The translations under genes were made by a program, and so were the position numbers. 64,000 nt of DNA from Diplonema papillatum. Its lineage: Eukaryota > Euglenozoa > Diplonemea > Diplonemida > Diplonemidae. The stretch covers positions 89,449 to 153,448 of the forward strand of contig JAPJBO010000544.1 of assembly GCA_030068145.1 (NCBI GenBank), written 5' to 3'. Position 1 is the first letter of the stretch. Every line of letters begins with the position of its first letter. Under the pieces are notes generated by a model, which saw only the letters and a list, made by a program, of their open reading frames with translations, did not search any database and was not told the DNA's origin. This document shows positions 1-64,000 of the stretch, in pieces.

Positions 1-135
1 CGCTAACTGTTACTACTCGAGTAGGGGTAGACCCGCATGACCTCACGTCCGTTCAACACGTGGTTCGGTAGTTACAGCACTTTGGATCCCTTCTGCAGCA
101 GGAAATTCAATGCAGTTCCAGGAGATAGGGGTAGA
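1..135 (+). repeat. dispersed repeat R1, partial copy
   Basis: Contains the R1 core (CCCGCATGACCTCACGTCC, then GTTCAACACGTGGTTCGGTA), which recurs near 3410, 19845, 30450, 53560 and 55950. Only one end of the roughly 300-bp unit is present here; the sequence leaves the consensus after about position 100. No gene is visible. Confidence 0.75.
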
Positions 136-360
136 CAGGCTCCATGCCGGTCCATACCCGGCAGATTACCGCCGCAGATTATTTGCGTTCTGACTCGAAA
201 CACGCAGTTTCTTCTTGGCTGCACGGCACGCTGGCATACGTTTTCTTTTTTCAGCCACCACGGACAAGTAAAAGTTGGCGTAAACCCTTTTTTGCAAAAC
301 TGTTGGTGCACGTAGCATCTTCTGTGCACGCCCAGCAAGGTACACACGTGTCCCAGAATG

Positions 361-1015
361 TCACGCACTCCGGTGCGGTTTTTGGTCGGTTCCGTGTTGG
401 TGCGTTCTTTCATGGAGCCGCTCACGTTTATCAACGATCCAGTGGTATACGGGATGCTTGTGCACGGGTACCTTCAGTGCACTCCCCTACAAGTACATGC
501 GCAGCTGGATCACAGAATGCCGCACACTCCGGTGCGGTTTGTGGCCTGGCGTCCATGTTTGAGCAGCCTTCTATGAACGCTCACGTTTATCAATGATCCA
601 GTTGTATACGGGATGCTTGTGCACGGGCCTGCAGTGCACTCCCCTACAAAGTACATGCGCGGCTGGATCACAGAATGCCGCGCACTCCGGTGCGGTTTGT
701 GGCCTGGCGTCCGTGTTTGAGCAGCCTTTTATGGACGCTCACGTTTATCAACGATTCAGTTGTATACGGGATGCTTGTGCACGGGTACCTTCAGTGCACT
801 CCCCTACAAGTACATGCGCAGCTGGATCACAGAATGCCGCGCACTCCGGTGCGGTTTGTGGCCTGGCGTCCGTGTTTGAGCAGCCTTTTATGGACGCCCA
901 CGTTTATGAACGATCCAGTGGTATACGGGATGCTTGTGCACGGGTACCCTACGCACGGGGGTTGCGTATTGTCACGCACTCCGGAGCGGTTGCCGTCAAG
1001 GAGCCGGTCCATCCC
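361..1015. repeat. 159-bp tandem repeat, about four copies
   Basis: The phrase CACGTTTATCAACGATCC (with small changes) starts at 423, 582, 740 and 899, giving a period of 158-159 bp. Each unit also carries GGGATGCTTGTGCACGGG and CACTCCGGTGCGGTTTGTGG. Because 159 is divisible by 3, frames stay open through the array, but the translations look like nothing known and are not called as genes. Confidence 0.9.
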
Positions 1016-1575
1016 GTCTTGATAGACCGTGATAGACCGAAGAATACAGCACCGGGCAATTCGATGCAGCTCTAGGGACTAGGGATGGACCTGCTAGACC
1101 GTGGTGGACCGTGATTCACTGTGATACACAGCGGCAGGCACTTCGATGCAGTTCAAGAGATAGGGACGAGTCAAGTCCTTATTCGAACGTTCTTGCTCGG
1201 AGCCGTGACGACTCCATCTACAATCGAGTGGTGTGCAGCATGCCTGGGGGTACCTTCGGTGCAACCCCATACAAGGTACATGAATGCTGCACGGGAGGCA
1301 GTCGCGCACTCGCTTTCGGTCGCTACGGCCTTATTTGAATGTCGTTTCCAGACCCGCCGGAAGTGAGGATCGATGCTGCAGATACGGGACCTTCGTCAGA
1401 ATCCGATGCCTGTGTGTCGGGAGATGTTTTTTCCGTTGAACGTGCCTGATCGTTTTACGTTAAGCTGGATTCAGGATGGCAAGTGAAAACGCCGCTGTTT
1501 GCGGTGACGAATTCTCATTTCGTCCAATACTTCCCCCACTTAGCCTGCGCAATGCATTGAAGGGGGGGGGTCCCG
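1016..1575. other. no gene recognised
   Basis: Only short weak frames are present. A degenerate echo of the 159-bp unit (GTGGTGTGCAGCATGCCTGG, then GGTACCTTCGGTGCA) is seen around 1228-1285. There is a G run near 1561-1570. Confidence 0.5.
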
Positions 1576-1745
1576 CAAGATTGTTGAACGCTTACGCCCG
1601 CCAGTGAACCCAGTATTTACATGTGTTTCGTGTGGGCTACAGCCCATTTACCTCCTTTGAGATTGGAATACTGTTGCGATAGAGAGCCTTTGAGATTTCG
1701 CAACTGGCAGTCTCCTCAAGTATTTCCTACAAAGCAGGTGCTTAT
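1576..1745. repeat. dispersed repeat R3
   Basis: A related copy lies at about 19627-19752. Both share GTTTCGTGTGGGCTACAGC and GTATTTCCTACAAAGCAGG. R3 overlaps the last roughly 32 codons of the NhaC reading frame, so the apparent C-terminus of that protein comes from repeat DNA. Confidence 0.75.
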
Positions 1746-2621
1746 ACAAAAAAGAAAGGAGGCAAGGAAGGCACACGTATGAATCCTGCGGCAGGGATCG
1801 CACAGCGGCGCGCTGGCGGGAGGAGAAGATGTCGAGGAGCGGGGCTTTCATGTTGCCGTTCCAGATCCAGAACAGGCTCTCCGAGTCGGCGCTTGCGCAG
1901 CCCGTGATTCCGACCATGGCCAAGAGGACCAGGAGGCCAATGGGGTATGCCTCGTACCACGTCAGCCAGCCGAAGGATACAGGTAAGGTCGTGCTGCAGA
2001 AAGACAGGAAGGCGAGCACAGACATGAACTGCACCTGGGCTGAGGTGTGGAAGGAGACTTTGCAGTCGGTGGAGACGGTGGCGAGCACGGTTGATTCGGA
2101 CAGGGGCGACGAAATTTCGCCGAAAACAGACCCACTGAGTATGGCAGCCATGCTCTGCACGACGAAGTCCTCGGATTGGCCCCCGAGTTGGTTCGCGAAG
2201 GGGATAGCGGCGGGGAACAGAATGCCCATGGCCGCGATGCCGCTGCCGCAGACGTAGCTGAGGACCCCGGACAGCACGAACAGAATCGGCGGCAGGCAAT
2301 CCTTCGGCATGTCGCCCAGCACGTGCGAGAGGTAGTCCGCCAGGTGCAAGTCCCCTGTCGCGACGCCCAGCGCCCACACCACGAAGACGGTGACCAGCGG
2401 CGGCACCCCGTTCTGCACGCCTTGAAACCACGCGTGCACCGCTTGCTCCACCGTCAGCAGCCGCTGGCCGACAGCCAGAAACATGGCGCCCACTAGAGCG
2501 CCCAGGGCCGCCCATGTCATCGCGTTCAACGCGGTCACGTTCGAGTACTGCTGCTCGATCTGGAACGACGGGATCGTTTGATTGTACACTGCAATCTCGC
2601 CGAGCCCGGCCAGGTACATTC
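1648..2621 (-). CDS. NhaC-family Na+/H+ antiporter, exon 3 (C-terminal half)
   Basis: Third exon of a gene read leftward from 9811. It carries the second half of an NhaC-type sodium/proton exchanger, a multipass membrane protein. Visible hallmarks, numbered on the spliced protein, are CGSGIAAMGILFPAAIPFA (about 542) and SVFGEISSPLSESTVLA (about 582), matching the conserved SxxGDHCSPISDTT-like block of the family. It follows exon 2 in phase 1: the acceptor CCCTCACAG is followed by GA, completing a Gly codon and giving APLG-MYLAGLGE without a break. The stop at 1648 is provisional because the last 32 or so codons lie in repeat R3; a further exon or a truncated C-terminus is possible. The spliced three-exon product would be 741 aa. 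Confidence 0.85.
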
Positions 2622-3523
2622 CTGTGAGGGTTCGATGCAACTGAAAGCAATAGCTCGGTGTCGCTGGCACTGAAAAAGACAGGCGCTTTGACAGGCGTTT
2701 TGTGCGTGCCGATTGGTCGTTTCCCTTGCTTGTACGTTCCCCTCATGTCCGGGTTAGGAATTCTGATCAACCGTCAAACCACGCTCTGACTATGTCTCTT
2801 TCAGCCTGCACATACATCGTAGAGCAGCTTATAGAGCACAGGACTTCGAAGGGGCAATCCCAGCCTTCTGAACAACAGAAGTACGCTGTCGCGAGCTGAG
2901 CCACCTTGCAAATTGGCCGCCGAGGGGTTAAAGTTCGCTTGAGAATCCAGAATTTGGGAATTCTGGTCAGCCGCCAAACGCCTGCTGTGTCTACGCGTCT
3001 TGAAACACGGACCAAGGAGCCTAACACGTGTGCGAGGCTTAGGGTGTCAAACCCACAAGCCGCGCTGAAAGGGAGATACGTCTTTTGCGCGTCTACACAA
3101 TGCAGAGCAACCGGCAAGATCGCTAGTGCTAAGAAATTAGTATGGCGCTTTCTTTTGTTTGTGCGCATAAGCGGACCTCACCTGCTTTGGTAAGTTTCAC
3201 CAACAATGCGTTGTTAACACAAGAAATACTCGACGTAGCTGCTTCGACTCCGAATGGAAGGGAGGAAATATAGAGGTAAGGGACAAATACAATACAAACA
3301 CAATCTGTTTCGTTCTTCGCTTAGACCACCGTGTGTTGTTTTCTCACTCAGGACTTTGACCTGTTGTGTTTGTGTGATTTGTCGTGTAGGGGGTAGACCC
3401 GCATGACCTCACGTCCGTTCAACACGTGGTTCGGTAGTTACAGCACTTGGGATCCCTTCTGTTCTTTGTCGGGCAGCATCGTCGAGGATTTCCTTTCAAG
3501 CTGGCGCTTATGTAAAAACACAC
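2622..3523 (-). other. NhaC intron 2
   Basis: A 902-bp intron with donor GTGTGT and acceptor CTCACAG. It holds a complete R1 copy (about 3137-3517), whose end lies only 5 bp from the donor. Two related segments around 2750 (GGAATTCTGATCAACCGTC) and 2957 (GGAATTCTGGTCAGCCGCC) form a degenerate direct repeat. No other gene is seen. Confidence 0.75.
3137..3517 (-). repeat. dispersed repeat R1, most complete copy
   Basis: Runs from the segment TTAGTATGGCGCTTTC through AATACTCGACGTAGCTGC, GGAAATATAGAGG and CACGTGGTTCGGTAG to CAAGCTGGCGCTTATGTAAAA. Copies or pieces occur at 19437-19960, 30283-30560, 51905-51961 with 53444-53671, 55945-56060 and 57825-57900. No convincing coding content was found. 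A solo LTR or a short non-autonomous element are both possible. Confidence 0.75.
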
Positions 3524-4232
3524 CGAGCGGAGCACCAATAACGAGTCCCGCCAAAGGCAAAAGGTAGGTGATGCAGCGGGGGGTCGTCTTCGCGTCGGGG
3601 AGGAGAACGCCTGTGTTGTACGTCAGGCACACTGCCGCGGCGTCTTCGACTTCCCGCGGTTCCTCCTCGAGGATGCTTTCCATCGAGTCGGAGCGTGTCA
3701 AAGGTTTTCGCCCGCGGGACCTGGTGTTCCGGCTGAGTGCCAGCATGATGAGGACGCTCGCTGCAACGAGCACGGGGAAGAAGCGGTACATCAGCGTCTT
3801 GAGGAGTCCGATGAACGGATTGGTTGTGATGTCGAGCAGCGAGTACTGATTGGTCACGAACCCAAGCTGCAGCGCCCCCAAAGTCGAGATCGGCACGAGG
3901 CTCGCGATGCAGACCGCCGCTGTGTGCACGATGCACGCGAATCTCTCCGGCGTGACCCCGACGCTCCCGGCCACGCCGGCCAGCGTCTGCCCGACGACGA
4001 CGATGCTGAACCTGTCGTCCACAGCGGTCAGGCTCGTCATGACCATCGTCGCGATCTGCGCCCGCCGCCGCGTGGTGGCGGACTTCTTCAGTACGATGCC
4101 CAGTCCGAGAATCCCTCCCGCCTTCTGCGAAATGGCCATGACCCCGTGGACGAGGACCAGGAACACCACAATGCGCAGATGCGAGCTAGACTGGATCGTG
4201 CTCGCCAGGTACGTATCGCACGTGCGCAAGAA
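3524..4232 (-). CDS. NhaC-family Na+/H+ antiporter, exon 2 (central part)
   Basis: Central exon of the antiporter gene, 709 nt. It starts after the acceptor AACCACAG with TTC TTG CGC (FLRTCDTYLAST, matching the family block LRTFDTYL). It contains QKAGGILGL (about 216) and TAVDDRFSIVVVGQTL (about 251-266), the region with the paired acidic residues conserved in NhaC proteins, plus several hydrophobic membrane spans. Between two of these lies a charged loop (about 345-390) rich in Arg, Ser and Glu, probably cytosolic. The exon ends in phase 1 at CTCG before GTGTGT. Exon 1 to exon 2 joins in phase 0 as HGDPAVG-FLRTCDTY. No stop or frameshift interrupts the exon, so the gene looks functional up to its uncertain 3' end. 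Confidence 0.87.
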
Positions 4233-4281
4233 CTGTGGTTGTGTGAGTGTGCTGCTGTTCTGTTGGGTTTCTGGCGACCAT

Positions 4282-4740
4282 CGCGCAGTCAGTTGCTTGT
4301 GACGGCGTTTTTAGAGTGCAAGTTCACTTAGGGATCCGGGGTTTTATAGTCTCCGGGTGACCGTAGTCATAAAGGTTCCTTCAAGGTATAGTATGTGCGT
4401 GTGTATATCTTTGCTGCCTATTGCTGACTCTTCGACATACTTTAGCGCGCGCTCTTTTTTCCTATGTGCTTTGCCAAGTCCATGGCTCTTGTGACCGACA
4501 CCGAGTTCACGTTCGCGAGGAAAGCGATCTCGGGCCCCCCCACGTGCATACATGTTTAGCCGGGGTTGCCATGTAGCCCGTATCGGTCTAGTGTCCTGGT
4601 AGTTGTTGCCTTGGCGGCAGTCTGATTGTTATCTGTGTCTTCTATTACTCGCGCAGTCAGTTGCTTGACGGCGTTTTTAGAGTGAAAGTTCGCTTGAAAC
4701 TCTGGGGTTTTCAAGTCTCCGGGTGACTTTCGTCAATATG
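4282..4740. repeat. direct repeat pair R5 inside NhaC intron 1
   Basis: Segments at 4282-4377 and 4649-4740 share CGCGCAGTCAGTTGCTTG, GACGGCGTTTTTAGAGTG and AGTCTCCGGGTGAC. Diverged relatives lie near 2925, 18070, 55410 and 56890. No gene. Confidence 0.7.
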
Positions 4741-5190
4741 GGAAGATATCCTTTGCTCTGAGTGTCGTAAGAGTGGTGGTTGCGCAGGTGAGAGGATCGG
4801 TGGGTACCTTGGTTGTTGGTCGTCGGTGGTTTCGGCCATAATCCACCGTCTCTTTTCGTGAATTCCTGGTGCTGCGTATGGTTTGCGCAGGAGGTTGCGT
4901 ATCCGTAACTAGATCGTATTGCAATACGGGTGGGGTGCCACAATTAACGTGTAGCAAGGAATCGCGACTGGAAGAAGGTTTTTGTGCGGTCGACGATTTA
5001 CGTCGTTCTGATGGCTGGCGACCTTGTTTCTTTGCTTGCTCTATTTGTTTCCTTGTGGACCTTTGATTTTCTCCTTTCAAACAAAACTCCTTCCTCTGGG
5101 ACAATTCCCACTCACCATTCAAACCAGTTTACTCGTCAGACTAGCTGAGCCAATTCACCCACCCCCTGATCGAGCGTAATCGAGTGTAAT

Positions 5191-8100
5191 ATTTTGGATT
5201 AGAATGCAAAGAATCTGTGGCGATAATCTGCATCGCCGACTGCGCGGTTATCTCTTCGCACGTGAAGTGTCATGCTTTCGCCTCTTTAGCTCGTCTTGAT
5301 CGTCGCGCTCAGGCGCGCGTTTGGTGTTTCGCTTCTTCTTCGATTGCTCGTCGAGGTTCATCGGTTGCGCGTCGACTTCTGCTTTTTCTCGGCGCCTGGG
5401 CGATGGTCGTGGCGCATCGACGCGTCCTTTGCGTCTTTTCGGTACCGGCTCCGCCGCGGAGTCTGATTGCCGCTTCTTCGCTGGCGTTGGCGCCGTCTTC
5501 CCGACCTTCGCTGCTGACGTCGGTGTTGATGTTGCGGGCTCTCGCTTGCCTTCTGCTGCTTCCTGCAGAATGAACACCACGTTCTCACGCTTCGCCTGTC
5601 TCGGCGCTGGCGCGGCGCCCTCCAGCTCCGCCTTCCTCTTCTTCGATGCTGCTTCTTCTCCTCTCGCCACGGTCGCCCGGTGGTGCCCCTTCCGACAGCA
5701 CAGTTTGGGCCTTCGACTCCGCAAATCCGCGAGCCGGCTGCAGTGCGCACACGTCGGCATGCCATGATCAAGGCACCGGTGGTGTCCGTTGCGGCAGCAC
5801 TCTGCGATCGTCTTGCACGTCGCGCATTGCGTCAGGCGGTGCTGCGCGCAGAACTTCACCGCAAGGCCGTCGTCTTCCTTGTGGTGGGCCTTACAGCACC
5901 ACGCCACCGACTTGCCCCGGCGCTTGCAGACGTCGCACTTCACCTTTTGGTGCTCGTGGCACACCCGCTCACCCCACTTTTCGTGTTGGGGAACCCCTTC
6001 CGGCACGTACCACGGATCCCCTCCGACGACTGCCGACTTCTTGCCTTTCTTCTTCTCCGTAGCGTCGTTGAACACCGCCCATCTCGCCGCACGCTCCGCC
6101 CTTCCACCTCCGTACGTCGGGAAAAGATCCATCCCCCACGCCTCGCCGTTGAATTCGTGCCGAGCCGTCGTCAGCTGCGTCTCGAGCACTTCCATCGTCT
6201 CCGTACCACCACGGAAGATTGGCCTCATCTCGTACCCCGTGAGGCACGGCGGGGCTCCCACCGTTCTCAGCGACCCTACCGTCCCCAGTTTCCTTCCCGG
6301 CAGAGGCGGTTCGTCGCCGTTTCGCTCCAGCGCATCCCCGACGGTTTTCAAAAGCCTCGCGAGTACCCTCGCGCGCATGCTCAACGGTGTCCCGTCCGTC
6401 GTTGCTACGACACTGCCCGGCAGATCGAGCCCGGTGTACACTTCAAAGTCGATGGCGAGCTCCGCTGTCGAAACGTCACCCGCTACCGACCAGCACATCC
6501 CATCCAGCCAATGTTGCAGCGCCCGGAACCACCTCTCTCCTCCGACCGCCGCGAAGGTCCCCGGTCCAGCGATCGCTTCGAAATTCAGTCGGCGCGGGGG
6601 GCAGTCGTCGGGGTGCAGTTGTCTCCAGGGGTGGCCGACCGCCCGGTCTCTTCCTTCCCTCTCCAGCCGTCGTCTCTCGTGCATGACCTCCGCCATGAAC
6701 GTGTGCAGCACTTCGATGCTGACTCGACTTCCCTTCGGCAGAATCCCGTGTTCTTGCAGGCACGGGGGCCAAGTCGAGCGATCCGCGCCAACAATTTCGG
6801 CATACTGGTGTTGCGCTCGGATCCGTTCGTACGCCCGGCATTGCCACCAAATGTGGCCCAGGGTTTCCTCCGTCGGCTCGACACAGCGTCTGCACAGCCC
6901 GTCACCTCCCCACAGCTTGGCAGCATGTGACTCCGTCATCACCGACCCAGCCACGACCTCGGCAACGTCCCGTGCAGCCGTCAGCGTTGTCGACGCCTTC
7001 AGCCCGTAGGCATTCGTCGCGACGTAGTCTACACCTGCCCGCACCCCTCCGAAGTCTACCCGCCTCTTCTCAAGCCCCGCTAGCCGCCAGCCGCGAATCA
7101 CCCTTCTCAGCGTGTGCCCTCGCTCCCCCCTGCTTTGTCGCACCAGCCCCAGCACGTTCCCTGCCTCGTCCTCGGCGTCGTCGAAATCTTCCGTCCATCG
7201 CATACCGAGCTTTTTCGCATGCTCGGCCGCAATACCGATCGGTCCCCATGCGCGGATTCTGCTGCCATACGCCTTTCGAACTGTTGCGACGCGGGCCCTC
7301 CACGCCGGCCTCCTTCGGCACACTTCTGCGATCATGCCGAGCGACCGATACGGCAGCACTGTGTACGGGTCGAGCAAGTGGGCCTTGTTTAGAATGCCCA
7401 ACACGGCCTCCTGCGCCCGATGCAGCCTCACCGGGTCCCAGACGCCTCTGAGTAGTGCTGCGGTGAACTTCCCCAGCCCCCGCACCGTCGGAAGCGCGAA
7501 CTCCGAGCCGTATGTCGCCGCCGGTAAAACTGCCATCGCCGCTAGTCCCGACCTCTGCGTCATCGAGATCGGCAGAGCTCCCAACCGTTCGGCCTCCTCT
7601 GCGCGCTGGTCGTAGCGCAGGTCCGTTGTCCTGCGTGTTCGCTTCGTGCCGACTAGGCACCCTACGATGGTGAGCTCCTCCTTCGTCGCGATAAGTGCGC
7701 CGCCTACCCTCAACTTCGCTTCATACCCCTTCGGCGTCCCAAAAGCAAACGTCTTCGGTATCCCGATCGACATGCCGGTGTTCGAACAGAATTTGTCGAC
7801 TTCCACCAAGGCGTTCTGCAAGCAGGCTTCCCTGAGACGCGACAGGAGGGTGAGGTCGTCCGCGAAGGATTCGCTCGTCACCCCCCCCACGTCGTCCACT
7901 CTGCGCACAACGATGGAGAGCAGCGCGTTGATGAGGATCACGCTCAGGGGGCAGCCCTGCAGTATCCCATTGGTGGTGAAGAAGACACCTCCCACTCCCA
8001 TGTGCAGCTTGTACCGCCTCCGTAATCGCGCGTAAATGTCGCGCAGCGGCCCGAGGATTCTCTCATGGAGGCCCAGTTCCCCCACCAGCTTCAACACGAT

Positions 8101-8384
8101 GTCTCGCGGCACCTTGTCAAAACACTTGGCAAAGTCTAGGGCCACGCCGTATAGCTCCTTACCCGTCAAGAGCGCTTCTTCGATTTGCGAGGCGATTTCG
8201 AATACCACGTCCACGGTTCCGTGTTTGGGCCTGAACCCGTGCTGGCTATTCGCTATCCATTTCTCCTGCCACTGGACGACGTCCCTGAGCCGCGTACTCG
8301 CCCACAAGCGATAGATCGCACTTGTGACGGTGATCGGCCGCAACGCCAGCGGGTCAAGAGTTTCGTCCTTCGGGTGTAATCGAC
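5191..8384 (-). mobile_element. LINE A, 5'-truncated non-LTR retrotransposon
   Basis: Flanked by a perfect 17-bp direct repeat GCGTAATCGAGTGTAAT (5174-5190 and 8385-8401), the target-site duplication of this insertion. The 5' end is truncated inside the reverse transcriptase region. The 3' UTR ends in a segment (GATTCTTTGCATTCTAATC on the minus strand) that recurs as a short fragment near 32757-32805, marking another copy of the family. Confidence 0.9.
5248..8373 (-). CDS. LINE A ORF: reverse transcriptase and Cys/His C-terminus
   Basis: Open frame of just over 1000 codons with no stop, lacking its 5' part (no ATG at the left edge; the frame enters from the truncation). Reverse transcriptase motifs are clear: motif A YGVALDFAKCFDKV, the NGILQGCPLSVIL block and catalytic SFADDLTLL. 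A C2HC knuckle (CRRCVEPTEETLGHIWWQC) follows, then a threefold module of the form CxxH...CxxC...CCxxxHH, then a Lys/Arg-rich tail. It would serve target-primed reverse transcription of LINE RNA. Layout matches LINEs B, C and D, but the sequence is clearly diverged, so it is a separate subfamily. The lack of internal stops suggests a recent insertion, or recent ancestry from an active copy. The endonuclease is missing, so the copy itself is dead. Confidence 0.92.
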   Translation of the reverse strand, partial: PKDETLDPLALRPITVTSAIYRLWASTRLRDVVQWQEKWIANSQHGFRPKHGTVDVVFEIASQIEEALLTGKELYGVALDFAKCFDKVPRDIVLKLVGELGLHERILGPLRDIYARLRRRYKLHMGVGGVFFTTNGILQGCPLSVILINALLSIVVRRVDDVGGVTSESFADDLTLLSRLREACLQNALVEVDKFCSNTGMSIGIPKTFAFGTPKGYEAKLRVGGALIATKEELTIVGCLVGTKRTRRTTDLRYDQRAEEAERLGALPISMTQRSGLAAMAVLPAATYGSEFALPTVRGLGKFTAALLRGVWDPVRLHRAQEAVLGILNKAHLLDPYTVLPYRSLGMIAEVCRRRPAWRARVATVRKAYGSRIRAWGPIGIAAEHAKKLGMRWTEDFDDAEDEAGNVLGLVRQSRGERGHTLRRVIRGWRLAGLEKRRVDFGGVRAGVDYVATNAYGLKASTTLTAARDVAEVVAGSVMTESHAAKLWGGDGLCRRCVEPTEETLGHIWWQCRAYERIRAQHQYAEIVGADRSTWPPCLQEHGILPKGSRVSIEVLHTFMAEVMHERRRLEREGRDRAVGHPWRQLHPDDCPPRRLNFEAIAGPGTFAAVGGERWFRALQHWLDGMCWSVAGDVSTAELAIDFEVYTGLDLPGSVVATTDGTPLSMRARVLARLLKTVGDALERNGDEPPLPGRKLGTVGSLRTVGAPPCLTGYEMRPIFRGGTETMEVLETQLTTARHEFNGEAWGMDLFPTYGGGRAERAARWAVFNDATEKKKGKKSAVVGGDPWYVPEGVPQHEKWGERVCHEHQKVKCDVCKRRGKSVAWCCKAHHKEDDGLAVKFCAQHRLTQCATCKTIAECCRNGHHRCLDHGMPTCAHCSRLADLRSRRPKLCCRKGHHRATVARGEEAASKKRKAELEGAAPAPRQAKRENVVFILQEAAEGKREPATSTPTSAAKVGKTAPTPAKKRQSDSAAEPVPKRRKGRVDAPRPSPRRREKAEVDAQPMNLDEQSKKKRNTKRAPERDDQDELKRRKHDTSRAKR

Positions 8385-9268
8385 GCGTAATCGAGTGTAA
8401 TCGAGCTCAAGTCGCTTTCAGGGGGGGTAGGTGAATTGGCTCACTAGCCCACCCGAAGGCAGTTGATTTCAGTTGATTTCTTTCGGCAGGTATACTGTAC
8501 CGGCGGAAGTTCTTTGGGTTAGCGTTCTTCTTTGTTGTTGTTCAGAGAGAAGTCAGATCTGGTTGCGAAGATTCGTGCAGTGATGACGGAGCTGGCGGTT
8601 GATGCGGTAATGGTGGTGCAATGATGCGGGGATTGGAGGGTTTCGTGCCGTACGAGTGCTGTGGATGGCTTCCTTGGCATAGGGGTTGAGGAGAGGAATG
8701 GCTAGCCATGTCCGGGACTGTTTGTGACCGACACCAAGTACATTCCTTCGAGGGATGTAGTTCTGGGCTTCCACAGTTTTTGCTGTAGCCACGTGCAATG
8801 TGTGAGGAAACTGAACCGCCCCAAGTAGGACCTTCTGATCGTGATCATTCGCCAATTTTCCCCCCTGAAACCACGTCCAGGATTTGGGCTCAGGGTGGGT
8901 GCGGTCAACGAAACGATAACAAGACTTTAGTTTCCCTTTCTGCTTTCACCTACTCTCGCGGTGTACGATCTAGAAGAAGAAGAAGAAAGCTCCTGGTCCA
9001 GGAACGTGACGGCCGACCACAGCTTGCAAAACTTGAGTCGGAGGCAGCACAGTGCCACAACCCCGTCCGCTCTGCCCTGTGGCTGACTGTCTCTTCGAGG
9101 TTGTGTACAGCGCAAGCGCCAAGCCCCAAGTTGCACCTTTAGTTTGGGAAATCGGTAGCCACTTGACCCGTAGGCCCGTGGCTCTGCAGTACCGCCGAAC
9201 ACGGGAAGCTTGGCTCCCGTGCAGCAGGCTTTCCCTGGTACCTACGGTTTCTAGAAAGGAGTCCATAC

Positions 9269-9811
9269 CCCGACAGCTGGGTCGCCGTGAACGAGCGAAG
9301 AGCTGACCCACGTGGCCACCATCAGGCCGATGACGGGGTGGCGGGCGAAGACGCACAGGATCGGCGTGAGGATCAAGGGGATCACGGAGAGCCACGACGG
9401 GAGGCAGTACGCCGTCGCCTGCGCGGTTTGGTCGGCGAACCTTATCTTGAACCGGGCGCTCCCCGCCGACGCCGCCTCTGGCAGCAGCAGCGTGTGCAGG
9501 AGCACCGAGCTAAAGTCCTGCTTCTGCGTCGTGAGCGTGCCGGTTGTGTTTTTTTCGTCGTTGAGGTACAGCCAGTAGCGCATCTCCTGCGGCCACGGCA
9601 CCCCCTTGTTCGTCGGCGGCAGGATCAGCAGCGCGTACGACTTCACGTGCGTCAGCACCACCTTGCTCACGGCGAGTTCCGGCACGTTGCCCGGCAGTGA
9701 AGGCACACGCGCCCGGACCCACGGCGCCCGCTGCACCGGTTTCACCAGCACGTCATCCGCGCGCACGCCGGCGCTGAGAACCCCGAGAACTCCCAGGAGC
9801 CACCATCGCAT
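9269..9811 (-). CDS. NhaC-family Na+/H+ antiporter, exon 1 (signal peptide and N-terminal domain)
   Basis: First exon, 181 codons. I chose the ATG at 9811 because it starts a typical signal peptide (MRWWLLGVLGVLSAGVRA); the frame is open further upstream but without support. A soluble domain of about 110 residues follows (extracytosolic by inference), then the first membrane segments (PSWLSVIPLILTPILCVFA and IGLMVATWVSSSL), which match the N-terminal block of NhaC transporters. The frame hits a stop just past the donor (GGG before GTATGG), as expected for an exon end. A 5' portion of this exon with its upstream DNA is duplicated at 10067-10395. Confidence 0.85.
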
Positions 9812-10066
9812 AGCGCGAGCACCCCCCCTGCTACCCCTTCCCCGCCCCACTAAGCCGTCCCCTCCTGATGGGCCAGGTACCGATAGGGAAGCCGCGGTTT
9901 GGATATAAGACTGCAAACTTTGTTTGTGTGTACGTGTGATTTAGCACAGCACGCTGCCATCCGACACGTTTTGACAAGCAAGCTTATTACCATGAAAAAG
10001 ACATCATGTGGGAATCTGACAGGCACCATGAATACCGTGGCTGTAGTTAGTTATTCGGGTTGGTCT

Positions 10067-10395
10067 TTTTTCGTCGTTGAGGTACAGCCAGTAGCGCATC
10101 TCCTGCGGTCACGGCTTCCCCTTGTTTGCCGGCGGCAGGATCAGCAGCGCGTACGACTTCACGTGCGCCAGCACCACCTTGCTCACCGGCAATGAAGGCA
10201 CACGCGCCCGGACCCACGGCGCCCGCTGCACCGGTTTCGCCAGCACGTCATCCGCGCGCACGCCGGCGCTGAGAACCCCGAGAACTCCCAGGCGCCACCA
10301 TCGCATAGCGCGAGCACCCGCCCCACTAAGCCGGTCCGTCCCCCTCCTGATGGGCCGTGGGGTACCGATAGGGAAGCCGCAATTTGGATTTGAGA
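10067..10395 (-). pseudogene. partial duplicate of NhaC exon 1 and upstream region
   Basis: Repeats 9549-9905 with deletions: the signal peptide (MRWWRLGVLGVLSAGVRA) and AHVKSYALLILPPANKG are recognisable. The segment GNVPELA is missing and the frame stops early. The upstream phrase TACCGATAGGGAAGCCGC is also duplicated. It lies upstream of the real exon and could hold duplicated promoter sequence. Confidence 0.85.
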
Positions 10396-10399
10396 CTGA

Positions 10400-10474
10400 A
10401 AAAATTTAGTATGGCGCTTCCGTTTGTTTGTGCGCACTAGCGGCTTTTCACCTGATTTGGTGAGTTGCTTTTAG
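10400..10474. repeat. dispersed repeat with TTTAGTATGGCGCTT
   Basis: The segment AATTTAGTATGGCGCTTCCG to GAGTTGCTTTTAGTACGC recurs at 3137, 19437 and, inverted, at 26768-26860. Its edge cuts off the 3' end of LINE B. Confidence 0.7.
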
Positions 10475-13400
10475 TACGCAGTCGGCGAGTACGAGGGCGG
10501 GCACGTGTGTCCGTTTTTCACTTTCGAGGGCATTGGTGTGCCCGTGGTCCCCGGTCGTTTCTGAGAGCTGCTTGCCCTCGGTACCTTCTTCTTCCTTCGT
10601 TGCACCCCTGAGTCGGGGGTGGTCGCCTTCGTCTTCTTCCGCTTGCGGCCGGCGATCAGGCCTTCCTTCGGGGTGCCGAGCACCCTCTTCTTCAGCGCTG
10701 GTCGTTCGCTGGTTCCTGGCGTTGGTGGCGGCCTCTTGGTCGCCCGTCCGGTCGTCGCCGTCTCCTTTTTAGTTGCCGCGAGCGGCGCTCGCGCCGCTCG
10801 CGCCGCTCGCTTTCCTACTGGCGTTTCCCGCTGTACACCCACCTGGGTGGGTGAGGAGGGCCTCTTCTTCTTGTTGCGTCCGGGGGTTGACTCGACGTTC
10901 GGCTTGTTGGACTGGTGGTGGCCGCGGCTGCAACATGCCGCCGGTCGCCTCTGCGTCAGCGTAGGGAGCCTTTTGCACTCTTGGCAGGTCCCTCTGCCAT
11001 GCGTGCGGCAGGCATGATGCCCGCTGCGGCAACACGCCGCCGCCGTCTTGCACTCGCCGCACTTCGTCGTGCTGTGCTCTGTGCACACCGCGATCGGCTG
11101 CCCATCGTTCGCGTGGTGATGGTGCCGGCAGCACATCTCTACCGTGGGAACGTCCCTTCGGACGAGTGCTCTGCACGCCTCACACTTCCCTTTGTGATGG
11201 GTCGCGCACGTGACGAGTGCCTTCTCTATACCGACACCCGGCATATGCACGGGGTCTGGGTGTAGTTGTGGTGGGGCAGGCAGGGCCCACCTCGCCGCTC
11301 TCCCGATCGTCCAGTCAGGGTACGTCGGGCACTGCGTCCCTACATCGCTTCCTTTCACTTGTTCCTCAAGTATCGTCCCCGTGTGTGCCTCGCGAAAGCG
11401 TGGCCTGGGCCGTATACCCGATATCCCCGTGATGCCCATGAACGACAGCGACGTCGTCGGGCACACCCTCTCTCCTCTCATGCAGCTTCCCAGCCCTTGC
11501 TGTGCCGCCAGCTTGTCCAACGCGCTCATCATGCAGCGCAGGACGTTTCCCCGTTCTCTCACCCCCTTCGGCGCATTCCCGTGCAGCGGCATGCTGAGGC
11601 CCGAGAAGAGCTCAAAGTCGATCGCAAGCTCCAGCATTGACGCCTGCCCGTTCTCGGTCCATTGCATGTCCGACAGCCACGCTACCAACGCATAAAACGT
11701 CGGTAGTCCCCAGGTCTTGTTCCGCTCCCACGTCCATGCCGGGGCAATCCGCGCGAAGGGGTGGTCAAATTTCTCGGCAGGCATCGCATTCGCTCTCGAC
11801 CAGGGGGTCGTGGGGTTCCTGGCCACCCAGGCACGTGCTTCGAGCCCAGCCCGTTCCGCAAGGATTTCAGCCATCATCTCCTGGAGCCGCCTCGAGAATT
11901 GGGCATTCTCGGGTACTACCACACCGTGTTCCAGCGTGCATCTGGGCCAGTCGGCCCGGTTGGCTGCCATCAGCTCGGCATGTGCCTCTCGTCGCCGTAC
12001 GTGCGAGTACGCTCCGCAGTCCCAGAATACGTGTTTCTCGTCCTCGGTGTCGCCGCTTCCACAGTGCTTGCAGCTGGGCGCCTGCGGCTCAGCTCCGGCC
12101 TGCCTCATCCGCGACGTGTACTCAGCCGTGTTCACCCCCCCCGCCAACGCTACACGTATAAGCCTCGCGGTGTGCGCGGGACATTCACGCATCCTCCAGA
12201 AGGAGTTCGTCCGCTCCAGGTCGGCTCTCTGTATGCCCTCGAATCCCGGCCGCCTCGCCACCAGTCGGGACCACGTCTTCGCCCTCAAGTCCGCCCTAAC
12301 TTCATGTCCCCTCTTCGAAGGTGCCGAGGTTAACGGGTCATACGTTGCTCCATTCCTCAGCGTGCGAGACAGGGGCCCGGGTCCCCATACGTGTCCACAC
12401 TCCTCCATGCTCCTCATCGCCAGTCCAACTGGCCCCAGGGGTAGGTCCCCCTCGGCGTATCTTCCCCGGATGCTCTCCATCAGAGGCAGCAGTCGTGGCA
12501 ACCTCTCGCACGCCGCGTAAAACGCTGTCGTCACCCTATATGCTAGGCATGTACCGGGATCCGTCAGGTGGCCCTTCTCCTGAAAGTTTAGGACCATCTC
12601 CCTCGCGCGCTTCGGGTTGGATCCACCCCAGATCAGTCCCATCACCGACGTCGTCAGCCGTTTCATCGCCACCTTCGATACCGGCGCGAAAGAGCAGCCT
12701 GACAGCGCCGCCGGTAGCACATTCGACTGCACAATCCGGACCCGCTTTTCGTACCGGAACGGCGCATGGCGGAGGCCTTCCGCCAGGGCAGCCGCCTTCT
12801 CCACCCTCTCCGAGTCGGACCTTTCCGTCCTATTCTTCGCCGTCGAGACTAGGACCCCGAGGCACTTGACGGATTTGCTAAACCGCAGCAGCGCATCCAC
12901 GCTGCGGAGTTTGAGAGTCGACTGATGCCTACGTCTCGTCGAGAACGCGACCGTCTTCTGGAGGTTTAGCTCCATCCCGGTGAGTGTGCAGAACTCGTCT
13001 ACTACGTCCACTCCCTTTTGCAGGGCGGCCTCCGACAGCCTGGACAGCAGTGTGGCGTCGTCCGCGTATGACTTTGGACTCACACCCTTCGCTTCTTTCT
13101 TGACCGCTTTCATCACTACCGACAGCAGGGCATTGATGAGTATGACGGATACAGGGCACCCTTGAAGGATACCGTTGGTCACACTGAACTCCCTGCCCAC
13201 CCCTAATGGTAGCTTGAAGCGTCTCGCGAGCAGTCTGTAGATAGCCCTCAGCGGCTTGAGAACCCGATTGTGCAATCCTAAGTCCTCGGCTAAGCGCAGT
13301 ACTATCTCTCGCGGGACCATGTCGAAGCATTTCCGGAAGTCCAGCGCCACACCGTAGAGCGGCTCCCCGTCCAACAAGGCGTCCTCCATCTCGAGCCCAA

Positions 13401-13926
13401 TTTCCATCAAGACGTCCTCGATCCGGTGACCCGGTCGAAAGCCTTTCTGTCCTTCTTCGATCCATTCCTCTTGCCACAGAACTATGTCCGCCAGCCTGCG
13501 GCAGGCCCATAAGCGGTACACGGCGGATGTGACGGTTATCGGTCTTGTGTGCAGCGGGTCTTGACTCTCATCCTTCGGCACCATCGACACCAGCGCAGTT
13601 GTCATGCTTGCCGGCCAGTCTCCAGTTGTTTCGACCAGGTTCATGACGTCTGCAAGTGCATTCAGCAGGGGGAGCGGCAACTCCCGCAGTTCAGCCATAC
13701 GCCAGCCATCCACCCCTGACGCGCTTTTCTTCGGCTTCTTCCTCAGCAGAATTCGCAGCTCCTCCCCCGTGATTGTTCCGGCTTCCATCATATGTGGGCC
13801 GATGTGATCCCGGAACCGATCCCGAAACGGCTCGTACTCCGGCTCTGGCCCGTCCTTGTACTTACGCAGGATAGGGTCCCACGCAGTGTTCAGCACCTCG
13901 TCCATCTCGTCAATATTTGCAGTCAC
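10471..13926 (-). CDS. LINE B ORF: reverse transcriptase to Cys/His tail
   Basis: An uninterrupted frame of 1151 codons covering the reverse transcriptase (YGVALDFRKCFDMV, NGILQGCPVSVIL, catalytic SYADDATLL), the thumb region, the C2HC knuckle CKHCGSGDTEDEKHVFWDC and the threefold Cys/His module (CATHHKGKCEAC, then MCCRHHHH, CGEC, CCRSGHH, CQEC, CCSRGHH). The AlkB-like, 2A and endonuclease parts are absent because of 5' truncation. The first codon is not an ATG; the frame simply enters from the junction. The C-terminus is artificial, ending SPTAY where repeat DNA replaces the native end. The intact frame and near identity with LINE D imply a young insertion. Confidence 0.92.
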   Translation of the reverse strand: MTANIDEMDEVLNTAWDPILRKYKDGPEPEYEPFRDRFRDHIGPHMMEAGTITGEELRILLRKKPKKSASGVDGWRMAELRELPLPLLNALADVMNLVETTGDWPASMTTALVSMVPKDESQDPLHTRPITVTSAVYRLWACRRLADIVLWQEEWIEEGQKGFRPGHRIEDVLMEIGLEMEDALLDGEPLYGVALDFRKCFDMVPREIVLRLAEDLGLHNRVLKPLRAIYRLLARRFKLPLGVGREFSVTNGILQGCPVSVILINALLSVVMKAVKKEAKGVSPKSYADDATLLSRLSEAALQKGVDVVDEFCTLTGMELNLQKTVAFSTRRRHQSTLKLRSVDALLRFSKSVKCLGVLVSTAKNRTERSDSERVEKAAALAEGLRHAPFRYEKRVRIVQSNVLPAALSGCSFAPVSKVAMKRLTTSVMGLIWGGSNPKRAREMVLNFQEKGHLTDPGTCLAYRVTTAFYAACERLPRLLPLMESIRGRYAEGDLPLGPVGLAMRSMEECGHVWGPGPLSRTLRNGATYDPLTSAPSKRGHEVRADLRAKTWSRLVARRPGFEGIQRADLERTNSFWRMRECPAHTARLIRVALAGGVNTAEYTSRMRQAGAEPQAPSCKHCGSGDTEDEKHVFWDCGAYSHVRRREAHAELMAANRADWPRCTLEHGVVVPENAQFSRRLQEMMAEILAERAGLEARAWVARNPTTPWSRANAMPAEKFDHPFARIAPAWTWERNKTWGLPTFYALVAWLSDMQWTENGQASMLELAIDFELFSGLSMPLHGNAPKGVRERGNVLRCMMSALDKLAAQQGLGSCMRGERVCPTTSLSFMGITGISGIRPRPRFREAHTGTILEEQVKGSDVGTQCPTYPDWTIGRAARWALPAPPQLHPDPVHMPGVGIEKALVTCATHHKGKCEACRALVRRDVPTVEMCCRHHHHANDGQPIAVCTEHSTTKCGECKTAAACCRSGHHACRTHGRGTCQECKRLPTLTQRRPAACCSRGHHQSNKPNVESTPGRNKKKRPSSPTQVGVQRETPVGKRAARAARAPLAATKKETATTGRATKRPPPTPGTSERPALKKRVLGTPKEGLIAGRKRKKTKATTPDSGVQRRKKKVPRASSSQKRPGTTGTPMPSKVKNGHTCPPSYSPTAY

Positions 13927-13929
13927 TCT
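10475..13929 (-). mobile_element. LINE B, truncated at both ends
   Basis: Nearly identical by eye to the matching part of LINE D. The 5' end is truncated just before the codons for TANIDEMDEVLNTAWD and abuts the 3' tail of LINE C (AACTCAATGCTAAA then GAGTGACTG). The 3' end is replaced at about 10475 by repeat DNA, so the last roughly 25 codons and the tail are missing. Confidence 0.9.
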
Positions 13930-16900
13930 TTAGCATTGAGTTCTTTTAAGTACATGAACCACATGGATTAGCATGCACTGTGTCGCCGCTTAAGGTTACT
14001 TTATGACGTCGTCACCTGTCATTGCGTCGTCAAGGTCGAGTACTTGTGGCGCCAGGGGCGCTGGGCTTTCTTGCGGTTCCGGGGATTGCGTGGGGGAGCA
14101 CAGGTGCGGACAGGCTTGCACGTTTTTCACTCTCGAGGGCACTAAAGTGCTTGGGGACGTCGGACGTTTCTGGTAGCTGCTTGCTTTAAGGGCCTTCCTC
14201 TTTCTTCGTTGCACCCCTGACTCGGGTGTGGTCGCCTTCGCCTTCTTCCGCTTGCGGCCGGCGATCGGGCTCTCCTTCGGGGTGCCGAGCACCCTCTTTT
14301 TCAACGCTGGTCGTTCGCCGGTCCCTGGCGTTGGTGGCGGCCTCTTGGCTGCCCGTCCGGTCGTCGCCGTCTTCTGCTTCGCTACGGCGGGCGGCGCCTG
14401 CGCCGCGCGCTTTCCCGCCGGCGTTTCTCGTTGTACGCCCACCTGGGTGGGTGAGAGGGGTCTCTTCTTCTTTTTGCTGTGTCCGGGGGTTGCCGGGGCG
14501 TTCGGTTCGTTGGGTTGGTGGTGGCCGCGGCGGCAGCACGCTGCCGGTCTCCTCTGCGTCAACGTAGGGAGCCTCCTGCATTCTTGGCAGGTTCCTCTGC
14601 CATGCGTGCGGCAGGCATGATGCCCGCTGCGGCAGCACGCCGCCGCCGTCTTGCACTCGCCGCACTTCGTCGTGCTGTGCTCCACGCACACGGCGATCGG
14701 CTGCCCATCGTCAGCGTGGTGATGGTGCCGACAGCACATCTCTACCGTGGGTACGTCCCTTCGGACGAGTGCTCGGCACGCCTCACACTTCCCCTTGTGG
14801 TGGGTCGCGCAGGTGACGAGTGCTTTCTCTACTCCGACACCCGGCATATGCACGGGGTCGGGGTGCAGCTGTGGTGGGACAGGCAGGGCCCACCTCGCCG
14901 CTCTCTCGGCCGTCCAGTCCGGGTACGTCGGGCACTGCGTCCCTACATCGCTTCCCTTCACCTGCTCTTCGAGGATCGTCCCCGTGTGTGCCTCGCGAAA
15001 GCGGGGCCTGGGCCGCACCCCCGATATCCCCGAGATGCCCATGAACGACAGCGACGTCGTCGGGCATACTCTCTCGCCTCTCTCGCAACTCCCCAGCCCT
15101 TGCTGTGTCGCCAGCTTGTCCAACGCGCTGATCATGCAGCGCAGGACGTTTCCTCGCTCCCTCACCCCCTTCGGTGCATTCTCGTGCAGCGGTATGCTGA
15201 GGCCTGAAAAGAGTTCAAAGTCGATGGCAAGCTCTAGCATTGACGCCTGCCCGTTCTCGGTCCACTCCATGTCTGATAGCCACGCTACCAACGCATAAAA
15301 CGTCGGTAGTCCCCAGGCCTTGTTCCGCTCCCACGCCCATGCCGGGGCAATCCGCGCAAAGGGGTGGTCGAGCTTCTCGGCAGGCATCGCATCCGCTCTC
15401 GACCAGGGGGTCGTGGGGTTCCTGGCTACCCAGCCTCGTGCTTCGAGCCCTGCCCGTTCCGCAAGGATTTCAGCCATCATCTCCTGGAGCCGCCTCGAGA
15501 AGTGGGCATTCTCGGGTACTACCACACCGTGTTCCAGCGTGCATCTGGGCCAGTCGGCGCGGTTGGCCGCCATCAGCCCGGCATGTGCCTCTCGTCGCCG
15601 TATGTGCGAGTACGCTCCGCAGTCCCAAAATACGTGTTTCTCGTCCGGTGTCGCCGCTTCCACAGTGCCTGCAGCTGCCTCATCCGCGACGTGAACTCAG
15701 CCGTGTTCACTCCTCCCGCCAACGCTACACGTATAAGCCTCGCGGTGTGCGCGGGGCATGCACGCATCCTCCAGAAGGAGTTTGTCCGCTCCAGGTCAGC
15801 CCTCTGCACACCCTCGAATCCCGGCCGCCTCGCTACTAGACGGGACCACGTCTTCGCCCTCAAATCCGCCCTCACCTCATGCCCCCTCTTCGAGGGTGTC
15901 GAGGCTATCGGGTCAAACATTGTACCATTCCTCAGCGTGCGAGACAGGGGCCCTGGTCCCCATACGTGTCCACACTCCTCCATGCTCCTCATCGCCAGCC
16001 CAACTGGCCCCAGGGGTAGGTCCCCCTCGGCGTACCTTCCCCGGATGCTCTCCATCAGAGGCAGAAGTCGTGGCAACCTCTCGCACGCCGCGTAGAACGC
16101 CGTCGTCACCCTATATGCTAGGCATGTACTGGGGTCCGTCAGGTGGCCCTTCTCCTGAAAATTTAGGACCATCTCCCTCGCGCGCTTTGGGTTGGACCCA
16201 CCCCAGATCAGTCCCATCACCGACGTCGTCAGCCGTTTCATTGCCACCTTCGACACCGGCGCGAAAGAGCAGCCTGACAGCGCCGCCGGTAGCACATTCG
16301 ACTGTACAATCCGGACCCGCTTCTCGTACCGGAACGGCGCATGGCGGAGGCCTTCCGCCAGGGCAGCCGCCTTCTCCACCCTCTCCGAGTCGGACCTTTC
16401 TGTCCTATTCTTCGCCGTCGAGACTAGGACCCCCAGGCACGTGACAGATTTGCCAAACCGCAGCAGCGCATCCACGCTGCGGAGTCTGAGCGTCGACTGA
16501 TGCCTACGTCTCGTCGAGAAGGCGACCGTTTTCTGGAGGTTTAGCTCCATTCCGGTGAGCGTGCAGAACTCGTCTACTACGTCCACCCCCTTTTGCAGGG
16601 CGGCCTGGCCTCCGACAGCCTGGATGCAGCGTGGCATCGTCCGCGTACGACTTTGGGCTCACCCCCTCCGCTTCTTTCTTGACCGCCTTCATCACTACCG
16701 ACAGCAGGGCATTGATGAGGATGACGGATACAGGGCACCCTTGAAGGATACCATTGGTCACACTAAACTCCCTGCCCACCCCTAGAGGCAGCTTGAAGCG
16801 TCTCGCGAGCAGTCTGTAGATCGCCCTCAGCGGCTTGAGAACCCGATTGTGCAACCCTAAGTCCCCGGCCAGGCGCAGCACTATCTCTCGCGGGACCATG

Positions 16901-17902
16901 TCGAAACATTTCCGGAAGTCCAGCGCCACCCCGTAGAGCGGCTCTCCATCTAGCAAGGCGTCCTCCATCTCGAGCCCTATCTCCATCAGGACGTCCTCGA
17001 TACGGTGACCCGGTCGAAAGCCCTTCTGTCCTTCTTCGATCCACTTCTCCTGCCACAGGACTATGTCCGCAAGCCTGCGGCACGCCCATAGGCGGTACAC
17101 AGCGGACGTGACGGTTATTGGCCTCGTGTGCAGCGGGTCTTGGCTCTCATCCTTCGGCACCATCGACACCAGGGCAGTTGTCATGCTCGCCGGCCAAACC
17201 CCAGTCACTTCGACCAGGTTCATGACATCCGCTAGCGCATTCAGCAGGGGAAGCGGCAACTCCCGCAGTTCAGCCATGCGCCAGCCATCCACGCCTGACG
17301 CGCTTTTCTTCGGCTTCTTCCTTAGCAGAGTCCGCCCGTGATCGTTCCGGGTTCCATCAAGTGTGTGTGCTCCTGGAACCGATCCCGAAACGGTCCGTAC
17401 TCCGGCTCTGGCCGGTCCTTGTACTTACGCAGGATAGCGTCCCACGCAGTGTGCAACACCTCGTCCATCTCGTCCACATTTGCAGTCATCTTTGCTCCGG
17501 TGCGCAACACTCCCGACAGCTCAGCGCGACCGGCGCGGACGGTCGCCAGACATCGTCTGCTCGCGTCCGCCCTCTTGTTCAGCTTGTCTCGGTACTTCGT
17601 AAACCTGGCCGCAGATCGTTCTCTTCCGAGCCTACTCGTCTCTTCCCGCAACGCTGTGAGCAGCTGCTTCGCCTTCTCATGATCCGGAAACCCCCCTGCG
17701 CCTTGGTCGCCCTTCATGCACGCTTGTGCCAGCCGCCTGCAGTTCTGCCAGCAGAGGGATACCTCATGTGGAACAGCTTCCGGCCCGCGACGGTGCGCGA
17801 GGTAGCTGCAGATGCGTTCCATCCGGTGGATGGCCTTTCTGAGCCGTAGCTGCCTGCTGTCCGACCCGTCGGTCGCAGTGCCCGCCGTGGCACAGACCGT
17901 TG
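13930..17902 (-). pseudogene. LINE C, decayed copy of the same family
   Basis: The same family as B and D but with several breaks. Recognisable pieces are 17822-17322 (linker before the reverse transcriptase; broken where EELRILLRKK should be), 17292-16504 (reverse transcriptase to SYADDATL), 16637-15573 and 15663-13996 (Cys/His module and basic tail). A small deletion removes part of the C2HC knuckle near 15660, and a rearrangement breaks the frame after the catalytic ADD near 16620. The 3' tail (13930-13980: GTGCATGCTAATCC to AACTCAATGCTAAA, minus strand) is complete and joins LINE B directly. The 5' end (about 17900) is truncated and abuts another tail. Confidence 0.88.
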
Positions 17903-18010
17903 TTTAGCATTGAGTTCTTTTAAGTACATGAACCACACGGATTAACATGCACTGTACGGGATGTTTAGCAGCGGCTGCCAAACATCCCGTGACACCGCGC
18001 GAGGTGGTAC
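17903..18010 (-). mobile_element. hairpin element ending in the LINE 3' tail
   Basis: Minus strand reads GGGATGTTT-GGCAGCCGCTGC-TAAACATCCC, a strong hairpin, followed by the tail GTGCATGTTAATCC to AACTCAATGCTAAAC shared with LINEs C and D. A related copy on the plus strand at 26930-27007 has the same order. This looks like a short element using the LINE's 3' end, as SINEs do. Confidence 0.6.
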
Positions 18011-18396
18011 AACGCTCTATGAAAAATTCAAGTCTTACTTCTCCCTTTCTTACGTTATTTGTGGATTAGAAGGTCGGTATTTTAAAGTCTCCGGTTGACC
18101 GCAGAGGCTTGAGTATGGCGGGGGATTGAGAAAAGTGAGAGGGTGCAGCTCGTTTCGGGTGTTATGTCACTCCGTTGTGAAACCTTGTGAAGTCCCCTAA
18201 CGCGCTTAGGGGGTGCTTGGGATTGGGTAGGGTGTGGTCGTTCTGCTACGGCGTGAAAAGCCAGGAAGTTTCGACGCTAATCTTCGACTCTTGATTAAGT
18301 TCACCGGGTTGCGTGCTCGTCAGGAAGATCCCGGTGCCTGGCCTTTCTTCTAGGCAGTTCTCGTCAGACAATACGAAGAGCAGAAACTCCGGGGGG
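18011..18396. other. no gene recognised
   Basis: An R5-like segment (TTTTAAAGTCTCCGGTTGACCG) is seen near 18082-18105. Otherwise nothing is supported. Confidence 0.5.
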
Positions 18397-18620
18397 TTGC
18401 AAGAACGTGCTTGGGATGGATGTGACCGCACTGGTCCCGTCTGCGCCGTGTTTCGGTCCTTCAAGCCACGGACACATAAGGTGGACCATCACCAGTGCGG
18501 AACCTGAGTGTCTGCAGACAGGACAGCGGTGTGAGTCTGGTTTGTCAGGCGGCTGTTCGTAGCTCGCCACAGCCAGGACCACCCGTGCTACTGGAGCACA
18601 GGCGAATCCGTCACGGGGAG
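18397..18620 (+). repeat. dispersed repeat R2
   Basis: About 220 bp including TTGCAAGAACGTGCTTGG, CACTGGTCCCGTCTGCGCC, GTGTTTCGGTCCTT and CACAGCCAGGACCACCCG. Other copies: 50026-50243, 57316-57540, and inverted and partial at about 48318-48490. Confidence 0.85.
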
Positions 18621-19121
18621 AAGGCCCCTACAACCGTGCCTTAGCAATCAGTTAAAAAACTCGGGGCACTCGCCCTGATTGTGACTGCGACTCGCTAGGC
18701 AGCACTGACTTGTCGTCTTTTTACGGCGGCAAACGGATCGCGGGGGGAGAAGAACTACGGGGAGGGCATCTGACTGATGATGAAAAAATGCGCGGGGCAA
18801 GGCTGAAAGAGGCTAGGGAGCCGACTGGTGATGCCAGGGCTGAATTTTCTTCTGCTTGTTGGGGCACTGTGTTAGGGGTCACGACTGGCGTCGAGGTAAG
18901 TCTCTTGGAATGGGGTGAGAGGACCGTATTCCCTCGGCGAGCCATGCTAGGTAACTCGTTGCTGGCTGAGTCGGAATGCTGAGCTAATCGGCAGGTAAGG
19001 CCGACCGGCTTGTAACGAGCATACGCGTACCCCCACAGCAGCCGGCTGCCGTGTGGGGAGGCAGCTTTCTCTCCCCTCCTCGCCTCCGTGGGTCTGCTCG
19101 CTGCGGATCTCGCTGCTGCGC

Positions 19122-19246
19122 TCAAACGACGTACGACTTGTGCTTGCGGCCGACGAATCTGCCGTCCTCCCACTGCTTCTTCGCTTTGCCGCCCTTCTCC
19201 CACCGGTTTTGCTTCATGTGGCGATGTCGCATTGATTTGACGACGC
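19122..19246 (-). CDS. possible last exon of the HAS1/DDX18 helicase
   Basis: A short, strongly basic frame (VVKSMRHRHMKQNRWEKGG, then GRFVGRKHKSYVV and stop) that looks coding and follows an acceptor (CGAACCCACAG then GC). A second good acceptor (CCCTCTTTCTTCAG) lies slightly upstream. It lies on the same strand just downstream of exon 4, and its phase would join an AAAG-GTCCGC position in exon 4. Basic C-terminal tails are common in nucleolar helicases. The donor is weak, so it could equally belong to another transcript. Confidence 0.3.
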
Positions 19247-19436
19247 CTGTGGGTTCGAATGTGAAGTTAGGGTGCTGAAGAAAGAGGGATTTCAAGTTGA
19301 ATGTGACAGAACGCTGTTCTGCCCCGTGCATGCGACGTGAGCATCGGGATTTTCTTCAAATAAGACTCCGTTAATAGGGTAATGAACCCCTCAGGGACTG
19401 GCCCCTCTCTCTGAAACTTCAAAAAGAAATGCCAAA

Positions 19437-19960
19437 ATTTAGTATGGCGCTTTCTATTGTTCGTGCGCACTCGCGGAACTCACCTGCTTTTGGTAAATTT
19501 CATGTAGTACGCTGCCAGCTACTAACACAAAATACTCGAGGGGCTGCCTTGTGCTTACTTCAAAGGAGGCTAAAGGGGGAGACAATAGGCAACAATACAA
19601 CTACAATTTAAGTGGGTCTTTTTTGTTGAATGCTTACGACCGCCACTGAACCCAGATTCACCTGTGTTTCGTGTGGGCTACAGCACATTTACCTCCTTTG
19701 ATCTTTGCAGCTGGCAGCCTCCTCGAGTATTTCCTACAAAGCAGGTGCTTATTTTGTTCTTCGCTCACACCACCGTGTGTTGTTTTCTCACACAGGACTT
19801 TTGACCTGTTGTGTTTGTGTGATTTGTCGTGTAGGGGTAGACCCGCATGACCTCACGTCCGTTCAACACGTGGTTCGGTAGTTACGGCACTTGGGATCCC
19901 TTCTGTTCTTTGTCGGGCAGCATCGTCGAGCATTTCCTTTCAAGCTGGCGCTTATGTAAA
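19437..19960. repeat. dispersed repeat R1 interrupted by R3
   Basis: The R1 start (TTTAGTATGGCGCTTTC) and end (CAAGCTGGCGCTTATGTAAAA) are separated by a copy of R3 at about 19627-19752 (GTGTTTCGTGTGGGCTACAG). It lies downstream of helicase exon 4, between it and the possible last exon. Confidence 0.75.
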
Positions 19961-20038
19961 AGAAATGCGTAGTTTTGGTTTATTCTTTTGTTTTTAGTTG
20001 TCGACAACATTATTTACTTTCAGCGTCTTTTCATGCCT

Positions 20039-20693
20039 TTAAATGACGGTATTGTTTAGCAGCGGTTGCCGAATCATGCCGTAGCACCGTCCTTTCGCGT
20101 TTTTTGGGGGCTTTTTCTGATAGAAAATACGTGGTAACACCCTCGTAGCTCGCCGGGTGAAGCACTCCAACCGAGGTTGGGTTATTGTTATGCCTATTCT
20201 AGAGCCTTCCCGCATTCGTCGTCTTTCTGGCGACGCTACGGGAGAGCTCGTTTCGCGAAAAGAAGGCGGACCTTTGATGTAAGGTGCCCGCTCGCCATCG
20301 CCCTTGGCCAGGTGCACCTGCGGTGCAGACTCCCCGAGGCAGAACGCAAGGCCAACCTGCACTAGCGGCAGCTCCTTCGCGTTGAAGTACTCCTTGAGGG
20401 TGTGCTGTTGATAAGCCATCACTGTCGCCTTGTAGGCAGACCGCGCGTTTTTCTCAAGGATGTGGTCCTCCATAATGAGCTCGTGCAGCTTTACGTGGTA
20501 CTTCTCCGCGTCGAACTTCGGCAGGTCTTTGGGCGTGATGGTGATGCCGTGTTTCCCAAGGAACTTCAGGAAGCCGACTTCCTTCGGCGTCAGCATCAGC
20601 AGAGCGTTTCCGGAGCCGCCGCCACGCGCCGTTCGTCCGACTCTGTGCAGATACTCGCTCGGGTCGGTCGGCGGGTCGTATTGCACAATCCAC
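20039..20693 (-). CDS. HAS1/DDX18-type DEAD-box helicase, exon 4 (end of RecA2)
   Basis: Starts after the acceptor AACTCGGCAG with G TGG ATT GTG CAA TAC, completing the Glu codon left open by exon 3 (DIPAVE-WIVQYDPPTDP). It carries helicase motif VI, HRVGRTARGG, and then the HAS1-specific stretch: LTPKEVGFLKFL, ARSAYKATVMAYQQHTLKEYF and LPLVQVGLAFCLG, the block that follows the core in DDX18/Has1 proteins. These enzymes remodel pre-ribosomal RNA in the nucleolus during 60S and 40S assembly. After about codon 95 of the exon the translation no longer resembles the family, so the native frame may leave by a donor near 20275 (possible last exon at 19246). The stop at 20039 is provisional. Confidence 0.87.
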
Positions 20694-21049
20694 CTGCCGA
20701 GTTGGTAGCGTTTTTCCAGGTTTTCAAAGGGTGGCCAATTGGTGTTCGAATGCAGGCACCCAAGAACATTTCCGGAGTTGGGGCTTGCACTGATAAACGA
20801 AGCAACGGACGATCAGCAAAGGTGATGAAAATGATAAGGCAAAAGTTTCTTGTTCTTCGTGTGTACAGGGTATAAACCTCTCTGGGGGGGGTTTTCCTGT
20901 ATTAGCACGTTGGCTTCGTTTTCTCTTTCATGTGCAACCGTTGTTCCGGAAATGTTCCCGTCAGTACAGATGTACTATTAAAAAAAAGAATCGAAAATCG
21001 GGTGGGAGGCTGGGTTGATTTACACTGCCTTAGCCAGGACATCAGATTC

Positions 21050-21240
21050 TGAGGCACCATGTACCATACTACCATACCGTCTCCCAGGGGGCGGTGCCCC
21101 CTGGACCCCCCTATAAACTATCTACAAGATTTCGAATTTAGGCATCAGTTTCCTGTTACAAGTTTCGAACAAAACAGAATCTGAAGTGCCATGTACCGTA
21201 CCGTCTCCCGGGGGGCGGTGCCCCCCGGACCCCCCCCGTT
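21050..21240. repeat. GC-rich hairpin repeated twice
   Basis: Two copies of CACCATGTACC/CGTACCGTCTCCC followed by GGGGGCGGTGCCCCC and GGACCCCCC, around 21055-21110 and 21183-21237. Each forms a short strong stem. Function unknown. Confidence 0.65.
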
Positions 21241-21325
21241 AAGACTCACCAGAGAAAGTGGGCTTGGTGTCTAGTCTGAAAGAGAAAATGGGCTGCATAA
21301 GGTCCTGATTGGTGGTGGTAGTACT

Positions 21326-21352
21326 AGTAGTAGTAGTAGTAGTAGTAGTATG
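21326..21352. repeat. (TAG)n microsatellite
   Basis: About nine consecutive TAG triplets. Confidence 0.9.
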
Positions 21353-21974
21353 TGTCATCCTAATCCGGGAACAAGTCAGGGAGAAGAACGGAGCAATCTT
21401 TACAAACGAACGAGTGACATAAGGTGGCCGCTTGAGCGGCGCCAATCCGAGCGCACACAGCAGCAGTGACGCGTCTGCAGTATTTGCACTTCAGGATGGG
21501 CTGCCGTCATGAGCGTCGACGGCTAGCGAGTGTCGGCAGAGGGTGCAGTGGTCGGAGCAAGCTTGAACGTGGCAGGTCGGTGCCGCACAAATGAGTTGGT
21601 CGATGTACTTCAGCGCATTAACCTTGCGCATGCGCCGCGCAGCCTGCGAGATCACGCGCTTCCGGGGGTCGTCCGGATCCGGTCCCACGTGCCTTCATGC
21701 CTTTCCGCGTCTTCCGCGGCGGCCGCACGGTTCTCTGCCTGGTGGCCTCCACCACCCGCTGGACCTTCGCGTCCCATGCTACCCTGTCTGCCATCAGCTC
21801 CCGGATCTCCTCAGTGTTCGACATGCCGAGGTCGCGTTGGAGCACATCGAGATAAGAAAGCGGAGGTCGACCGCGTTTCTTCTATCGACGTGTCGTTGCA
21901 AGAAGCACGCTCGATGCTGGCTGGTCCGCCCTCAGGCAGTGCCCAGCGAAGCGGAGCCGCTTTCTCTGCTACCA

Positions 21975-23017
21975 GGGTTTAAGTTAGGGCCGGTTTTCCG
22001 GTTTCCAAAACCGGCTTTCGGCTAAACCCGGTTTTGGAAAAAAAAAAAAAAAAAGTGGAATTCGCCCCAGCCCGGAACCGGCTTGTTCACTACTACACTG
22101 CACTGCTGCAGTGCACTACTATTCTGCACTGCACTGCACTACATACCAGGGTGGGGGATTCACAAAGTCATGGCAAAGCGAACAGCGACCCAGGCGCATC
22201 TGGGCAGCTTCGGTTTCTCACGAAGGAAGATCAGGGGGACCGCCTCAGAGGAGCTGGGCGTTGACTACAACGTTGAGTATGCAACATGGACAGCTGCTGG
22301 GTATCCGTGTAAGGATAGGTTCAGCAACCTGCACGCCTTTCTTTGCCACCAAGGAAGGGTTCGTCGTTTCGCGCACCATCAGCCACTGAACAACAACGTG
22401 CTTGTGGAGTGGATGCAAGAGTTCGACAAGCTCGCTGCCGAGGATGACGCGAAGCCTGAGCACAGCCGCAAGCCATGGACTGCGCTTGTGGCGGAATCGC
22501 GATCAGACGAGCAGCGAAGGCGCGCGGAGCGGGCGGCGGCGGCGCAAGTTGAGCAGGTCATTCCCATCGCCACGCAAGAAGCACCAGCTGCGGAACCTGC
22601 CCTTCCAGGAATTGCCATTGTTCAAGCTGAAATGAACAGGGAAGCTGATGAAGAACCGGATGCGGCGGTTATTGAGGCTGTCAAGAGTCGCAGTCGCAAG
22701 TCGGGGTACACCACTCGTGCTGAGCGGACGACGAACCCCTGTGCACATCCGACTCTGCACAAACACGAACTCAACTGAGCGGGCACGCTTGGGCGCAGCG
22801 GCATGGTGTTACCACGTTGCAGCATCGCTGGTGAAATGGCGGGTACATGTGTAGGGCAAGGAGGCGCGGCCGAAGGCCGATGCCGCCGCAGGCCGGAAAC
22901 GTGGCCCCGGGGATGCGAATGAGGGCCGGGAACGCGTCCGAACCGCAGTGCAGCGCTGACAGGCAAAAACCGGGAAAACCGGGAATAGAGCTAAAAAGAA
23001 AATCCTAACTTAACCCC
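21975..23017 (+). mobile_element. TIR transposon with 8-bp target duplication (hAT-like)
   Basis: The ends read GGGTTTAAGTTAGG (left) and, reversed, GGGGTTAAGTTAGG (right), followed inward by CCGGTTTTCC-like repeats. Flanks TGCTACCA (21967-21974) and TGCTGCAA (23018-23025) match at 6 of 8 positions. Excision in silico restores the LINE E frame, which confirms the boundaries. An 8-bp duplication is typical of hAT transposons, but no transposase is seen inside. Confidence 0.75.
22170..22778 (+). CDS. unknown protein inside the TIR transposon
   Basis: An ATG-initiated frame of 202 aa filling much of the transposon. It has a basic N-terminus (MAKRTATQAHLGSFGFSRRK), then NVEYATWTAAGYPCKDRFSN and LHAFLCHQGRVRRFAHHQP with two Cys and several His that might bind metal. 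A helical Ala/Glu-rich middle (RRRAERAAAAQVEQ) and a polar C-terminus follow. I recognise no transposase or other family. The N-terminal 75 residues look most like a folded domain. It could be an element-encoded DNA-binding protein or captured host sequence. Codon composition looks coding and there are no internal stops. Confidence 0.5.
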   Translation: MAKRTATQAHLGSFGFSRRKIRGTASEELGVDYNVEYATWTAAGYPCKDRFSNLHAFLCHQGRVRRFAHHQPLNNNVLVEWMQEFDKLAAEDDAKPEHSRKPWTALVAESRSDEQRRRAERAAAAQVEQVIPIATQEAPAAEPALPGIAIVQAEMNREADEEPDAAVIEAVKSRSRKSGYTTRAERTTNPCAHPTLHKHELN

Positions 23018-23485
23018 TGCTGCAACTCAACTTCGATCCTCGGGAGCTGATCCGCAAAAAGGTCATTATTGCTACAGCGTTTCGCGACTGTAGACCTTAA
23101 TGCCTCGAACAAACCGAACTAGACAAGTGTATGCTCCCGTGATCTCAGGAAGCAGGGAAGTGCCAACGATCCAAGTTTCGGCGCCTGACAGAAAGACGGG
23201 AACCACGAGCGTCTTGAAAGACAAAACCTTTAGGTCGAGCCTAATCGTGGACCGCCAAACAGACTTCAGTCTGTGTACTGCTACCCAGGCCAAAGACTTG
23301 TTCCGTAGGAAATCCGCTCTGCTGTCTACGAGCATGGAGCCGAGGTATTTGTTGTGGTGGTAGTACTAAAAACACGGTTGGCAGATAATCACAATAATTC
23401 TCTGGCGGTGCTGTCGGAAACCCTGGAGAGCCTCGTAAACAAGCAGGCGAAGGTGAAGGCAGAGAAGCTGGCGAAACAGGGGTTC

Positions 23486-24450
23486 ATGCTCCACTTTTGC
23501 CAGACACTGCAGGCGGCTACAACGGCATGCAAGACCATGCTGAAGCCCTGTTTCTACGGGGCACTGAAGTACGACGTGGACACGGTGGAGGTCCTGGTTG
23601 GTAACGAGTGGGAACTCGTTCCTGACGACCCCACATTCACGCTCCTGCTTCAGCAAGCAGGGAATGCGCCGAAGGCCCGCCTAACCCTGGGTCGGCCGGT
23701 GACGACCTGGACAGAGCGCGGGCAGGCAAGCGAAAGCGGAAAGAAGGGGAAGGTGACCTCCATCAAGACCTACTTCCTCAGGATGGAGCGAGAGCTCCAG
23801 CTCACCTTTGGGGATGACTGGAGCGGCTTGATCAAGCTGCTGGATCGGGAGCACCAGCTGTGCCTCATGTGCCATGAGGTGTTCCGACGCCAGGGCGCTG
23901 GTACTGCCTCAGAAAACTTGAGGCACACCTGCACCAGCACGCCGAGGTGACGGCGAGCTCGGACGCGACCAAGGCGGCGTGCGGCTGCCGTCATCCCGCT
24001 CCACCCGCGCAGGACGCGATCCCCGGCGACCTGCTCACGGCTGAGCAGCTAAACGAAGTGGTGAACAAGACGCCACCTGCGCAACAGATAGCGATCTTCT
24101 GGTCCTGCCTGGGACGTCAATTCGATGTCGAAAACCCCTTCTGGCCGCACACCAAGCTGACGGAGGGCTGGCAGCCGGCCAAAAGGCACGCCGTGGTCGT
24201 TGGTTTCAAGGCGGGCAGGGATCCGACGAAGGAGCGCTTGCTGAAGCGCTTAAGGAAGCAGCGCCGCGAAAAACAACAACAGCAAGAAAAGGAGCGTCGC
24301 CAAAAAGAGACAGAGGAGGCCGCTAAGAAGAAAGAAGCAGAGGAGAAAGAAGAAGAGGCGAAGCCAGTGCGGGCGAAGCCACTGCGGGCGAAGGCAGCGC
24401 CGAGGAAAAGGAAGCGAGCAGCTTCGTCTTCGAGTTCTTCGTCGTCCTGA
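23486..24450 (+). pseudogene. unknown C2H2-finger/coiled-coil gene with a one-base frame break
   Basis: Two overlapping frames read as one protein. The first (open from 23354, first ATG 23486) encodes KAKLTLGRP-like and GKVTSIKTYFLRMERELQL sequence and ends in the start of a finger, CLMCHEVFRRQ. The second frame continues it as RWYCLRKLEAHLHQH, completing a CxxC...HxxxH finger, then IAIFWSCLGRQFDVENPFW, a long Lys/Glu coiled coil (about 24230-24360) and a Lys/Arg/Ser tail. A single missing base near 23900 (CCAGGGCGCTGG) separates them. No family is recognised. It lies antisense to the helicase inside its intron 3 and next to the truncated LINE E. It may be a recently broken gene, a transposon gene, or an assembly error. 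Confidence 0.5.
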
Positions 24451-24861
24451 ACCCCGTGTGATTTTTTGTGAACTCTTGGTGAATCGGCGTGAATCTTTGC
24501 ACACAACAGTTGCAACCGACTAGAGTTGCGCCGCGCCGAAAGCGCGGAAAAAGTGACCCTGCTGGAGTCACGTAGCGAAAAGCTGGCATAGTGTGGTACT
24601 CATTTGCATGCAAATCCCCACTAACGCAACAAGAGCTTTTTTTTCAAGGGTCGGGGGACGCGGATCAAAAAATAAAAATAGTCTGCCCTTTTTAGATTTC
24701 CGAAATCCGCCCCTAATTATTAGATTTTATTCGAGACTGGAGGTCCTATGAACATGCAATGTGAATAGCCTCTATTCGAGCCAACCCCACTTTTCTCTAC
24801 ACTAAAAAAGTGTATTGTTTTGAACTGGATAATAGCGCGGAGCTGGCTTTTTCTCCCCCTG

Positions 24862-24940
24862 GGAAAATGTATATGGGTGGCAGAGTGAGCGGGCGTCGAC
24901 CTTCAGGCCGGTGTGTCCGGGTTCAAACCCCGCCCATGAC
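24862..24940 (+). other. tRNA-like sequence (SINE head or decayed tRNA)
   Basis: TGGCAGAGTGAGCGGGC resembles an A box, and CCGGGTTCAAACCCCGCC, about 35 bp downstream, resembles a T arm with B box. A clean cloverleaf with a matching acceptor stem could not be drawn. A second similar segment is at 55320-55383. Confidence 0.35.
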
Positions 24941-25104
24941 ACTTTTCCGGTCGAAGATTATTTCGAGGTTTGCTGTCGTTTCGGGGCCTGATGTGCCCGA
25001 AATTTGCGTTTTTTGCGGAGTTTCTCAGCCCCCCGGAGAAATACCGGAGGGGGGGGCGGCGGGAAAAGGCTGCCCCAGGGCGGCCCCCCCCCCGTGCTGG
25101 GCCC

Positions 25105-25665
25105 CGGGTACGAGGCCAAACTTTACACCCGAACTTAGCTTCGCCCGGACTTTGTTTCGCCCGAACTTAGCTTCACCCGAGCTTTGCTTCGCCCGAACTT
25201 TGCTTCACCTAACTTTGCTCACCCGAACTTAGCTTCGCCCGAACTTTGTTTCGCCCGAACTTTGTTTCGCCCGAACTTAGCTTCACCAGAACTTTGCTTC
25301 ACCCGAACTTAGCTTCGCCCGAACTTTGCTTCACCAGAACTTAGCTTCGCCCGAACTTTGCTTCACCCGAACTTAGCTTCGCCGAACTTTGTTTCGCCCG
25401 ATCTTAGCTTCACCAGAACGTCCGAACTTTGCTTCACCCAGAACTTAGCTTCGCCCGGACTTTGTTTCGCCCGAACTTAGCTTCACCTTCGCCCGAACTT
25501 TGCTTCACCAGAACTTTGCTCACCCGAACTTAGCTTCGCCCGAACTTTGCTTCGCCCGAACTTTGTTTCGCCCGAACTTAGCTTCACCCGAACTTTGCTT
25601 CACCAGAACTTAGCATTGCCCGAACTTAGCTTCGCCCGAACTTTGCTGTTCCCCGAACTTTAACT
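25105..25665 (+). repeat. 16-bp minisatellite
   Basis: About 35 units alternating CTTCGCCCGAACTTTG and CTTCACCCGAACTTAG, with point changes and a few partial units. It is AT-rich on its right flank (TTATTAGATATTATTACC). Confidence 0.95.
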
Positions 25666-26760
25666 GCTGCCTCCAGTCTCGCCACGCGCCGGCCTTAGCC
25701 GAGCGCACTTAATTAGAATTATTAGATATTATTACCTGGTTCCTGAAATTATTAGAAATTATTACCCATTATTAGATATTTTTACCAGGTAATAATCCAT
25801 ATGGTAAACTTGACTTTCCCATGCATTCTCACAGCAAAAGTGCCCCTAGGAGTGGAAGGTGATTGTCACGGTGGGTGTTCGTGCGTCCAAACCATTCCTT
25901 TCACCCCGTTCGCAATTCCGTTTGTTGCTAAGTCGAAATGGAAGGATGCCAGAAGAGGTAGGAGAGGTTTGAGGCAAGATCCTGGCAGAGGACGATGATG
26001 TGGCACGTGGGTATGCGACCTCTACCCGCCAGAACCCGTATTCTTAGGGTCTAACTCATCTGGGAAACCTTCTTTTGAGCACGAATCCCGTTCGCTGGGC
26101 ATACAGTCCGTTCATGTGGCCTTTGATGATCGGCATTCGCTGGAACCCGACCGAAGCAGACAATAAGATCCCGTGTCATTTCACGTTCATCTGCACGCGG
26201 AATGTACGGCCTGCTTGTGATCTTCTGCCGGTTCTTCGGACTGTCTTCTGCAAGCACCATAGTCACGTCCTGCCTTTTTCACCGCGGCTTACCCACAACC
26301 GCTTTGATGAAGCACTGGGACTTGCGGTGGTTAAGTACATTATGGGACGACATTAATACAATACCATTGCTTAAAAACACCTTGGCGTCACCGACTGCCA
26401 GGCCACCCAGTCTCTTGCCTGGCATGGATTCTGGTGTTGTTTTCGTGTTTCTTCTTCTTTGCGTTCGTCGCCATTGAGCATCGTCCGGGACCGTGATGTT
26501 TTCTGGGCGGGCGCCAGGTTTTCGCTCACAAACTTGCAGATTTTGAACTCGCATATGTGAGTTTTGGGCTGAGTGCATAATCTGAGATTGGAGGAACAAT
26601 CTGCAGGTCTTCACCGAAAGCTGAATCTGAGATTTTCACCGAGAGCTAAATCAGATTTTTTTCACTGAGTACAAGTCTGAGATTTGGGTGTAGCTACTTT
26701 GATTTCTGGGTTCCCTCCATTTTCGCGGCTTCATTGCCAAGAACAATGCATTGTTGGTAC
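25666..26760. other. no gene recognised
   Basis: AT-rich repeats at 25710-25800 (ATTATTAGAAATTATTACC). At 26595-26690 there are three or four short units of the form CTGAGATTTTCACCGAGAGCTAAAT. No supported coding sequence. Confidence 0.5.
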
Positions 26761-26767
26761 TAAAAAT

Positions 26768-27220
26768 TAGTAGTTGGCAGCGTACTAAAAGCAACTCACC
26801 AAATCAGGTGAAAAGCCGCTAGTGCGCACAAACAAACGGAAGCGCCATACTAATTTTTTTTAGCCGCATGCAATGTGTGAGGAAACTGAACCGCCCAAGT
26901 AGGACCTGCTTTTACCTCCTTGTGCGGTGTCACGGGATGTTTGGCCGCTGCTAAACATCAGTGCATGCTAATCCAAGTGGCTCATGTACTTAAAAGAACT
27001 CAATGCTAAACAAAGACAATTGAAAACATAGACACAAAGATAGCCCAAAGCATCTGCAGAATAACACGAAAAGCCTCTAGGCTAAAACCCGTTTTCACAT
27101 TTCTTTTCCTGTGCTGAGTGATACGCTTAAGTTTAGCGCGTAGATCTTCAGCAGCTGAGGTAATTTTCCAATCCTGAAACCACGTCCAGGATTCGGGCTC
27201 AGGATAGTGCGGTCCCCGAA
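26768..27220. repeat. cluster of dispersed repeat fragments
   Basis: An inverted copy of the TTAGTATGGCGC repeat (26768-26860), R4 (26868-26910: GTGTGAGGAAACTGAACCGC), a plus-strand hairpin/LINE-tail element (26930-27007), and the second half of R4 (27165-27215: CCTGAAACCACGTCCAGG). Confidence 0.75.
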
Positions 27221-27310
27221 AATGTCGTGCAATGTGTAATAATCTAATAATCGCCTGTAGAGAGTCCCCAGGATGTGGGAGGATCCGGGAGAGACTACTC
27301 AGTCGGACTA

Positions 27311-28861
27311 GGTTAGGGCTGACTATTTTTTATTTTTGGCTCGCGCTCGCGCGCGCCCGAATTTCTGCGAAACCTCGGAAAAAAAAAAAAAATAGTTGAG
27401 AAAAAAAATAGAGAGAGAGAGAGAGAGAGACGAGTTAGAGTGCAGGGACCATCTCTCCGAGGAGTATCCGGTCGCCCCACTACTATCCCGTACTACTACG
27501 GCGGGCGCAAGTCGTTGCGCCGTGGGCGCGGAGCGAGCCGTGGCCCTGTCAAAGATGATTGTTGCACCGATGGTGGCGCAGCCGGGGGCGTTCTGACTGG
27601 CGGACGAGACCGCCTGGCAGGCGTGTGTTGACACGTTGTGTGAAAAATAATTTGTGCAGGGTCGACATGACAACTCGGACGACTCCGCCACTTCTGGTCA
27701 CCTGGACCACTTCGGGCACTCGGAATTTTTTGAGTTATCACGGACACAGAAGTCCCCGCCTGGGAATACCTGCAAATTGCAGACACGACTCCAATGGCGG
27801 TCAATACCAGGTGCCCAGCCAAAAGGGATCTCAACCATAGTTGGGGCAGCCCCAGGGCTGGCTGTTTTTTGGCATGGCAAGAAACTATGCCTTGAACGAT
27901 ACACAGTCGTGCAAGAAAATGAGAACCCTTCAAAAAAAAGTCACACGACTTTCAATTCTGTGGTGCAGACGATCCCATTGGAGCACCTGTGCAGCACTAC
28001 GGCTGCACAGGCGCAACACTGCTACATAGGAAGGAAGGTAGGGAAACGAGAACTGCTTGCAAGCGAGTCGGATGAGCCTGTGCTGTGGGCACCTTCTAGG
28101 CTGTGGAACTGTTTATTCGCATTGTTTCCTTCCAGTTTCCCGGCATCTGCAATGAACTTCACGAAGCCGGGAGCGTCGACACTCGTTGCACAGATTCATG
28201 CCGCAGGTTTCAGTGGAGTACTCTTCTCCCCGTTGCGAAAGCGGCCTACCGACAGCGTAGGAGAGAAATAACCACCGACAGCCACTAGGATGGCTACCAC
28301 CGGTGGCTGTAGCCACCCATGGTGGTTGCCCAACCATGCTCCGACTCTTCTTCAAACCCGAGCACTTCCCCTGGGGATGCATCTGTGCGAGGTCCTTCAG
28401 CAATCGAGAGGTCCAAAGCAAGCAGCCAACCTCGAGCATGTGCCAAAAGACACAAACTGGATCCATCGACGCCAACTTCACATCTATGATCTCTCGTCCG
28501 CTTCTACGTATCTCGTTGGCTTCATGGGAACCACGGGAAGTCCATGTGGACTCGCTGTTCATCAGCAAATCCCCAGCAACGGTGTACCATGTGCCTGCTG
28601 GTCTTGTCTTTTAGATACTTTGTGAACTCGTGTTGGCGTTGTCGATATGTTTTCGGATTATTTTGAGGGGTTGAACTTAAAATGCATCCGAGAAGGGTGA
28701 ATGCCAACCCAAGATTGGACTCAGGGCTCGAATGACAGTCCGTCAAACTATTTTTTTTTTTGTAATTTTCTGCCCTATTATTTTTTTTTTAGCGCGCGCG
28801 CCCAGATTTTTTTGAGGTGCCCGAGCGCGAGCCAAAAATAAAAAATAGTCAGCCCTTAACA
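27311..28861. mobile_element. 1.55-kb TIR element adjoining helicase exon 3
   Basis: Left end GTTAGGGCTGACTATTTTTT then ATTTTTGGCTCGCGCTCG; the right end, reversed, starts GTTAAGGGCTGACTATTTTT then GGCTCGCGCTCG, giving TIRs of roughly 38 bp. The right end lies about 13 bp inside the intron from the exon 3 donor. The target duplication is unclear. Interior frames (for example plus 27654-28271) are not recognised. A GA run and block R6 (27412-27580) are near the left end. Confidence 0.7.
27412..27580 (+). repeat. repeat R6 with (GA)n
   Basis: (GA)n then GACGAGTTAGAGTGCAGGG, CCATCTCTCCGAGGAGTATC and ACTACTATCCCGTACTACTA. A second copy at 34590-34745 is nearly identical. Confidence 0.85.
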
Positions 28862-28879
28862 CAAAAAAAATAGACATAC

Positions 28880-29234
28880 TCGACGGCGGGGATATCGAGG
28901 CCTCTTGCACTCACGTCGGTGCTGAAGAGAACCCCGTCCGGGGCAGCGCAGAAGTGGTCGAAGGTGGCCACGCGCTGCCTGTGCTTCATCTTCCCGTGCA
29001 GCATCAGGCACTGCAGGGAGCCCTCCAGGATCGTGCTGAGGACCATGCAGTGGAACTGCGCCGACGCACACGACGCGAAGAAGACGATAATCTTCTTCGC
29101 GCCTTCGACGCCGCCGCTGCTTCTGGTCAGATCCCGCAGCACCTTGTACAGGTAGATAAGCTTGTCCGGGACCGGGATCACCATCGAGTGATGCTTAAGA
29201 CGCTGGGTTGGGATAGGAGCTCGGAACGTTTCGT
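28880..29234 (-). CDS. HAS1/DDX18-type helicase, exon 3 (start of RecA2)
   Basis: 355 nt between the acceptor CTCCACAG and the donor GTATGT. It opens in phase 1 (GCC-G joined to AC GAA, NLNDA-DETFRAP) and encodes QRLKHHSMVIPVPDKLIYLY, the usual start of the second RecA domain, then KKIIVFFASCASAQFH (motif IV), QCLMLHGKMKHRQRVATFDHF (motif IVa region, split here as the block LMLHGKMKHRQR) and FSTDVSARGLDIPAVE (motif V). These match DDX18/Has1 closely, including HGKxKQxxR and the Ser/Thr-Asp-Val-Ala/Ser-Ala-Arg-Gly core needed for ATP and RNA binding. No stop or frameshift is present. The frame closes soon after the donor. Confidence 0.9.
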
Positions 29235-29630
29235 CTGTGGAGTGGTTTGTTACTGTGGACCGCAAGTACACCTTGCCTCGGACCGACTGACCCATGTCGG
29301 ATTGCTGTTGACACGGAAACCATACTCCACTTCGGCCTTCAACGCTCACCACTGAATATTCGCTACTACAACCGAGAACTGCACTCATCCTCGCTTCATC
29401 GAGGCTCGCGCCAACGACTTCGCGGCCGTGAGAATGAAGGCCGCGCCAATGCAAGCAAGCAGGGGCGGCAGCAGAGTCTCAGGTCGGGATGCCGAACACG
29501 CAGGGCTGGTCATGCCAGAGTAGTTTTAGGTTGTGAGCGTTTTTTTTTGTGTTTCCGACGATCCGAATGGACGTACAGATTGGTGTCTTTCGACCTTTTG
29601 TATGCTTGTGGAGTTCAGCTTAGTACGTGC

Positions 29631-30245
29631 TTGTGGTGATCGGTGGGGTTCTCAAAATAAATGTTTTGTGTTTTCGTATCTTCGAGCTAGACTTGATCTC
29701 GTGCATTAGCCAAGTGGCCCATTCTGTTGCTTTTCCGCTGGGCTCCTGATAGCGGACTCGGGCACAAACGGACAGTATGACTGCTGTGTTGCGGGCCGCA
29801 AATTCATCCAATATTTGCCTGTAGGTTACCTCACTCTGTCCAAAGATGCGCGTGAGGTTGGCTTCGGGTCCGTAGCATAGTATATGTCGTTCGTCGCAAG
29901 CCGTCAGGACATGATCTGCACTTCCTCGGTGGTAGCAGCCTTCTACGGCGCACTCGTTGCGGATTATGAACGGCATGATGGCTCTACGGGTGAGTGCTTG
30001 GAGGAGGTCCGTAGCTCCATGCAGGTTCCGCAGCGTCCGCAGGGCTTGTGCGCTGAGGCAGCGAGGTGGTACATCGGAAGATAGTCGCTTACGGACCGCG
30101 GTGTCGCGACTGTCGGTACGGTTTCTCCTCACGAAGAGTCCGTTTTCTTCGAGTTGCACCAGGTCACCATTGTCGTCTTCGGTATCGTCTTCTTGCCACC
30201 GTTGGCACAGCCTGGCAACGTTGGCCTTGCGGTAGCACCAAGCAC
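29631..30245 (-). pseudogene. fragment with CxxC...H...C finger, possibly from a retroelement
   Basis: An open stretch inside helicase intron 2. It has RRAIMPFIIRNECAVEGCYH then RGSADHVLTACDERH, a zinc-knuckle-like CxxxxC-H-C arrangement resembling the ends of non-LTR retrotransposon proteins, followed by a polar C-terminus. Upstream the frame runs into repeat R1, so the apparent N-terminus (MSKQRWCKRR) is spurious. No enzyme domain is visible. The retroelement origin is a guess from the finger's shape. Confidence 0.35.
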
Positions 30246-30282
30246 TTTTTTTTTGTAAAGCAGCGGCTGCCAAAAAAATACT

Positions 30283-30560
30283 CGGCGTAGCTGCTTTGAC
30301 TCCGAATGGAAGGGAGGAAATATAGAGGTGGGGGGGCAAATACAATACAAACACAATCTTATTTGTTCTTCGCTTACACCACCGTTGTTTACTCACTCAG
30401 GACATTGACCCCTGTTGTGTTTGTGTGATTTGTCGTGTAGGGGTGACCCGCATGACCTCACGTCCGTTCAACACGTGGTTCGGTAGTTACAGCACTTCGG
30501 ATCCCTTCGGTTCTTTGTCTGGCAGCATCGTCGTTAATTTTCTTCCAAGCTGGCGCTTAT
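30283..30560. repeat. dispersed repeat R1
   Basis: From AATACTCGGCGTAGCTGC to AGCTGGCGCTTATGTAAAA, without the TTAGTATGGCGC part. It lies in helicase intron 2. Confidence 0.8.
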
Positions 30561-30589
30561 GTAAAAAAGACTTGCCGCGACACCTGCGT

Positions 30590-31190
30590 GCGAAAAGGAA
30601 GCAACACACCCGCGTCGTTTAGGTTCTCGATCTGGGATGAAGCCCAGTTCGGTTTCCCGCTGGCGGGCTCGGCATCGTCCGCCGACCCCGGCTCCGCGTC
30701 TTCCTCCATTTCTTGCATAAAAGAAACCGAGGGGGTTGATACTATTTCTTTGTGACCCTAAGAAAAACGGGGGGTCAGATAACAATATTAGTGACCCGCA
30801 AGAAAGGGAAAGCAGCAGTTTAGGTTCTCGATCAGGGACGAGGCCAAGTTCGGTTTCCCGCTGGCTGGCTCGGCCTCGTCCGCCGACCCCAGCTCCGCGT
30901 CTTCCTCCATTTCTTCGACCTCCTCGACTTCCTCGTATTCCTCGAACTCTTCCATGCTCTCGGATCCTCCTCCTCCTTCTCCTTCTCCTCCTCCTTCCCC
31001 CGCGCGCCGGCCGCTTGGCCTGGCGGTCACCGGCATCGGAGTACCGTCCGTCGGAGCTCGAATACGACCCCTCCCTCGGCTGCCACGCTGGCGCCTATGT
31101 ATAAAAGAAAACGAGGGGTAGATACTATTTTCTTGTGACCCTGAGAAAAACGGGGGAGGTCAGATAACAATATTTTGTGACCCACGAGAA
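30590..31190 (-). pseudogene. two partial tandem copies of helicase exon 2 (3' part)
   Basis: Segments at about 30605-30715 and 30815-31075 repeat the acidic coding region of exon 2 (GGTTCTCGATCTGGGA, TCGTCCGCCGACCCC, TCTTCCTCCATTTCTTC) and part of its donor flank. They are separated by copies of the intron sequence GACCCTAAGAAAAACGGGG/GTCAGATAACAATATT. The right copy runs into sequence like exon 2 at 31430-31500. They lie downstream of the real exon, in intron 2. Confidence 0.85.
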
Positions 31191-31206
31191 AGGGAAAGCA
31201 GCACAC

Positions 31207-31779
31207 CGGCGTCGTTTAGGTTCTCGATCTGGGACGAGGCCCAGTTCGGTTTCCCGCTGGCTGGCTCGGCCTCGTCCGCCGACCCCGGCTCCGCGTCTTC
31301 CTCCATTTCTTCGACCTCCTCGACTTCCTCGTATTCCTCGAACTCTTCCATGCTCTCGGATCCTTCTCCTTCTTCTCCTTCTCCTTCTTCTTCTTCTTCT
31401 CCTCCTCCTTCCCCCGCGCGCCGGCCGCTTGGTCGTTCCCGGCGGTCGCCGGCATCGGAGTACCCATCGGAGTCCGAATACGACCCCTCCCTCGGCTGCC
31501 ACGCGATGTCCGTCACATGGAGGGGCGGCCCCGAGAACGACAGCCGGCCGAGCTCCGCCATGCCGCGCGCCATCGTCGCGGAGAACAGGGCCGTGGTGCG
31601 GTTTGGGGAGTCCGAGAGGAGCTGTAGGATCGCGTCGACCGCCTTCGAGAAGCCCTCGCGGAGCACCCGGTCGGCCTCGTCGATGATGAGCCACTCGATC
31701 GTCTTCTTCCACTTCCACTCCTTCGTGTGCCGCATGTGGTCGAGAAGACGCCCGGGTGTGGCGACAACCATCGTCACGC
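31207..31779 (-). CDS. HAS1/DDX18-type helicase, exon 2 (DEAD box and acidic linker)
   Basis: 573 nt. Acceptor AATTCTTCAG then GC GTG ACG completes a Gly codon (LLKKG-VTMVVATPGR). Encoded motifs, numbered on the spliced protein: TPGR (272-275), motif II LIIDEADRVL (295-304) with Asp-Glu-Ala-Asp, and motif III FSATM (330-334). Beyond the first RecA domain lies a long Glu-rich stretch (about 370-440, for example EEEEEGEGEEGEGSESMEEF), unusual at this point of a HAS1 protein, where the interdomain linker should be short. The exon ends in phase 1 before GTGTGC. Partial copies of this exon lie on both sides (30590-31190 and 32092-32240). Confidence 0.88.
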
Positions 31780-32091
31780 CTGAAGAATTGAGGGTTCGCA
31801 TTGCGTGCAGTGAATTGATGAGAATTCGAAGAGGGAACTTTACACAGCCTCCAGGGTCTGGTCGGTTAAAGGAGTGTGAAAAACGGGGTTTTGCCTGAGA
31901 CAGAGGCGTTTCGTGGTACTGGTCAGACAGAACGGAGAGCAGAGTCCTTGACGTAGTACTTGATGCAGGCTGTCGCGTTCGCAGGCCAGCCTTAAACGAG
32001 CAGCGCGTTGCGGCACTGTCTATCAGGTCTGCCCCTATTTCCTGGAGCTGCATAGAACTGTCTGGGTGTCGTCCACGGCGGACACATTCTC

Positions 32092-32240
32092 GCGTCGACC
32101 GCCTTCGAGAAGCCCTTGGGGAGCACCCGGTCGGCCTCGTCGAATGATTCCACTTCCACTCCTTCGTGTGCCGCATGTGGTCGAGAAGACGCCCGGGTGC
32201 GGCGACAACCATCGTCACGCCTGAAGAATTGAGGGTAGAG
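32092..32240 (-). pseudogene. partial copy of helicase exon 2 (5' part)
   Basis: Repeats the acceptor and first codons (GTGACGATGGTTGTCGCC, then GCACCCGGGCG, giving VAAPGRLLDHM with the TPGR Thr changed to Ala) and a later piece (GCCGACCGGGTGCTCC) with a deletion between them. It lies upstream of the true exon in intron 1 and keeps a usable-looking acceptor. Confidence 0.85.
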
Positions 32241-32427
32241 TAAATTGCAGGGTGCCACGAAGGCAGGCATGCGCTGTCAACTGGGGGCTGGTGTTGTTTT
32301 GCTGACCCCTGGGTGTGGTCCGTTGGACGAGTCAACGCTTAGTGTTCGCACACGAATTGCCGCACACGAGTGACCCGGTCCAACCGTTATTTCGTGCAGC
32401 GGAGCATTGCCTGCCGTTGTCTACAAG

Positions 32428-32717
32428 AGTACGTCTCAAAAATACTTCAGAAAATGTGCCCATTTTCAACTTGCGACGAAGGCGTTGCCACGCGGGTGTC
32501 CCTGACCCGTACCGTTCCTATACGAAGTTTCTGAGCTCGGGTTGGCCACGAGATGACTCCCGCGAGGCTTCTATGTCTCCCAAAATTCGATTTTATAGGG
32601 TTTTGTGCCCCCCCAAGCAGGAATTGCAGCACGTCGGGGAAAGTCTGTACTGATGGCAACGCCTTTGTCGCAAATTTAAAATGGGCACAATTTCCAAGGT
32701 ATTTTTGAGACGTACTC
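32428..32717. mobile_element. 290-bp MITE with long terminal inverted repeats
   Basis: Left end GAGTACGTCTCAAAAATACT...TGTGCCCATTTT...GGCGTTGCCA; the right end is its reverse complement with few changes (TGGCAACGCC...AAAATGGGCACA...GTATTTTTGAGACGTACTC). Arms of about 65 bp. The target duplication is not clear. Confidence 0.8.
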
Positions 32718-33185
32718 ATATACTGGGGGTGTGGATGCACCACGAAGGTCGAGGAGTTTTTGGTTAGAATGCAAAGAACCTGTAGCGATAATCTGCACCG
32801 ACAAGAGACCTTTACAGCCTTCAGGGTCTGGTAGGTTATAGAAATGTAAAAAACTGGTTGCTGCCTAGAGTAGAGGCGTTTTCGTGTTGTATTCTGCCAG
32901 TCAGACAAACGGAGAGCAGACACTCCTTGGCGTAGTACTTGGTGCAGGCTGTCGCATACGATCCTTTGCAGGCCATTGCGCCACCGTCTATCGGGTCTGT
33001 CCCTATCTCCTGGAGCTGCATAGAATTATCTGGGTGTCGTCCACGGCGGACAACTTTCTGCATTCTAACCGCAGACTCTCACTGTTAATGAGTGTCAGCA
33101 CCGGAAAGAGGCAGGAACCGGCTACATCGCGGGTTAACGGTCCATCAGAGGATTACAGACCCGCGAAATCCTTTGGACACACCCC

Positions 33186-34430
33186 GGACTTCAGCAGCCA
33201 TATATACTAAGACAATGCGGGAGTGAAAAAGTGCTGGAGTGGCCACTTCTACATTGCGGGAGTGCCATTCCCGCATTGAGGGGGTCCCACTCCCGCATTG
33301 AGGGGGTCCCACTCCCGCATTGAGGGGGTCCCACTCCCGCATTGAGGGGGTCCCGGTCCCACTCCCGCATTGAGGGGGTCCCACTCCCGCATTGAGGGGG
33401 TCCCACTCCCGCATTGAGGGGGTCCCACTCCCGCATTGAGGGGGTCCCACTCCCGCATTGAGGGGGTCCCGGTCCACTCCCGCATTGAGGGGGTCCCACT
33501 CCCGCATTGAGGGGGTCCCACTCCCGCATTGAGGAGGTCCCGGTCCACTCCCGCATTGAAGGGGTCCCACTCCCGCATTGAGGGGGTCCCACTCCCGCAT
33601 TGAGGGGGTCCCACTCCCGCATTGAGGGGTCCCGGTCCACTCCCGCATTGAGGAGGTCCCGGTCCACTCCCGCATTGAGGGGGTCCCACTCCCGCATTGA
33701 GGGGGTCCCGGTCCACTCCCGCATTGAGGGGGTCCCACTCCCGCATTGAGGGGGTCCCACTCCCGCATTGAGGGGGTCCCACTCCCGCATTGAGGGGGTC
33801 CCACTCCCGCATTGAGGGGGTCCCACTCCCGCATTGAGGGGGTCCCACTCCCGCATTGAGGGGGTCCCACTCCCGCATTGAGGGGGTCCCACTCCCGCAT
33901 TGAGGGGGTCCCACTCCCGCATTGAGGGGGTCCCACTCCCGCATTGAGGGGGTCCCACTCCCGCATTGAGGGGGTCCCACTCCCGCATTGAGGGGGTCCC
34001 ACTCCCGCATTGAGGGGGTCCCACTCCCGCATTGAGGGGGTCCCACTCCCGCATTGAGGGGGTCCCACTCCCGCATTGAGGGGGTCCCACTCCCGCATTG
34101 AGGGGGTCCCACTCCCGCATTGAGGGGGTCCCACTCCCGCATTGAGGGGGTCCCACTCCCGCATTGAGGGGGTCCCACTCCCGCATTGAGGGGGTCCCAC
34201 TCCCGCATTGAGGGGGTCCCACTCCCGCATTGAGGGGGTCCCACTCCCGCATTGAGGGGGTCCCACTCCCGCATTGAGGGGGTCCCACTCCCGCATTGAG
34301 GGGGTCCCACTCCCGCATTGAGGAGGTCCCGGTCCACTCCCGCATTGAGGGGGTCCCACTCCCGCATTGAGGGAGTGAGGCCGACCGCACAAACTACCGC
34401 AAACCACTCCCGCAATCCGGAGTGGGAGTC
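33186..34430. mobile_element. minisatellite-bearing element, expanded copy
   Basis: The flanks of the minisatellite are shared with a second locus at 55602-55799: left CCCGGACTTCAGCAGCC, right GAGGCCGACCG, then CCACTCCCGCAATCCGG and AGTGGGAGT. The outer ends look like short inverted repeats (CCCCGGACTTC and GGAGTCCGGGG). The two loci differ mainly in the number of internal units, about 50 here and about four there. Confidence 0.7.
33236..34378. repeat. 22-bp minisatellite, about 50 units
   Basis: Unit CACTCCCGCATTGAGGGGGTCC, with occasional inserts reading CCGGTCC. Because 22 is not divisible by 3, three units form one 22-codon cycle, and all three minus-strand frames stay open across the whole array. 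These long frames are not genes. Confidence 0.97.
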
Positions 34431-34589
34431 CGGGGCGTAGTAACCTAACTGGAAGGATACGGGGCCAGACCTCCTCCAATAAGATTCTCGCACGAAACGG
34501 GCCAACCCGCAAAGGTTGACGCAAACGAGCGAATACAGAAGAAACTGCAAGCCCAACGCTACGAACAGCAGACGTTTGGGGTGCTGCGA

Positions 34590-34745
34590 GCGGAGAGAGA
34601 GAGAGAGAGAGAGACGAGTTAGAGTGCAGGGACCATCTCTCCGAGGAGTATCCGGTCGCCCCACTACTATCCCGTACTACTACGGCGGGCGCAAGTCGTT
34701 GGGGCGAGCCGTGGCCCAGTCAAAGATGATTGTTGCACCGATGGG
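34590..34745 (+). repeat. repeat R6 with (GA)n, second copy
   Basis: Same sequence as 27412-27580 (GACGAGTTAGAGTGCAGGG onward), with a short internal deletion near GTCGTTGGGGCGAGCC. Confidence 0.85.
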
Positions 34746-34834
34746 ATAACACCAATGAGATAAAGTGGCACGTTTCGGGTCAAAAATGACCTAAAATGGG
34801 GTGTCGCAGGCATGGCCCATTTCTACAAATGGTA

Positions 34835-36325
34835 CGATGCCAAAACCCCCCCCTCCCCTTTGCACTAATAAAATTTTTTTGATGTCACCCTATACTGGCC
34901 CTGAAACCCCACCTGTGTGGCCCAAAACGGTTTCCAAACGGTTTTTGGCGGGCTGAGTCGAGGTAAAGGGTCTCTGAAGGCCCACGAATAGGCCCAGGTG
35001 GGCCCAGGTGGGCCCCGGAGCGGGCACTCAGTGCGAGGGGGGGTGCCCCCAAAATGGGGTCATTTTCAAAGCCTCGCCACTACTCAAGCTAGTCAAACAC
35101 CTTCTGGCCTCCAGCGGGAAACCCAGACTTCAAAACGACAAGATCGGCTGTGTTCCGCTGTAGATAGCCACCAGCGGGTCCTCTTGAAGCCGAAGAATGT
35201 TCTCAGGGGTCACCGATAGCCCTACTTGGCCACCCCGCCTGCAGCGCCTGCGGTGGGCAGGCACACGTTGTAAATAGAGTGGGTGCAGCAGGTGCACCCT
35301 GCCTAGAATCCGGCTTTACCAGCAATACTAATTAAGAATTAAGGTTGACCCAGAAAAACGGAAACTAAGAGAGGAGAAAATGCCAAAGATCACGGGTCTG
35401 GAGTTCGTGGAGTGATCGGTGAGAGCAATGCAGAAGTTGTCGCCGTTTCATGAGGAAACGAGACGTGGTCAGTCCTTGCAGAGACGACTCGTAGCCAGCA
35501 GGACCTTTTGCGAAAAGGTCTCTGGTGAGGACCTGATCGGTTTCTTTCTCGCCCTAATGACAGAGGAGGAGAAGGTTGCCATCTGGATGCGCCTTTCTGG
35601 TAGGCTTTCAGAAGCCTTCAGAAAGCCTTGACGACGAGGCGAGCCGGCGACGCATCGTGAGCGGTTTGGACTGGGCACGTGCCCGGTACAGGGCTGTTGG
35701 AATGGTCGTGGGTGACAATCTCTGAAAGAACCGGGGAAAGGCTGCCGAGATTAGCGTTGGCGGGGGGCTCACAGTCGTCATCTTGGTTCTTTTGCATTTT
35801 TCCACCTTATATTCTGCGTTTTCCTTGTAAGCACTGTGTCTCAAAAGCGGGTGAAGCCGGATTCTAGGCAGGGTGCACTTGCATACCACACATTCTAAGC
35901 GTGTGCCTGCCCACTGCTGGCGCTGCACACATGGGGCTAACTGTGACCCCCGAGAGCATTCTTCGGCTTCAAGAGGACCCGCTGGTGGCTATCTACGGCT
36001 GAACACAGCCGATCTTGTCGTTTTGAAGTCTGGGTTTCCCGCTGGAGGCCAGAAGGTGTTTGACTAGTTTGAGTAGTGGCGAGGCCCGAAAACGACCCCA
36101 TTTTTGGGGGCTCTCCCCCTCGCGCTGAGTGCCCGCTCCGGGGCCCACCTGGGCCCACCTGGGCCCATTCGTGGGCCTTCGGAGACCCCTTTACCTCGAC
36201 TCAGCCCGTCAAAAACCGTTTGGGACTCGTTTTGGGCCACACAGATGGGGGTTCGGGGCCAGTACGGGGTGATGTTAAAAAGGTTTTTATTAGTGCAAAG
36301 GGGGGGGGGGGGGGGGGTTTGGCAT
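34835..36325. mobile_element. fold-back element with about 480-bp inverted arms
   Basis: The left arm (about 34835-35325) and right arm (about 35846-36325) are reverse complements with modest divergence; shared blocks include GGCCCAGGTGGGCCC, CTTCTGGCCTCCAGCGGG, CGACAAGATCGGCTGTG and GGTGCACCCTGCCTAGAATC. The 520-bp centre holds only a short frame (35419-35631, LVASRTFCEKVSGEDLIGFF) of unknown meaning. It lies in helicase intron 1. Confidence 0.88.
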
Positions 36326-36329
36326 CGTC

Positions 36330-37011
36330 TCAAATCAACAAGCATGCCAGATCAGCACGCATACCCTTCTTGAGCAGGGCGGTCTCGTAGGCCACCTTGA
36401 AAGGACCCTGAAAGGACCGGAAAGCCTGTTTTGCCTGAAAAAGGGGGGGGGGCAGCAACCCAAAACTCGAAACCTACCGCTCAGGTGGTCCCAAAATGCT
36501 CGGGAAATCCAAAATAACTTGTCGGATGCTCCGGTTGGGCTGAAAGAATGGCTGCAGAACGCACACACCCTTCTTGAGCAGGGCGGTCTCGTAGGCCACC
36601 TTGAAAGGACCCTGAAAGGACCCTGAAAGCCTGTTTTGCCTGAAAAAGGGGGGCCCCCCAGCAACCCAAAACTCGAAACCTACCGCTCAGGTGGTCCCAA
36701 AATGCTCGGGAAATCCAGAATAACTTGTCGGATGCTCAGTTGGGCTGAAAGAATGGCTGCAGAACGCAAAGACAATACACACACCCTTCTTGAGCAGGGC
36801 GGTCTCGTAGGCCACCTTGAAAGGACCCTGAAAGGACCCTGAAAGGACCCTTAAAGCCTGTTTTGCCTGAAAAAGGGGGCCCCCCCAGCAACCCAAAACT
36901 CGAAACCTACCGCTCAGGTGGTCCCAAAATGCTCGGGAAATCCAGCATAACTTGTCGGATGCTCAGTTGGGCTGAAAGAATGGCTGCAGAACGCAAAGAC
37001 AATACACACAC
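36330..37011 (-). repeat. tandem copies of the exon 1 3' end and splice donor
   Basis: Three units of roughly 205-225 bp precede the true exon end. Each contains CCCTTCTTGAGCAGGGCGG and TCTCGTAGGCCACCTT (the last codons of exon 1, KVAYETALLKKG) and then GAAAGGACCCTGAAAGG, GCTCAGGTGGTCCC and CTTGTCGGATGCTC. Two of the three keep a GTGTGT donor. Start points near 36361, 36567 and 36780. Confidence 0.88.
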
Positions 37012-37804
37012 CCTTCTTGAGCAGGGCGGTCTCGTAGGCCACCTTCGTTCCGCCCGTGATGAGCTGCGCGGTGATGCTCGTGTCCGGGATGCCATCGAGA
37101 AGCCGCATCGCCACCCCGTGGATTTGATGGCTCAGCTCCTTAGTCGGCGTGATGATCACCGCACGGCTGTTCCCGACCTGGTTCAGCGGTTCGGTGACCA
37201 GCAGGTCGTTGAGCATGGGCACTAGGAACGCGAGGGTTTTACCGGAGCCGGTCTTGGCTTGGCCGACGATGTCGCGGTTTTGCAAGAGCTGCGGGATGCA
37301 ACGGCGTTGGATCTCCGTCATGCTGTTGAATCCCTGGGCCACCAAGGCTTTGACCAACCGGGCAGTCAAACCAAGGGATTTCTGCCCGAAGCGAGTTGGC
37401 AGGTCGTCGGTGGCTTGCAGCGGGATGGCGGTCATCGCGTCGTCGTCCTTCTTCTTCTGGTCCTTCGGGACGCGGCCGACCCACCAATTGGACCGCTCCC
37501 ACCAGGGCTTCCGCTTCTTCCGCTTGGGCTCGCCGTTCCCCTCGATCGCCGCCGCCCGCTGCATCTCGTCGGTGAGCTGCACGATCTGCGACTGCTTCAT
37601 GCCCCTTCCCCGCTGCGCCGCCGACGAGGCCCCCGGCAGGCCTGCCATCCCCGGGGTCATCTGCGCCCCAGACTTGAACGCCGTCGGCTCGTCGGCCTCG
37701 CTGCCGCCCCCGGCGCTGCCGTCCTGGCCCCCTTCCGCTTCAGCTTCCGTTTCCGCCTTGCGCAGCATGTCGCGCAGCTTTCGCTTCTTCCCTTTGATAC
37801 CCAT
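37012..37804 (-). CDS. HAS1/DDX18-type DEAD-box helicase, exon 1
   Basis: 264 codons from the ATG at 37804 (MGIKGKKRKLRDMLRKAE), chosen because it heads a basic, nucleolar-type N-terminus and because only this copy continues into the helicase core. Order: charged and Gly/Ala-rich tail (1-130), Q-motif region (FGQKSLGLTARLVKALVAQG, then EIQRRCIPQLL, 140-174), motif I AKTGSGKT (183-190), motif Ia PTKELSHQ (220-227) and the GG motif (251-252). It ends AAGAAGG before GTGTGT, phase 1. The four-exon product is 791 aa, near the length expected for Has1/DDX18 after allowing for the acidic insertion. Role by family: ATP-dependent RNA unwinding in ribosome biogenesis. Codons 89-102 (GNGEPKRKKRKPWW) are the seed of the 41-bp minisatellite found upstream. 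Confidence 0.9.
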
Positions 37805-37989
37805 CGTGTTTTTTCAAAAGATCCGAGTGATCCCAAAAAAGAGGTGTTTTCCCCTCCCCCCGCCACACCTCCAACTGCGAGTGTAAAAAGAGTAAAACTA
37901 CAATTTGCGAATGAGCGAATGAGCTTACAGGAGGGCGGACTAGTTCCCGTGGGAGACTGTTTTCTCCCAGCTTTTCGCCGGGAGAGCCG

Positions 37990-38510
37990 CCAGTGTTGGA
38001 CCGCTCCGAGCTTCCGCTTCTTCCGCTTGGGCTCGCCGTTCCTCCACCAGGGCTTCCGCTTCTTCCGCTAGGGCTCGCCGTTCCTCCACCAGGGCTTCCG
38101 CTTCTTCCGCTTGGGCTCGCCGTTCCTCCACCAGGGTTCCGCTTCTTCCGCTTGGGCTCCCCGTTCCTCCACCAGGGCTTCCGCTTCTTCCGCTTGGGCT
38201 CGCCGTTCCTCCACCAGGGTTCCGCTTCTTCCGATTGGGCTCCCCGTTCCTCCACCAGGGCTTCCGCTTCTTCCGCTTGGGCTCCCCGTTCCTCCACCAG
38301 GGTTCCGCTTCTTCCGATTGGGCTCCCCGTTCCTCCACCAGGGCTTCCGCTTCTTCCGCTTGGGCTCCCCGTTCCTCCACCAGGGCTTCCGCTTCTTCCG
38401 CTTGGGCTCGCCGTTCCTCCACCAGGGTTCCGCTTCTTCCGATTGGGCTCCCCGTTCCTCCACCAGGGCTTCCTCTTCTTCCGCTTGGGCTCGCCGTTCC
38501 CCTCGATCGC
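37990..38510 (-). repeat. 41-bp minisatellite derived from helicase exon 1
   Basis: About 12 units of GCTTCCGCTTCTTCCGCTTG plus GGCTCGCCGTTCCTCCACCAG, variants with TTCCGATTGGGCTCCCCG. The unit equals the codons GNGEPKRKKRKPWW of exon 1. At 41 bp it changes frame each unit, so it encodes three different peptides in rotation. Confidence 0.93.
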
Positions 38511-38765
38511 CGCCGCCCGCTGCATCTCGTCGGTGAGCTGCACGATCTGCGACTGCTTCATGCCCCTTCCCCGCTGCGCCGCCGACGAGGACCCCGGCAG
38601 GCCTGCCATCCCCGGGGTCATCTGCGCCCCAGACTTGAACGCCGTCGGCTCGTCGGCCTCGCTGCCGCCCCCGGCGCTGCCGTCCTGGCCCCCTTCCGCT
38701 TCAGCTTCCGTTTCCGCATTGCGCAGCATGTCGCGCAGCTTTCGCTTCTTCCCTTTGATACCCAT
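38511..38765 (-). pseudogene. second copy of helicase exon 1 start
   Basis: Repeats MGIKGKKRKLRDMLR to AAAIEGNGEPK with the same 5' flank (CTCGGATCTTTTGAAAAAA), then runs into the minisatellite and out of frame. Differs by A-to-N and A-to-S changes (LRNAE, PGSSS). Confidence 0.9.
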
Positions 38766-38969
38766 CGCGTTTTTTCAAAAGATCCGAGTGATCCCAAAAA
38801 AGAGGTGTTTTCCCCTCCCCCCGCCACACCTCCAACTGCGAGTGTAAAAAGAGTAAAACTACAATTTGCGAATGAGCGAATGAGCTTACAGGAGGGCGGA
38901 CTAGTTCCCGTGGGAGGCTGTTTTCTCCCAGCTTTTCGCCGGGAGAGCCGCCAGTGTTGGACCGCTCCG

Positions 38970-39170
38970 AGCTTCCGCTTCTTCCGCTTGGGCTCCCCGT
39001 TCCTCCACCAGGGCTTCCGCTTCTTCCGCTTGGGCTCGCCGTTCCTCCACCAGGGTTCCGCTTCTTCCGATTGGGCTCCCCGTTCCTCCACCAGGGCTTC
39101 CGCTTCTTCCGCTTGGGCTCGCCGTTCCTCCACCAGGGCTGCCTCTTCTTCTGCTTGGGCTCGCCGTTCC
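38970..39170 (-). repeat. 41-bp minisatellite, short array
   Basis: Four to five units of the exon-derived repeat, preceded (38770-38969) by a copy of the helicase upstream region and a segment ending CGCCAGTGTTGGACCGC. Confidence 0.9.
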
Positions 39171-39435
39171 CCTCGATCGCCGCCGCCCGCTGCATCTCGT
39201 CGGTGAGCTGCACGATCTGCGACTGCTTCATGCCCCTTCCCCGCTGCGCCGCCGACGAGGCCCCCGGCAGGCCTGCCATCCCCGGGGTCATCTGCGCCCC
39301 AGACTTGAACGCCGTCGGCTCGTCGGCCTCGCTGCCGCCCCCGGCGCTGCCGTCCTGGCCCCCTTCCGCTTCAGCTTCCGTTTCCGCCTTGCGCAGCATG
39401 TCGCGCAGCTTTCGCTTCTTCCCTTTGATACCCAT
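39171..39435 (-). pseudogene. third copy of helicase exon 1 start
   Basis: Again MGIKGKKRKLRDMLRKAE through EGNGEPK with intact 5' flank. Protein-identical to the true exon over this part, then lost in the minisatellite. Its promoter region may still be active. Confidence 0.9.
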
Positions 39436-39639
39436 CGTGTTTTTTCAAAAGATCCGAGTGATCCCAAAAAAGAGGTGTTTTCCCCTCCCCCCGCCACACC
39501 TCCAACTGCGAGTGTAAAAAGAGTAAAACTACAATTTGCGAATGAGCGAATGAGCTTACAGGAGGGCGGACTAGTTCCCGTGGGAGACTGTTTTCTCCCA
39601 GCTTTTCGCCGGGAGAGCCGCCAGTGTTGGACCGCTCCG

Positions 39640-39985
39640 AGCTTCCGCTTCTTCCGCTTGGGCTCGCCGTTCCTCCACCAGGGCTTCCGCTTCTTCCGCT
39701 TGGGCTCGCCGTTCCTCCACCAGGGCTTCCGCTTCTTCCGCTTGGGCTCGCCGTTCCTCCACCAGGGCTTCCGCTTCTTCCACTTGGACTCGCCGCCGCC
39801 CGCTGCATTTCGTCGGTGACCTGCACGATCTGCGACTGCTTCAGGGTCATCGGCGCGCCAGACTTGAACGCCGTCGGCTCGTCGGCCTCGCTGCCGCCCC
39901 CGGCGCTGCCGTCCTGGCCCTCTTCCGCGTCGGCTTCCGTTTCCGCCTTTTGCAGCATGTCGCGCAGCTTTCGCTTCTTCCCTTT
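39640..39985 (-). pseudogene. fourth, most degraded copy with minisatellite
   Basis: Four minisatellite units (39640-39790), then a shortened exon copy missing the PGMAGLPGASSAAQRGRG part and lacking the start codon; the left flank turns into sequence ending CAAACGACCAACGGATC. Marks the outer edge of the tandem duplications. Confidence 0.87.
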
Positions 39986-40894
39986 GATCCGTTGGTCGTT
40001 TGCATTCTATGCTCACAGTGGAGTGCACTACCAACCGCCCGGGTACCTGGGACAAGTTTGTAAGATCTGCAAACTATATTGGGCAACCTTGTAATAAGTG
40101 GAAACGTCATGGGCATGTTTGTAAGAAATGGAAACTTTTTGGGCATGTTTGTAAGAATTCGTAAATAGTATGGGGCAACCTTGTAAAAAGTGGAAACGTC
40201 ATGGGCATGTTTGTAAGAAATGGAAACTTTTTGGGCATGTTTGTAAGAATTCGTAAATAGTATGGGGCAACCTTGTAAAAAGTGGAAACGTCATGGGCAT
40301 GTTTGTAAGAATTAGTAAATAGTATGGGGCAACCTTGTAAAAAGTGGAAACGTCATGGGCATGTTTGTAAGAAATGGTAACTTTTTGGGCATGTTTGTAA
40401 GAATTCGTAAATAGTATGGGGCAACCTTGTAAAAAGTGGAAACGTCATGGGCATGTTTGTAAGAAATGGAAACTTTTTGGGCATGTTTGTAAGAATTCGT
40501 AAATAGTATGGGGCAACCTTGTAAAAAGTGGAAACGTCATGGGCATGTTTGTAAGAAATGGAAACTTTTTGGGCATGTTTGTAAGAATTCGTAAATAGTA
40601 TGGGGCAACCTTGTAAAAAGTGGAAACGTCATGGGCATGTTTGTAAGAAATGGAAACTTTTTGGGCATGTTTGTAAGAATTCGTAAATAGTATGGGGCAA
40701 CCTTGTAAAAAGTGGAAACGTCATGGGCATGTTTGTAAGAAATGGAAACTTTTTGGGCATGTTTGTAAGAATTCGTAAATAGTATGGGGCAACCTTGTAA
40801 AAAGTGGAAACGTCATGGGCATGTTTGTAAGAAATGGTAACTTTTTGGGCATGTTTGTAAGAATTCGTAAATAGTATGGGGCAACCTTGTAGTA

Positions 40895-42739
40895 CCGTAT
40901 GCGGGTTTAATACGAAACGTGTAAATGTTTCTTAGCTACTTTTTTGGCCAAAGTGTTTCTTAATTAACACGTTTCGTACTAAAAACATGGGGTCTGACGT
41001 ACTTAGTGAAATTTGAAAACTGTTGAAACCCTATGATGATCCCCCATTTTTGTTCGAGCCTTTGAGCTGGAAAAACGTATCAGCTCCAATCGTCTTGTTG
41101 ACATCCTCGAGCGTCCGTTTCCATGAACCAAGAGTCGGTGTCGGCGGAAAAGACCGTTGCAAGGTGGCTGACTATCTTGCTTCCACAAAAGTCAGAAAGC
41201 GAGCAAGATACAACGCATCTTCGGAGCGACCGGTCAGTTGTTACAAGCATCCAGTGCCAACCACGAGTTCCTGACACGCTAGTGTTCACGAAGGTGTTCA
41301 TTAGGCGGGCACGCGTCAGTGACGGCAGGGTAAGCCGGTCGTATGGAAGGGCAGCAAGCAAAGGCGGAGTTGCCCTTTTTTAAAGAAGGAGTAAAGCCTC
41401 TCCAGGTGATTACCATACAGCTTCTTCTCGTGCTCGCCAGCCCCAAGACTAGCATGAACCGCATCCACCTCCACAGCAACGCATTCATCGTTTGCCAGTT
41501 CTTCAAGCTCTTGGTCAAAATCAGCGAAGTCAGAACGTTGATGCAACTGCGCATTCACTCAGTACGAGACATTCGTTGAAGTTGCGATGGAGTTCGGCGA
41601 GAACGTTGTCCCCGCAACCGGTGGCCTGGGGCAGTGTTGGCGGTGGCTCTCGGAGCTGGAGCCAGCTCGGGAGCTGGAAAGAGCCAGCGGGAGCCAGCAG
41701 GGCACAATAAAAAGCCATCTCAAAATTCCCCCAAAATGCGAGAAACCCTTTGCACATTTTTTTTGGATATCCGGGTCTACTTTTTGCGGATCTCTTCATC
41801 GGAGCTGATCACGCAAAAAATCGCCGAAAAAGGTCTGCTACGTGGACCAGCAAAAATATGTCACCACTCGGGGGATTGATTCCCGTCCTTCTCGATGCAC
41901 ACCGGTGGTTTCCGCGCCGGGGCCCTGTCTCTTCCAAAGACCCACAAACCACGCACATGTTTTGTGATCCCCGGGTCTAATTTTCACGGATCTCTTCATC
42001 GGAGCTGATCGCGAGCGTAAATTCGTCGAAAAAGGTCTGTTCCGTGGACAGCGAAAAAAACGGCACCACCCAGGGGATCGATTCCCGTCCTTCCCGTCAA
42101 AACCCTGGTGGTTTCCATGTCCGGTGCCCTGCATCTCGTAAAGACCCGCGAACCACGCATACTTCTTGGTCCCGGGTCTATTCTTCACGGTTCTCTTCAT
42201 CGGAGCTTATCGCGAGCTAAAAATCGTCAAAAAAGGTCTGCTGCACGCACGAGCAAAATTTTCACCAGAACCGCAGCTTCCGCTGGCTCCCAAAGAGCCA
42301 GAAGAACCAGCTCCCAAGAGCCACCGCCAACACTGCCTGGGGGCTGTCTTCAACGAAGCCCTTGGTCGGCCTCCTCTCCTGTTGGATCGGAAACTTTCTC
42401 TTCCAGTAAATTTGCGTCACTCAACCCGGTAACCACGAAACTCGCCCGGATTGTCGAATCTGCTTCGCTGGGGTGAAGGGCTGACGCGGGCGAAGAAATT
42501 GGTGCCTATTTCTTTTTTGACGGGTTCAGATTTTCTGTCAATTTTCCTGCGTCCTTTTTTTAGTGTCGAGCCCCAGTTTGCTCTAAGTACAAACCCCTCA
42601 AAACCCCTATGGAAGTGCAGTTTTTAATACGAAACGTGTTAATGTTTCATAGCTTCAGATCCGGGGTGTTTCTTAATTAACACGTTTCGTATTAAAACCG
42701 TTTCGTACTAAACACGTTTCATATTAAACCCGCATACGG
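40895..42739. mobile_element. 1.85-kb TA-inserting TIR transposon
   Basis: Starts CCGTATGCGGGTTTAATA and ends with the reverse complement (TATTAAACCCGCATACGG), flanked by TA on both sides. Both ends continue into copies of ACACGTTTCGTATTAAAA-like hairpins. Inside are only short broken frames and three tandem units of about 200 bp (41757-42260). No transposase is recognised, so it appears non-autonomous or decayed. Confidence 0.85.
41757..42260. repeat. about 200-bp tandem repeat, 2.5 units
   Basis: Units begin near 41763, 41962 and 42170 with ATCCGGGTCTAC/CCCGGGTCTA, then GGATCTCTTCATCGGAGCT, AAAAAGGTCTGCT and GATTCCCGTCCTTCTCG. Confidence 0.85.
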
Positions 42740-42925
42740 TAAGTGGAAACGTCATTGGCATGTTTGTAAGAAATGGAAACTTTTTGGGCATGTTTGTAAG
42801 AATTAGTAAATAGTATGGGGCAACCTTGTAATAAGTGGAAACGTCATGGGCATGTTTGTAAGAAATGGAAACTTTTTGGGCATGTTTGTAAGAATTAGTA
42901 AATACTAAGGGGCAACCTTGTAATA

Positions 42926-44448
42926 CCGTAGCGGTGTTTATTATCGGCGGTGTTAATTATCGTCATGGGTCGAAATGCCGATAAATTACACCGACGGTAA
43001 TATTTCAGTCACGGGTAGGGTTACGCACTTAGAAGAATTTCGCGGTTTTGGCATGCCACGCTCGGGTTATGCTCGCCTGTGGAAGATACTCAGTTTAACT
43101 TTCGGATGTACCGAAGGCGCACTTCTGTATCGCTCCATGCCTGCCCACTCACGCCTCTGCTTCAAGCGCTTTTGACCTCCTTTTACTCAACCTGCGCGAG
43201 GTGTCCCTTGTGAACGGAAAACGAGTAACAGGAACCTGCACCGGAAGAACCAACGACGATTGATGGTGGAGGCGAAGAGACGGGTCGTTGGCCCAGCGTT
43301 TCGGATTGGCACAGAAGTCCCACTTTTCAGGCCGCTGTGTAACCGGCGGAAATACGCGATGAGTCTTCCCTGCGTAAATGAGCTGTGTGGGGAGAAGTGT
43401 GCCAGTGGCAGTCACCGCGAATAGCCCTGTAATGCTCCGTTTCTCGGAGAGGTGAGCGACGGGTACACGTCTCGAGCCCGACATGGCGTACGTTGATTTC
43501 CCCACCGGGACCAGTGGTAGCGCGGTGTGGTCCGCGTTGACGATAAGGCGCGGGGGAATGCCATGTTGGTCTCGAATCGACTGAATCTCCTCTTGAAACT
43601 CTTGCTGTGCGGTGGCGAACGGTTTCGATGCCGTGCTTATGCTGGTCGTAGGGGCACGCATCGACCATCCAAGGCCGCGCATGAAGGTCTTGGCCCATTC
43701 TCCATTGAGCGACGAGTCGTCTTTTATGCGCTCTGGATGGCTGCTTACTTGCACGATACCTCGGGCAATCGCGGACACAGTCAGGCGCGTAACAATTCCG
43801 CCTGCTGCTCGCGCTGCACGGACAAGCTGGAGCACGTTTCTAGTTTCCCTCGTATCCAGTGTCTCTTTGCGGCCTCTCTTGACCTCCCTGAACACTGTAT
43901 CACCTACGTCAAGCCCACGCGCTCGCTTCTTTTCCCGGTCTGCCAGGAGTCTGATGTACTCATCGTACATGCTCTTCGCCGTCTGGCGAGTTAGCACCTT
44001 CGCGTTTCCTTGCAGGGGGCCATTCCAGTGAACCGCCGCCTTCGCTGCACCTCTTTGTGCCACTGATTGAGCGATGTGCTCTTTCTCCTCTGCTGACCAG
44101 GTTGCTCGCTGCAACGCCGACTTCTCCACCTTTCGCAGTTCGTCTCCTACTGCTTCCGCAACAGCATTCCCAGCAACTTCCTGCACTGCTCGGCTGATGA
44201 CCGTTGTTTGGGAGGGAGATGTATGGCTCGCGGTCGAAATCGGTGCGAAGCGTTCTCTAGGTCGACAAAACCGCTGCATTTCGCTCACCACCCCACCACC
44301 CCTTCCGCGTTTCCTAAGTTGTTTGTAGCTACCGGTCTTTATTACCGTCGGTGTTAATTATCGCCATGGGTCGAAATGCCGATAAATTACACCGACGGTA
44401 ATATAGACCGACGGTAACAAAGACCGCCGATAATAAACACCGCTACGG
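42926..44448 (-). mobile_element. 1.52-kb TA-inserting transposon with DDE transposase
   Basis: Perfect terminal repeats CCGTAGCGGTGTTTATTATC at both ends, flanked by TA (42924-42925 and 44449-44450), inserted in the 92-bp satellite. Subterminal motifs GGTGTTAATTATCG and CCGATAAATTACACCG occur near both ends and can pair. Confidence 0.92.
43149..44279 (-). CDS. pogo/Tc1-like DDE transposase, C-terminally incomplete
   Basis: 376 aa from the ATG at 44279. The N-terminal part is helical and likely DNA-binding (KSMYDEYIRLLADREKKRAR, SAIARGIVQVSSHPERIKDD, FMRGLGWSMRAPT, as in CENP-B/pogo-type HTH regions). The core has LIVNADHTALPLVPVGKSTY with the first catalytic Asp, then EKRSITGLFAVTATGTLLP and TQLIYAGKTHRVFPPV, the signature of DDE_1 (pogo/jerky) transposases. 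After KWDFCANPKRWANDPSLRL the frame departs from the family: the second and third catalytic acidic residues are missing. The enzyme would cut and paste the element at TA sites. This copy looks dead although its TIRs are perfect. Confidence 0.82.
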   Translation of the reverse strand: MQRFCRPRERFAPISTASHTSPSQTTVISRAVQEVAGNAVAEAVGDELRKVEKSALQRATWSAEEKEHIAQSVAQRGAAKAAVHWNGPLQGNAKVLTRQTAKSMYDEYIRLLADREKKRARGLDVGDTVFREVKRGRKETLDTRETRNVLQLVRAARAAGGIVTRLTVSAIARGIVQVSSHPERIKDDSSLNGEWAKTFMRGLGWSMRAPTTSISTASKPFATAQQEFQEEIQSIRDQHGIPPRLIVNADHTALPLVPVGKSTYAMSGSRRVPVAHLSEKRSITGLFAVTATGTLLPTQLIYAGKTHRVFPPVTQRPEKWDFCANPKRWANDPSLRLHHQSSLVLPVQVPVTRFPFTRDTSRRLSKRRSKALEAEA

Positions 44449-45002
44449 TAAGTGGAAACGTCATGGGCATGTTTGTAAGAAATGGAAACTTGTTGGGCAT
44501 GTGTTTGTAAGAATTCGTAAATATTATGGGGCAACCTTGTAAAAAGTAAGAACTTCCAGGGGCAAACTTGAAAAGTCGGCCAAACTATGGGGGCATGTTT
44601 GTAATTTTCCCTTATTGATGAAGTGAGCAAGAAATCGTGACGCAGACTGCTGCTGACGCAGTGCCCAAAAAGATTTTAATGTTCTGCAAATGTCGGAACG
44701 AGGAACGCGTGGCGGAGACAGTGACCTGATGACTTGGCGGATGGGATAGTATCGGTGCCAGGTGTTGGCCGTGGCACTAGCGCCGAGCAAATAAGACGCG
44801 AGATGACGCCCGAGAGAAAAGGGGGCGAGGGGTATCCTTTCGTGTCGCCAATCTCCACTCGGCCGGTGCTGTGCACAGACCCCGCGGGGCTCCAAAAGGA
44901 CAGACCAACGAGGAGGCCCCCAACTAACTCAGTGAACCTGCGAACGAACCTTCTCGGTACCAGGTTTTATGTTGTTGATTTTTTTTCATAGCAGCTCGGG
45001 CT

Positions 45003-45410
45003 CTATTTGCACGCGAAATGATACTACCCTCTGCCTGCCTTTCGCGAAGTGGCGCCGGAAGGGTCACTTTTGCAAAGCGCATTTCGTCGTGTTGCAGCTC
45101 GTATCGGGTGGCAACGGTCGCCAGTGACAAGTTCGTAAGCCCGAGAAGGAATCGGAAGATTCGCTTGCTCGTTTCCGCCGTAGTTGGGGGGGGTGAGGCT
45201 CTAGTTTTGCACGCAAATAGAGTCACACGCTATGCCAGCCTTTCGCTTAGTGGCACCGGAAGAGCCACTTTCGCCGCGCCTTTCGTCGCGGGGCAACTCG
45301 TGTCGGCTAGCAGCACCAGTTGGCAGCCGTTGCTGCTGGGAGCAAGCGACAAGTTCGCAATTCCGAGAAGGAAGCAGAATCCTCGCTTGCTCGTTTCCGC
45401 CGTAGTTGGG
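45003..45410 (+). repeat. about 205-bp tandem repeat, two units
   Basis: Units near 45003 and 45205 share TTTGCACGCAAATAGAGTCA, CGCCTTTCGTCGCGGGG-like sequence, GCGACAAGTTCGCAATTCCG and CTCGCTTGCTCGTTTCCGCC. A third unit is at 48046-48220, beyond two TIR elements. Confidence 0.85.
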
Positions 45411-45435
45411 GGGGGGGGGGGGGGGGGGGGGGTAG

Positions 45436-46637
45436 GGGGGGTCAAAAGCTGTCAAAATAGGTCATTTTTTTGGGAACCACATAGGGGCTCCTAAAAGGCA
45501 ATACAATTTGGTAAACCGCCCCAGAACCGTATAGAAATGCCTAAAACATGCTTTTTGGCTGCTGAAGTGCCCCGAAAAGGCCTTTTTACGAGTGCCCAAT
45601 TTTTGGACTCAGGGTGGACACCGTTTGGTACCGGTGTTCTTCTTTTTAGGTGACAACCCCAAAAATAGTGACAGCATGAACCGAAGAAGGAAAACAACAC
45701 TGCCCAAACCTATGTATTTTTACTCAAAAGACTTTCCTGAGAGTTGGGGATGGTGGGGCTTCGTAGGAGGCATTGACAAGCGACTCAATGAGGTACGGCT
45801 TCGTAACGTGCCGCCCCCTCGAGTCCTTGACGTCAGCGCCAGCTTTCGTAGTGGCCTGTGTCGTGTAGCGTGCTACCGCAAGCTACAGATACCCTGCCCT
45901 GAGCTGCTATGTCGTGGCAGTCCTATAAATCCACCGCCGAACCTTTTCGTTCAAGTCCAGTTTTCTATTTTTGTTCAAGCTCAACGTGCGTTGGGGTTAG
46001 GTACCAGAGATACACCCCGGTGACCAGTATTGTCTTCCGTGCGTGTGCAATGCGACCCTTTCGGGGTGGTGTACGAAAGGCGAACTTGAATAAAAGACAC
46101 TGTCGCGTGCATCCCTTCAACAAAAACGTTGGGATCTGGAAAATCCCACTACGGATGAGAGCATCTCATTGTTTTTCTCGGAAAGACATCGAACTTTGTG
46201 AATATCGCTCCAGCAGAAGTTCGGGGAAGAGCTGCTGCCTGCGGTGTCAACAACACCTCAGCTTGCGCAAGACCCAGAGAACCTTTTGGGACGTTGTTAA
46301 CCATCCAGACGAGCAACGTTCATAGCTGCCTTCCTCCTGGGTGTCGTTTGCCCTTTTGTTGCTTCCATTTGTGGCTGCCTGCACGTGATTGTAGCCTCAT
46401 CTTTGCATGGTATGAACAGTGAAGCACACACACAGGCTGCTAGCCGGTACCAAACGGTGTCCACCCTAAAACCATCAACTAATACACCCCCCCCTGGGCC
46501 ATTTTCCATGAAACTTCCCCCAAAAACACGTTTCCGGGCATTTCTGAGGCGGGTTGCATGTTTTTTTAGCCTTAAACTGCCGTTAAGTCTACAGGCTGAA
46601 AATGTCACCATTTTGACGCAAAAAAAGACCTTTTGAC
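45436..46637. mobile_element. TIR element, about 1.2 kb
   Basis: Left end GGGGGTCAAAAGCTGTCAAA; the right end reversed reads GGGGGGTCAAAAGGTC. A second inner pair is GGGTGGACACCGTTTGGTAC (45613) and its reverse complement (46445-46470). No coding sequence is recognised inside. Poly-G at 45411-45434 precedes it. Confidence 0.6.
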
Positions 46638-46640
46638 CCC

Positions 46641-48022
46641 CCCTAGGGCTATGTAGGATGGAAACGTTGGAAACGTTTCCGTTTCCGTTTCCGTTTCCGT
46701 TTCCTTCTTTTTGGCGGTGGATGGAAACGCCGTTTCTTTTCAAAAGAAACGGCTGGTATGCCACTAGTATACTGGCTGAAGGTCCGACCGGAAATGTGTT
46801 CCGAACGGCGGACCCCGCAATCCAGCGGGAAACCATGGACAAGGAGGCTCCGAAAAGAGGGAGGAAAGAAGCATAAGAGTTGCGACCGCGTGGAGCAGAC
46901 GCAACCACACGCGTCCGGTTGTGCTGACTTTGAGGTCTGCAGCTCTTTACACCAATGGCTGTTGTGGCGACGATGCTCTGTTATGCGAGGCTGTTGGCCA
47001 ACGCGCTGAAGACGATCGGGAAAGCACATCCGCTTCCAATAATAGACTCTACAGATACGATCGTTCAGCGCCACAGGCTACAAGACCGGGGTCTTTCGGC
47101 GGTGTAAGACAAAGAGGGAGTGCAATCAGCAAAATACAATCCAAGGAACGGTCTTTTCAAGCAGCGTCACGCAAAATGCGAAATGGTATATTGTGCCGCG
47201 CGAACAGTGCTTCACACGGTTAGCCGCTCTGCTCGCGACGTGCATCTGCTTCACGGTACAGCAGGAAAGCTGAGAGCACACGTATGCCGGGGCAATGTTG
47301 AACCCGCCAGAAAAGCGATGGCCACGCAGTAACGTGTGCGTAACATCGCTTGCCACAGTGCACCTTGCATACGACGACGGGTGGCAACCGTCACCGGAAG
47401 GGGCGGTGTTGTCGGAGCATAGACAACGACGGCAGGAAGAAACCACCAACAATGCAGAAGAGGACGGCAGATACAACAAGCCCCACTCGTGGGTTGGAAG
47501 CAGCAGAAGACGAAGTGGTAGGCACACAGAAGGGTGGAATCTGGTGTCAGAAAACATCCACATGTGACGACATTCTGCATCAATAGCTTGTGGTTACCTA
47601 TTTGCTCATGTCAGATCGCCGACGAAAGAAAGCGGTGAGCACCGGCGACTGCTCTGCACAAACGAGACCGCGACGACACACAAGAAGGGGCCGAGCCAAG
47701 TCGAAGAACAGCCCAGGAAGGGCCCTGAAGAGTCAGAGAGCCCGCCAGAAGACGGAGGAAGAGAAGTGCCCGCTGGTAGATCAAAAGAAGAAGGTGATCC
47801 CGCCCTCTGAAAGGAAAGCCAAAATTTGGCTGGAAACGGACACCCGACGGACACACAGAAGGACCCGTGAAGTGGTATCTTATAGGACCCCTCAGCATGA
47901 AGAGCCTTCCGGCGTTTCTTTTAAAAGAAACGGAAACGTTTCCGTTTCCGTTTCCGTTTCCGTTTCCTTATTTCGAAAAAACTAAAAGAAACGGCGTTTC
48001 CATCCAACTTAGCCCTAGGGGG
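46641..48022. mobile_element. TIR element with GTTTCC hexamer arrays
   Basis: Ends CCCTAGGGCTATGTAGGATG and reversed CCCTAGGGCTAAGTTGGATG, both followed by GAAACG and by (GTTTCC)n runs and a TTTCTTTTNAAAAGAAA palindrome. The interior (46750-47920) shows no recognised gene. A 30-bp G run (48015-48044) follows. Confidence 0.7.
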
Positions 48023-48045
48023 GGGGGGGGGGGGGGGGGGGGGGC

Positions 48046-48220
48046 TAGTTTTGCACGCAAATAGAGTCACACGCTATGTCAGCCTTTCGCTTAGTGGCGC
48101 CGGAAGTGCCACTTTCGCCGCGCATTTCGTCGCGGGGCAACTCGTGTCGGCCCAGCAGCAAGCAAGCGACAAGTTCGCAATTCCGAGAAGGAAGCGGAAT
48201 CCTCGCTTGCTCATGTCCGC
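48046..48220 (+). repeat. third unit of the 205-bp repeat
   Basis: CTAGTTTTGCACGCAAATAG through CGCAATTCCGAGAAGGAAGC, as at 45205. Its position suggests the two TIR elements were inserted within or beside this array. Confidence 0.85.
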
Positions 48221-48317
48221 CCGCGAAGCCGTCGCCCAACCGGTGGGTGAGTCGGCGGGTACCGTTCAAGTTCTTGACTTGTGGGCAGTTCCCGAGTCAC
48301 CGTTTTCGCTCTCCTCA

Positions 48318-49700
48318 CCACGCCTGACAAACCAGACCCACACCGCTGTCCTGTGTGTGCAGACAGCTGGGTTCCGCACTGATAATGGTCCGCCTCACGT
48401 GTCTGGCTTAAGGGACCAAAACACGGTGCAGATCGGACCGGTGCGGTGTTGATCACACAACTATTCCAAGCACGTTCTTGCAATCCCCCAGCAGCTGGAC
48501 GTCGCGATCTATCGTGGGAACTCCACAAGGCAAACGAGCGCTCTCCCAGGAATCTATCGGTTGGCCGGGTACCGCAGGTCATCGCTACAGATATTCTGCA
48601 TTCTAACCTCAACGACTGTCAAAGTCGATCACAGGCTATCAGCCGGTAGTGGACCGGCTCACCTATGCGTATTCTCCGAAGGTCGGTAGCGGAGAGCGAC
48701 TCTTGCTTGCAGGTGTTGGCTGCGTGCTACGTCACGACCCTGCAGACACTGGAGAGCACGGACAGTTACATCGGACGACGTCGATGAACCGAACAACTCC
48801 GTCCGCTGGTGGCGCATGCATGCTAGGTTTCTCGTGCAGCTTGATCCAGACCGGACCGGCGTGGGGATCCAAGATGATCAGAGACCTTTGAACGGAAAGG
48901 GTGGAAATGCAACGCGATGCGTGCACTGCGGCTTCGCGGAGGCCATGGCAGACGCCATTGTTTCTTCGGCTGACTGGTCGTCCCGGTGGCGGAGCTGCAG
49001 AACGTGCGTCTTCTTGTAGCAGGTACGAGAAGTCGACTGCGGTTTCACGGAGGCCTATTCTTGTAGCAGGTACGAGAAGTCGGTTGCGGTTTCGCGGAGG
49101 CTATGGCAGCACATTTCTCCACCACGCGCAGCGGGTGTTCGCGTCCAACGCGCATATGCGCGTACTGCAGCTGCTGCTGACGGTGGTCAGGTCCACGACT
49201 CTGCGCAGTTGACGTGGGACGCGCACGGTGCTGGGGGCAAGGCGTTGAGACCTTCGGTGTGCTACTGCGCCGGTTCGACGAGCACACGACGGTGGACCAG
49301 GAAGCGGAGAAAACGCCATTGTTTCTTCAGCTGACTGGTCCCGGTGGCGGAGCTGCAGAACCTGCGTCTTCTTGTAGCAGGTACGAGAAGTCGACCTCTT
49401 TTCGGATGTACTGATCCGCCTTCTGATGCCGAGGCGTGAAGCCGCGTTGCTGTCGTGTGTGCATGTGGTAGGTGAGGTCTGACTGAGCAAGGAGACCGTG
49501 TGCGGTTTGTGTTGTGGAGTACCAGAAGCGGGGCCTCCCCCACTTCCATATGTACACCGCGAGAGTAGGAGAAAGTAGAAAGGGAAACTAGAGTTTTCGT
49601 CGACCGCACTACCCTGAGCCCAAATCCTGGACGCGGTTTCAGGTGGCAAAGTTGCAAATGATCATGATCAGAAGGTCCTACTTGGGCGGTGCAGGTTCCT
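48318..49700. other. dispersed repeats, no gene recognised
   Basis: An inverted partial R2 (about 48318-48490). A LINE A 3'-end-like CTGCATTCTAACCTCAACGA at 48597. A direct repeat of about 85 bp (48954-49040 and 49314-49398) sharing CGCCATTGTTTCTTC, GGTGGCGGAGCTGCAGAAC and CTTGTAGCAGGTACGAGAAG. Inverted R4 sequence at 49600-49700. Confidence 0.6.
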
Positions 49701-49899
49701 CACACGTTGCCTGTGGCTCAAAAGATAACCCAAAACCCCCCGGAATTCTTGACCAGATAGTAAACGCCCAGCTTCCGGACGCAACCAGACCTCTTTGAGG
49801 CTGAGTCCGAGCACTGCATGCATGTTCGGTGCGCGGTCCTATACCAACAAGAAGACCGCGGGTGCACCGGGTCAAAGTCACGTTGGCTAAATATATAGG

Positions 49900-50243
49900 C
49901 ACATGCAAATGTGTGAGGAAACTGAACCGCCCGAGTAGGACCATTTGATTCATTCGCTAATTAGCCACTTTGGCCACCCGAAACCACGTCCAGGGATTTG
50001 GGTGCAGGGCAGGGGGGGGGGGGGGTTGCAAGAACGTGCTTGGAATGGGTATGTGCTCAACACCGCACTGGTCCCGTCTGCGCCGTGTTTCGGTCCTTTA
50101 AGCCACGGACACATAAGGCGGACCATCATCAGCGTGGAACCTGAGTGTCTGCAGACAGGACTGCGGTGTGAGTCTGGTTTGTCAGGCGGCTGTTCGTAGC
50201 TCGTCACAGCCAGGACCACCCGTGCTACTAGAGCACAGCAGGG
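49900..50243 (+). repeat. R4 followed by R2
   Basis: R4: GTGTGAGGAAACTGAACCGC to CGAAACCACGTCCAGGGATT (49905-50005). R2: TTGCAAGAACGTGCTTGGAA to CACAGCCAGGACCACCCG (50026-50243). Confidence 0.8.
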
Positions 50244-50689
50244 CAGGGGGGGGGGGTCGTTGTTGTTGGTGATGGTTTTGTGGGATGAAGTAGGGGAAAG
50301 AAAATTTCTTTTTGCGGTGGTCTCCGCTGGCCTGGTAGTACGTGCTACCTCCTTTCTTTTACACTCGTTCTCTTCTCTACTCACTACTGTACGTACTCTT
50401 TCGCTCTTTTTCTCTCTTTGAGGGGGGGGGGTTTGTTTGTGTGTACGTGTGTAAACCCTGTTTTGAGCGATTTCGCACAGCACGCTGCCATTCGACACTT
50501 TTTGATACAGACAAGCATAAGAAATTAGAACGACGACTCGAAAACAAAAAGAATAGGCGTGTGTTTATTTGTACGTACCGGGGGAGGATTAGCCTGTTCG
50601 TGATTGATAGTGAGTGAATATGATCGTTGGGCTAATCTTCTCCCGAACACGCTGCCAGCGTTCTCTTTCGTGTTTACAAAGCATTGTTA

Positions 50690-51466
50690 CTACGAAAAAA
50701 GCGGGCATACTCCCTCGCGGTACGTTTGCTGTATGACCGCGTACTGGTGCACGTAGAAGTACAGGATGTCGTCGAACTCGCCGTTGTAGGTGTGGCCCTG
50801 GGCGATACGCAGGTCCTTGAGGAGGTAGTAGATGGCTTCGATGGTCGCGAGGTACCGTTCGTCGCCCGTGTTCTGGTACCGCCAGAACAGCGTCCGGTAG
50901 TCGGCGAGCTGGACGTGGCGCCCGATGGAGGTCACCTTCGGATCCCGACAGATCTGCTTGGACTGCTGCCACGTGCTGTCGACGAAGACGAGGTTCTCGA
51001 CGCCGCTGAGCAGCCCTTCGTCGGCGAGTTGCGGCAAGAGCTTCGCCGTCGGCGACGGGTACACAAGAAGCGTCTTGCCGGGGTCGAGTCCTTCCGGGAG
51101 GGAGGGATACACGTGCAGGTGGATGTCGGGGCTCACAATTGCTCCCGTGACACTCGTCGCCTTTCCCCTGCGTTCCGACGGGTGCAGAAGGACGTGCACG
51201 TTGACCGGGAGAGGCACAGCGCGCGGCCGGGCGGCCGCGACCGTGGGCAGCAGGCAGTCGTAGCAGTAGTACTGCTTGTTCTTTTTGCACTGCGGGCACT
51301 CGGCCCGCTGCTTCACCGCGGCGCGCTCCAAGACGCAGAGCGGCTGCGTGAACCGGAGACCGTCGATGAACCGCTTCACCTCCTCGGCGGGGATGATCTG
51401 CTCCTTCGCGTCGTCCGTCACCTTGGCCTTCTTCGCTGGCGGCGCCTCGTCCCCCGCCCCTGCCAT
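50690..51466 (-). CDS. DTWD1-type tRNA-uridine aminocarboxypropyltransferase
   Basis: An intact single exon of 258 aa. The ATG at 51466 is the first in frame; the open frame above it has no ATG. Family role: transfer of the aminocarboxypropyl group of S-adenosylmethionine to uridine in tRNA (acp3U). Visible features: basic N-terminal tail (PPAKKAKVTDD), a Cys pair cluster ECPQCKKNKQYYCYDCLLP (about residues 57-75) that fits the zinc-binding site of DTW proteins, LPVNVHVLLHPSERRGKAT, the signature VFVDSTWQQSKQI (about 178), then FWRYQNTGDERYLATIEAIY and EFDDILYFYVHQYAVIQQTY at the C-terminus. The DSTW form and the FWR...TIEAIYY block are as in animal DTWD1 rather than DTWD2. It stands alone between repeats and shows no sign of decay. 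Confidence 0.93.
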   Translation of the reverse strand: MAGAGDEAPPAKKAKVTDDAKEQIIPAEEVKRFIDGLRFTQPLCVLERAAVKQRAECPQCKKNKQYYCYDCLLPTVAAARPRAVPLPVNVHVLLHPSERRGKATSVTGAIVSPDIHLHVYPSLPEGLDPGKTLLVYPSPTAKLLPQLADEGLLSGVENLVFVDSTWQQSKQICRDPKVTSIGRHVQLADYRTLFWRYQNTGDERYLATIEAIYYLLKDLRIAQGHTYNGEFDDILYFYVHQYAVIQQTYREGVCPLFS

Positions 51467-52374
51467 GTTCAACCCCCCCTCCGGGGTTTCACTCACGACC
51501 GTTTCCTGAAGCAATCCTTCGATAAACCCGCCCTGGCTTCAGTTGTGCAAGCACCACCACGCACTCGTTGTACTCACGATATACGTTTCCCGAGACTAGA
51601 GGTATGAGAACACCTCTATTCGAGCCGACCCCACTTTCGAATCCGGGGGGCCCGGCAACACTTTTACGTACCGTAATCGGATTAATGTTGAACGGGACTA
51701 AAGCTGAAACGGGTAAATGACGGACCGAGTAAAACCTGGGACACGCGGGGGGGGGGAGGTAGTCACCTGCGTGACTGCACCGGCGGTCCTGCAGCCTCCT
51801 ATGACAGCGGTCTTGGGGCCGAGCTGAGTATTGAGCACTCCAAGGCGCGGGCAAGCACCAGGGTCGCGATATTCTGCGTAAGTACGCAGAGTCGCAAACC
51901 CCGGGAAAATACTCGACGTAGCTGCTTCGACTCCGAATGGAAGGGGGGAAATATAGAGGTACCTACCCCCCCCCCGTGAACATGTCACCCCCTTTTGTGC
52001 AAAAGTCCGCTGGGGGGTGACATACTCAAGGGGGGTGACATACTTAAGGGTTTGCAGAGGTCATCTGAGCCTCGGCTGGGGGGAAATGTCCTTAGCAGCC
52101 CTTCTAGGACACGACCGAGACAGAACGCTGGGCCCATGGCAAGACCCGTCCGACTTCCAACCCCAGTTCCTCAGGACCGGCTGCCGGCAGGGAGACCCTG
52201 CAGACGCGCTCAACGCAACAAGCAGCAACAAGCTCGAACGACTGGGCATAACGCGTCGCAAGCCGAACCAATGTGCCACATTGACGATCGGACGCGTACA
52301 AAGCAGACCAGGCACGAACGTGAAGAGAGTGATGATTGAACCGTTGCGCAAAGCAGACCAGTGGCATGAATGAC

Positions 52375-52905
52375 GTAAGTGATACGTGATTGTCATCATC
52401 CACTGCTCTCCTTCTCGCGCACAGCAGACATAATGGCCGCTGTGTCTAGGCCGCTGCTTCCGGCTCAGCATTTGCTCAAACTTCTGCATTGAACGCCCCT
52501 CAGGTTGCAAGTGCAAGGCACTTGCAACAATTTTACAAACTTCCTTCTCCTGTTCACAGTCCGTGCACTTCAGCAAATCGTGTTGGCAGAATGATAACAT
52601 TGCGAGGTCTGGATGTGTTTCGAAGTCTACAGGTCGTTCCATCAGTTGCAGCCACCAACAAGCCGAACAATCCACTCTCAAGAAGTTCCGATGCATCCTG
52701 ATGGGCGTTTCCTTGAAATTTCTCAGGCATACACTTGCAGATTCGGGACAATATGGCGGACAGAGTTCCTGTCTCGACGTCTTGCTGAAGGAAAGTCGTG
52801 AGGTCGTTGCAAGCGTCATTCGCAACCGACGCAATGCGGTTGACCATGTTGTGCATTGAAGGAACTCTAGGATGGCCCCCAATTAGCAGCTGTTGCCCAA
52901 GTTTT
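52375..52905 (-). pseudogene. ubiquitin-specific protease (C19) pseudogene, copy 1
   Basis: The minus strand encodes, in broken frames, the landmarks of a small USP. The Cys box is LGNSC-stop-LGAILEFLQ, where a TAA (52885-52883) replaces the conserved Tyr. Then come MVNRIASVANDACNDLTTFL, KFQGNAHQDASELLESGLFG (the QxDAxEfL block), HDLLKCTDCEQEKEVCKIVA and the His box RHSGHYVCCAREGEQW, followed one frame away by DDDNHVSL. The catalytic Cys and His codons are still present, but the stop and at least two frame changes make it non-functional. USPs remove ubiquitin from proteins. Total length (about 180-250 codons) is short for the family, pointing to a compact, possibly captured, domain. Confidence 0.72.
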
Positions 52906-52930
52906 GAATCCCGCGAAACCTCTCATTTAC

Positions 52931-53132
52931 CATGCAGGGTCAAAACCTTGTGTCTTTTTGGTACATGGCCACCAATTTTTTTCCATTCAAAAAACTGGGT
53001 TTTTTGAATTAAAACTTTGGAACAAACTCTGCAGTATTTTTTGATGAAGTTGAGCAAAAATCTTTCTTTCCAATAAAAAAAAAATTGGGGCCATCGGCTC
53101 CGCAGCAGCGTTTTAAAAAGACACAATGCATG
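52931..53132. mobile_element. MITE with CATGCAGGGTC ends, copy 1 (202 bp)
   Basis: Flanked by TTAC on both sides (52927-52930, 53133-53136). The matching empty site is in the sister transposon (54861-54870: CATTTACAACG). The left end is CATGCAGGGTCAAAACCTTG; the right end has lost about 11 bp of it. Confidence 0.92.
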
Positions 53133-54116
53133 TTACAACGCTGTTGGCTGCTTCAAGACCACGTGTCACTTTGGCGGTCGCACAAGCAACCAAAGAGGCG
53201 AGGATGACCGCTCCGATTGTAGTCTGCTGCTGTGCATGCTCACTGGTGCGGAAGGCGGCGGTGAAAGCTGAAAACTCACAAAAAAAAACCGTTCAAAAAA
53301 AAATTCCGCTGCGCGGGGGCCACTCCCCACTGGGACAACAGGACAAAACCTTGAGTATGTCACCCCCCCCACTCAGGCCTTAGGGGGTGACATACTCAAG
53401 GGGTTTTTGGGGGGTGACATGTTCACGGAGGGGGGGGTAGGTAAGGGGCAAATACAATACAAACACAATCTGATTAGTTCTTCGCTTACACCACCGTGTG
53501 TTGTTTTCTCACTCAGGACTTTGACCTGTTGTGTTTGTGTGATTTGTCGTGTGGGGGTAGACCCGCATGACCTCACGTCCGTTCAACACGTGGTTCGGTA
53601 GTAACAGCACTTGGATCCCTTCTGTTCTTTGTCGGCAGCATCGTCGAGCATTTCCTGTCAAGCTGGCGCTTACCTACCCCCCCCCGTGAACATGTCACCC
53701 CCTTTTGTGCAAAAATCCGCTGGGGGGTGACATACTCAAGGGGGGTGACATACTTAAGGGTTTGCAGAGGTCATCTGAGCCTCGGCTGGGGGGACACGTC
53801 CTTAGCAGCCCTTCTAGGACACGACCGACCAGAGACAGAACGCTGGGCCCATGGCAAGGTACCAGATGCTGAAAGACCCGCCCGACTTCCAAGCCCAGTT
53901 CCTCAGGACCCCCTGCCGGCAGGGAGACCCTGCCGACGCGCTGGACCTCAACGCAACAAGCAGCAACAAGCTCGAACGACTGGGCATAACGCGCCGCAAG
54001 CCGAACCAATGTGCCACATTGACGATCGGACGTGTACAAAGCAGACCAGGCACGAACGTGAAGAGAGCGATGATTGAACCGTTGCGCAAAGCAGACCAGT
54101 GGCATGAATGACGTAA

Positions 54117-54324
54117 CATGCAGGGTCAAAACCTTGTGTCTTTTTTAAACGCTCCCGCGGGGCCGATGGCCCCCAAAAAAAAAATTGGAAAAAAAAAATT
54201 GCTCAACTTCCTCAAAAATTACCGCAGTTTTTGTTCCAAGATTTTGAAATTCAAAAACCCCAATTTTTTTCCGGAAATCTTTTTTGGCCATTTCCAAAAA
54301 AACACAAGGTTTTGACCCTGCATG
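54117..54324. mobile_element. MITE with CATGCAGGGTC ends, copy 2 (208 bp)
   Basis: Perfect terminal repeats of at least 20 bp (CATGCAGGGTCAAAACCTTG), flanked by GTAA on both sides (54113-54116, 54325-54328). The empty site is in copy 1 (52372-52386: GACGTAAGTGATACG). GTAA is the reverse complement of the TTAC used by the other insertion. Confidence 0.95.
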
Positions 54325-54331
54325 GTAAGTG

Positions 54332-54850
54332 ATACGTGATTGTCCTCCTTCTCGCGCACAGCAGACCTAATGGCCGGCCGCTGCTTCCGGCTCAGCATTC
54401 GCTCAAACTTCTGCATTGAACGCCCCTCAGGTTGCAAGTGCAAGACACTTGCAACAATTTTACAAACTTCCTTCTCCTGTTCACAGTCCGTGCACTTCAG
54501 CAAATCGTGTTGGCAGTAAGTGAGCAGAATGATAACATTGCGAGGTCTGGATGTGTTTCGAAGTAGGTCGTTCCATCAGTTGCAGCCACCGGGAACAAGC
54601 CGAACAATCCACTCTCAAGAAGTTCCGATGCATCCTGATGGGCGTTTCCTTGAAATTTCTCAGGCATACACTTGCGGATTCGGGACAATATGGCAGACAG
54701 TGTTCCTGTCTCGACGTCTTGCTGAAGAAAAGTCGTGAGGTCGTTGCAAGCGTCATTCGCAACCGACGCAATGCGGTTGACCATGTTGTGCATTGAAGAA
54801 CTGTAGGATGGCCCCCAAGTAACAGCTGTTGCCCAAGTTTTGAATCCCGC
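54332..54850 (-). pseudogene. ubiquitin-specific protease (C19) pseudogene, copy 2
   Basis: This copy keeps the Cys box intact: RGIQNLGNSCYLGAILQFF (around 54850-54795, minus strand). A frame change follows before MVNRIASVANDACNDLTTFL and KFQGNAHQDASELLESGLFG. The Zn/finger-like LKCTDCEQEKEVCKIVASVL is present. The His box is lost: where copy 1 reads GHYV, this copy reads GH-stop-V (TAG), next to a short deletion, and the MITE at 54117-54324 separates the end. The two copies thus carry different inactivating lesions, each a Tyr-to-stop change in one catalytic box. Confidence 0.72.
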
Positions 54851-55319
54851 GAAACCTCCCATTTACAACGTTGTTGGCTGCTTCAAGACCACGTGTCGGT
54901 CGCGCAAGCAACCAAGAGGCGAGGATGACCGCTCCGATTGTAGTCTGCTGCTGTGCATGCTCACTGGTGCGGAAGGCGGCAGTGAAAGCGGAAAACTCAC
55001 AAAAAAAAAAAACCGTTCAAAAAAAGATTCCGCTGCGCGGGGACAACAGGACAAAACCTTGAGTATGTCACCCCCTCTCAGGCCTTGGGGGGTGACATAC
55101 TCAAGGGGATTTTGGGGGGTGACATGTTCACGGGGGGGGTAGGTATGTAAAAAAGAAAAGCCGGCCCGGGTATAACCTGGGACACCCAGCCCCATTTTTG
55201 GGGGTGCCCCGGGTTTTACCCCGTTCAACATGAATCCAATTACGGTAGTTAACCGTCGTAGATAAAAATTGATGAAGCAGCCATAGATTTTTTCTCGTCC
55301 AAAAATTGACATCGTGATG

Positions 55320-55383
55320 GCAGAGCAACCGAGCCTTCAGATAGGCCGCCAGGCCTGGAGGACCGGGTTCGAGCCCTGCCGAG
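55320..55383 (+). other. tRNA-like sequence (SINE head or decayed tRNA)
   Basis: GATGGCAGAGCAACCGAGCC resembles an A-box region and GACCGGGTTCGAGCCCTGCC a B box. The spacing is longer than in a standard tRNA, and the anticodon arm does not fold cleanly. Confidence 0.35.
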
Positions 55384-55601
55384 GACTATATTTAGAGAGA
55401 GAGTTCACTTCCGGGGTTTTAATGTCTCCGGGGAACTGCGGGCGGCCGCCTGCACCAGGATCATCTGACGAGGTTGGTTTGTAGTGTTGCACATCAACCC
55501 TGCAAGAAGAGAGCGCTCAGACTCGCAACGCAATGGTCAGTGCAGTCCGACAGTTCCCGCAGCAAGATCATCTGAGAAGGTTGACATACCCAGTGGCTTG
55601 T

Positions 55602-55799
55602 ACATCCCGGACTTCAGCAGCCCTATACTAAGTCAATGCGTGAAAAAGTGCGGAGTGGCCACTCCCGCATTGAGGGGGTCCCACTCCTGCATTGAGGGGG
55701 TCCCACTCCCTCATTGAGGTAGTTCCACTCCCGCATTGAGATAGTGAGGCCGACCGTACAAACGACCGCAAAACCACTCCCGTAATCCGGAGTGGGAGT
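55602..55799. mobile_element. minisatellite-bearing element, short copy
   Basis: Same flanks as 33186-34430 but only about four 22-bp units (CACTCCCGCATTGAGGGGGTCC and variants). Shows the likely unexpanded state. Confidence 0.8.
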
Positions 55800-55944
55800 G
55801 TTGCACATCAACCCTGCAAGAAGCGAGCGCGCAGTGACGGGACTGGCAAGTATGGGGAATACTGTGCTCCGCGTGTGGTGATGGTTACACGAGGCAAGAG
55901 AATCGGTGCGTATCTTTGTTGTTGATCGTTGGTGGTTTCGGCCA

Positions 55945-56060
55945 CGATAGACCCGCACGACCTCACGTCCGTTCAACACGTGGTTAGGTAGCTGCAGTCT
56001 TCGGTTCTTTGTCTGGCAGCTTTTTGTCGAGCATTCCCTTCCAAGCTGGCGCTAATGCAA
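55945..56060. repeat. R1 fragment
   Basis: AGACCCGCACGACCTCACGT to CCAAGCTGGCGCTAATGCAAAAG, with internal losses. Confidence 0.7.
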
Positions 56061-57315
56061 AAGAAAAAGGCCGGGAGCAGAGAAAAAAAAAAGGGACGCG
56101 TTCACGAAAGAAAAAATAGAAGGAAAAAAAAGGGGATGTCGGGGAGTGAAGTGGCTCAAGGAAAGAGGGTTGCTTCGCCGGAGGGGACAGAAAAAAGAAA
56201 AGGAAATAACGCGACGCCTGGCCCCCGGGAGTGAAGCTCTGGGGGCTGAAGGCAGTGCTCGCGCTGAGGAAGACGCTGGCCATTGGGCCGAAGAAAGGTC
56301 CAGCTGCAGCAACCGTGTCCGAGGGAAGGGGGTATATGCCAGCCAATTCCGACGGACCGGAGGCTGGTGAGCAACAGCTGTTAAGGAGAATCGTTGTCGG
56401 TAGTGCGGTTTGGCTTGTTTCCGTCCGGCTGGTTGATACGCAGTAACAAACTGTGACGATAGACTGAGCATGAATAGTAGCTACTCACTAGTAAGTGCCT
56501 CCAGCGGCAAGTAACAAACTGTGCCGATAGACTGCGCATGAATCGTAGTTACTCACTAGTAAGTGCCTCCCGCGACAAAAAAAAGCAAGAAGGCGGTTGC
56601 TCGGGAGCTGTTCTTCAGAGAATGGCCGGCCTATCGGCCTTCAAACGCGACTCGCTGGCGAGAAAATGGAAAACAAAAAAAAAGGGGGGGGGGGGGGCGG
56701 GGGGGACACGAAGCGGAGGGGTTGCACAGTGGCGGCCAGCCACACCCCTCTGCCTGACCTCTTTCCTGGCGGTTTTGCTCGGTAGCCATTTTCTGCCCCT
56801 GCGGTGTGTGTTCGATACAAAGCTGTCGGCTGCCACACCGTTTCGCGGACGTCTCACCGAGTTATACCAGAGTTCTCTTTCAGTGTTCAGAGTTAAAGTT
56901 TCGCTTGGAATTCCGGCGTTTTAGGGTCTCCGTGTCGCCGTTGTTAAATGGGTTCTCTTTAGAGCAAGAAAGGGCTATAATTATGGCTACGGGTTTTCAT
57001 TTGAACTCGAAAGAGAGCGCCGGCAGCGTGCTGTGGAGGATGTCAGCCCAACGATCGTGTTCTGTCACGAACAGGGCCAACTTCCTCCCGGCACGTACAA
57101 ACGAAGGTATGGCACTGACACAAACGGTGTTCGCCTCTGAGGTTGAGTGGGAGTGTCCACAGGACAGCGACAGGGATACCAAACCCTGTGAGGGGTGCAG
57201 TCCTTGCACCGCGGGTTTGTTCTTCGTCGGTTTCATCGATATTCGATGGGGGCGCGCGCGAGTGCACGTACGACGAAAAAGAGAGGGGGGGTATGGCCCG
57301 TCGAAAAGGGTCAGC
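56061..57315. other. no gene recognised
   Basis: A 66-bp unit repeated twice (about 56440-56575: GTAACAAACTGTG, GATAGACTG, ACTCACTAGTAAGTGCCTCC). A poly-G/GA stretch at 56680-56705. R5 at 56888-56935. The plus-strand frame at 56983-57300 has an ATG (ATGGCTACGGGTTTTCATTT) but no recognised family. Confidence 0.5.
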
Positions 57316-57540
57316 CGGGGATTTGCAAGAACGTGCTTGGAATGGATGCGTGCTCAGCACCGCACTGGTCCCGTCTGCGCCGTGTTTCGGTCCTTTAAGC
57401 CACGGACACATAAGGCGGACCATCACCAGCGCGGAATCTGACAGGACAGCGGTGTGAGTCTGGGTTGTCAGGCGGCTGTTCGTAGCTCGTCACAGCCAGG
57501 ACCACCCGTGCTACCAGAGCACAGGCGAATCCGTCACGGG
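57316..57540 (+). repeat. dispersed repeat R2
   Basis: GATTTGCAAGAACGTGCTTG to GCACAGGCGAATCCGTCACG, as at 18397. Confidence 0.85.
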
Positions 57541-57824
57541 CAGGTCGTCCAGGGGTGGGACATCCCCCGACCTGCATCGCGATGCAGGTCGGATTCGCCC
57601 TGTTCGGCCGCGCATGGGGCTCGGCGTGTCTAGGCGATTCGCGCAAGACCCGAGGATTAATGGATGGGGGGGGCGGGGGAAGGGTGCCGGGGTGGGCAAG
57701 AGCGTAATAAAATTTGAACGCGCGCTGGGCGGACAACGTGAGATGCAGAGTCGTTCGGGCTTAGTAACCAGCGCCGACAAGGTAGTCCTGTGTGGTGGGT
57801 GGGTGAGGTTTGCTAGACTGGGTA

Positions 57825-57900
57825 TTGTTTTACATAAGCGCCAGCTTGAAAGGAAATGCTCGACGATGCTGCCAGACAAAGAACTGCGTAGTTTTGTTTT
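57825..57900 (-). repeat. R1 fragment, inverted
   Basis: TTTTACATAAGCGCCAGCTT then GAAAGGAAATGCTCGACGAT; the following AGTTTTGTTTTATTCTTTT and GTTAGTTGTCGACAACTT also occur near 19970-20010. Confidence 0.75.
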
Positions 57901-58054
57901 ATTCTTTTACTTGTTAGTTGTCGACAACTTGTTTTTGTGTTGTGGTGTCATTCAGATGTAAATCTAAAGCCGCCCACGTCAAACTTTGTTAAGCATTGAG
58001 TTCTTTTAAGTACATGAACCACGTGGATTAACATGCACTGCCTTGAAAGTCAGG

Positions 58055-61000
58055 TTATCGGATGACGTCGTCACCTGCCATTGCGTCGTCAAGGTCGAGC
58101 ATTTGTGGAGCTAGCGGGGTTTGGCTTTCTTGCGATTCCAGAGACTGAGTCGGCGAGTACGAGGGCGGGCACGTGTGTCCGTTTTTCACTTTCGAGGGCA
58201 TTGGTGTGCCCGTGGTCCCCGGTCGTTTCTGAGAGCTGCTTGCCCTCGGTACCTTCTTCTTCCTTCGTTGCACCCCTGAGTCGGGTGTGGTCGCCTTCGT
58301 CTTCTTCCGCTTGCGGCCGGCGATCGGGCCTTCCTTCGGGGTGCCGAGCACCCTCTTCTTCAGCGCTGGTCGTTCGCTGGTTCCTGGCGTTGGTGGCGGC
58401 CTCTTGGTCGCCCGTCCGGTCGTCGCCGTCTCCTTTTTCGTTGCCGCGAGCGGCGCTCGCGCCGCTCGCGCCGCTCGCTTTCCTACTGGCGTTTCCCGCT
58501 GTACACCCACCTGGGTGGGTGAGGAGGGCCTCTTCTTCTTGTTGCGTCCGGGGGTTGACTCGACGTTCGGCTTGTTGGACTGGTGGTGGCCGCGGCTGCA
58601 ACATGCCGCCGGTCGCCTCTGCGTCAGCGTAGGGAGCCTTTTGCACTCTTGGCAGGTTCCTCTGCCATGCGTGCGGCAGGCATGATGCCCGCTGCGGCAA
58701 CACGCCGCCGCCGTCTTGCACTCGCCGCACTTCGTCGTGCTGTGCTCTGTGCACACCGCGATCGGCTGCCCATCGTTCGCGTGGTGATGGTGCCGGCAGC
58801 ACATCTCTACCGTGGGAACGTCCCTTCGGACGAGTGCTCTGCACGCCTCACACTTCCCTTTGTGATGGGTCGCGCACGTGACGAGTGCCTTCTCTATACC
58901 GACACCCGGCATATGCACGGGGTCTGGGTGTAGTTGTGGTGGGGCAGGCAGGGCCCACCTCGCCGCTCTCCCGATCGTCCAGTCAGGGTACGTCGGGCAC
59001 TGCGTCCCTACATCGCTTCCTTTCACTTGTTCCTCAAGTATCGTCCCCGTGTGTGCCTCGCGAAAGCGTGGCCTGGGCCGTATACCCGATATCCCCGTGA
59101 TGCCCATGAACGACAGCGACGTCGTCGGGCACACCCTCTCTCCTCTCATGCAGCTTCCCAGCCCTTGCTGTGCCGCCAACTTGTCCAACGCGCTCATCAT
59201 GCAGCGCAGGACGTTTCCCCGTTCTCTCACCCCCTTCGGCGCATTCCCGTGCAGCGGCATGCTGAGGCCCGAGAAGAGTTCAAAGTCGATCGCAAGCTCC
59301 AGCATTGACGCCTGCCCGTTCTCGGTCCATTGCATGTCCGACAGCCACGCTACCAACGCATAAAACGTCGGTAGTCCCCAGGTCTTGTTCCGCTCCCACG
59401 TCCATGCCGGGGCAATCCGCGCGAAGGGGTGGTCAAATTTCTCGGCAGGCATCGCATTCGCTCTCGACCAGGGGGTCGTGGGGTTCCTGGCCACCCAGGC
59501 ACGTGCTTCGAGCCCAGCCCGTTCCGCAAGGATTTCAGCCATCATCTCCTGGAGCCGCCTCGAGAATTGGGCATTCTCGGGTACTACCACTCCGTGTTCC
59601 AGCGTGCATCTGGGCCAGTCGGCCCGGTTGGCTGCCATCAGCTCGGCATGTGCCTCTCGTCGCCGTATGTGCGAGTACGCTCCGCAGTCCCAGAATACGT
59701 GTTTCTCGTCCTCGGTGTCGCCGCTTCCACAGTGCTTGCAGCTGGGCGCCTGCGGCTCAGCTCCGGCCTGCCTCATCCGCGACGTGTACTCAGCCGTGTT
59801 CACCCCCCCCGCCAACGCTACACGTATAAGCCTCGCGGTGTGCGCGGGACATTCACGCATCCTCCAGAAGGAGTTCGTCCGCTCCAGGTCGGCTCTCTGT
59901 ATGCCCTCGAATCCCGGCCGCCTCGCCACCAGTCGGGACCACGTCTTCGCCCTCAAGTCCGCCCTAACTTCATGTCCCCTCTTCGAAGGTGCCGAGGTTA
60001 ACGGGTCATACGTTGCACCATTCCTCAGCGTGCGAGACAGGGGCCCGGGTCCCCATACGTGTCCACACTCCTCCATGCTCCTCATCGCCAGTCCAACTGG
60101 CCCCAGGGGTAGGTCCCCCTCGGCGTATCTTCCCCGGATGCTCTCCATCAGAGGCAGCAGTCGTGGCAACCTCTCGCACGCCGCGTAAAACGCTGTCGTC
60201 ACCCTATATGCTAGGCATGTACCGGGATCCGTCAGGTGGCCCTTCTCCTGAAAGTTTAGGACCATCTCCCTCGCGCGCTTCGGGTTGGATCCACCCCAGA
60301 TCAGTCCCATCACCGACGTCGTCAGCCGTTTCATCGCCACCTTCGATACCGGCGCGAAAGAGCAGCCTGACAGCGCCGCCGGTAGCACATTCGACTGCAC
60401 AATCCGGACCCGCTTTTCGTACCGGAACGGCGCATGGCGGAGGCCTTCCGCCAGGGCAGCCGCCTTCTCCACCCTCTCCGAGTCGGACCTTTCCGTCCTA
60501 TTCTTCGCCGTCGAGACTAGGACCCCGAGGCACTTGACGGATTTGCTAAACCGCAGCAGCGCATCCACGCTGCGGAGTTTGAGAGTCGACTGATGCCTAC
60601 GTCTCGTCGAGAACGCGACCGTCTTCTGGAGGTTTAGCTCCATCCCGGTGAGTGTGCAGAACTCGTCTACTACGTCCACTCCCTTTTGCAGGGCGGCCTC
60701 CGACAGCCTGGACAGCAGTGTGGCGTCGTCCGCGTATGACTTTGGACTCACACCCTCCGCTTCTTTCTTGACCGCTTTCATCACTACCGACAGCAGGGCA
60801 TTGATGAGTATGACGGATACAGGGCACCCTTGAAGGATACCGTTGGTCACACTGAACTCCCTGCCCACCCCTAATGGTAGCTTGAAGCGTCTCGCGAGCA
60901 GTCTGTAGATAGCCCTCAGCGGCTTGAGAACCCGATTGTGCAATCCTAAGTCCTCGGCTAAGCGCAGTACTATCTCTCGCGGGACCATGTCGAAGCATTT

Positions 61001-64000
61001 CCGGAAGTCCAGCGCCACACCGTAGAGCGGCTCCCCGTCCAACAAGGCGTCCTCCATCTCGAGCCCAATTTCCATCAAGACGTCCTCGATCCGGTGACCC
61101 GGTCGAAAGCCTTTCTGTCCTTCTTCGATCCATTCCTCTTGCCACAGAACTATGTCCGCCAGCCTGCGGCAGGCCCATAAGCGGTACACGGCGGATGTGA
61201 CGGTTATCGGTCTTGTGTGCAGCGGGTCTTGACTCTCATCCTTCGGCACCATCGACACCAGCGCAGTTGTCATGCTTGCCGGCCAGTCTCCAGTTGCTTC
61301 GACCAGGTTCATGACGTCTGCAAGTGCATTCAGCAGGGGGAGCGGCAACTCCCGCAGTTCAGCCATACGCCAGCCATCCACCCCTGACGCGCTTTTCTTC
61401 GGCTTCTTCCTCAGCAGAATTCGCAGCTCCTCCCCCGTGATTGTTCCGGCTTCCATCATATGTGGGCCGATGTGATCCCGGAACCGATCCCGAAACGGCT
61501 CGTACTCCGGCTCTGGCCCGTCCTTGTACTTACGCAGGATAGGGTCCCACGCAGTGTTCAGCACCTCGTCCATCTCGTCAACATTTGCAGTCACTCCCGC
61601 CCCCTTTCGCAACACCCCCGACGGCTCAGCGCGTCCGGCGCAGATGGTTGTCAGACATCGTCTGCTCGCATCGGCCCTCTCGTTCAGCTTGTCTCGGTAT
61701 TTCGTAAACCTGGCCGCCGATCCTTCCTTTCCGAGCCTGCTCGTCTCTTCCCGCAATGCCGTGAGAAGCTGCTTCGCCTCCTCATGATCCGGGAATCCTT
61801 CTGTCCCTTGGCCATCTTTCATGCACGCCTGTGCCAGCCGCCTGCTGTTCTGCCAGCAACGGGATACCTCATGCGGAACTGCCTCCGGCCCGCGCCGTTG
61901 CGCAAGGTAGCTGCAGATGCGTTCCATCCTGTGGATGGCCTTCCGGAGCCGTAGCTGTCTGCTGTTCGCCGCCCCCGACCCGTCGCTCGCAGTGCTTGCC
62001 GTGATGCAGACTCTTTTAGGTGACGTCTTTATCCCCCGGCCGGTACTTCTTCCCCTTTCTTCCGCAGGGATTCCGAAGGCATCCTGCAAGTACTGCTCAC
62101 TGACTCGTGACCACTCGAGCCAGGCCTCTTCCACTCGCTGTGCTGCCAGCCGTTCTGCGAAATCGGAGTTGGCCAGTCTCTGTACGGCTTCCCTGTAAGC
62201 TTCTGTGTCCGAGAGGCCCCACTTGGGTCCCCCCTCCGTAGAGATTTCCCGCGGTACTTTAAATCGCCACACGATTTGGCGCAGCGCCGCAATGTCCAGG
62301 GTCATTGTCACGAGCCGGTGTCCCGGCACGTTCACCGCGGTGGTGACGCATTGGCGGAAAGCTCCCGTCGTTATTCGGTTGAGGAGTATGCGGTCGATCC
62401 TCGTGCCCGATGTCCGGGCGCTGGTAAAGGTCGGTGGTGGTGGTGTGTCACCGGTACGCGCATGGTGCAGTTCCGCTGCGTCGGACCATCCATTCCTTAG
62501 TGCCTTCCGCAGTACAGGGGACCGGTCTTCTTCCGTGTTCAGGTCACCCATCACCATTATGGGGACGTCACCGAGGCTATCCGCCGCTGCGAAGAGGATC
62601 TTCTCCAGCATGTCCTCACGCTCCTCGCTCTCCGCCCTCCCGTTTCCGGAAGGGCAGTAGACATTGAACACGTGCACGAACGTGTTGCCGGCCCCTGTTG
62701 CTACTACCGTATGGCTCACTCGGTCCGGGGACCGTACTGCTGCGTGCGCGAGCGCCGTCATCGTATCGTACGCCGGTATCGGTCTCAGTACTAGAGTGGA
62801 GAGCCCTCCGTTCGCGGCGTTCATCGTCGAGCGACTACCGGAGTTCCTACAGAGTCTTCCGGGTGGTGGCAGACCCCAGTGGCAGCACCATTTCCGCAGG
62901 TATTCCTCTGCCTGCACCCGTTTGCACGGAAGGAGTGTCACCTCCTGGCAGCAGAGAAGATCCGCTTCCACCGCGTCGGCCGCTGGGAGATACTGTAGTA
63001 GGTTGGTTACGTTTAACGTCGCGAACCTCATCTCCGCGCGGCCGGGACCAGGGTTTTGTTCGACGTCCCCCGCGGTTATCAGCCGCTGTCTTGCTGATTC
63101 TTTGATTGATTGTAGAGTTCTTTGGTGATGAAGCAAAAGTGTCCGTGGCGCGGGGCTGGACTGATGTTGGGGGGGTGCAGTGGATGCCTGAGGGCTGGGC
63201 GGGGGGGGTATGGGAGCTTCTTGCGGGGTGTCCCGGCCTTGCAAACTTTGGGAGGCGGCCTCGCGCACGGCCCTGTAGGTCAGCGAGACCCGGTCGCGTG
63301 CGACATCATCGGGACGAATCCCGTGCGTCCACAGGTTCCTGGCCTCGCCTTCCATGTGGCACAGTGTGCCGACCGGCAGAGGGGTTCTCAGTCTCCGGCT
63401 CCCCCTCTCCCATTCCATGACCGTGTCGCTCAAGAGCGATATGGTCGCTACCCTCGGACCCAGTTCTCTCTGGTCTCTGTGGGGGTTGATCCCCACTCCC
63501 CTCCGGTACCAGTTGGCCAGCAACTGGTCCGGTTCCCACCCAAGGCGGTCACGTATGAGATCCGCCGCTTCTTTCAGGGGCCCCTCGGGGATACCCCGTT
63601 CCAGTCTGATCGGGGGTTCACCTAGTCTGAGAGCGTGCCCCCACTGCTGGGTTTCCCTGCTGTGTCCACCCCCCAGCCTTCCCCATGTGGCTTCCGGGTT
63701 GAGCTCGGGTGCTCGGCTCAGTCTATCCAGAAGATCCCGAGGGATCGCCGGAAACTTAGCCCCGGGATGGGTCCCTCCACCCTCGGGGGCCCTCGTTGCA
63801 AGTTGGCCGGGCACACTGGCTATTGTAGGGGATTGTTTGTGCGCAAAACCGGCCCTCGGGGTATCAGCTCCCGGGCGATTGAGGCCAGGCGCGCCGTGAG
63901 AGAGAGGGAGGGGAAAAGAGGAGGAGCAGGAATTCTCTTTTTCCGTCTCTGCGTGATCGAACTGCCTAGCAGGGGTGCTAGGACTCGGCAGCCCGAACGA
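58055..64000 (-). CDS. LINE D polyprotein: AlkB-like, 2A, endonuclease, reverse transcriptase, Cys/His module
   Basis: One frame without stops, open to position 64000 with no ATG before the AlkB-like part, so the start lies outside. Residues are numbered from the codon at 63814. An AlkB-like 2-oxoglutarate/Fe(II) oxygenase (about 45-185) has INPHRDQ (His112, Asp114), WTHGI (His164) and RVSLTYR (Arg175, Arg181). A Pro-rich linker leads to GDVEQNPGP (249-257), a canonical 2A ribosome-skipping motif. An apurinic endonuclease (262-510) follows with CQEV (Glu291), GDLN (424-426), RIDRIL (Asp474) and GHR (His499). The reverse transcriptase (about 800-1110) has LDFRKCFDMV and SYADD (Asp1029, Asp1030). 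A C2HC knuckle lies near 1376, a threefold CxxH/CxxC/CCxxxHH module at about 1645-1745, then a Lys/Arg-rich tail. The copy looks intact and possibly active. Confidence 0.95.
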   Translation of the reverse strand, partial: SFGLPSPSTPARQFDHAETEKENSCSSSFPLPLSHGAPGLNRPGADTPRAGFAHKQSPTIASVPGQLATRAPEGGGTHPGAKFPAIPRDLLDRLSRAPELNPEATWGRLGGGHSRETQQWGHALRLGEPPIRLERGIPEGPLKEAADLIRDRLGWEPDQLLANWYRRGVGINPHRDQRELGPRVATISLLSDTVMEWERGSRRLRTPLPVGTLCHMEGEARNLWTHGIRPDDVARDRVSLTYRAVREAASQSLQGRDTPQEAPIPPPPSPQASTAPPQHQSSPAPRTLLLHHQRTLQSIKESARQRLITAGDVEQNPGPGRAEMRFATLNVTNLLQYLPAADAVEADLLCCQEVTLLPCKRVQAEEYLRKWCCHWGLPPPGRLCRNSGSRSTMNAANGGLSTLVLRPIPAYDTMTALAHAAVRSPDRVSHTVVATGAGNTFVHVFNVYCPSGNGRAESEEREDMLEKILFAAADSLGDVPIMVMGDLNTEEDRSPVLRKALRNGWSDAAELHHARTGDTPPPPTFTSARTSGTRIDRILLNRITTGAFRQCVTTAVNVPGHRLVTMTLDIAALRQIVWRFKVPREISTEGGPKWGLSDTEAYREAVQRLANSDFAERLAAQRVEEAWLEWSRVSEQYLQDAFGIPAEERGRSTGRGIKTSPKRVCITASTASDGSGAANSRQLRLRKAIHRMERICSYLAQRRGPEAVPHEVSRCWQNSRRLAQACMKDGQGTEGFPDHEEAKQLLTALREETSRLGKEGSAARFTKYRDKLNERADASRRCLTTICAGRAEPSGVLRKGAGVTANVDEMDEVLNTAWDPILRKYKDGPEPEYEPFRDRFRDHIGPHMMEAGTITGEELRILLRKKPKKSASGVDGWRMAELRELPLPLLNALADVMNLVEATGDWPASMTTALVSMVPKDESQDPLHTRPITVTSAVYRLWACRRLADIVLWQEEWIEEGQKGFRPGHRIEDVLMEIGLEMEDALLDGEPLYGVALDFRKCFDMVPREIVLRLAEDLGLHNRVLKPLRAIYRLLARRFKLPLGVGREFSVTNGILQGCPVSVILINALLSVVMKAVKKEAEGVSPKSYADDATLLSRLSEAALQKGVDVVDEFCTLTGMELNLQKTVAFSTRRRHQSTLKLRSVDALLRFSKSVKCLGVLVSTAKNRTERSDSERVEKAAALAEGLRHAPFRYEKRVRIVQSNVLPAALSGCSFAPVSKVAMKRLTTSVMGLIWGGSNPKRAREMVLNFQEKGHLTDPGTCLAYRVTTAFYAACERLPRLLPLMESIRGRYAEGDLPLGPVGLAMRSMEECGHVWGPGPLSRTLRNGATYDPLTSAPSKRGHEVRADLRAKTWSRLVARRPGFEGIQRADLERTNSFWRMRECPAHTARLIRVALAGGVNTAEYTSRMRQAGAEPQAPSCKHCGSGDTEDEKHVFWDCGAYSHIRRREAHAELMAANRADWPRCTLEHGVVVPENAQFSRRLQEMMAEILAERAGLEARAWVARNPTTPWSRANAMPAEKFDHPFARIAPAWTWERNKTWGLPTFYALVAWLSDMQWTENGQASMLELAIDFELFSGLSMPLHGNAPKGVRERGNVLRCMMSALDKLAAQQGLGSCMRGERVCPTTSLSFMGITGISGIRPRPRFREAHTGTILEEQVKGSDVGTQCPTYPDWTIGRAARWALPAPPQLHPDPVHMPGVGIEKALVTCATHHKGKCEACRALVRRDVPTVEMCCRHHHHANDGQPIAVCTEHSTTKCGECKTAAACCRSGHHACRTHGRGTCQECKRLPTLTQRRPAACCSRGHHQSNKPNVESTPGRNKKKRPSSPTQVGVQRETPVGKRAARAARAPLAATKKETATTGRATKRPPPTPGTSERPALKKRVLGTPKEGPIAGRKRKKTKATTPDSGVQRRKKKVPRASSSQKRPGTTGTPMPSKVKNGHTCPPSYSPTQSLESQESQTPLAPQMLDLDDAMAGDDVIR
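63044..63067 (-). other. 2A-type ribosome-skipping motif in LINE D
   Basis: Codes for DVEQNPGP, matching the D(V/I)ExNPGP consensus exactly. Skipping would occur between the Gly and the last Pro, releasing the AlkB-like protein and starting the endonuclease/reverse transcriptase protein with Pro. The upstream residues (IKESARQRLITAG) are of the helical type seen before active 2A sites. Confidence 0.88.
63260..63682 (-). other. AlkB-like oxygenase domain of LINE D
   Basis: The region NWYRRGVGINPHRDQ, VATISLLSDTVMEWERG, GEARNLWTHGI and RDRVSLTYRAVRE has the order HxD, hydrophobic strand, H, RxxxxxR of AlkB dioxygenases, which oxidise methyl groups off DNA or RNA bases. All metal ligands and the two Arg are present. 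Confidence 0.85.

Follow-up and report, generated by a model that had tools for sequence, protein, structure and literature searches.

An APE-type non-LTR retrotransposon (LINE) of Diplonema papillatum was found to encode, in one frame, an AlkB domain, a 2A-type motif, an endonuclease (EN) and a reverse transcriptase (RT), preceded in other copies by an ORF1 from which a lone UGA separates them. The element is probably expressed from one mRNA as ORF1-UGA(readthrough)-AlkB-2A-EN-RT, with an ORF1-AlkB product that could act as a demethylase in the RNP and with AlkB being a late, shared cassette. This reading draws on the domain order, the catalytic residues, the conservation of frame and stop, the selection on AlkB and the clade of element-borne AlkBs, from which readthrough, skipping, the location of the fusion and demethylation are predicted.

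The DNA studied (the window, 64,000 nt) comprised positions 89,449-153,448 of the forward strand of contig JAPJBO010000544.1 (GCA_030068145.1). On its minus strand, the second frame of the LINE runs from 64000 to 58055 through 1981 codons without a stop. Position 64000 is the contig end, and the frame starts outside both the window and the contig, leaving the first part of the coding unit out of sight; the start that the initial annotation had sought past 64000 lay beyond the contig, while the upstream ORF1 was found in other copies. The order of AlkB, 2A-type motif, EN and RT proposed in that annotation was borne out by Pfam profiles and residues, and all three families scored above their curated cut-offs, namely PF13532 (2OG-FeII_Oxy_2) at residues 152-243 (44.9 bits, E 2e-11), PF03372 at residues 333-542 (35 bits, E 1.6e-8) and PF00078 at residues 927-1160 (74 bits, E 1.8e-20). 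The frame displayed the EN motifs TLN, QE, GDLNT and GHR, the RT catalytic motif YADD at residues 1089-1092, a CCHC motif at residues 1421-1439 and a Cys/His-rich array at residues 1709-1806 (Table 1). With EN and a YxDD RT in one polypeptide and a 3' end common to 5'-truncated copies, the element is an APE-type non-LTR retrotransposon; PADLOC matched the RT only. As to target-site duplications, TAAC or AAAC often came next after the tails of LINE copies and also stood before some insertions.

Table 1. Features of the LINE and of its copies and relative within the 64,000-nt window.
Feature	Position	Strand	Basis
Linker rich in proline and serine that joins AlkB to the off-contig ORF1/UGA junction, clipped by the contig end	63755..64000	-	Frame; homologous to the post-TGA stretch of other copies
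AlkB (2OG-Fe(II) oxygenase) domain, residues 83-245	63266..63754	-	PF13532, residues, structure model, Foldseek
2A-type motif GDVEQNPGP, residues 311-319	63044..63070	-	Motif, 177 genomic matches, D[V/I]ExNPGP consensus
APE-type endonuclease (EEP), motifs TLN, QE, GDLN, GH	62309..63019	-	PF03372, 1.6e-8
Reverse transcriptase, YADD at 60725-60736	60521..61222	-	PF00078, 1.8e-20
CCHC zinc motif C-terminal to RT	59684..59740	-	Sequence
C-terminal repeated array rich in Cys/His	58583..58876	-	Sequence
Short 3' UTR, ending ...GAACTCAATGCT, the 3' end common to many copies	57992..58054	-	Copy comparison
Same LINE, 5'-truncated copy, 99.65% identical over 3449 bases	10480..13928	-	
Same LINE, older copy with broken frame, 89.5% identical	13932..17860	-	
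Diverged relative (RT and zinc array), protein identity 36%	5383..8373	-	

A genome search for AlkB, in which 150 of 250 candidates were scored, returned at least 69 LINE copies whose frames were 1900-2050 codons long. Among the 150 scored rows, LINE copies were assigned by frame length and score group; 71 rows had frames of this length, two of which belonged to other elements. The public gene model P0001 starts at the Met right after the 2A motif and lacks AlkB because its start lies there, an example of how easily the AlkB-2A-EN-RT layout is overlooked.

The AlkB part retained intact iron- and 2OG-binding residues, comprising N-x-Y (NWY, 163-165), HRD (174-176), H226 within WTHG (224-227) and R-x5-R (RVSLTYR, 237-243), together with the double-stranded beta-helix. 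An AlphaFold2 model of this part had a pLDDT of 87.5, and the best solved structures retrieved with it by Foldseek were ALKBH6 (6.3e-12) and ALKBH5, while the closest PDB match by sequence was the AlkB domain of ALKBH8 (6e-7). Between sublineages, AlkB gave dN/dS values of 0.155-0.387 as compared with 0.105-0.153 for EN-RT, the A1-A2 pair being set apart, with an AlkB value of 2.0 on only 7 changes. AlkB thus evolves under purifying selection between sublineages, and its predicted activity is demethylation of nucleic acid, be it RNA, cDNA or in an anti-silencing role.

The motif GDVEQNPGP fits the 2A consensus described as D[V/I]ExNPGP (PMC4981915). A degenerate DNA pattern for DVEQNPGP gave 177 exact matches in the 271-Mb genome against none for the reversed control, which argues against a chance occurrence, and, as the initial annotation required of a real motif, it was conserved in other copies, GDVEQNPGP or GDIEQNPGP being present in four sublineages. 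Ribosome skipping at this site is a prediction. In 12 of 71 collected proteins NPGP stood directly before EN, and in nine of these the motif had D[V/I], so that the 2A is not peculiar to the AlkB-bearing LINE; AlkB was absent from all 12, whose gene models may begin downstream of AlkB.

In other LINE copies of four sublineages, an upstream ORF1 lies in the AlkB frame and is separated from it by a lone TGA followed by CT (A1, TGA-CTA; A2, TGA-CTC; B and C, TGA-CTG). TGA-CT occupied this junction in all 13 copies read, and TGA was found in 65/65 A1-type, 46/46 B-type and at least 37/39 C-type tags, one mismatch-free C-type tag failing to match with TGA; this invariance within a subfamily mostly reflects recent common descent. 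Relatives without AlkB carried TGA in 89 of 91 matches spanning the ORF1/EN junction, with a single TGA and no further stop in 86, no stop in two and a second stop in three. ORF1 is Gag-like with a zinc knuckle at its C terminus; no Pfam family scored above cut-off in the three ORF1s scanned, and the homologues of A1, A2 and B were just 25-34% identical to one another. In fungi and mammals, UGA with CU after it has been described as a readthrough motif (PMC4207609), and in the LINE a conserved stop in this leaky context precedes a same-frame coding region under selection. RNA folding 3' of the TGA was ordinary (z from +0.94 to -1.90, mononucleotide shuffles), so that no stimulatory structure is supported and this candidate was dismissed. 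The open frame before AlkB spans 97-153 codons in the four sublineages. Subfamilies B and C contain an in-frame Met ahead of AlkB, whereas subfamily A has no ATG from the TGA to mid-AlkB; in its copies with a whole lead, the first in-frame Met falls within AlkB past the HxD motif, at frame residue 221 in A1 and 263 in A2.

The same-frame ORF1, the UGA-CU context and the missing ATG in subfamily A spoke against the free demethylase put forward in the initial annotation; the likeliest form in which AlkB is produced is therefore an ORF1-AlkB fusion, through putative stop readthrough at UGA-CU. On a single mRNA holding ORF1, the UGA-CU stop, AlkB, 2A, EN, RT and the zinc modules in a single frame, the majority of ribosomes would stop at UGA and yield the ORF1 protein, and a fraction would read through to give an ORF1-AlkB-2A fusion, with skipping at 2A then releasing free EN-RT in an amount equal to the fusion. 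AlkB in equal amount with RT, as also envisaged in that annotation, would still follow from such skipping. AlkB would be brought into the element RNP by ORF1 and might there, by oxidative demethylation, strip base methyls from element RNA, first-strand cDNA or target DNA.

Other routes to AlkB across or around the UGA were weighed. Translation of AlkB-2A-EN-RT alone, from a non-AUG start or a trans-spliced mRNA, would produce a free demethylase and would suit both the long open lead before AlkB in the four sublineages and the in-frame Met of subfamilies B and C; we regard it as unlikely, however, given that the first in-frame Met of subfamily A lies past HxD within AlkB and that an ORF1 frame and TGA kept across distant families would be left unexplained. 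Removal of the UGA by splicing, in which ORF1 and AlkB would be joined across a small intron or by way of a trans-splicing acceptor, would make readthrough unnecessary. Gene model P0030 does skip 12 codons, the TGA among them (366 residues from 378 codons), and unconventional cis-introns and spliced-leader trans-splicing are listed in the comparison of Euglenozoa given in the genome paper (PMC10161547). Yet an intron of 36 bases would be very short, the lengths flanking the stop vary between sublineages, and the choice of a UGA with CU after it would go unexplained, which makes splicing rather improbable. Decoding of the UGA as selenocysteine might be entertained from its invariance in A1 and B tags and from the occurrence of selenoproteins in Euglenozoa, but a search of five element loci for SECIS families (L015, L017, L018, L027 and L034) was negative up to E 1, the window likewise lacked any SECIS match at gathering score, and this extremely improbable reading was discarded.

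As to the role of AlkB, it might, like ALKBH8, modify tRNA or some other RNA of the cell and so tune element translation, including readthrough and skipping, rather than act as a demethylase of element nucleic acid. The ALKBH8 domain is the best PDB match by sequence, and UGA decoding could be affected by a tRNA-modifying enzyme; nevertheless, the structure search ranks ALKBH6 and ALKBH5 first, Pfam detected no ALKBH8-type RRM or methyltransferase in the LINE frame, and Helitrons carry AlkB too, with no NPGP seen by eye in the Helitron stretches read, and we consider such a role quite improbable. Very unlikely is a recently captured passenger useless to the element: its presence in one LINE lineage only and its capture shortly before the sublineage split would fit, but a dN/dS of 0.16-0.39, catalytic residues kept in four sublineages and retention of AlkB in many long frames run counter to it.

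Related AlkBs were also present in an OTU-type element (78-80% identical to that of the LINE) and in Helitrons (43-46%), and the eight element-borne AlkBs compared formed one clade (100/100) apart from 13 host AlkBs. Because of this clustering, AlkB is suggested to be a cassette common to several mobile elements of this genome. DNA homology between the LINE and the OTU element spans the AlkB stretch (511-522 bases, 79-81%) and otherwise consists of a short 5' leader (about 95 bases), repeats of low complexity and a small number of 26-38-base matches. Within LINEs, AlkB was observed in a single lineage, and dS was 0.50-0.68 for AlkB between the LINE and the OTU element versus 0.27-0.45 for EN-RT in comparisons among A, B and C; the LINE appears to have acquired AlkB late, shortly before its sublineages split. 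The OTU assignment in L034 fell under the curated cut-off (20.8 vs 23.3 bits). OTU was also suspected by eye in P0033 and P0054, and Pfam found none in P0033; by-eye labels of an RT-like part in L034/P0007 and a tyrosine-recombinase-like part in P0012 were dropped, as profile searches of L034 and P0012 detected neither. A viral or prokaryotic source of AlkB was rejected as well: in scans by pattern plus tblastn, 14 stretches matched a pattern among viral_contigs and 6 among genome_contigs, with none confirmed in either. Among 7998 candidates scored, 19 stand-alone proteins passed E 1e-8, with identities of 28-37% (given for 18 of the 19), the only one with a named organism being from the fungus Colletotrichum plurivorum.

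Helitrons transpose as DNA and LINEs by way of RNA, so a substrate common to their AlkBs would be mRNA or chromosomal or single-stranded DNA. Tentatively, one AlkB lineage distinct from that of the host may have been exchanged among the LINE, the OTU-bearing family, Helitrons and a further repeat because it counters some host modification by which mobile elements are marked or silenced; the shared substrate would then imply a methylation-based defence against such elements in diplonemids, with the LINE AlkB tethered to ORF1 via UGA-CU readthrough and 2A.

Among the titles and abstract starts listed from the open-licence PMC literature, none describes a Helitron or non-LTR element with AlkB, or readthrough in a LINE. 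If true, the proposed strategy would have a retrotransposon join two recoding types, stop readthrough and 2A skipping, to fix how much ORF1, ORF1-AlkB and EN-RT is made relative to one another, and an enzyme cassette would have passed among mobile elements of quite different life cycles, pointing to a common host defence by base modification in a species-rich marine protist group.

The trypanosome elements L1Tc and ingi likewise combine an APE endonuclease with RT and place a 2A, reportedly functional, upstream of EN; their hosts are kinetoplastids, the sister group of diplonemids. The Diplonema LINE differs from them in its ORF1, UGA junction and AlkB, and also in that the whole LINE frame gave no RNase H match by Pfam at E up to 1. 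INGI elements are described as bearing RNase H and a Pr77 leader (PMC12278014). A ribozyme leader found no support, as Rfam returned no ribozyme from five element loci searched up to E 1. APE-type LINEs of animals are also said to contain 2A, a motif they have in common with the Diplonema LINE, and we know of none with AlkB or ORF1-UGA readthrough.

AlkB in a retroelement is already known from orchid Ty3/Gypsy elements, which bear an ALKBH5-like ORF whose protein is described as an RNA demethylase in vitro (PMC9289625). These are likewise retroelements with an acquired AlkB-family demethylase, but they are LTR elements in which AlkB is a separate ORF of the plant ALKBH5 type, and the available portion of their account mentions neither 2A nor readthrough (PMC9289625). 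AlkB domains are also described in plant RNA viruses of the Alphaflexi-, Betaflexi- and Closteroviridae (PMC9289625), likewise selfish RNA-based replicators with AlkB inside a larger protein, although their replication machinery is unlike that of the LINE. Five viral proteins named among the structural matches of the LINE AlkB (Olivavirus actinidiae, Vitivirus alphactinidiae, Grapevine virus T and grapevine leafroll-associated viruses 1 and 3) were only remotely similar to it (16-21% identical). In MLV-type gag-pol, Gag and the enzymatic part are described as sharing a frame with one stop between them (PMC5009743), and one stop likewise parts the Gag-like and enzymatic parts of a single frame in the LINE; whereas MLV relies on UAG and a pseudoknot, the Diplonema element is a non-LTR retrotransposon that, with no supported structure, carries UGA-CU at this junction and a 2A motif before EN-RT.

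The minus-strand frame of the LINE was found to comprise 1981 stop-free codons reaching the window end, which lies at the extreme end of contig C544. In agreement with the initial annotation, Pfam profiles for AlkB, endonuclease (EN) and reverse transcriptase (RT) all exceeded their curated cut-offs, and the AlkB residues N-x-Y, HxD, H and R-x5-R, the EN motifs and YADD were complete. The AlphaFold2 model of the AlkB part, built from 19 sequences, was confident (pLDDT 87.5, pTM 0.84); the nearest solved structures were ALKBH6 (6.3e-12), then ALKBH5 and Ofd2, and the top PDB match by sequence was ALKBH8 (6e-7).

Features of the LINE, of the window and of other AlkB-bearing elements (L, fetched loci; C, contigs of the same genome)
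Feature	Location	Strand	Basis or remark
LINE frame	window 58055-64000	minus	
PF13532 (2OG-FeII_Oxy_2, AlkB family)	frame residues 152-243	minus	Pfam
GDVEQNPGP (2A)	frame residues 311-319	minus	sequence; AlkB on one side, EN on the other
PF03372 (EEP endonuclease)	frame residues 333-542	minus	Pfam
PF00078 (RVT_1)	frame residues 927-1160	minus	Pfam
LINE 3' end	window 13958	minus	
LINE 3' end	window 17932	minus	
LINE 3' end	window 26981	plus	
LINE 3' end	window 58018	minus	
22-base tandem repeat	window 33252-34373		~49 copies, unit CATTGAGGGGGTCCCACTCCCG; three minus-strand frames all open for hundreds of codons
42-base tandem repeat	window 38010-39796	plus (coding)	three separate blocks; codes PPPGLPLLPLGLAV-type repeats
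Helitron L032	C1735:7800-15800		PF13532; Helitron_like_N 4.4e-38
Helitron L033	C166:21300-29200		PF13532; Helitron_like_N 2.9e-38
OTU-like element L034	C641:1900-9700	minus	AlkB; OTU below cut-off; RT-like part by eye
AlkB-bearing repeat L046/L057	C1931:9600-13500 (L057)		also L045, L054; hydrophobic segment

A DNA pattern for DVEQNPGP gave 177 exact matches in the 271-Mb genome (2910 contigs) and none with the reversed control; the annotated 2A motif is kept in other copies. Among 20 copies fetched from these matches, eight carried AlkB ahead of 2A within a frame uninterrupted for 1980 codons or more, and the remaining 12 were truncated or broken. A genome search with PF13532 (250 candidates, 150 scored rows) revealed at least 69 LINE copies whose frames span 1900-2050 codons, assigned by frame length and score group. 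Residues 90-560, used as a protein query, retrieved 13 proteins, 12 of them from Diplonema papillatum; the gene model P0001 starts at the Met directly 3' of 2A, and AlkB is thus absent from it. In the window and loci L012-L031, TAAC or AAAC comes next in most cases after the LINE's terminal ...GAACTCAATGCT. Such a tail also directly precedes the start of several truncated copies. GCT/(A/T)AAC seems to be a preferred target that is re-formed at the element's own end, giving head-to-tail nests.

The proposal that the LINE yields a free demethylase was not borne out. Subfamily A lacks an in-frame ATG upstream of AlkB, the first Met being residue 221 in A1 (whole-lead copies L013, L018, L022, L031) and residue 263 in A2 (L017, L024, L025, L027), both past the HxD motif. 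Upstream lies an ORF1 of 618-738 open codons (whole in L015, L017, L018, L022 and L027), which terminates in a Cys-rich zinc knuckle and shares one frame with AlkB, with a single TGA between them. The A1, A2 and B ORF1s share 25-34% identity and are alignable from a common start Met; no Pfam match over cut-off was obtained for the three ORF1s scanned.

At all 13 junctions read, including copies broken elsewhere such as L029, the TGA was followed by CT, namely TGA-CTA in A1 (L013, L018, L022, L029, L031), TGA-CTC in A2 (L017, L027 and, with an extra stretch ahead of the stop, L023, L024, L025) and TGA-CTG in B (L015, L021) and sublineage C (L056). L030, a further fetched copy also broken elsewhere, showed TGA-CTG in the B-type tag listing. 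Genome-wide tags with the stop position left open carried TGA in 65/65 A1-type and 46/46 B-type junctions. Likewise, 37 of 39 C-type tags matched exactly with TGA, the others being a mismatch-free tag at C567 with another codon at the stop position and one at C227 with a mismatch; the A2-type tag sequence (27 tags) does not take in the stop. Such invariance inside one subfamily mainly reflects recent descent, and the informative comparison is that between sublineages. According to a passage of PMC4207609, the short motif formed by UGA and a following CU makes termination leaky in fungi and mammals. Folding 3' of the UGA was not unusual (z +0.94 to -1.90; four lengths, four lineages), and no SECIS was found in the window and element loci searched.

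The age of the UGA was assessed with P0030, a related protein of D. papillatum having an ORF1-type N-terminus, a zinc knuckle, two 2A-like motifs and EN, and lacking AlkB; in P0030 as in P0023, these motifs are consecutive and ahead of EN. A six-frame comparison of its junction region with the genome, in which stops were tallied, gave 128 matches (111 of 1996 candidates scored), 91 of which cross the junction (67 at ≥90% identity, 1 at 74%, 7 at 48% and 16 at 47-50%). TGA was present in 89 of the 91, and 86 had a single TGA as their sole stop; the other five had no stop (C669, C449), two TGA (C49), TGA and TAA (C1464) or TGA and TAG (C208). These counts come without stop positions; since the match from residue 106 contained one TGA and those from residue 117 onward, four excepted, contained none, the TGA was placed between ORF1 and 2A. 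Sequence comparison thus indicates that the UGA predates AlkB. Its in-frame retention at about 50% protein identity points to selection for readthrough and would otherwise be hard to explain; splicing could account for the retained UGA instead, which we consider less likely than readthrough.

NPGP occurred in 14 of 71 collected proteins, directly ahead of EN in 12, as the full D[V/I]ExNPGP (P0002, P0023, P0034, P0058), as D[V/I]HPNPGP (P0005, P0020, P0022, P0030, P0048) or without the D (P0035, P0036, P0039); P0066 and P0069 had neither the D-type motif nor this position. None of the 12 contained an AlkB motif, but gene models may begin downstream of AlkB, and firm AlkB-less cases are therefore those in which ORF1, TGA and EN are seen together. 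A second such case follows from match positions in C20, C205, C359, C388, C662 and C825, where 432 bases separate the post-UGA A2-type tag from the start of the 2A-EN match, less than the 489-base AlkB domain (591 bases at C472); the longest frames at these six loci were 1861 codons, against 2046 in AlkB-bearing A2. As identity between A1 and A2 is 98.6-98.9% from the linker on, with dissimilar ORF1s ahead of it, A2 looks like a recombinant of the 5' end of an AlkB-less element and the 3' part of an AlkB element. Other relatives have an N-terminal OTU in AlkB's stead (P0040 by Pfam; P0056 and P0062 by precomputed labels). Among relatives the 2A is thus widespread, and AlkB local.

Under readthrough, the majority of ribosomes would halt at the UGA to give the ORF1 protein, and some would continue into ORF1-AlkB with a C-terminal 2A tail, 2A skipping releasing EN-RT in an amount equal to ORF1-AlkB. 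Judging from the architecture, such a fusion would tether AlkB to ORF1, the RNP's putative RNA-binding protein.

Related AlkBs were found N-terminally in two Helitron families, the OTU-like element and one more repeat, with 43-46%, 78-80% and 46-48% identity to the LINE AlkBs, respectively. In both Helitrons, the AlkB domain opens the Rep frame and another long ORF lies upstream. P0007 and P0012 go with the L034-type element, P0012 having a tyrosine-recombinase-like part by eye only. In a tree of 8 element AlkBs (4 LINE, 1 OTU, 2 Helitron, 1 other repeat), 13 host-like and 19 outside proteins, near-duplicates (L040, L045, L047, L049, L051, L054, L055) being left out, the element-borne AlkBs were separated from all other proteins by a branch supported at 100/100; some host rows had long branches. 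DNA homology between the LINE and OTU elements covered the AlkB stretch (511-522 bases at 79-81%) and a common 5' leader (99 columns at 84% in L017, 78 columns at 78% in L015), other matches being low-complexity repeats and a few of 26-38 bases. From this clade and the AlkB-stretch homology, a single AlkB lineage seems to have passed from one class of element to another within the D. papillatum genome. Because Helitrons, which move as DNA, carry this same lineage, the two life cycles are suggested to share a substrate, for instance mRNA, single-stranded DNA or chromosomal DNA. Passages of two papers describe mammalian L1 as favoured by m6A and suppressed by ALKBH5 (PMC7873242), and Arabidopsis ONSEN as helped by ALKBH9B demethylation (as told in PMC9289625); given these opposite effects, the direction of any m6A effect should not be assumed.

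Judging from dN/dS, obtained by Nei-Gojobori-type counts on one copy per sublineage with no significance test, AlkB is under selection (A1-B 0.165, A1-C 0.321, A2-B 0.199, A2-C 0.387, B-C 0.155; A1-A2 2.0, from only 7 changes). The values were 0.105-0.153 for EN-RT (A1-A2 0.198) and 0.35-0.76 for the linkers.

In the open PMC literature, to which the search was confined, no report was found that describes a LINE or Helitron with AlkB, or ORF1/EN-RT readthrough in a LINE. Each ingredient is already known by itself: a retroelement with AlkB (orchid Gypsy), LINEs with 2A, and gag-pol readthrough.
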